From IMG/VR virus record IMGVR_UViG_3300036790_000809, positions 1-24,426 of that record: 24,426 nt of DNA, one strand, 5' to 3'. A program made the translations under genes and the position numbers. Each line of letters begins with the position of its first letter. Position 1 is the first letter of the stretch. The notes below the pieces were generated by a model, which did not search any database, had not been told where the DNA came from, and was given only the letters and a program-made list of their open reading frames with translations. Below, piece by piece: positions 1 to 24,426 of this stretch. The DNA comes from a virus.

Positions 1-270
1 TTGAGCGAAACCTTGATCTATCCGGCCGAGATGACCCAGGCGCTGAAGGACGTGCTTGGGATGCACCCTGGCGACTCCATCATGGTCGTTGGGGCGATGC
101 GCGCCGCGGGGTTCGAGATCGCCAGCCGCTACGAGGACGAGAACGCGGCGCTGCGCCACTACCTGATCCCGTTCGCGCTGCAGCATGGGGACGACTGGCG
201 CAGCCACGCCGGCGCCGATCTGGTGGCTCGCGCCGCGGCGCATCGCGCGGCCGGCGAGGACGCCGGCTGA
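1..270 (+). CDS. Small hypothetical early phage protein (89 aa, possibly 5'-truncated)
   Basis: The frame opens with TTG at the first base of the window, so the upstream ribosome binding site cannot be seen and the true start may lie outside. The 89-residue product is soluble, with no membrane segment or Cys pair, and is Ala-rich at its C-terminus. I do not recognise the family. Its TGA shares a base with the ATG of the next gene (TGATG arrangement), so it is translated as part of the rightward early operon. It could be a small DNA-associated early protein, but nothing in the sequence proves that. Confidence 0.6.
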   Translation: MSETLIYPAEMTQALKDVLGMHPGDSIMVVGAMRAAGFEIASRYEDENAALRHYLIPFALQHGDDWRSHAGADLVARAAAHRAAGEDAG

Positions 271-554
271 TGCCCTGCACCGTCGTCCAGACGCCGCTTG
301 GCGCGGCGATCGTCTGCACGGAGCGCCGGCCGCGGCCGCGGTGCCGCTTCTGCGGCGCGCCGGCGCCGCTGCTGTGCGACTGGAAGGTCCCGGAGCGCCG
401 GAGCGGCGTGTGCGACGCGCCGATCTGCGGCGGCTGCGCGACGTCGCCGGCGGAGGGCAAGGATCTGTGTCCGGACCACGCGGTGGCCTGGCGGGCATGG
501 CTGGCCGCGCGGCGGCCGCAGGATCGGCAAGAGGGAGACCAGCATGCCGTTTGA
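270..554 (+). CDS. Cys-rich putative zinc-binding small protein
   Basis: A 94-residue protein with nine Cys residues, including a CRFC pair at about residues 25-28, Cys36, Cys48, a CGGC group at 53-56 and a C-x2-H element at 67-70. This spacing suggests two structural zinc sites. ATG overlaps the previous stop codon (TGATG), and the end overlaps the start of the GapR-like gene by 11 bases, as in tightly packed phage operons. The C-terminus is Arg/Gln-rich and probably disordered. Function unknown; small treble-clef or ribbon proteins in phage early regions often bind DNA or a host protein, but that is inference here. Confidence 0.7.
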   Translation: MPCTVVQTPLGAAIVCTERRPRPRCRFCGAPAPLLCDWKVPERRSGVCDAPICGGCATSPAEGKDLCPDHAVAWRAWLAARRPQDRQEGDQHAV

Positions 555-840
555 CAACAGCGAGGCCGTAGAGGCCGAGGGCGGCGTCTCGGCCGGCGAG
601 GCGCTCGGCGCCAACGTCCAGGCGAAGCTGAAGGCCATCGTCGAGCGGATCGAGCGGCTCGAGGAGGACGCGGCCGCCGTGAAGTCCGACCTGAAGGAGG
701 TCTACGCCGAGGCCAAGGGCGAGGGCTTCGACACCAAGATCCTGCGCAAGGTGATCCGCCTGCGCACGACCGACATCGCCAAGCGCCAGGAGGAGGAGGC
801 GCTGATCGAGCTCTACATCAGCGCGATCGGCGGGCTGTAG
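544..840 (+). CDS. GapR/DUF2312 (UPF0335) family nucleoid-associated protein
   Basis: A 98-residue protein. After an acidic, probably disordered N-terminus (about residues 1-22), residues 27-98 carry the family hallmark: a coiled coil beginning KAIVERIERLEEDAAAVKSD, then VYAEAKGEGFDTKILRKVI and a C-terminal RQEEEALIELY helix. GapR of alphaproteobacteria is a tetramer that clamps overtwisted AT-rich DNA ahead of replication and transcription and stimulates topoisomerases. A phage copy next to a primase fits a role in replication or nucleoid take-over. I chose ATG 544 because GGGAGA lies nearby upstream and the conserved region begins soon after; the same frame is open further upstream but reads as low-complexity Arg/Ala. 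Family assignment is firm; the role in the phage is inferred. Confidence 0.92.
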   Translation: MPFDNSEAVEAEGGVSAGEALGANVQAKLKAIVERIERLEEDAAAVKSDLKEVYAEAKGEGFDTKILRKVIRLRTTDIAKRQEEEALIELYISAIGGL

Positions 841-843
841 GCG

Positions 844-1026
844 ATGGCCCTCACAGTGCCGCCAGCTGATCGCCAGGCTGCGGACGATGCCGCAGGGCGC
901 GCGAAGGTCGGGATTCAGGACCACGACCACAGCGAGGATGAGCTGAATGGCCGCGTGCGCGTCGTCGAGGAAGCCAGCGAGCACGTGAAGCGTGAATACG
1001 ACATCGGCGTGATCATCCGGCCATGA
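844..1026 (+). CDS. Small hypothetical protein (60 aa)
   Basis: A 60-residue acidic, His- and Asp-containing product (HDHSEDE near residue 27), with no membrane segment and no recognised family. Its stop overlaps the start of the DUF2786 gene in an ATGA arrangement, and it begins three bases after the GapR-like gene ends. That packing is the main argument that it is a real gene. No convincing Shine-Dalgarno sequence precedes it, so it would be translated by coupling. Confidence 0.55.
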   Translation: MALTVPPADRQAADDAAGRAKVGIQDHDHSEDELNGRVRVVEEASEHVKREYDIGVIIRP

Positions 1027-1721
1027 GCGACCGCGAGAGGATCGCCCGCATCGTTCGCGGCCTGCGCGCCCGGACGACCGAGCGCGGCTGCACCGAGGCC
1101 GAGGCGCTGGACGCGGCCGCCAAGCTCGCGCAGCTGCTCGAGGCGCACAACATGAGCGTCGACGAGGCGGAGCTGCGCGCCTCGCCGTTCGAGCGCCACA
1201 CCGAGCGCCATCGTGACGAGGTGGGCGGCCTACTATGGAAGCCGGCCTCGGCGATCGCCGAGCTGACCGGCGCGCGCTACTGGACCACGGACGGGCCCGG
1301 CGGCGCCACCAGCATCGACTTCTTCGGCTTTTCCCACGAGGTCGACGTCGCCCGCTACCTGCTGGAGATCTGCGCCGGCGCCATGCGGCGCGAGCGCGAC
1401 GCGATGAACCGCGGCCTCATGCTGCTCGCGCCGGCCTTCCGGCTTCGCCAGCTGCTGCCGTTCCTCGACGGCATGGCGGACCGGCTGCGCACGCGCATCC
1501 TGGCGCTGAAGCCGAAGCAGCCGGCCGGCCAGGGCCTGATCCTGGTCCGCAACAGCCTGATCGACGCGGCGATGCCGGTGAAGGTCGAGCGCGGCCACGC
1601 CGGCGGCAGCCTCGCCTCCCTGGACAGCTACCGCGACGGTCTGGCCGCCGGCGACGCCGTGGCGCTGAACCCGGGCCTGGGCGGCCGGGCGGCGCAGGAG
1701 GCGATCGGCGGGCGGTCATGA
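1023..1721 (+). CDS. DUF2786 domain-containing protein
   Basis: A 232-residue protein. Residues about 5-51 match the DUF2786 pattern: an initial helix (IARIVRGLRART), then CTEAEALDAAAKLAQLLEAH and a Met-Ser-Val-Asp-Glu turn. This module is common in phage and plasmid early genes. The remainder (about 60-205) looks like the extension often attached to it, including a helix rich in Met and Arg near 125-150 and a patch around 190-205 similar to the end of the domain. It overlaps the preceding gene (ATGA) and the following one (ATGA). Biochemical function of the family is not established; association with DNA metabolism is a reasonable inference from context. Confidence 0.8.
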   Translation: MSDRERIARIVRGLRARTTERGCTEAEALDAAAKLAQLLEAHNMSVDEAELRASPFERHTERHRDEVGGLLWKPASAIAELTGARYWTTDGPGGATSIDFFGFSHEVDVARYLLEICAGAMRRERDAMNRGLMLLAPAFRLRQLLPFLDGMADRLRTRILALKPKQPAGQGLILVRNSLIDAAMPVKVERGHAGGSLASLDSYRDGLAAGDAVALNPGLGGRAAQEAIGGRS

Positions 1722-1864
1722 GCGACGAAGGACGCCACGTCGTCTTCGGCGCGCTGCCGACGTGCCTGCATTGCGCCGTGTGGGAGCTGATCGAGCGTGG
1801 CGCGCCGCAGGGCGCGGACGGTCGGCCGATCCATGCCTATCCGGAAGACACCCACAGGAGCTAG
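1718..1864 (+). CDS. Very small CxxC protein (48 aa)
   Basis: A 48-residue product starting at an ATG that overlaps the stop of the DUF2786 gene (ATGA). It contains a single CLHC pair near residues 17-20 followed by AVWELIERG, so it could bind zinc as a dimer or with a partner. It is one of a run of small CxxC proteins in this operon. The tight overlap, and the good Shine-Dalgarno of the next gene placed inside its end, support it as a real gene. Function unknown. Confidence 0.55.
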   Translation: MSDEGRHVVFGALPTCLHCAVWELIERGAPQGADGRPIHAYPEDTHRS

Positions 1865-2086
1865 ATGTTGATGGTCGATGACCTCTATCCTCGTCTCATT
1901 GGCCGCGTGGGAGTTCATGCCCCCGCAGGCCTCGGTTTCACCTTCTGCGGGCTGAAAGCCAGCAAGCGGCGCGGCGCACAGCTGATCGAGATGTCTGGCG
2001 ACGAAGACGAGGTGACGTGCCCTCGCTGCCGCGAAGCTCTGGGCGGCACTGATTTTCTAAGCACTGCGGACATTGGCCGTCCATGA
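1865..2086 (+). CDS. Small CxxC protein (73 aa)
   Basis: A 73-residue product preceded by AGGAG at 1856-1860. ATG 1865 is four bases from it and ATG 1871 ten bases, so the start may be either. It carries Cys28 and a CPRC pair near residues 52-55 in an acidic context (MSGDEDEVTCPRC), suggesting a small zinc ribbon. Its 3' half (around 2050-2100) is less GC-rich than the surrounding genes and uses codons such as TTT, CTA and AGC, hinting at a different origin. Not recognised. Confidence 0.55.
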   Translation: MLMVDDLYPRLIGRVGVHAPAGLGFTFCGLKASKRRGAQLIEMSGDEDEVTCPRCREALGGTDFLSTADIGRP

Positions 2087-2128
2087 TCGCCCTTGCCAAT
2101 CGTTCTGGCTCCGTTCTCATGTATGCGC

Positions 2129-2410
2129 ATGGGCAACCAGCGCCGACCGGGCTTCAGCCGCATCCAGCCGGCGTGGACGCAGAGCGTCGGCGCGCTGATC
2201 GACGAAGGCGCGGAGGTGCGCGTCTACTGCAGCACCTGCGGCTATCGGAAGGTGGCCGACCTGGCGGCGATCGCCGCGGCGCGCGGCCCGGGCTTCTCGC
2301 TGTGGGGCAAGCGCTCGACCTGCCCGACGGAGGGCTGCCAGAGCACCGTCTGGTTCAGCGCCGTGCGCCCCGGGTCGGGCGCCTGGCCCACCAACCTGAA
2401 GGGAGACTGA
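2129..2410 (+). CDS. Zinc-ribbon-like small phage protein, first of a tandem pair
   Basis: A 93-residue protein with two Cys pairs, CSTC near residue 34 and C-x4-C near 64-69, separated by a helical segment (VADLAAIAAARGPGFSLWG). The pattern suggests a two-knuckle zinc ribbon. Start is uncertain: ATG 2129 gives a compact protein beginning MGNQRRPGF; ATG 2123 and TTG 2093 are in frame upstream and none has a clear Shine-Dalgarno. It resembles the next gene product in layout (aromatic-Cys-x2-Cys, helix, second Cys pair), so the two may be diverged duplicates. Small proteins of this kind are frequent in alphaproteobacterial prophages; the role is unknown. Confidence 0.65.
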   Translation: MGNQRRPGFSRIQPAWTQSVGALIDEGAEVRVYCSTCGYRKVADLAAIAAARGPGFSLWGKRSTCPTEGCQSTVWFSAVRPGSGAWPTNLKGD

Positions 2411-2412
2411 CG

Positions 2413-2709
2413 CTGCGCGCCTCACCCTCCGCCTGGCCGGCCGACGGCGTCGAGCTGGCGCACTACCGCCGGCACCGCGCCGGGGTGCGGTTCTACTGCC
2501 GAAGCTGCGCCTTCACCCGCGACGTGCCGCTCGAGGAGGTGATCGAGTTCTTGCGGATACTCGGCGTCGGCGACGAGCACACCGGCATCAAGGCCGTCGC
2601 CCGCTACGCCCGCAAGCGGTGCGAGCGCTGCGGCGCGCTGAACTTCGACACCTCGCCGGCATGGGCCAGCCGCGAGAACCCGGCGTCGCAGCCGCAGGCG
2701 AAGCCGTGA
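2413..2709 (+). CDS. Zinc-ribbon-like small phage protein, second of the pair; unusual start
   Basis: The conserved-looking part runs from HYRRHRAGVRFYCRSC to the KRCERCG pair, with a helix (PLEEVIEFLRILGVG) between, as in the preceding gene. There is no ATG, GTG or TTG between the preceding gene's stop and the conserved part; the first GTG (2485) would start inside it. The best candidates are CTG at 2413, about eight bases after GAAGGGA (2398-2404), or CTG at 2407, which overlaps the previous TGA. Translation by coupling from a CTG start is therefore inferred. The stop overlaps the GTG of the next gene. The frame is open much further upstream, but that part is antisense-like Arg-rich text and is rejected. 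Confidence 0.6.
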   Translation: MRASPSAWPADGVELAHYRRHRAGVRFYCRSCAFTRDVPLEEVIEFLRILGVGDEHTGIKAVARYARKRCERCGALNFDTSPAWASRENPASQPQAKP

Positions 2710-2972
2710 GCGTAAGTCGCCGCGGCGTCTTCGCCCTCCTCGCCGGCGCGGCCGCGGCGCCGATGCTGGCCGGCCGGGTATCCCCGCTGACCGTCGGCGT
2801 CGACTACGGAGGGGCGGAAGCCGCGGTGCTGGTCGACCTGGCGATCGAGACGAAGTTCGCCGACTCACGCCTCTTGTTGCGGCGGTTCACGCTCGAAGAG
2901 ATGGCAAGGATCTACCGCGTGCCGGTCGCCATGCTGCAGCCGCTCTACCGCGCGCCGCCGGCGCAGCCCTGA
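2706..2972 (+). CDS. Small protein with Tat-like signal sequence
   Basis: An 88-residue product starting at GTG 2706, which overlaps the previous stop (GTGA). The N-terminus, SRRGVFALLAGAAAAPMLAG, has a twin arginine followed by a hydrophobic stretch, resembling a Tat or Sec signal or a membrane anchor. The mature part contains RFTLEEMARIYRVPVAMLQ, a helix pair that looks like the start of a small DNA- or protein-binding fold. It ends in a TGATG overlap with dnaG. Similar small proteins recur in prophage replication regions, so the RR motif may be fortuitous. Function unknown. Confidence 0.65.
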   Translation: MSVSRRGVFALLAGAAAAPMLAGRVSPLTVGVDYGGAEAAVLVDLAIETKFADSRLLLRRFTLEEMARIYRVPVAMLQPLYRAPPAQP

Positions 2973-4822
2973 TGCGCTTCGACGACGCCTTCCTCGACGA
3001 GCTGAAATCGCGCCTGCGGCCCTCCGAGGTGATCGGCCGCACGGTGAAGCTGAAGCGGCAGGGCCGCGAGTTCGTGGGGCTCTCGCCGTTCTCCAAGGAG
3101 CGCACGCCGTCCTTCTTCGTCAACGACGACAAGGGTCACTTCTTCGACTTCTCGTCGGGCAAGAACGGCGACGTCATCACCTTCCTGCAGGAGACCGAGC
3201 GGCTGTCGTTCGTCGAGGCGGTGGAGCGGCTGGCGGCCGAGGCCGGCATGGCGCTGCCGGCGCCCGATCCCAGGGCCGCCGAGACCGAGAAGAAGCTGGT
3301 CGGCCTCGTCGACTGGCTGGAGACCGCGGCCGCCTGGTTCGAGGCCGAGCTGCGCCGCCCCGCCGGCCGCACGGCGCGCGAGTACCTCGCCCGCCGCGGC
3401 CTGCCCGAGCCTGAGTGGAAGCGCTTCCGGCTCGGCTACGCGCCGGCCGGCCGCACGGCGCTGAAGGACTACCTGGTGGCCAAGGGCGCGCAGCCGGGCG
3501 CGCTGGTCGAGGCGGGCCTGCTGATCGCCCCGGAGGACGGCGGGGCGCCCTACGACCGCTTCCGCGACCGCATCATCTTCCCGATCGCCGACGCGCGCGG
3601 GCGGATGGTCTCGTTCGGCGGCCGGGCGCTCGATCCGGCGGCGCGCGCCAAGTACCTGAACGGCCCCGACACCGACCTCTTCCACAAGGGCCGGCTGCTC
3701 TACGGCCTGCCCGAGGCGCGCAAGCTGCTGCACGCGGGCGGCGACGACGCGGCCCTGGTGGTGGTCGAGGGCTACATGGACGTGATCGCCTGCCAGCGGG
3801 CCGGCGTCGCGGCCGTGGCGCCGATGGGCACGGCGCTGACCGAGGAGCAGATGCAGCTGCTGTGGCGCTCGCACCCGGAGCCCACCCTCTGCTTCGACGG
3901 CGACCGCGCCGGCCGGGCGGCGGCCTTCCGCGCCATCGACCGGGCGCTGCCGATCCTGAAGGCGCCGATGAGCTTCAAGTTCGCCCTGGCGCTGGGCGGC
4001 AAGGACCCGGACGAGGTGCTGCTCCGGCAGGGCGCGCCGCAGCTCAAAAGCCGGCTGGCCGACACCGCCGCCTTCGTCGACCTGCTGTTCGTCCGCGAGC
4101 GCGACGCCGAGCCGCTCGACACGCCCGAGCGGCGGGCGGGCCTGCGCCAACGGCTGCGGCGCCTCGCCGGCGAGATCCGCGACGCGGACCTGGCGCAGGC
4201 CTACCGCCAGGAACTCCAGCGCCGCTGCGACGCGCTGTTCGCAGTCCAGTTCGGTCCCCAGCTCGCGTCTGGCCCGCGCGGGCGCCGCTACCAGCCGCCG
4301 CCGGCGCCGCTGACCCAGGAAGGCCGCGCCGCCGGCCGGCGCCTGGCGCGCGAGCTGCTGCCGCTGCCGGCGGCGATCGCCGCCTACGCGCTGGCCGACC
4401 CGCCGGTGCTCGACGGCTGCGTCGATGAGCTGCCCAGCCTCGGCCGGGCGCTCGACCGGCTGATGGGCGAGTTGGTGGGCCTGCGGCTGCTCGACGCCCC
4501 GCTCGACGCCGGCGCGCTCGATCGGCGGCTGCGCGGCCGCGGCTTCGGCCCACTGCTGGGCGCGATCGAGCGCGCAGCCGCCAAGTCCGGCGCGCCGTTC
4601 CTGGCGCAGGGCGTCGCCGACGCCGCCCGCCTGCAGTGGGCGATGGCGCTCTCGGCGCTGACCCGCTGCGCGGCGCTGGACGCGGCGCTGACCCGGGCCA
4701 AGCAGGGCCTCTTCGCCGGCGAGGCCGGCGCTTCGGCGCTGATCGTCACCCTGAAGACCGAGCGCGATTTCGCCCGCCGCGAGATCATGTCGGGCGCGCT
4801 GTGGGACGGCTCCCAACTGTAA
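2972..4822 (+). CDS. dnaG: DNA primase DnaG
   Basis: A 616-residue, apparently complete bacterial-type primase that would synthesise RNA primers at the fork with the replicative helicase. Residues about 1-100 are the zinc-binding domain, but the usual CxxH and CxxC ligands are replaced: Ser38-Pro-Phe-Ser41 and Asp59-Phe-Ser-Ser62. The RNA polymerase domain follows, with a basic motif around RFRDRIIFPI (196-205) and SFGGRAL (214-220). The Toprim centre is EGYMD (266-270), DGDRAG (309-314) and DPDE (345-348), so all acidic metal ligands are present. The helical C-terminal helicase-binding region (about 440-616) is also present. ATG overlaps the previous stop, so it is transcribed with phage early genes rather than in the usual rpsU-dnaG-rpoD setting. 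It looks host-like and recently acquired. Confidence 0.95.
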   Translation: MRFDDAFLDELKSRLRPSEVIGRTVKLKRQGREFVGLSPFSKERTPSFFVNDDKGHFFDFSSGKNGDVITFLQETERLSFVEAVERLAAEAGMALPAPDPRAAETEKKLVGLVDWLETAAAWFEAELRRPAGRTAREYLARRGLPEPEWKRFRLGYAPAGRTALKDYLVAKGAQPGALVEAGLLIAPEDGGAPYDRFRDRIIFPIADARGRMVSFGGRALDPAARAKYLNGPDTDLFHKGRLLYGLPEARKLLHAGGDDAALVVVEGYMDVIACQRAGVAAVAPMGTALTEEQMQLLWRSHPEPTLCFDGDRAGRAAAFRAIDRALPILKAPMSFKFALALGGKDPDEVLLRQGAPQLKSRLADTAAFVDLLFVRERDAEPLDTPERRAGLRQRLRRLAGEIRDADLAQAYRQELQRRCDALFAVQFGPQLASGPRGRRYQPPPAPLTQEGRAAGRRLARELLPLPAAIAAYALADPPVLDGCVDELPSLGRALDRLMGELVGLRLLDAPLDAGALDRRLRGRGFGPLLGAIERAAAKSGAPFLAQGVADAARLQWAMALSALTRCAALDAALTRAKQGLFAGEAGASALIVTLKTERDFARREIMSGALWDGSQL

Positions 4823-4830
4823 GCGAATTG

Positions 4831-4859
4831 TTGACACGCCACCCGTAAGCGGATAGCTT
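4831..4859 (+). promoter_or_regulatory. Sigma70-type promoter of higBA
   Basis: A perfect -35 box TTGACA lies at 4831-4836 and a -10-like TAGCTT at 4854-4859, separated by exactly 17 bases. The expected start point, about seven bases downstream, falls at or next to the A of the higB ATG (4866), so the transcript would be leaderless or nearly so. The region is also AT-richer than its surroundings. Confidence 0.75.
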
Positions 4860-4861
4860 AC
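4845..4861. promoter_or_regulatory. Inverted-repeat operator of the higBA promoter
   Basis: GTAAGC (4845-4850) and GCTTAC (4856-4861) form a perfect inverted repeat with a five-base spacer that covers the -10 box. A third copy, GTAAGC, lies at 4819-4824 on the other side of the -35 and contains the dnaG stop codon. HigA antitoxins bind such palindromes to repress their own operon, so this is the expected autoregulatory site; binding itself is inferred. Confidence 0.65.
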
Positions 4862-4865
4862 AGGC

Positions 4866-5147
4866 ATGATCCAGTCGTTCAGAAACAAGCCGCTTCGGGA
4901 CTTCGCCCAGGACCGGCGGGACACGCGCCGCCTGCCCGCCCGCGAGCACGCGGCGCGGATCGGGCGGATCATCAACGCGCTCGATGCGGCCCGTCGCCCC
5001 GGCGACATGGACGTGCCGGGCTTCGTCTTCCACCCGCTGCACGGGCAGCGCGGCCGCTACGCGGTCCGCATCTCGGGCAATTGGCGGATCACCTTCGCCT
5101 TCGATGGGGAGAACGCCGTCGACGTCGACATCGAGGACTACCACTAG
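4866..5147 (+). CDS. higB: HigB-type toxin of a type II toxin-antitoxin system (RelE/ParE superfamily)
   Basis: A 93-residue protein of normal family length. It opens MIQSFRNKPLRDF and ends DIEDYH, both typical of host-inhibition HigB, with the central block HPLHGQRGRYAVRISGNWRI carrying the basic residues of the mRNA-interferase surface. HigB cleaves mRNA on the ribosome and is neutralised by HigA. Toxin-first order, with the antitoxin 61 bases downstream, is the normal higBA arrangement. It starts six bases after the -10 box and has no Shine-Dalgarno, consistent with leaderless translation. In a phage it may stabilise the prophage or act against competing phages; that is inference. Confidence 0.92.
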   Translation: MIQSFRNKPLRDFAQDRRDTRRLPAREHAARIGRIINALDAARRPGDMDVPGFVFHPLHGQRGRYAVRISGNWRITFAFDGENAVDVDIEDYH

Positions 5148-5208
5148 CGAATTACCGCCGGCGGGGCTTCACGGTCCCGCCGGTCCCAGGACCAGGAGAG
5201 AAGAACCG

Positions 5209-5523
5209 ATGCTTAGCAATCCCCTCACGGCCGGGCTGCCGGCCATGCATCCCGGCGCGCTGCTGCGCGAGGACGTGCTGCCGGCGCTCGGGCGGCCCAA
5301 GGCCGAGATCGCGCGGCTGCTGGGGATCTCGCGCCAGCAGCTGTACGACATCCTCGACGAGAAGAAGCCGGTCACGACGTCGACGGCGCTGCGCCTCGGC
5401 AAGCTCTGCGGCAACGGGCCGAACCTGTGGATCAACCTGCAGCAGGCCTGGGACCTGGAGCACGCCAGCGCCGAGCTCGCGGACGAGCTCGCCAAGATCC
5501 CGACGCTCGAGGCGGTGGCGTGA
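5209..5523 (+). CDS. higA: HigA-type antitoxin, XRE-family helix-turn-helix
   Basis: A 104-residue protein with the HigA signature MHPGALLREDVLP (about 13-25) and a helix-turn-helix at about 30-52 (KAEIARLLGISRQQLYDILD). It also has the family's GNGPNLWINLQQAWDL segment at 69-84. It binds and neutralises HigB and represses the shared promoter. ATG 5209 is chosen because AGGAGAG ends eight bases upstream, so unlike higB it has a good ribosome binding site, as expected where antitoxin must be made in excess. The stop overlaps the GTG of the next gene. Confidence 0.93.
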   Translation: MLSNPLTAGLPAMHPGALLREDVLPALGRPKAEIARLLGISRQQLYDILDEKKPVTTSTALRLGKLCGNGPNLWINLQQAWDLEHASAELADELAKIPTLEAVA

Positions 5524-5879
5524 GCAGCAAAGCCGGAAAGATGATCCAGTCCGATTGCCTCGAGCAGCTGTTTGATGACGCGGCCCGGATGCAAGCTGCA
5601 GGCCGAGACATCGAAGCCGTCGTCGCGAACCCTGAGGTTATCAACCTACTGAGCGGCTTGAGCAGGCAGCAGGCCACAAAACTCGACCTGCGCTTGGTCC
5701 GCGGCGGCTATCGTCTTCTCGGCCATGCCGTCTGGCTGGACTTCGGTTGCCCGGGCGTGGCGCTTCTCGACCGGGAGCAGGCAGAATCCTACCACGCCGC
5801 ATCAGCGCTGGCCGCCGAGAGGTGCGGCGCACGCATCGACACACCGCGTTCCTTCTTCGAAGGCTTGGCGAAGCCCTGA
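5520..5879 (+). CDS. Hypothetical protein downstream of higBA
   Basis: A 119-residue soluble protein, or 112 residues if ATG 5541 is used. GTG 5520 overlaps the higA stop; the ATG has GGAAAG directly before it, which is too close to be ideal. It has a predicted helical N-terminal half (CLEQLFDDAARMQAAG) and a mixed C-terminal half with RLVRGGYRLLGHAVWLDFG. No known domain recognised. As last gene of the higBA transcript it might be a third component of the module or an unrelated passenger. It uses somewhat fewer GC-ending codons than dnaG. Confidence 0.65.
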   Translation: MSSKAGKMIQSDCLEQLFDDAARMQAAGRDIEAVVANPEVINLLSGLSRQQATKLDLRLVRGGYRLLGHAVWLDFGCPGVALLDREQAESYHAASALAAERCGARIDTPRSFFEGLAKP

Positions 5880-5881
5880 CA

Positions 5882-5913
5882 CGCGAAAAGCGCCCGGGCC
5901 TCAGCCCGGGCGC
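5882..5913 (-). terminator. Rho-independent terminator at the convergent junction
   Basis: Perfect 10-bp arms GCGCCCGGGC (5890-5899) and GCCCGGGCGC (5904-5913) with a four-base loop. On the minus strand the stem is followed directly by CTTTTCGCGT, so it is a good terminator for leftward transcription. Without a T-run on the other side it could still pause the rightward early operon that ends at 5879. Confidence 0.75.
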
Positions 5914-6046
5914 ACGATCGTTACCTCGCACCAGGCGCCATGGGCCCCGGCCGGGTCTGCTGCATGAGTGGTCCGGACGCCTAGAGCATGGCGCGTCTCC
6001 TCTACTGCCGGGCTTTTGGCGCACCGGCCGCCACACCCTTGGACGC

Positions 6047-6078
6047 GAAAAGCCCCCCGGCCGGTGAGGCCAGGGGGC
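6047..6078 (-). terminator. Rho-independent terminator downstream of the methyltransferase gene
   Basis: A hairpin with arms GCCCCC (6052-6057) and GGCC (6059-6062) pairing with GGCC (6068-6071) and GGGGGC (6073-6078), one internal mismatch and a five-base loop. On the minus strand it is followed by TTTTCGCGTCC. It lies 29 bases past the methyltransferase stop and shares the 11-base tail ACGCGAAAAGC (plus-strand reading) with the terminator 160 bases further on. Confidence 0.75.
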
Positions 6079-6091
6079 GAACGCCGTTCGT
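6077..6091. repeat. 15-base palindromic word, copy 1
   Basis: GCGAACGCCGTTCGT contains the odd-length palindrome CGAACG-C-CGTTCG. An identical 15-base copy sits at 21036-21050 between two virion genes. Here it lies between the terminator hairpin and the methyltransferase stop. Role unknown; it could be a protein-binding site. Confidence 0.5.
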
Positions 6092-6106
6092 CGGTGAGGT
6101 GGGCCG

Positions 6107-6952
6107 TCAGTTGCGGATGATCAGCTCGCGCGCGGCGGCCGCGCCGCCCTGGACGCCGTAGTGGGTGCCGACCGGCTCCAGGTCGAAGCCGGCGTAGATC
6201 TGGCGCGTCTCTGCGCAGTCGTTGATCGACAGCACGAAGCGGCCGCGGATCTCGCGCAGCACGCCGGCGAGCACCTGGTGGTCGTCGCCGGCGAACATGC
6301 CCGGCGCGGCCCCGTACTGGCGCTCGGAGCCGAGGTAGGGCGGATCGAGGTAGAACAGCGTCGCCGGGCTGTCGTAGCGGCGGATGAAGTCGGCGAACGG
6401 CAGCCGCTCGATGACCACGCCGGCGAGGCGCGCGTGCACGTCCTCGAGCAGCGGCTGCAGGCGGGTGACGTCGAAGCGCGCCAGCCGCCGTCCGCCGTCC
6501 ATGGCGAAGTTGCGGCCGACCACCTTTCCGCCGAAAGCGGTGCGCTGCAGGTAGAGGAAGCGGGCGGCGCGCTCCAGGTCGGTGAGGGTGGCCGGGTCGG
6601 TGGCCGCCAGGCGGTCGAACTCGGCCCGCGTCGTCAGCTGGAAGCGCAGCATCTCCAGGAAGGCCACGTAGTGGCGTTGCAGGATGCGGAAGAAGGTGGC
6701 GACGTCGAGGGACCAGTCGTTGATCACCTCGAAGCGCGCCGGCGACGGGCGCCGCAGGAAGACGCCGCCCATGCCGACGAACGCCTCGGCGTAGGTCTCG
6801 TGCGGGATCTCGCCGATGACCTGGATCAGGCGGCGGGCGAGGCCGCGCTTGCCGCCGACGTAGCCTGCCACTGGCCGGACGGCGCCGACGCCCGCCCGAG
6901 GGGCAGCGACAGGCAGGGCGGGCCCAAGGCCCGCCGGGTGGATCGACTCCAT
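6107..6952 (-). CDS. D12-class adenine-specific DNA methyltransferase (Dam-like)
   Basis: A 281-residue protein from the ATG at 6952. It has the D12-class motifs in order: GYVGGKRGLARRL (about 30-42, AdoMet binding with FVGMGG at 58-63), a central recognition region with ARFLYLQRTAFGGK, and catalytic YLDPPY (201-206). These enzymes transfer a methyl group from AdoMet to adenine N6. No restriction endonuclease is next to it, so it is an orphan phage methyltransferase, most likely protecting phage DNA or altering regulation. A TTG at 7024 would extend it by 24 residues, but the extension looks like shadow sequence. Neither start has a clear Shine-Dalgarno. It is the last gene of the leftward block. 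Confidence 0.88.
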   Translation of the reverse strand: MESIHPAGLGPALPVAAPRAGVGAVRPVAGYVGGKRGLARRLIQVIGEIPHETYAEAFVGMGGVFLRRPSPARFEVINDWSLDVATFFRILQRHYVAFLEMLRFQLTTRAEFDRLAATDPATLTDLERAARFLYLQRTAFGGKVVGRNFAMDGGRRLARFDVTRLQPLLEDVHARLAGVVIERLPFADFIRRYDSPATLFYLDPPYLGSERQYGAAPGMFAGDDHQVLAGVLREIRGRFVLSINDCAETRQIYAGFDLEPVGTHYGVQGGAAAARELIIRN

Positions 6953-7262
6953 GAAACGAAAATCCGATACATGCCCCGCCGGTGCTCCGGTGGCGGGACT
7001 GAGCGCGAGCCCGGGCTCACGCAAGGTGCGGGCGTCTACCCCGCGGGTTCGAGGCGCGGCAAACGCCTCGGCCCCCCGCCTATAGCACGGGGGCGCGTCT
7101 CAGAGGAAACGAGTCAGGACGGCCGAGCAACGGCCCTTGGAGCGCCGCGGGCGGGGCTGGGCCATCACCCTAGCCGGCGCACCCCGCAGGGCCGCCAGCG
7201 AGCCCCCACGCGGGCCGCAGGGCGTGTTTTGGGCCTCCAGGGAGGCGCCACCAGGCACGCGT
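6953..7262. other. Intergenic region between lipase and methyltransferase genes
   Basis: About 310 bases without a supportable gene. It holds a 7-bp hairpin (7050-7070) and a small hairpin near 7233-7246. On the minus strand around 7078-7085 there is a CTATAG sequence that could be part of a -10 box for the methyltransferase gene, but no matching -35 at a good distance. GGTTCGA at 7046-7052 resembles a tRNA T-loop but the flanking bases do not form a T-stem. Confidence 0.5.
7050..7070. repeat. Stem-loop in the lipase-methyltransferase gap
   Basis: CGAGGCG (7050-7056) and CGCCTCG (7064-7070) form a perfect 7-bp stem with a seven-base loop. No T-run follows on the minus strand, so if it ends transcription from the lipase gene it would have to do so weakly or with Rho. 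Confidence 0.45.
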
Positions 7263-8144
7263 CTAGCCCTTGGCGCGGCCGGCGACGATGCCGGCCAGCT
7301 TGGCGTGGTAGCGCCAGATCATGTGGTCGCCGACGCTGGAGAGGCGGTGCGTGAACGGCCAGGCCAGCAGTGAGGCGAGGTCGACGACAAAGCGCGGGAC
7401 GAGGTCGCGGTCGCGGCGCAGCGCCTCGGTGGGCGCGGGCCCGCGCAGCAGCCGCGGATCGCCGGTGTGGCGATAGCCGCCCACCCCGAACAGGCTCGGC
7501 GTCGCCGGCGGCACGCCCGGGACCAGGTCCCAGTTGTCCACCACGCGGTAGTGCGGCGCCTTGACCTGCTCGTCGAAGTCGACGGTGGCCACCCGCGGCG
7601 AGCCGAAGGTGTAGCAGGCGGCCAGGTTGTCGCGCTCGAGCGCCGCCGTGGCGATCTGCGCCAGCGCGCCGCCGAGCGAATGGCCGGTGACGTAGAAGCC
7701 GAGCCCCGCCGGCGCGTAGAAGTCGACGGCGCGGGCGATCTCGGGGCCCAGCCTGGCGTAGGCGTCCCAGAAGCCGCGATGCACGCGGATCCGCGGCCGC
7801 CCGGGCATGGGAATCAGCTCGGCGTCCAGGTTGATCGCCCAGTCGGCCGCCTCGGCCGTGCCGCGGAAGGCCAGCACCGCCAGCTGCCCGGGCGCGAAGG
7901 CCAGGAAGGCGCGCACGCCGCCAATGTCCCATTCGCCGACCAGGTGCAGGCCGCCGGCGGTGAGCCGCAGCTCCAGCTCGGCCGGCGAGCGGTAGGCGTA
8001 GTCGGCCATCGCCGCCATCAGCAGCGCCGTGCGCACCGACCAGGCGGCCCGCCATGTAGGCGCGAGGGCGACGTCGGCCGGCGTGATCGCCGGCGCGTCG
8101 GGGACCGCCGAGGAGGCGCGCGCCAGGGGCGACAGCGTGGTCAC
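7263..8144 (-). CDS. Class 3 lipase family protein (alpha/beta hydrolase)
   Basis: A 293-residue protein beginning at GTG 8144, which overlaps the glycosyltransferase stop (GTGA). It shows the Lipase_3 layout: FRGT at 93-96 (oxyanion region), GHSLGGA at 154-160 with nucleophile Ser156, Asp206 in NWDLVPGVPP, and His274 in GDHMIWRYH. The catalytic triad therefore appears intact, and an active esterase or lipase is expected. No signal peptide is visible. It is co-transcribed with the glycosyltransferase and lies beside the lysis and tail genes, so possible roles are attack on host envelope lipids, help with lysis, or lysogenic conversion; none is shown by sequence. The same frame is open further upstream but overlaps the glycosyltransferase gene. 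Confidence 0.9.
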   Translation of the reverse strand: MTTLSPLARASSAVPDAPAITPADVALAPTWRAAWSVRTALLMAAMADYAYRSPAELELRLTAGGLHLVGEWDIGGVRAFLAFAPGQLAVLAFRGTAEAADWAINLDAELIPMPGRPRIRVHRGFWDAYARLGPEIARAVDFYAPAGLGFYVTGHSLGGALAQIATAALERDNLAACYTFGSPRVATVDFDEQVKAPHYRVVDNWDLVPGVPPATPSLFGVGGYRHTGDPRLLRGPAPTEALRRDRDLVPRFVVDLASLLAWPFTHRLSSVGDHMIWRYHAKLAGIVAGRAKG

Positions 8145-9256
8145 GCCGCAGGCCGCTGCAGGAATTCGAGCCAGGTCTCCCGGGCGATGGCGCAGAAGCG
8201 CTTCAGGCCGTGCAGGCTGGGATCGAACCGCCGGTTGGCGTGACGGCCCAGCCAGGCGCGGTGCATGGCGTCCGCCATCGAGGCCGGGTCGGTCGGGTCG
8301 GCGCGCGACGCCGGCGTGCTCCACGCCACCTCGGCCGAGGTGACCAGCGGCACGCCCTGGCTGACCGCGTCGGCGGCGACGATGCAGAAGGTCTCGGCGA
8401 AGGACACCTGCGCCACCAGGTCCATGCTGGCCACCAGGTCCAGGAACTCGGCGTGCGGCATCCAGTCGTGGCGGACCAGCTCGGCGTAGGGGTTGGCCTC
8501 GAAGATCCACTCCAGGTTCTTCACCGTCGGGCCGCCGCCGCACTCGATGCGGTCGCCGTTGATGTGGAAGCGCAGCCGCCGGCCGACGCGCTCGGCGAAC
8601 AGCATCGCCGCCAGCGCCTGGCCGACCATGTTCTTGAACGGCCGCGCGGCGCCGAAGCAGCCGACGTCGACGTGCAGGCCGTCATCCTCCGCCGGCGGCG
8701 GCAGCGCGTGGCGCTCGGGGTAGTAGTTGGGCAGCCATGGCACCCGGGCGTCGGCGGCCGCGCCGAACAGCTTGCGCGCCAGCAACCGCAGCTCGGCGAC
8801 GTGGCGCTGGTCGTTGGGCGCCACCACGGCGCCCGGCTTGCCCAGGTACTCCAGCGCCCACTTGAAGCCATAGGTGTCGTGGGCCAGGAACGGCGTCGAG
8901 GAGTGGCCGCGGACGATGAACTGCACGTCCGGGAACAGCGGCCTCAGGTCGTCGAGCTTCTTCGGCCGGCACCAGAAGGCCTCGAGCACGACGTGCGTCG
9001 GCCGGTAGGCCTCGATCTCCTTCCAGATGTCGTTGTCCGACTTGACGTGGACCAGGCGGGCGTCGATCCCCGCCTCGTTCAGCATCGCGACGACGAAGCC
9101 GGCCGAGTTGGAGAGCCCGTGGCTCAGCGGCTCCGTGGTGATCGGATCGTCGCCGGCGAGCTGGGAGGCGCCCCAGGTCCCCATGCCGTAGGCGGGCGCC
9201 TTGCGCCAAAGCAGGACGAACAGGACGCGCGGGGTCGGCCGCTGCGCATGGAACAT
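8141..9256 (-). CDS. Glycosyltransferase, GT-B fold (GT4-like)
   Basis: A 371-residue protein with the C-terminal half of a GT-B enzyme. GCFGAARPFKN (about 200-209) corresponds to the phosphate-binding turn after the interdomain linker, and SFAETFCIVAADAVSQGVPL (285-304) to the E-x7-E-like sugar-nucleotide motif, with Glu288 kept and the second position replaced by Asp296 or neighbours. The N-terminal half has Rossmann-type strands (RVLFVLLWR, THVVLEAFW, VQFIVRGHSS). It would transfer a sugar to a protein, lipid or DNA acceptor; the acceptor cannot be read from sequence. Start is ATG 9256 with a weak GAG upstream. A phage glycosyltransferase near tail and lysis genes suggests virion decoration or surface modification of the lysogen. 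Confidence 0.85.
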   Translation of the reverse strand: MFHAQRPTPRVLFVLLWRKAPAYGMGTWGASQLAGDDPITTEPLSHGLSNSAGFVVAMLNEAGIDARLVHVKSDNDIWKEIEAYRPTHVVLEAFWCRPKKLDDLRPLFPDVQFIVRGHSSTPFLAHDTYGFKWALEYLGKPGAVVAPNDQRHVAELRLLARKLFGAAADARVPWLPNYYPERHALPPPAEDDGLHVDVGCFGAARPFKNMVGQALAAMLFAERVGRRLRFHINGDRIECGGGPTVKNLEWIFEANPYAELVRHDWMPHAEFLDLVASMDLVAQVSFAETFCIVAADAVSQGVPLVTSAEVAWSTPASRADPTDPASMADAMHRAWLGRHANRRFDPSLHGLKRFCAIARETWLEFLQRPAA

Positions 9257-9303
9257 CGGGATCAGCTCTCGAACTTGAGGAAAGGGTTGGTCGGCCGCCC
9301 GGG

Positions 9304-9426
9304 CTAGGGCGACCAGGGACGCCCGGCCGCGGCCGCACCGGCGCCGGTCGGGGGAGCGACCGACACCAGCAGCAGCGCGCAGCCGAGCAGCGCCGCGGCG
9401 AACACCGCGGCGATCGCCAGCTTCAT
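9304..9426 (-). CDS. 40-aa putative lipoprotein or membrane peptide
   Basis: A short frame starting at ATG 9426, five bases after the TAG of the upstream lipoprotein gene. The product begins MKLAIAAVFAAALLGC, a signal-like stretch with a lipobox-like LLGC at residues 13-16, then a second hydrophobic run ALLLVSV and a Pro/Gly/Ala tail ending PWSP. A tiny Cys-anchored, Pro-containing protein next to a cell wall hydrolase recalls Rz1-type outer-membrane spanins, though the second hydrophobic run is unusual. The reading was checked codon by codon; the signal-like N-terminus and position argue for a real gene, but its shortness keeps confidence moderate. Confidence 0.5.
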   Translation of the reverse strand: MKLAIAAVFAAALLGCALLLVSVAPPTGAGAAAAGRPWSP

Positions 9427-9430
9427 GCCG

Positions 9431-9991
9431 CTAGCAGGCCTCGGCCGCCACGCGCGCGGCGTCGGCCTGCAGCTGGCTCACCTGGGTCTGCAGCGCGCCC
9501 GCGAGCGAGGCGCCGGTGGAGGCCTGCTGCACGGTGTTGGCGTCGGTCACCGCGGTCAGCACCAGCGGCAGCAGGGCGATCAGCGTGGAGCTGGTCGACG
9601 CCCCGGCCACGGGGGCGGCCGCGGCCGCCGCCGGCGGCGCAGCGTCGAGCAGGCCCTGCATCTGCGGCAGGGTGGCGGCGATCGTCGCCAGCTCGGCGTT
9701 GGCGTCGGCGGCGTTGCCGGCGCTGTAAGCGGCCGTCAGCCCGATCGCCGCGGCCGCGGCCTTGGGCACGTCGGTCTCGAAGGCGACGCAGCGGGCGCCG
9801 GTGACCACCTTGCCGCTGGCATGCAGCGTCTCGCCGGCGTCGATCAGCCCGTCGATCGTCATGTCGACGCCGAGCACGATCTGGCCCTCGGTGATCGGAT
9901 TGACGCCCAGCTTGGCGGCGGAGCCGGCGCAGCCGGCGAGGGACGCCACGCACGCCAAGGCGCACGCGGCCGCGAGGAAGCGGTGTCGCAT
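9431..9991 (-). CDS. Putative phage lipoprotein (186 aa)
   Basis: Starts at ATG 9991, six bases after GGAGA. The N-terminus MRHRFLAAACALACVASLAG with Cys21 is a lipoprotein signal peptide (lipobox LAGC, 18-21). The mature part is Ala-rich, with a helical segment and a second hydrophobic stretch (STLIALLPLVLTAVTDAN, about 133-150), then a helical C-terminus ending in Cys. Such Ala-rich lipoproteins occur in alphaproteobacterial prophages next to lysozyme-type genes. It follows the endolysin by 26 bases, so a role in lysis or the envelope is likely. Not assigned to a named family. Confidence 0.75.
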   Translation of the reverse strand: MRHRFLAAACALACVASLAGCAGSAAKLGVNPITEGQIVLGVDMTIDGLIDAGETLHASGKVVTGARCVAFETDVPKAAAAAIGLTAAYSAGNAADANAELATIAATLPQMQGLLDAAPPAAAAAAPVAGASTSSTLIALLPLVLTAVTDANTVQQASTGASLAGALQTQVSQLQADAARVAAEAC

Positions 9992-10017
9992 GGGAGGTCT
10001 CCGGAGAATCGGCGCGG

Positions 10018-10515
10018 TCAGTGGACCGTGCCGTCGTGAAAAAACGAATGTTGGAAAATCACCGCGTCGAGCGCCGCCGGCGTCGCCCACGGCGCGCTGG
10101 AGACCTTCGGGTTGAGGTAGAGCACCGTGCGCGGCGTCAGGCCGGCGAAGGCCGGGCCCGGGTTGAACGACAGCGGCCGGCCGGTCGACCAGGCGATGGC
10201 GTCGACCCAGGCGCGGGCGCAGTCGGCCCACGCGGCCTGCCGGGAGAACTCGGCGTGCAGCTGCGCGGCCAGCGTCTCCGCGCCGGCCAGGTCGAACTGC
10301 GTCTGCTTGTAGGCGCCGTGGACCATCTGCGCCCAGAAGCCGGAGAAGGCCCACTTGTGCAGCACCGTCCCCAGCAAGGTGCCGTCGCTCGCGTAGCGCA
10401 GCTTCTGGCGGTTGAGGATCACGCAGCCGACCGCGACCTTGCCCTCGTAGGGCTGGTTGGCGGCCTCGTCGGCGATGCAGGTGACCGCCAACTCGGTGTC
10501 GGTGAGCGCGAACAT
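10018..10515 (-). CDS. Cell wall hydrolase, SleB/Hydrolase_2 type (endolysin)
   Basis: A 165-residue protein with the SleB-type lytic fold signature: ADEAANQPYEGKVAVGCVIL (about 15-34), where Glu17 is the likely catalytic acid, then NRQKLRY, the aromatic WAFSGFW block (55-61) and a C-terminal half with TVLYLNPKVSSAPW. Family members hydrolyse peptidoglycan glycan strands. No signal peptide is seen, so export would need a holin. ATG 10515 has GGAG seven bases upstream. It stands between a single-pass membrane protein and a lipoprotein, making a compact lysis cassette. Phage endolysin is the best call. Confidence 0.88.
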   Translation of the reverse strand: MFALTDTELAVTCIADEAANQPYEGKVAVGCVILNRQKLRYASDGTLLGTVLHKWAFSGFWAQMVHGAYKQTQFDLAGAETLAAQLHAEFSRQAAWADCARAWVDAIAWSTGRPLSFNPGPAFAGLTPRTVLYLNPKVSSAPWATPAALDAVIFQHSFFHDGTVH

Positions 10516-10531
10516 GAGCTGTCTCCGAGAA

Positions 10532-10939
10532 TCAGCGGCCGGCGCGCGCCGGCGACGCGGGCCTGACGGCTTCGGGCGGGATGATCTCCAGCGCCTGGCC
10601 GGGCCGGAACAGGCGGGCGATCAGGTTGTTGGTGCGCTCGAGCGTGCGCGCCTGGCCGTCGAGCGTCTTGGCCACGGCGGCGTAGTTGGCCTGCATCTGT
10701 CCCCGCCATTCGGCGTAGGCCAGCTCGTGGTCGCGGAACTGGGCGGCGAGCTCGGTGTGCGCCTCGGCCATGGCCTGGACGGCCGCGGTGAGCCCGTCGT
10801 CCGTGGTGTCGCGCCGCGCGTGCTCGGCGCCGCGGTCCTCGCTCGACTTCACCCACTGGCGGATCTCGCGCAGGCCCCAGCCGATGACGGCGACCAGCAG
10901 CGTGCCGAGGGCGATCAGGTCGCCGGTGTCGAACTTCAT
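10532..10939 (-). CDS. Single-pass membrane protein, candidate holin or inner-membrane spanin
   Basis: A 135-residue protein with one transmembrane segment at about 7-23 (DLIALGTLLVAVIGWGL). A long, charged, helical, probably coiled-coil region follows (about 25-112), then a Pro-rich C-terminus. This plan matches i-spanins and several one-segment holin-like phage proteins. It is 16 bases upstream of the endolysin gene in transcription order. Assignment to the lysis cassette rests on topology and position, not on a recognised family. Confidence 0.7.
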   Translation of the reverse strand: MKFDTGDLIALGTLLVAVIGWGLREIRQWVKSSEDRGAEHARRDTTDDGLTAAVQAMAEAHTELAAQFRDHELAYAEWRGQMQANYAAVAKTLDGQARTLERTNNLIARLFRPGQALEIIPPEAVRPASPARAGR

Positions 10940-10961
10940 GGCGCCCTCGATCGGGATTGGT

Positions 10962-11483
10962 TCAGGCGCCGCCCTGCAGCGGCAGGCCGGCGAGCTCGGG
11001 GTGGGCGTCTGAGCGCAGGTGCGAGAGGTCGACCTGGCGCGGGATGCGGCCGATGACGTGGGGCTGCGCGAAGAAGCCCTTCGGCGACGGATGGTGCTCG
11101 GCCATGCAGGCGACGAGGAGCTTCAGAGCCGCCATGTCGAGACCGTCGGCGACGTCGCCGGCCTGGCCGCTCAGCAGCCCCTCGATCCAGGGCCGCGCCT
11201 TTTGCCACGGCTGGGCGACCAGGAAGCCGGCGTAGAGCCGCTGCAGCTGGGCCGTCGCCTCGGGCGTGTTGAAATGGCCGGTGCAGCGGATGATGTCGGC
11301 GCAGGTCGGCGCCGCATAGTCCGGATGGGTGGAGATCCACGCCTCGAATTCGTCCTGGGTCTTGTCCGGGTTGGCCTTCACCCAAGCGGTGACCGGGCAG
11401 CTGGTGCGGCCCTCGCGCCGGCAGGTGGCCTCGAACTCGAAGAGGATGTCGGCCATCGTGTAGGCGCGCGCAGCGATCGGCAT
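10962..11483 (-). CDS. Hypothetical phage protein between tail tip and lysis genes
   Basis: A 173-residue soluble protein. ATG 11483 has AGGAG six bases upstream; an internal Met at residue 10 is a weaker alternative. It has several Cys residues (for example TCRREGRTSCPVTAWV near 20-35 and PTCADIIRC) and helical segments such as LQRLYAGFLVAQPWQK. It lies directly downstream of the J-like tail gene and upstream of the membrane protein, so it may be a tail-tip accessory or chaperone. Family not recognised. Confidence 0.7.
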   Translation of the reverse strand: MPIAARAYTMADILFEFEATCRREGRTSCPVTAWVKANPDKTQDEFEAWISTHPDYAAPTCADIIRCTGHFNTPEATAQLQRLYAGFLVAQPWQKARPWIEGLLSGQAGDVADGLDMAALKLLVACMAEHHPSPKGFFAQPHVIGRIPRQVDLSHLRSDAHPELAGLPLQGGA

Positions 11484-11499
11484 GCAGGGCTCCTGGAGG

Positions 11500-14478
11500 T
11501 CAGATCCAGCCGGCGGTGAGGATCACCTGGCCGCCGCCGCCGTTCGCGCCGGCCGAGAGGCCGCCGGCGCCCGCCGCGCCGCCGCCCGGGAAGGTGCCGG
11601 CCGCGCCTTGGGTGGTCTGGTCGCCAGAGCCGTTGCCGGCCCCGCCGCCATCCCAGACGTTGGTGAGGCCGCCGTCGCGGCCTGCGGACTCGGCGGCCGT
11701 GCCGGTCGTGCCCGAGCCGCCAACACCCTCGGCCCCGGCCGCGCCCGTGCCGCCGTGAGCGACCGTGGCGTTGGGCGAGGAGGAGGTGGTGTCGCCGCCG
11801 TCGGTGGCCGGGGTCGAGCCGTTCTCGGCGACGCCGCCGGCGCCGACGACGCCGGCGATCGTCGTCGTGCCGGGGACGATGGTCAGGTGCTCCTTGACGT
11901 ACTCGCCGCCGCCGCCGCCCGCGCCGGGCGCTGGGCTGGAGCCCTTGCTGACCGTGCCGAAGTCGGACCCGCCGCCACCGCCCCAGCTCTCGCGGGTGAT
12001 CTGCGTCGGCCAGGTCGAGGCCGAGGTGATGCTGTAGGCCCCGGGCGCCGTGTAGGCGTGCAGCAGCGTGCCCGAGCTGATCGTGTTGGAGACGGTGAGC
12101 GAGTAGCTGAAGCTGGCCGTGGTCAGCACGTTGGCGCCGCTGTCGGTGGCGTTGGCCACCGTCACCACGCCGGTGTTGGTCCCCACGGTGGTGTGGCTGA
12201 AGGTCAGCTGCAGGGTGTCGCCGTTGTTGACGGCGATCCCGGCCCCCGACGTCGTCGCGGTCAGGGCCCCGCCGTTCAGCGAGTATTTGCAGGTGGCCGT
12301 GCCGGTCCAGCTCGGCACCCAGCTGACCGGCTCGTTGCAGCCGCTGACCGTCCACACCGACGTCGAGACGCTGGTGGGGTTGCCGTTCGAGGCGCTGATG
12401 TTCGCCTGCGCCACCTGGGTGGTGGTCGGGTCGGCCGAGCCGCCGGAGCCGACGAAGGTGCCGGCCGTCACCGAGGCGATCACCAGCTCGTCGCCGGCGA
12501 TGCCGCGCACCAGGTAGCGCAGGCGCACGTCGTAGACCTGGCCGGACGCCAGCTGCATCTCCACCCGCGTGGCGGCCGGCGCCGGCGGCGAGTCGTAGTG
12601 GGTCCAGGCCGTCGTGCCGTGTATCCGGTACTCGACGATCAGGTTGGTGGCGTTGGGGTTCTCCATCGAGCCGGTGACGACGATCGCCGGGACGGAGACG
12701 CCGTTGGCGGTCAGCGTCGTACCGACCGCGCTCCAGGGCGGCGAACCCGGCGCAGCCGACACCAGGTCGATGCCGGTGAGCGGCGGCGGGTTGATCAGCG
12801 CGCCGGTGCGGCCCAGCGCCGCCGCGTGCTTGGCCGTGGTCTCCGAGCGCAGCGTCAGTTGCGGGATGCCGGTGCTGGGATCGATCTTGCGGTTGGTGAT
12901 CAGGCAGAGCTGGCTGGAAAGCCCCCACTCGTCCTCGTCCAGGGTGATCGCGTCGCCGGGCTGCAGCCCCATCCACTGCGGCTTGGCCGGCAGGCTGATC
13001 GGGCCGAACTCGCGCGAGTCGTAGATGGCGTAGGCGGCGAGCTGGCTGACCTGGTCGACGTCCTGGACCAGCGGCCAGTCGAGGCCCTTGGTGCGCTTGC
13101 CGCCGTCGCCGGCGAAGAAGCCCGAGACCTCGACCGCGGCCGCCGGCGCCAGCTGCCAGCCCAGGCTCTCCTCGCGGTAGGAGGGGACCACCCGGTTGAT
13201 GCGGTCGGCGCGCTTGACCGTCGCCTGGATGCTGGCCGGGCCGACGGCGTCCGCGCCGGTGAGGGTGGCGATCGAGGTGCGCGGCGCGTTGACCAGGCAG
13301 CTGATCTTCGCGCCCAGCGGAATCGGCATGCCGCCGCCCGCCTGCAGCATGGCCCCCAGCGCGTCCCAGCGGCTGTCGCCGGCGGTGACGACGCCGCCGG
13401 CCTTCCAGCCGTTGGCGTCGGCGACGTTGGCGCCCTCGACGTAGGCCGGCAGGTCGATGGCGTCGGCCGGCGCGCCGACGCCCAGCACCTTCACGCCGTT
13501 GTTCTTGTGGCCGATCAGCCAGGTGAGGCCCTGGAGGAACGGGTTCTCCGAGTAGGCCCAGGTGGTCGGCTGATTCCAGCGCTGGGGCCCGGAGCCGCCC
13601 GGGTAGGTCGAATCCTGCCGCGGGTCGTAGACCGACGGCCCCTCGACGATCCACAGCGGCTTCGGCGTGCCGGCGGCGAAGGCGTCGGACTTGTAGAGCA
13701 GCTGCCAGTGGACGGCCGCCAGGCCGGAGAGCTTGTGGGCGCTGGTCCACTCCGGGAAGTGATCGATGACCGGCAGCGCCACGTCGGGCTGCGCGCCCAG
13801 CGTGTAGGCCTGGAACATCTGGCCGACCCAGGGGTGGCCGTCGTCGAGGGTGGTGGCGGCCCAGTAGGTCGGGTTCGGCGGCGCGATGTTGAGGTTGGCC
13901 TTGACGCAGATGTAGTCGGAGCCGGAGAAGCTGACGCCGTCGTTGTACTGGTACTGGGTGGTGTTCGACCAAGCGCCGCGGAAGTTGAGGCCGACCGAGG
14001 TGGCGGCGTAGTTCGGCGTCGGCGAGAAGGTCACCGGGACGTTGGAGCCGGTGAACTGGGTGATCGCGTTCACCGGCCCGTGGCTCAGCACCACCTTGTA
14101 GAGCAGGCCGGCGTTGTGGCCCTCGTCCGAGGTGTCCACGAAGACGATGTTGCCGCCGGTGCCGGTTCGGCCGACCACGTAGGGCAGCGGGGCGTTGATG
14201 TCGGCCTTGAACTCGACCGGCGCGCCGGTGTTGATGTGCGGCTGCGGGACCAGCGCCATGGCCACGGCGCCGACCGCCAGCCAGGCCTGCGCCGCCGAGG
14301 CGAGGCCGGCCGCGCCGACCAGGGCGTCGGCGAAGCCGAACACCGCCATGTCGATCGAGATCGTGGCGCTGGTGATGCCGGCGGCCAGCCCGGCCAGGCC
14401 GACCGCCGCGGCCGCCGAGGCCACGGCGGTGCCGACCGCGGTGATCACGGCGGCGATTCCGGCGGCGATGAAGGGCAT
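11500..14478 (-). CDS. J-like phage tail tip/host specificity protein with glycine-rich adhesin end
   Basis: A 992-residue central tail-tip protein. Residues 1-80 are hydrophobic and Ala/Gly-rich. About 90-165 resemble the first hub domain. Residues 167-207 (FRGAWSNTTQYQYNDGVSFS through NPTYW) form a ChiC-like carbohydrate-binding module inserted early. The middle (about 300-560) is the hub/tail region with LQPGDAITLDEDEWGLS. Fibronectin-like strands follow (about 590-670). From about 830 to the end the chain is a glycine-rich region (runs of four to five Gly, then VVGAGG and GGGAAGAGG) like the polyglycine adhesin of phage tail fibres. It closes the tail module in the order tape measure, distal tail, hub, K/I-like, J. 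Receptor binding is inferred. Confidence 0.88.
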   Translation of the reverse strand: MPFIAAGIAAVITAVGTAVASAAAAVGLAGLAAGITSATISIDMAVFGFADALVGAAGLASAAQAWLAVGAVAMALVPQPHINTGAPVEFKADINAPLPYVVGRTGTGGNIVFVDTSDEGHNAGLLYKVVLSHGPVNAITQFTGSNVPVTFSPTPNYAATSVGLNFRGAWSNTTQYQYNDGVSFSGSDYICVKANLNIAPPNPTYWAATTLDDGHPWVGQMFQAYTLGAQPDVALPVIDHFPEWTSAHKLSGLAAVHWQLLYKSDAFAAGTPKPLWIVEGPSVYDPRQDSTYPGGSGPQRWNQPTTWAYSENPFLQGLTWLIGHKNNGVKVLGVGAPADAIDLPAYVEGANVADANGWKAGGVVTAGDSRWDALGAMLQAGGGMPIPLGAKISCLVNAPRTSIATLTGADAVGPASIQATVKRADRINRVVPSYREESLGWQLAPAAAVEVSGFFAGDGGKRTKGLDWPLVQDVDQVSQLAAYAIYDSREFGPISLPAKPQWMGLQPGDAITLDEDEWGLSSQLCLITNRKIDPSTGIPQLTLRSETTAKHAAALGRTGALINPPPLTGIDLVSAAPGSPPWSAVGTTLTANGVSVPAIVVTGSMENPNATNLIVEYRIHGTTAWTHYDSPPAPAATRVEMQLASGQVYDVRLRYLVRGIAGDELVIASVTAGTFVGSGGSADPTTTQVAQANISASNGNPTSVSTSVWTVSGCNEPVSWVPSWTGTATCKYSLNGGALTATTSGAGIAVNNGDTLQLTFSHTTVGTNTGVVTVANATDSGANVLTTASFSYSLTVSNTISSGTLLHAYTAPGAYSITSASTWPTQITRESWGGGGGSDFGTVSKGSSPAPGAGGGGGEYVKEHLTIVPGTTTIAGVVGAGGVAENGSTPATDGGDTTSSSPNATVAHGGTGAAGAEGVGGSGTTGTAAESAGRDGGLTNVWDGGGAGNGSGDQTTQGAAGTFPGGGAAGAGGLSAGANGGGGQVILTAGWI

Positions 14479-14484
14479 GGCGCG

Positions 14485-14946
14485 TCAGGCGGTCCGCGGG
14501 TCGCAGCGCCAGGCCACGGCGGCGACGCCGGCCTTGGCGAGCGTGCGGTGGCCGTCGATGACGTGGCAGCGGCCGCCGTCCTCCTCGACGAACGCCAGCA
14601 CCCGGCCGTTGCCGACCGCGACGCCGAGCGCGGCCATCTCCATGCTGGGGTGGCTGTAGGCGATGACGTCGCCCATCAGCGCCGCCGCCGGCGCGATGCG
14701 GGGACAGCGCATCGAGTCCATCGCCTCCAGGGTGGTGTCAAAGCCGGCCCGCTTCAGCGCCCTGAGCGCGCCCCGGGCGGACGTGTAGTAGCCGCCGCGC
14801 GCCAGCGCCGGCTTGTAGCCGAGCTGCTTCAGGTTGAAGGCCGCGAGGCGGATGCAGTCGCGCTTGCCCCAGTCGAACAGCGTGTTGTTGAAGACGTCGA
14901 TGGTGGCCTGCGCGGCGTCGCGGCGCAGGTGCAGCAGGCTGGTCAT
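14485..14946 (-). CDS. DUF6950-like tail assembly protein, NlpC/P60-related position
   Basis: A 153-residue protein from ATG 14946, overlapping the upstream stop (ATGA). The N-terminal FDWGKRDCIRLAAFNLKQLG (24-43) places a Cys at 31 at the start of a helix, as in NlpC/P60-like folds, and a later block GDVIAYSHPSMEMAALGVAV fits the following strands. However, the usual catalytic His before GV is replaced by AL, so activity is doubtful. This matches my memory of the DUF6950 family, which occupies the lambda K position before J-like proteins. Role: tail tip assembly, possibly a degenerate peptidase. Confidence 0.72.
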   Translation of the reverse strand: MTSLLHLRRDAAQATIDVFNNTLFDWGKRDCIRLAAFNLKQLGYKPALARGGYYTSARGALRALKRAGFDTTLEAMDSMRCPRIAPAAALMGDVIAYSHPSMEMAALGVAVGNGRVLAFVEEDGGRCHVIDGHRTLAKAGVAAVAWRCDPRTA

Positions 14947-15677
14947 GCGCGCAGCACCGCGCCGGCGAGCAGGTTGACGGCCGCCGACACCGGGTTGCCG
15001 GGCGCCTGCGGGCGGGTGGGAAAGCCGCCGGTGGAGACGCCGGACGACGCGCCGTGGCTGTTCAGCACGTCGCGGATCAGCACCGGGCGCGGGCTGTCGG
15101 CGCCCCACGGCATCACCTGCTGGACGTCGACGACGAACTGCAGGCCGAGCTCGCCGGGCCAGAGCGCCTGGTGGTCGGAATTGGACAGCAGGTTGCCGTC
15201 CGGCGAGTCGAGGAAGGGCCCGAACGGGCTCTCCGCGTCGATCTTCACCAGCCGGCTCGACTTGTCGGCCACCAGCGTCGGCGCGTCGAGGTAGCCGTAC
15301 CAGACCAGGTATGGCGAGCCGACGACGAGGCCGGTGACGCTGTCGGCGGCCCAGTACCAGCACTTGATCACCGAGCCCTGCGCGGTCGGATCGCACAGCG
15401 CGGCCGCGGCGGCGTTGGTCGGCGCCTGGATGCCGAACAGCAGGCTAGGCGCCTGGTCGGAGATGCCGTCGGCGAAGGCTTCCGGCAGCACCAGCGCGCC
15501 GTAGGTGGCGTCGAGGCCGACGAAGGTGTCGCCGTTCAGCTCCAGGAAACCGGCGCCGTCGAGCAGCCGCACGGTGAAGGTCGGATAGGCGATCTCGACG
15601 GCGAAGCCGTGCAGCGGCGAATCCGCCTGCAGGGCCGCCTGCATGGTCGGATCGAGGTGGCCGCCAGCGCCCGGCAT
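14943..15677 (-). CDS. Phage tail hub-type protein (lambda L/GTA hub position)
   Basis: A 244-residue protein with GGAGG five bases before ATG 15677. It is beta-rich, with segments such as FAVEIAYPTFTVRLLDGAGF and the aspartate- and glycine-containing LNGDTFVGLDATYGAL. It ends in a Pro/Gly-rich linker. It lies between the distal tail-type protein and the DUF6950-like protein and overlaps the latter by four bases. By gene order it corresponds to the tail-tip or baseplate hub protein of lambda-like phages and gene transfer agents. Family assignment is by position and general character only. Confidence 0.7.
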   Translation of the reverse strand: MPGAGGHLDPTMQAALQADSPLHGFAVEIAYPTFTVRLLDGAGFLELNGDTFVGLDATYGALVLPEAFADGISDQAPSLLFGIQAPTNAAAAALCDPTAQGSVIKCWYWAADSVTGLVVGSPYLVWYGYLDAPTLVADKSSRLVKIDAESPFGPFLDSPDGNLLSNSDHQALWPGELGLQFVVDVQQVMPWGADSPRPVLIRDVLNSHGASSGVSTGGFPTRPQAPGNPVSAAVNLLAGAVLRA

Positions 15678-15764
15678 ACCCGCCTCCGATTCTAGGGTGG
15701 GGTGGGACTCGGCCCTGGACGGGCGCGTCTATGGGTCGCCGGCGGCGGCGCCGAGCGACGGCCA

Positions 15765-15787
15765 GCAGAAGTGCTGCGCACTTCTGC
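15765..15787. repeat. Perfect 10-bp stem-loop between tail genes
   Basis: Arms GCAGAAGTGC (15765-15774) and GCACTTCTGC (15778-15787) enclose a three-base loop. It sits in the 139-base gap between two leftward tail genes, in an otherwise tightly packed operon. No T-run follows on either strand, so RNA processing, mRNA stability or protein binding is more likely than termination. Confidence 0.65.
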
Positions 15788-15816
15788 GTCCGGACGCGCG
15801 ACCACTTGAGATCGCG

Positions 15817-16407
15817 TCAGGCGACTTCCTGGATCGTGAACTTCATCGAGTCCCAGATCAGCCGCGTGCGGGTCCACTCCTCGGTCGTGCCGGAGAGGAA
15901 GCCCTCGATCTGCGGGGTGTTGAACTGCAGCGCCGCGCCGTTGGCCGGGCTCTCGCGCAGCATCGGGGCGATCTGCAGCAGGCTGGCGCCGGCGACGGCG
16001 GTGACCTGCTGGGTGACCATGTGCAGGTAGTTGCGGCCGGACGGCCCGACGAACGAGAAGAAGGTCCCGCCTGGCGGCAGGGCCGAGCCCCAGCCGTGCG
16101 ACTGCAGCGTCGAGCCGGCCTGGCCGGCGCCCTGCACGGTCGGCGCGCCCCAGGCGCCGGCCTGCTGCGGCCAGGTGGCGACCAGGGTCGAGCCCAGCAC
16201 CCGGGCGTCCATGCGCGCCGCGATCCACTGCGCCGCCAGCGTCGCCGTGCGCATGTCGGGCATGACGAAGTCGCAGGCGAAGCGCGAGCCGAGGCGGCGG
16301 AAGCGCTGCTGCGCCCCGCCCAGCGGCGGGGTCATGTCGCCGCCGAAGTCGAGGAAGCGCGGCGTCGCGGTCCACGGCGCCGGATTGGTCGGCAGGGCGA
16401 CGGCCAT
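15817..16407 (-). CDS. Phage distal tail/minor tail protein (lambda M or Dit-like position)
   Basis: A 196-residue protein whose ATG overlaps the stop of the tape measure gene (TGATG). It has a beta-rich central section with GSRFACDFVMPDMRTATLAA and GTFFSFVGPSGRNYLHMVTQ, and ends LIWDSMKFTIQEVA. Similar proteins follow the tape measure gene in alphaproteobacterial siphophages and in gene transfer agents. No catalytic motif. The specific family is not recognised; the structural role is inferred from order and composition. Confidence 0.72.
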   Translation of the reverse strand: MAVALPTNPAPWTATPRFLDFGGDMTPPLGGAQQRFRRLGSRFACDFVMPDMRTATLAAQWIAARMDARVLGSTLVATWPQQAGAWGAPTVQGAGQAGSTLQSHGWGSALPPGGTFFSFVGPSGRNYLHMVTQQVTAVAGASLLQIAPMLRESPANGAALQFNTPQIEGFLSGTTEEWTRTRLIWDSMKFTIQEVA

Positions 16408-18929
16408 CAGTGCATCGCGAAGGCGGCGCGCCTGGCCTGCTCGGCCGGGATCACCTGGCGCATGCCGGCGACCGAGGCGGCCGAGTAGTGCATCGCCTGC
16501 TGCTGCGCCTGGCGCGAGGCGATGACGTTCATCTGCTGCAGCAGGTCGTCGGTCATCACCGCCCCGCGCAGGTCGAAGTAGCTCCCGCCCCCGCCGCCGG
16601 CGGCCATGCCCGGCTGCACCGACACGCTGCGGATGGCGCTGTTGGGGATGATCTTCGCGCCGGCCGGCACGTCCATCAGCTCGGGGCCGTTCTCGCCGAT
16701 GACGGAGAGGCCGCCGGGCGCGGACGGCGTGCCGCCGGCGAAGTGGGCGAGGCCGGCGATCGCCTGGGCGATGCCGACGCCGGCCGACATGGGGCTGCCG
16801 GCGCCGAGGCCGGCGCTGGCCACGCCCGACGGGCCGGGGATCAGGTTCAGCATCTGCGCCAACGGCAGCGTCAGGTACTTCTCGATCCCGAGGCTGAGCA
16901 GCTGCTGGCCGATGTTGCGGAGCACGTCGCCGAGGCTCTCGCCGAGGTTCTTGGAGTTGGTGATCGCCTCGACGAGGGCCTGATTGACGCCCTTCAGACC
17001 CTGCACCATGAGGTTGCCGGCCTGGTCGTTGAAGCCGGCGCCGGTGTCGGTCTGAAGCTGGCGGATGTAGGCGTCCAGCGGGCTGGCGGTGGAGTTCTCC
17101 ACGGCCTGCTGCCGCAGCGGCCGGGTCTGGTGCAGGCTGTCGAGCTGCGAGCGCGCGTCCCTCACCTGGTCGGGCGTCGACGACTTCAGCGCGATGATCT
17201 CGTTGAGCTTGGCCTCTTCGATCTGGTCGTCGAGATCGAGGATCCGCAGCTCGAGCTGCCGGCGTTGCTGGCTGGTGGTGGCCAGCCCCTTCTGGGCTTC
17301 GGCCAGCGCTACCTGGTCCTGCAGGTCGCGCTGCTTCGAGGTCGACGTGCGCGTGGTGGCGGCGTCGGTTGCGACCCGGTCGTCCAGCTGGTGCTGCAGC
17401 TGGTCGCGGATGCCCTCCGCGAACTTGGCAGAGCGCATGTCGGCAAGCGCCTTGTCGTGCGCCGCCTGGGTGATCTTGCCCTGCTGAAGCTGCAGGTCGA
17501 GCTCTGCCTTGCGGCGCGCCTCGGCCGCGTCGCGCGCCTGGCGATCGGTGTCGGCGATCGCGTCCTGGATCAGCTTGCGCTGCTGCAGGTCGCTGGTGAG
17601 CGCCAGCTGCGCCTGCAGGCCGGCCTTGATCGCGTCGTCGAGCTCCTGGGCGCCCTGGGCGACGGCGTCGTCGCTGTTCTTCTTGATCTCCTCCGGCGTC
17701 GGGCCACGAGGCTTATGGCTGGCTGGCGGAAGGTCGTTCAGCGAGCCCGTGGGCTTGTCCGCGTGATCGCGCTCGTTGGCGAACTGCTGGTTGCGCGTGT
17801 TGGCCTGGATATCGCCCGCGGCGCCGAACTCCTGGCCGGCCATCTTGTCCTGGCGCTGCGCCATGAACTCGGCGGACTTCGGATTGAGCACCTCGGCCAG
17901 CGTGCCGCCGGCGGCCATGATCTTGAGCGGATCACCCGACCGCAGCGCCGCGGCCCGTGCCTGGTAGTGGAAGGCGTTCGACATGTGCTGCCCCCACTTC
18001 TCGGCGTCGTTGCCGAAGGGGTGCTCGAACAGGTCGGCGATGTAGTTGGCGGCGTCGGCGGCGGCGTTCTTCAGCGCCACGAGGGCCGGCACCATGTCGG
18101 CGCCGATGCGCTCGGAAGCCGCCTTCATGCGGATGTCGGCCTGGTGCGTCTCGTCGGCGAGATTGGCCATCTCCGCGACGGTCTTGCCGCCGACGACCGC
18201 GCCCATGGTCTCGGCCTCGGTCGCCATGCCGCGGATGGCGTCGCCGCCCTTCTTCAGCAGCGGCAGCAGCTCTTCGAGCCCGAGCGCCTTGGCCACGGCC
18301 GACTGCTCGGCCGATGTCTTCAGCTGGCGGATGCGGTCGGCGATGACCGGCAGCAGCTCGGAGGCGTTCTGGTAGGTCTTCAGGTCCGTCGGCGTGATGT
18401 CGAGGATCTTGAAGGCCTTGGCCTGGGTGTTGTTGAGCCCGCGCGCCAGGTTGCCCTGGACCTTGCCCATCACCTCGTTGAGGCTCTCCAGCCCGGCGCG
18501 CATCGCCTCGATCGGCACGCCCGCGCCGGCGGCGACGTAGTCCATCTCCTGCAGCGCCGTGGTGGTGACGCCGATCTTCTGGGCAGCGCCGACCAACTGG
18601 TCGGCCCACTCGGCGGCCTTGGCGCCGAGATCGAGCGCGGCGCCGACGGCGGCGATCGCGGCCGCGGCCGCCAGGCCGTAGGGTCCCAGGCCTTGCAGCG
18701 CCCCGCCCAGCGCGCCGAGCTTGGCGGTCGCCTGTCCCATGACGCCATTGGCGGCCTGGAGCGACGCGGTGTTGAGCGCCTTGCCGAGGTCGAGCTGGCC
18801 GAAGCGCTTTTCCCAGCTGTCAACCGCGCCGTGGACAGTGCGGTTTACACCGTTGACCTTGTCGGTGAGCTTCTGGATGTCCGCGTCGAACTGAACGACC
18901 AGGCGCTCAAGGACGGAGCCGTCGGCCAT
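16407..18929 (-). CDS. Tail tape measure protein
   Basis: An 840-residue protein, the longest after the tip protein in the tail block, with GGAG seven bases before ATG 18929. It opens with long helices (DADIQKLTDKVNGVNRTVHG), then an Ala/Gly hydrophobic stretch (about 75-105). A conserved central helical domain with LGLEELLPLLKKGGDAIRGM follows, then a long Gln/Lys/Glu coiled-coil region (about 400-620). The end is typical: NLGESLGDVLRNIGQQLLSL, then VIGENGPELMDVPAGAKIIP. It sets tail length and is ejected during infection. In most relatives it directly follows the tail chaperone; here two exported-protein genes intervene. Confidence 0.93.
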   Translation of the reverse strand: MADGSVLERLVVQFDADIQKLTDKVNGVNRTVHGAVDSWEKRFGQLDLGKALNTASLQAANGVMGQATAKLGALGGALQGLGPYGLAAAAAIAAVGAALDLGAKAAEWADQLVGAAQKIGVTTTALQEMDYVAAGAGVPIEAMRAGLESLNEVMGKVQGNLARGLNNTQAKAFKILDITPTDLKTYQNASELLPVIADRIRQLKTSAEQSAVAKALGLEELLPLLKKGGDAIRGMATEAETMGAVVGGKTVAEMANLADETHQADIRMKAASERIGADMVPALVALKNAAADAANYIADLFEHPFGNDAEKWGQHMSNAFHYQARAAALRSGDPLKIMAAGGTLAEVLNPKSAEFMAQRQDKMAGQEFGAAGDIQANTRNQQFANERDHADKPTGSLNDLPPASHKPRGPTPEEIKKNSDDAVAQGAQELDDAIKAGLQAQLALTSDLQQRKLIQDAIADTDRQARDAAEARRKAELDLQLQQGKITQAAHDKALADMRSAKFAEGIRDQLQHQLDDRVATDAATTRTSTSKQRDLQDQVALAEAQKGLATTSQQRRQLELRILDLDDQIEEAKLNEIIALKSSTPDQVRDARSQLDSLHQTRPLRQQAVENSTASPLDAYIRQLQTDTGAGFNDQAGNLMVQGLKGVNQALVEAITNSKNLGESLGDVLRNIGQQLLSLGIEKYLTLPLAQMLNLIPGPSGVASAGLGAGSPMSAGVGIAQAIAGLAHFAGGTPSAPGGLSVIGENGPELMDVPAGAKIIPNSAIRSVSVQPGMAAGGGGGSYFDLRGAVMTDDLLQQMNVIASRQAQQQAMHYSAASVAGMRQVIPAEQARRAAFAMH

Positions 18930-18985
18930 GGCGAAGCTCCGACGGCTGAGCGCCGGCGGAGGGACCGCTGCGCTAGATGGTCTTG

Positions 18986-19363
18986 TTAGGGATGCAGAGG
19001 CTCGCCGCGCTTCAGCGCGTCGCGCTGGGCGGCGTACAGCTCGCGGAAGTGGACCTCAGGCGGGCAGGCCAGCGTCGCCGACCAGGTGCCGCCGAGCCTC
19101 GACATGGGATGGACGTCGCTGACCGTGCAACCGATCGGCCGCACGAAGTACTCGACGGCGTGTCGCCAGACGTTTTCGGGCCAGTTGGCCGGCGCGTCGG
19201 TGAAGCTGAGCTTCGGACGCGGCTGGATCATCAGCTTGTCGCCGGACCCCTTGTGCAAATAGAACCAGAAGACGCGCCCGTCGTCGGACTTCACGACCAC
19301 GGGCGAAAAGTCGAAGTCGAACCCGGAGTCGGCCAACGCCTTGCCGGCGCAGAGCGCGGCCAC
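18986..19363 (-). CDS. Putative secreted protein with poorly defined start
   Basis: From GTG 19363 the product has 125 residues, beginning MAALCAGKALADSG, which is only the end of a signal peptide. Reading upstream in the same frame gives RRPIAALALVAALCAGKALA, a complete signal peptide, but before the in-frame stop there is no ATG, GTG or TTG. The real start may be ATA at 19381, which overlaps the previous gene's TAG (ATAG), or a CTG. The mature part (DFDFSPVVVKSDDGRVFWF and PIGCTVSDVHP) has a Cys pair and reads as a small periplasmic or secreted domain. It is paired with the lipoprotein gene upstream. Not recognised. Confidence 0.65.
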   Translation of the reverse strand: MAALCAGKALADSGFDFDFSPVVVKSDDGRVFWFYLHKGSGDKLMIQPRPKLSFTDAPANWPENVWRHAVEYFVRPIGCTVSDVHPMSRLGGTWSATLACPPEVHFRELYAAQRDALKRGEPLHP

Positions 19364-19377
19364 CAGGGCCAGCGCGG

Positions 19378-19824
19378 CTATTGGGCGGCGAGGTATTTCA
19401 GCACCTCATGCGCGTCGTAGAGGCCGTCCGGCATCGGATCGGGCCGCGGCCCCTTCATCATCTTGATCGTCAGGCTCTCGCCCGGCCTGACGATCGGCAT
19501 GGTGTAGCCGGTGCCGAAGACGGAGTAACGGCCGCCGATGGCCGAGCCGAACGTCGTCTCGCCACTGCGGGTTCGATCCGTCGTCTCGACGATCCGGAAG
19601 AGGTCGAAGCCGTCGTCGATGGTCTCTTCTGCGGCGCGCCTCAAGGCGTACCGCTGGACGGTGTCGGGGTCGGTGTAGGCGTTGCCGGCGGCCGTGACCT
19701 GGGCGGTGTCCGCCGTTATGCGGTAAGCCCGGACGCCGCCGTTCGGGCCCAGCGCCGTGTAGGGTGTCTCGCATGCGCCGAGCAGGAGCAGCGCGGAAAT
19801 CGGGATGATGGCGGCGCAACGCAT
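19378..19824 (-). CDS. CC0125/CC1285-like lipoprotein
   Basis: From ATG 19824 the product has 148 residues: signal MRCAAIIPISALLLLGAC with lipobox LGAC and acylated Cys18. The mature part begins ETPYTALGPNGGVRAYRI and continues with AGNAYTDPDTVQRYALRRAA and a following aromatic DGFDLFRIVE, the pattern I associate with the CC0125/CC1285 family of Caulobacter chromosomal lipoproteins. Function of the family is unknown. In-frame starts at 19860 and 19875 would add a charged leader before the signal and are less likely. No clear Shine-Dalgarno precedes it. Its place between the tail chaperone and tape measure genes marks it as cargo (a moron), not a tail part. Confidence 0.82.
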   Translation of the reverse strand: MRCAAIIPISALLLLGACETPYTALGPNGGVRAYRITADTAQVTAAGNAYTDPDTVQRYALRRAAEETIDDGFDLFRIVETTDRTRSGETTFGSAIGGRYSVFGTGYTMPIVRPGESLTIKMMKGPRPDPMPDGLYDAHEVLKYLAAQ

Positions 19825-19881
19825 GGGTGAAGGTTTGTCACGCTTAGCGCGAGTCGCCATCCCCCAATTTCGCACGCGGCG

Positions 19882-20082
19882 CTACATCACCCCGATCTGC
19901 ATCGCCCGGGCGACATTGCGCTCGTGCTCGTCGGCCGACGGCGCGCGCGGGCCGCTTTCGACGCAGTTGGCCCGCCGCCAGCCGCGCCAGGCGCAGATGA
20001 ACTGCCAGAGGCTTGCCCGGTCGACCTGGTCGGCCGACCAGCCCATCACCGCGCCGGCGGCGTAGAGGTTGGCCCAGCGGGT
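19882..20082 (-). CDS. Tail assembly chaperone T extension, expressed by -1 frameshift
   Basis: This frame lacks any usable start before its conserved part and overlaps the 3' end of the G-like gene in the -1 frame. Its 66 residues, TRWANLYAAGAVMGWSADQV onward to QIGVM, have the Trp-rich helical look of small chaperone partners in gene transfer agents and lambda-like phages. Slipping back one base on the AAA codon at 20084-20082 joins 156 residues of G to these 66, giving a 222-residue GT fusion. G and GT of lambda bind the tail tube and tape measure during assembly; the same role is inferred here. An independent GTG/ATG start at 20049/20046 is possible but would cut into the conserved part. 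Confidence 0.7.
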   Translation of the reverse strand, partial: TRWANLYAAGAVMGWSADQVDRASLWQFICAWRGWRRANCVESGPRAPSADEHERNVARAMQIGVM

Positions 20083-20549
20083 TTTGCCGCGCGGGAGCGG
20101 CGCTTCGTCTTCGGGGCCGCCGGCGCCCCAGTCGTCTCCCCCAGCGGCTCGTCCTCCGGGCCGAGCAGCGAAGCCATCAGGATCTGGAAGGCGGTCACCG
20201 CACTCTGCATCGGCGGCTGCTGGTCGACGAACTCCCGCACCAGGACGGTGGCGATCGACGAATCGAGCCCGGCGCCGAGCAACCCCCTGAAGATCGTCTC
20301 CCGGTAGTCGTCGGTTCGCCAGGCACCAAGGTTGCCGCTCACCGCCGCGCCGATCAGCAACTGCGCGCGGTCGGCCGGATTCTGGCTGACCGAGAGCTGC
20401 GCCAGCCGCATCATCGGCGCCAGGCGCTGCACCAGCACCGGCAGGCCGGCGTCGCACTTCTCCTCGATGGCGCGGCGCTCGCCGAGCCCGAGCCGGAAGA
20501 CGCGGTCCTCGCCGGCGAACGGCAGGGTGATCTCGCCGAAGCGGCTCAC
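20046..20549 (-). CDS. Tail assembly chaperone G-like (gene transfer agent family protein)
   Basis: A 167-residue protein starting at GTG 20549, which shares one base with the tail tube gene's TAG. The N-terminal beta unit FGEITLPFAGEDRVFRLGLG and the following helix ERRAIEEKCDAGLPVLVQRL match the GTA-type tail chaperone family. The middle is helical (FRGLLGAGLDSSIATVLVRE) and the end is Lys/Pro-rich (PKTKRRSRAAKPAGP), typical of the linker before a frameshift. It lies between the tail tube and, after the inserted cargo, the tape measure. Confidence 0.82.
   Translation of the reverse strand: MSRFGEITLPFAGEDRVFRLGLGERRAIEEKCDAGLPVLVQRLAPMMRLAQLSVSQNPADRAQLLIGAAVSGNLGAWRTDDYRETIFRGLLGAGLDSSIATVLVREFVDQQPPMQSAVTAFQILMASLLGPEDEPLGETTGAPAAPKTKRRSRAAKPAGPTSTPPAR
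20079..20087 (-). promoter_or_regulatory. Probable -1 ribosomal frameshift site (GCA AAA CCC)
   Basis: On the minus strand the zero-frame codons are GCA AAA CCC. The four-A run lets the Lys tRNA move back one base and still pair perfectly, after which ACC CGC TGG begins the T frame. Zero-frame translation continues only 11 more codons. It is not a canonical X-XXY-YYZ heptamer, so efficiency is uncertain. Confidence 0.55.
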
Positions 20550-21013
20550 TAGGCGTTCGCCGCGATCGAGGTCGGGGCGTCGGCCTGGCTGAACTTGCCG
20601 GTGAAGGTGGCCTTGTCGCGCGCCGCGCCGGTGATGGCGAAGCTCTCGCAGACCAGCGGCACCGAGATGGTGAAGCCGCCGTTCGCCCCGGAGAGGTTGA
20701 AGACGATCTTGCAGTTGCGCTGCGGGTTCACGCCCTGGCTCCACTGCAACATGTTCAGGCTGGACGGGCCGTCGGCGGTGCCGGCGCCGTCGAACGACAG
20801 GTCGGTCGACTGGATGGCGCGGACGGTCTTGGCGGCGGCCGACGGGTTGGTGTCGTCCGCCACGTCGGTGGAGGAGAACTTTGCCGAGCCGGTGAAGCCG
20901 CGCGTGGTGTTGATGCTGGCGCTGTGGCTGAAGACTTCGGGCGTCGCGCCGTTGCCGATCAGCAGGATGATCTGCTCGCCAGCAACGGGCAGGACGAAGG
21001 TGTCGCCGGACAT
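20549..21013 (-). CDS. Major tail protein (tail tube)
   Basis: A 154-residue protein with a strong GAGGAG before ATG 21013. It begins MSGDTFVLPVAGEQIILLIG, and the block VFSHSASINTTRGFTGSAKF followed by SLNMLQWSQGVNPQRNCKIV and a C-terminal FTGKFSQADAPTSIAANA is the layout of TP901-1/GTA-type tail tube proteins. These proteins stack as hexamers to form the tube. Position directly before the chaperone gene confirms the role. The strong ribosome binding site fits high expression. Confidence 0.88.
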   Translation of the reverse strand: MSGDTFVLPVAGEQIILLIGNGATPEVFSHSASINTTRGFTGSAKFSSTDVADDTNPSAAAKTVRAIQSTDLSFDGAGTADGPSSLNMLQWSQGVNPQRNCKIVFNLSGANGGFTISVPLVCESFAITGAARDKATFTGKFSQADAPTSIAANA

Positions 21014-21035
21014 GGGCTCTCCTCGGCGCGCGTAG

Positions 21036-21050
21036 GCGAACGCCGTTCGT
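21036..21050. repeat. 15-base palindromic word, copy 2
   Basis: Identical to the word at 6077-6091 (GCGAACGCCGTTCGT). Here it lies in the 63-base gap between the DUF3168 gene and the tail tube gene. In the plus direction it is followed by TTTT, but there is no plus-strand gene to terminate. Confidence 0.5.
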
Positions 21051-21076
21051 TTTGGGGTGGCGGAGGAAGGGCCTGG

Positions 21077-21556
21077 TCAGGCCTGCAGAGCGGCGGGCGA
21101 GACCAGGTAGACGAAGGTGAGGACGCCGCGGCGGGTGACGCCGTCGGGCTCCTTGCGGGGCGGCGGGCTGCCGTGCAGCCGCCAGGTGATGGTGTTGAAG
21201 CCGGCGATCTGCAGCGGCTGGTCGAGGGCGATGCGGGCGGCGTTCAGCAGCGTCTTCAGCTCGGCGTAGCTGACCGGCTGGGTCGGCCGGCTCCAGGCCT
21301 TCACGTCGACGAAACACTCGTCGGTGATGCCCGGCGTGTCGGGGACGATCTGGTCCTCGCCGATGGTGAAATACGGAAAGAGGGCGGTCGGCACCTTCTG
21401 GTTCTGGTCGACCGGCGCGGTGTCGTAGACGCGCGGCACGTCGGCGGCGTTGGCCGCCAGGGCCTGGAAGGCGGCGATCGTCGCCGGGTGGGTGGTCAGC
21501 GCCTCGTGCACGGCCGCCTGCAGCGCCAGCGACGGGTCGAGCGGGGCGTAGGCCAT
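21077..21556 (-). CDS. DUF3168 tail completion protein
   Basis: A 159-residue protein. DUF3168 hallmarks are the N-terminal helix SLALQAAVHEALTTHP, VPRVYDTAPVDQ, FPYFTIGEDQIVPD and the WSRPTQPVSYAELKTLLNAA helix, ending in a beta strand with GVLTFVYLV. These proteins cap or join the tail to the head, like gp17 of SPP1 and the GTA g8 product. ATG 21556 is one base after the preceding stop, so it is translationally coupled. The position between HK97 gp10 and tail tube genes is standard. Confidence 0.9.
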   Translation of the reverse strand: MAYAPLDPSLALQAAVHEALTTHPATIAAFQALAANAADVPRVYDTAPVDQNQKVPTALFPYFTIGEDQIVPDTPGITDECFVDVKAWSRPTQPVSYAELKTLLNAARIALDQPLQIAGFNTITWRLHGSPPPRKEPDGVTRRGVLTFVYLVSPAALQA

Positions 21557-21557
21557 C

Positions 21558-21977
21558 CTAGCGGGCGCCGCCGATGCAGAGCGCCTTCAGCGCCGCCCTG
21601 ACGGCCGAGGCGCGCCGGCTCTGGAAGCGCCGTTTGTTGATCCGCAGCGTCGGGAACCAGAACGGCTCGCCTTGCACGTGGCGGCCGTTCTTCGCCATGT
21701 GGCCGCCCTCGAGGTGCATCGGATAGGGCGCCTCGGGGCCGCCGATCGACACCGTCACGGCCATCGGGCCGGGCCCGTCCGACTTGGCGAGCGTCTGCAC
21801 CAGGTGCTCGGGGCGCGCGCCTTCGTGGTCTTCCGGCTTCGCCCTCGGGATCCGCGCCTCGACCTGCTGCATGAAGTCGGTGGCGTTGTGATCGTCGGCG
21901 CCCTTGACCGCGGCCTGCACCGAGCCCGGGATTCGCGCCAGCTTCGCGGATAGGGAGTCGAGGCCTTGCGTCGGCAT
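21558..21977 (-). CDS. HK97 gp10 family neck/tail-component protein
   Basis: A 139-residue protein beginning MPTQGLDSLSAKLARIP and containing a block around PYPMHLEGGHMAKNGRHVQG followed by EPFWFPTLRI, which is the HK97 gp10 pattern (a strand, then HLEGG/FWFP). A strong GGAGGGGAGG precedes the ATG. Such proteins act at the neck or in tail completion. Basic C-terminal tail (INKRRFQSRRASAVRAALK). Its neighbours, head closure and DUF3168, match the usual order. Confidence 0.88.
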   Translation of the reverse strand: MPTQGLDSLSAKLARIPGSVQAAVKGADDHNATDFMQQVEARIPRAKPEDHEGARPEHLVQTLAKSDGPGPMAVTVSIGGPEAPYPMHLEGGHMAKNGRHVQGEPFWFPTLRINKRRFQSRRASAVRAALKALCIGGAR

Positions 21978-22001
21978 GCCCCTCCCCTCCTCTACCGCGC
22001 G

Positions 22002-22409
22002 CTAGCCTGCGCCCTGGGCGACGCCGGCCTCGACCTGAAGGAACATCCACTGGCGCCGCTGGTCCATGTCCTCGGCGAAGCGCACGCGGAAAGTGGCGCC
22101 GTAGCTGCCGTCGGGCATCAGCGTGGCCTTGTCGCAGACCTGGTCGCTGGCCTTGATGGTTCGGGTCAGGCTGTCGAAGCGGACCCAGCAGTCCCACAGC
22201 GCCGTGCCCTGCAGCCGCGCGGCGATCACCTGCTCGGCGTCGCCGCGGCGCACCTGCATCGGCTTCAGCGAGGCCGCGCGGCTGGGGATAATGGTCACCC
22301 AGCCGCCCTGGAGGCCGCCGAGCTCGGCGCCGGTCTGCTGCTGGCGCTGAACGACGATCGTCGAGCGCAGCTCGCGCGCGCCGCCCGGCGGGCCGATCGG
22401 CGCGGCCAT
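22002..22409 (-). CDS. Head closure / head-tail joining protein (SPP1 gp16 type)
   Basis: A 135-residue protein with the small beta-barrel pattern of phage head-tail joining proteins: RSTIVVQRQQQTGAELGGLQ, GGWVTIIPSRAASLKPMQVR, then a long middle strand with TALWDCWVRFDSLTRTIKAS and a final strand WMFLQVEAGVAQ. It closes the capsid connector after packaging, as GTA g7. Encoded between a small unknown gene and HK97 gp10. Confidence 0.85.
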   Translation of the reverse strand: MAAPIGPPGGARELRSTIVVQRQQQTGAELGGLQGGWVTIIPSRAASLKPMQVRRGDAEQVIAARLQGTALWDCWVRFDSLTRTIKASDQVCDKATLMPDGSYGATFRVRFAEDMDQRRQWMFLQVEAGVAQGAG

Positions 22410-22415
22410 GGCGGG

Positions 22416-22706
22416 CTACGCGGGCTTGGCGGCCGTGTCGGCCGGCGGCGCAGGCGCAGCGGGCTGCGGCGGCGGGCTCTGCACGTCGGCCGCGTAGGGG
22501 TCGGCCTCGAGCGCCGCGGCGGTCGCGGCGTTGGCCGGGCTGAAGTCGGCCGCCCGGCCCAGCTTCCTGGCGAGCTCGCGGCAGTCCGCCGGGACGCGCA
22601 GCCGCATGCCCTGCTTGTAGGCCGTGATCTTGGCGTGGTCGGTCGGGCCGTGGCGATGGTCATGGTCCGCGGTGAAGCGGACCCAGTGCAGCTGTTCGTC
22701 AGCCAT
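22416..22706 (-). CDS. Small hypothetical virion-region protein (96 aa)
   Basis: A 96-residue protein with GGAG six bases before ATG 22706. The N-terminal half has HWVRFTADHDHRHGPTDHAK, unusually His-rich, then ITAYKQGMRLRVPADCREL, which looks like a small beta unit. The second half is a Pro/Ala-rich tail (SPPPQPAAPAPPADTAAKPA), probably disordered. Several siphophages carry such a gene between connector and head-closure genes. Function unknown. Confidence 0.75.
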   Translation of the reverse strand: MADEQLHWVRFTADHDHRHGPTDHAKITAYKQGMRLRVPADCRELARKLGRAADFSPANAATAAALEADPYAADVQSPPPQPAAPAPPADTAAKPA

Positions 22707-22720
22707 GAATATCTCCGGTT

Positions 22721-22776
22721 CGCCTCTCCCGTCGGGAGAGGAGGTGCCCGCGCCCGCCAGGGCGTGGGAGGTGAGG
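22721..22776. repeat. Double hairpin resembling a dispersed chromosomal REP-like element
   Basis: CCTCTCCC (22723-22730) pairs with GGGAGAGG (22734-22741), then CGCCC (22751-22755) pairs with GGGCG (22760-22764). It ends GGTGAGGGC. The minus-strand reading CCCTCACC...CTCTCCCGACGGGAG resembles intergenic repeats widespread in alphaproteobacterial and gammaproteobacterial chromosomes. It fills the gap downstream of the secreted-type protein gene. Confidence 0.55.
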
Positions 22777-22786
22777 GCGTCGGGCC

Positions 22787-23392
22787 TTAGGTGGACGTGC
22801 CGGCGAGGTAGACCGTGCAGGTCACCGAGCTGCCGGAGCTGGAGTTGGCCAGCTTGATGATGTCGCCGGTGGCGGCGGTCACCGCCCAGCCGGCGGACGA
22901 GCCCTGGCCCTTGGTGATCAGCAAGGTCTCGCCCGGCGAGACCGCGGTCAGCGGCGTGGTGCCCGACCAGGGGCCGGCGAAGGGGTTGGTGGCCCCGGGC
23001 CCGATCTGGCAGTCGTTGGTGTTGCCCGCCGACGCGGCGAGCAGGATGAACTTCACGTGCAGGAAGCTCACGGTGTTGCCGAAGCCGTCGATGGCCGAGC
23101 CGTTGAGGTCGATCGTCGACGTGCTCGAGGCGGCGATCGTCACCTGCACGGCGTAGAAGGTGTCGACCTGGCCGGCGTTGGTGCCCCCGGTGAGGGACAG
23201 CGGGAAGGTGCTGTTGAACACCCGCTTGGAGCTGCCCAGCGCGTCGGTGTTGGTGACGTCGCCCTGCAGGCCGGCGTTCAGGTTCAGGCCCGTGGGCCCG
23301 ACGCCGATGGTGCCGGCGAGCGCGGGCGGCGCGATGGCGGCGCCGGCCAGGATGAAGGCCGCGACGGCCAGGGTCTTCAGGTGGCGGAGCAT
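22787..23392 (-). CDS. Secreted-type protein within the connector genes
   Basis: A 201-residue protein with a clear Sec signal: basic MLRHLK, hydrophobic core TLAVAAFILAGAAI and cleavage after ALA (26/27). The mature part is beta-rich, Gly/Ser/Thr-rich, with two Cys (128 and 192) able to form a disulfide. Its C-terminal AGWAVTAATGDIIKLANSSS to VYLAG recalls phage head-decoration or fibre-type proteins. It starts 26 bases after the connector gene with CGGAGAG upstream. A signal peptide on a phage morphogenesis gene is unexpected, since virion proteins assemble in the cytoplasm. It could be a cargo surface or secreted protein. Family not recognised. Confidence 0.8.
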   Translation of the reverse strand: MLRHLKTLAVAAFILAGAAIAPPALAGTIGVGPTGLNLNAGLQGDVTNTDALGSSKRVFNSTFPLSLTGGTNAGQVDTFYAVQVTIAASSTSTIDLNGSAIDGFGNTVSFLHVKFILLAASAGNTNDCQIGPGATNPFAGPWSGTTPLTAVSPGETLLITKGQGSSAGWAVTAATGDIIKLANSSSGSSVTCTVYLAGTST

Positions 23393-23417
23393 GTCGCTCT
23401 CCGTTGTGGTGAGGGGG

Positions 23418-24035
23418 TCAGAGCCAGGTGAGGCGGCGGCTGCCGAGCGCGCGCATGGCGTTGTCGGGCAGCGCGTCCGGGGCGGAGGCGTCGCCGCGGT
23501 TCTCGTTGTAGGCGGCGACGGTCAGCATCAGGCCGAGACTGGCGTAGTCGTCCAGGAACGGCCGCAGCGCCGCGCCGACGCCGCAGGTCCAGCCGATCTC
23601 GACGGCGTTGGCGGCGCGCATCGGCTCGGAGCGCGGCCAGGGCTGGCCGCGCCGGCGCACCAGGCGGCCGAAGGTGGAGTGGGTGTCCGCGTAGTAGTCG
23701 GCAGGGTCCCAGACGGTGGCGGCGTCGCTGTCGTCCCAGGTCTTCACGTAGTCGATCGAGACCAGCGGCGGCATGGGGATCTCGACGTGCCGGACCGCGC
23801 GGCCGCCGCCGTCGCGATCGTCGGGCCAGCCGTCGAGGAAGCCGCGGTAGCTGCGCGTGATCAGCGCCCGGCCGAGATAGGTCTCCACGTCCGTGGTGGC
23901 GGCGGCGATCATCGCCGCGAGATCCGCATCGTAGTCGGCGGTCTCGATGCGCAGCCGCGCCTTCACCTCGGCCAGTGTCACCGGATAGGCGGCCGGCGGC
24001 GTCAGCAGCTCGTCGGGGAGCAGCTTGCGGGTCAT
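23418..24035 (-). CDS. Phage head-tail connector protein (gp6-like)
   Basis: A 205-residue protein from ATG 24035, overlapping the upstream stop (ATGA). PVTLAEVKARLRIETADYDA (about 18-37) and the following LAAMIAAATTDVETYLGRAL helices are the signature of gp6-like connector/adaptor proteins, which form a ring under the portal. A central beta part includes IPMPPLVSIDYV, and the C-terminus ends in helices (DDYASLGLMLTVAAYNENRG). GTA g6 is the counterpart. The longer in-frame opening upstream overlaps the neighbouring gene and is rejected. Confidence 0.9.
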   Translation of the reverse strand: MTRKLLPDELLTPPAAYPVTLAEVKARLRIETADYDADLAAMIAAATTDVETYLGRALITRSYRGFLDGWPDDRDGGGRAVRHVEIPMPPLVSIDYVKTWDDSDAATVWDPADYYADTHSTFGRLVRRRGQPWPRSEPMRAANAVEIGWTCGVGAALRPFLDDYASLGLMLTVAAYNENRGDASAPDALPDNAMRALGSRRLTWL

Positions 24036-24319
24036 TTGGGGAAGCCCCGCAACACGATGGTGTCCGCGCCGCGCAGGCCGGCCTCGGTGACTATGCGGTT
24101 GGTCAGCAGGTAGACCTGGCCGAGCTGCAGGCCCGAGACCGTGGTGGTGGTGAGGCTGGCCTGGCTGGAGACCAGGCCGTCGGCGTCGACCGTGGGGCCG
24201 GCCGGCGAGATCGACCAGCTGGAGGTGGCGATCAGGTCCGGATCGAGCAGCCAGCTCGACCAATCGAGGCTGTGGTCCAGCGTGTCGTCTGGGTCCTGCA
24301 GGACCGGCCCTTCGCTCAA
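24032..24319 (-). CDS. Small structural protein, fibre-tail adaptor-like
   Basis: A 95-residue protein beginning at TTG 24319, five bases after GGGGAGG. LDHSLDWSSWLLDPDLIATS (13-32), then SWSISPAGPTVDADG and a strand region VYLLTNRIVTEAGLRGADT, fit a small Ig-like beta domain often annotated as phage fibre-tail adaptor or structural protein. It lies next to the gp6-like connector with an ATGA overlap. Assignment rests on memory of similar phage proteins. Confidence 0.75.
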   Translation of the reverse strand: MSEGPVLQDPDDTLDHSLDWSSWLLDPDLIATSSWSISPAGPTVDADGLVSSQASLTTTTVSGLQLGQVYLLTNRIVTEAGLRGADTIVLRGFPK

Positions 24320-24330
24320 AGGTCCCTCCC

Positions 24331-24426
24331 CTAGCGCCTGGGCTTGAAGATCTGGCGCGCCGCGACCTGGAAGGCCGGCGCGAAGTGCAGGATCCGCAGC
24401 AGCGCCGCGACCGTGCCGGCCGCCGC
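24331..24426 (-). CDS. Partial gene running off the right edge
   Basis: A minus-strand frame open from the window edge to a TAG at 24331-24333. The visible 31 C-terminal residues read TVAALLRILHFAPAFQVAAR then QIFKPRR, an amphipathic helix with a basic end. The stop overlaps the Shine-Dalgarno of the next gene. It probably encodes a small capsid-region protein; only its end is visible. Confidence 0.5.
   Translation of the reverse strand, partial: AAAGTVAALLRILHFAPAFQVAARQIFKPRR

What the first reader, a model, noticed from the sequence alone, without database searches (positions are those of the whole stretch)
18986..19824. Lipoprotein plus secreted-protein cargo inserted between tail chaperone and tape measure genes
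In lambda-like phages and gene transfer agents the G/GT chaperone gene is followed directly by the tape measure gene. Here two leftward genes for exported proteins intervene: a CC0125/CC1285-like lipoprotein (lipobox LGAC) and a protein with a signal peptide. Neither looks like a tail part. This is a moron-type insertion at an unusual point and could be a two-component envelope module giving the lysogen superinfection exclusion or altered surface. Seen: gene order and signals. Known: the usual G-T-H order. Inferred: the function.
Basis: partly seen in the sequence, partly recalled or inferred. Interest (0 to 1): 0.6.

Follow-up and report, generated by a model that had tools for sequence, protein, structure and literature searches.

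The report
Envelope-protein cargo beside phage tape-measure gene
A bacterial virus carries two extra genes for proteins exported to the host cell envelope, wedged just in front of its tail-length gene; related viruses repeatedly put unrelated exported or membrane proteins in exactly that spot, as coliphage HK97 does with its known infection-blocking gene, so the pair is probably removable cargo that changes the infected cell's envelope, perhaps to shut out rival phages.

Summary
Between the chaperone genes (GTA-gp10-like 20046-20549; TAC 19882-20046) and the tape measure gene (16407-18929) lies a 953-bp insert with two leftward genes. One is a CC0125/CC1285-family lipoprotein (72.4 bits, cut-off 40). 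The other is an orphan small protein whose full signal peptide needs an ATA start at 19396. Neither has a recognisable homologue in 151 related phage loci, and named relatives lack the pair.

The chaperone-tape measure junction is a recurrent cargo slot. Among phages with this chaperone, 13 of 59 independent genomes have an insert of at least 200 bp there, against 3 of 266 at five other tail junctions (p=2.6e-8). Most inserts encode lipoproteins, secreted or small membrane proteins, on either strand, and cargo is swapped between phages with similar flanks. HK97 gp15, a known superinfection-exclusion moron, sits in the same slot. The lipoprotein's nearest relatives lie in prophages or beside integrases.

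Best reading: a two-gene envelope moron (about 0.9), most likely excluding superinfecting phages around genome injection (about 0.4; untested). Lysogeny of this phage is not shown: the record is a 24-kb fragment. Membrane and signal calls used simple hydropathy rules.

The parts
19378..19824 (-). CC0125/CC1285-family lipoprotein gene (an upstream in-frame ATG at 19860 is possible)
   Evidence: NF047637 72.4 bits, cut-off 40; lipobox LLLLGAC; best coding frame of six
18986..19396 (-). Orphan small exported protein gene; start ATA 19396-19394 for a full signal peptide, GTG 19363 as first standard start
   Evidence: Open frame and GAGG 7 nt upstream of ATA; best coding frame; no homologue in any search
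19404..19407 (-). GAGG, putative ribosome-binding site of the second gene, inside the lipoprotein gene
   Evidence: Sequence around the ATA codon
20046..20549 (-). GTA-gp10-like chaperone/tail protein, upstream flank of the slot
   Evidence: PF11836 6e-15; phrog_8985 5e-23
19882..20046 (-). TAC, second chaperone gene, start overlapping the gp10 stop; immediate upstream neighbour of the insert
   Evidence: phrog_18467 8e-8; homologues in 16-3 and RHph_X2_26 and most gp10-type loci
16407..18929 (-). Tape measure gene, downstream flank of the slot
   Evidence: PHROG tape measure families, E 3e-16; 30% identity to L064
18930..19881 (-). Whole insert between TAC stop and tape measure start: the cargo slot
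   Evidence: Median gap 7 bp in relatives; insert in 13 of 59 genomes here against 3 of 266 at other junctions

Best explanation
The two genes are a moron cassette lodged in a recurrent cargo slot between the tail chaperone gene and the tape measure gene of siphophages related to this one. Shown by sequence: the pair is an insertion, is specific to this phage among relatives, and sits in a slot that other phages fill with unrelated envelope proteins; its lipoprotein's nearest relatives ride on prophages and integrase-bearing elements. Inferred: the products are exported, the lipoprotein anchored in a membrane facing the periplasm and the second protein free in the periplasm. Inferred with less confidence: in the infected or lysogenic cell they exclude superinfecting phages at the step where an incoming siphophage passes its tape measure protein and DNA through the envelope, as HK97 gp15 and TP-J34 Ltp do. 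Confidence about 0.9 for the cassette, about 0.4 for exclusion; the figure below is for the whole statement.
For: Insertion relative to six named phages and 151 contigs; slot statistics p=2.6e-8 and p=9.5e-5 for envelope-type genes; cargo identities; cargo swaps between siblings; HK97 Gp15 in the same junction and its exclusion role tied to tube and tape measure genes (PMC10883804); an exclusion lipoprotein whose target is the tape measure protein, TP-J34 Ltp; lipoprotein relatives in prophages and beside integrases; lowest G+C in the window for both genes.
Against: No functional evidence. No integrase was recognised in the fragment, so lysogeny is unproven. No sigma-70-type promoter or terminator seen at the insert (promoters of alphaproteobacteria are poorly covered). 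Cargo and tape measure 5' part do not always co-vary (L190/L206). The lipoprotein family is also common in cellular genomes (41 of 385 alphaproteobacteria), which allows other roles. The second gene lacks a standard start giving a full signal peptide.
Confidence: 0.45

Rival explanations
1. Lysogenic-conversion cargo with a host-envelope role unrelated to phage exclusion, for example stress response or surface remodelling. The phage picked up a host CC0125-type lipoprotein gene with a neighbour, and it benefits the host cell directly.
For: The family is widespread on chromosomes and plasmids away from phage genes; slot cargo in relatives is very varied.
Against: The nearest subfamily members are on mobile elements; the bias to envelope proteins at the junction beside the tape measure gene fits a link to phage entry better than a general host benefit.
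Confidence: 0.33
2. The pair has a lytic-cycle or virion role, such as help in lysis or periplasmic passage of the phage's own tape measure protein.
For: Same strand as the tail genes and probably the same late transcript, next to the tape measure gene whose product is thought to enter the periplasm during injection (PMC10883804).
Against: Absent from all relatives; export signals are unusual for virion parts; much slot cargo in relatives lies on the opposite strand; a separate lysis region with a cell-wall hydrolase exists at 10018-10515.
Confidence: 0.12
3. Neutral passengers: the junction merely tolerates insertions, and the genes have no selected role.
For: Some inserts at the junction are not envelope genes (HK97-gp10-like in L101, L135, L199; Rha-like in L089).
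Against: The envelope bias, conserved open frames, and recurrence of the same cargo families in the slot of distant phages.
Confidence: 0.1

Closest known systems
HK97 gp15 moron (superinfection exclusion)
   Same: Small envelope protein gene in the same junction, between the tail chaperone genes and the tape measure gene; absent from related phages.
   Different: Gp15 is one 62-aa protein with a membrane helix; here a lipoprotein plus a secreted protein, with no sequence similarity found; function here untested.
TP-J34 Ltp superinfection-exclusion lipoprotein
   Same: Phage-borne lipoprotein proposed as a moron (PMC3952083).
   Different: Ltp sits in the lysogeny module of a phage of Gram-positive hosts; no shared family with the window protein.
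CC0125/CC1285 family lipoproteins (NF047637)
   Same: Above the curated threshold over nearly the full length.
   Different: Most members found are solitary genes of cellular genomes or plasmids; here the gene sits in a tail module with an orphan partner.
Tab of Pseudomonas phage JBD26
   Same: A moron in a late operon whose defence activity is tied to the invader's tape measure protein (PMC10884400).
   Different: Encoded between the terminase genes; blocks tail assembly, not entry.

Membership tests
CC0125/CC1285 lipoprotein family | Score above the curated NF047637 cut-off over most of the profile | tested here: met
   72.4 bits against 40; profile positions 4-168 of 169
CC0125/CC1285 lipoprotein family | N-terminal lipobox with cysteine | tested here: met
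   MRCAAIIPISALLLLGAC; Cys18 invariant in the alignment
Phage moron | Inserted between two genes that are adjacent in relatives | tested here: met
Phage moron | Base composition different from neighbours | tested here: met
   Weakly: 67.6% G+C, lowest measured; third-position G+C 0.89 against mostly 0.93-0.99
Phage moron | Own promoter and terminator | tested here: inconclusive
   None found by sigma-70 and terminator scan, which does not cover other promoter types; weak hairpin before the tape measure gene, z -1.3
Phage moron | Expressed from the prophage | not testable with these tools
   No expression data; lysogeny unknown
HK97 gp15 exclusion protein | Position between chaperone and tape measure genes | tested here: met
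   Window order compared with NC_002167
HK97 gp15 exclusion protein | Sequence homology to gp15 | tested here: not met
   tblastn of both proteins against 50,697 phage records gives no HK97 match
HK97 gp15 exclusion protein | Blocks DNA injection of related phages | not testable with these tools
   Needs infection assays
Ltp-type exclusion lipoprotein | Lipid-anchored protein | tested here: met
   Lipobox seen and NF047637 matched; anchoring itself inferred
Ltp-type exclusion lipoprotein | Membership in the Ltp sequence family | tested here: not met
   No Pfam family up to E 1
Virion structural protein | Conserved at this place in related phages | tested here: not met
   No homologue in 151 loci or six named relatives
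Virion structural protein | Present in purified particles | not testable with these tools
   Needs mass spectrometry

The most novel reading that the evidence does not exclude
The chaperone-tape measure junction is a general exclusion slot of siphophages: unrelated lipoproteins, secreted and membrane proteins dock there because they control how tape measure proteins and DNA cross the envelope. This window would carry a two-component version, a lipoprotein with a periplasmic partner.
Probability: 0.25. Interest if true: 0.75.

Novelty: new variant of a known kind. Interest (0 to 1): 0.52.

Why it matters
If the slot rule holds, position alone would flag many unknown small envelope proteins in phage genomes as candidate superinfection-exclusion or lysogenic-conversion factors; most match no curated family. 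It would turn the single HK97 observation into a testable rule, and sibling phages that differ in cargo behind similar flanks offer natural swap experiments.

Tried and rejected
Homologues of the second protein were sought in viral and genome contigs, phages, plasmids, PDB and 385 alphaproteobacterial genomes: nothing credible. The four weak genome matches (E 6e-4 to 8e-3) are short, three contain stops, and all were judged chance. Fold search of both models against PDB gave no match below E 0.02 (the model of the second protein rests on one sequence). Considered a cargo/tape-measure allele linkage because L132/L134 diverge in the 5' part of the tape measure gene; dropped as a rule because L190/L206 keep a 95% identical 5' part despite different cargo. 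Considered a lambda GT-type frameshift: the window's TAC has its own start overlapping the gp10 stop, so none is needed. No paper names CC0125 in the library; searches for a described chaperone-tape measure hotspot found none, but the library is partial. PADLOC gave no defence match for either protein.

Full report
What is there. The window is a complete 24,426-bp IMG/VR record, linear and likely a fragment. Its right half is a leftward siphophage tail module: head-tail adaptor 23418-24041, HK97-gp10-like 21558-21977, tail terminator 21077-21556, tail tube 20549-21013, GTA-gp10-like 20046-20549, TAC 19882-20046, tape measure 16407-18929, distal tail 15817-16407, tail protein 14943-15677, a 153-aa phrog_2134 protein 14485-14946, and a fibre/J-like protein 11500-14478 (the HK97-gp10-like label is from sequence and position only). 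Between TAC and tape measure lie 953 bp with two genes.

The lipoprotein (19378-19824) passes the curated NF047637 threshold and has no Pfam or PHROG match of note. Its closest homologues are a Neorhizobium plasmid gene next to an integrase (L003, 37-38% identity), a Pseudorhizobium gene among prophage genes including a terminase and an internal virion protein (L023), Acinetobacter prophage genes beside an integrase (L009-L016) and a relative of L023 in a virus contig that also holds a terminase-like gene and host groEL (L215; those two genes recognised by eye). More distant members are spread over cellular genomes. So the subfamily behaves as mobile cargo while the wider family is also chromosomal.

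The second gene (18986-19396) is coding by codon usage but an orphan in every search made. Its only standard start (GTG 19363) truncates the signal peptide. An ATA codon at 19396-19394 with GAGG 7 nt upstream restores MPRRPIAALALVAALCAGKALA|DSG. Whether ATA is used, or is an assembly error for a standard start, cannot be decided here. A single-sequence model gives a small alpha/beta fold (pLDDT 71) with no significant PDB match.

Is it an insertion? In Caulobacter phage Kronos, Rhizobium phages 16-3 and RHph_X2_26, Nostoc phage Nsp-JY10, phage 438212 and Bradyrhizobium phage ppBeUSDA76-1 the corresponding genes adjoin without the pair. Two IMG/VR scans, one with a J alignment (80 loci) and one with a gp10 alignment (71 loci), gave relatives down to about 30% identity. 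None carries a recognisable homologue of either gene. The closest chaperone relative (L144, 53%) shows no gap. The closest tail relative (L064, fibre 51%) has a different single gene there, for a secreted protein.

The slot. In the gp10-type set, the TAC-tape measure gap is at least 200 bp in 13 of 59 independent genomes (median 7 bp overall), while five other tail junctions show 3 of 266 (Fisher p=2.6e-8). About 10 of those 13 inserts encode lipoproteins, secreted or small membrane proteins, often on the opposite strand; three hold an HK97-gp10-like gene. In the J set, a gene with a signal peptide, lipobox or strong membrane segment occupies the position just before the tape measure gene in 11 of 63 independent loci, against 20 of 549 at nine other positions (p=9.5e-5). 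Cargo families recur in the slot of distant phages: the L064 secreted protein and one in L106 (33% identity), and a VCG-motif lipoprotein family in L182, L185/L186, L188, L190 and, as a membrane zinc-ribbon-like variant, L109. Sibling phages swap cargo: L080/L106 are 89% identical upstream and at the start of the tape measure gene but 25% in the 300 bp before it; L132/L134 and L190/L206 also differ in cargo. Microcystis phage Mae-JY28, which shares the tape measure C-terminal part with the window, has two reverse genes there, one lipoprotein-like and one membrane zinc-ribbon protein.

Precedent and mechanism. HK97 Gp15, annotated as a moron product, lies in the same junction. [quoted passage not shown] TP-J34 Ltp is an exclusion lipoprotein overcome by changes in a tape measure protein. 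SNIPE, a membrane-bound defence nuclease, associates with tape measure proteins during injection (PMC13190303). By analogy the window pair most likely interferes with incoming phages in the envelope. That step is inferred. Two points weaken it: no consistent coupling of cargo with tape measure alleles, and no evidence that this phage is temperate.

Limits. Membrane and signal calls in relatives use my own hydropathy and motif rules, and gene calls there come from a simple codon-based method. Relatives were chosen by similarity to two tail genes and are partly fragments. Fisher tests treat de-duplicated loci as independent, and the thresholds were set after a first look at the data. Literature access was limited to open-licence papers; HK97 gp15 was read through citing papers, not the original.

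Noticed in passing
window 22787-23392 (-): A phrog_22694 protein between head-tail genes begins with a clear signal-peptide-like stretch; the homologue in L088 does too, while those in L064, L057 and L058 do not.
   Followed up: partly
L132, L134, L139 near 5100-6400: Sibling phages with swapped slot cargo also differ in the first ~800 bp of the tape measure gene (71-73% against 92% downstream); L190/L206 do not show this.
   Followed up: partly
L064 3484-3861 and L106 4989-5405: Related secreted proteins (33% identity) sit just before the tape measure gene in two distantly related phages.
   Followed up: partly
L182, L185, L186, L188, L190, L109 at the slot: A lipoprotein family with a VCGxVNAKNxFGG motif recurs at the slot; L109 replaces the lipobox with a zinc-ribbon-like stretch and a membrane helix. 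No Pfam match for L186, L188, L190.
   Followed up: partly
window 298-840 (+) and 2972-4822 (+): The virus carries a GapR-like DNA-binding protein (PF10073, 9e-28) and a DnaG-type primase (phrog_6444, 6e-146).
   Followed up: no
window ~9431-9994 (-): A second lipoprotein-like gene (lipobox SLAGC) next to a cell-wall hydrolase gene, possibly part of the lysis region.
   Followed up: no
window 6107-7024 (-) and 8141-9256 (-): A D12-class adenine methyltransferase and a weakly matched glycosyltransferase in the phage record.
   Followed up: no
L016 8992-9480; L002 7953-8441: CC0125-like lipoprotein directly after an integrase gene in Acinetobacter prophages, at the element's edge.
   Followed up: partly
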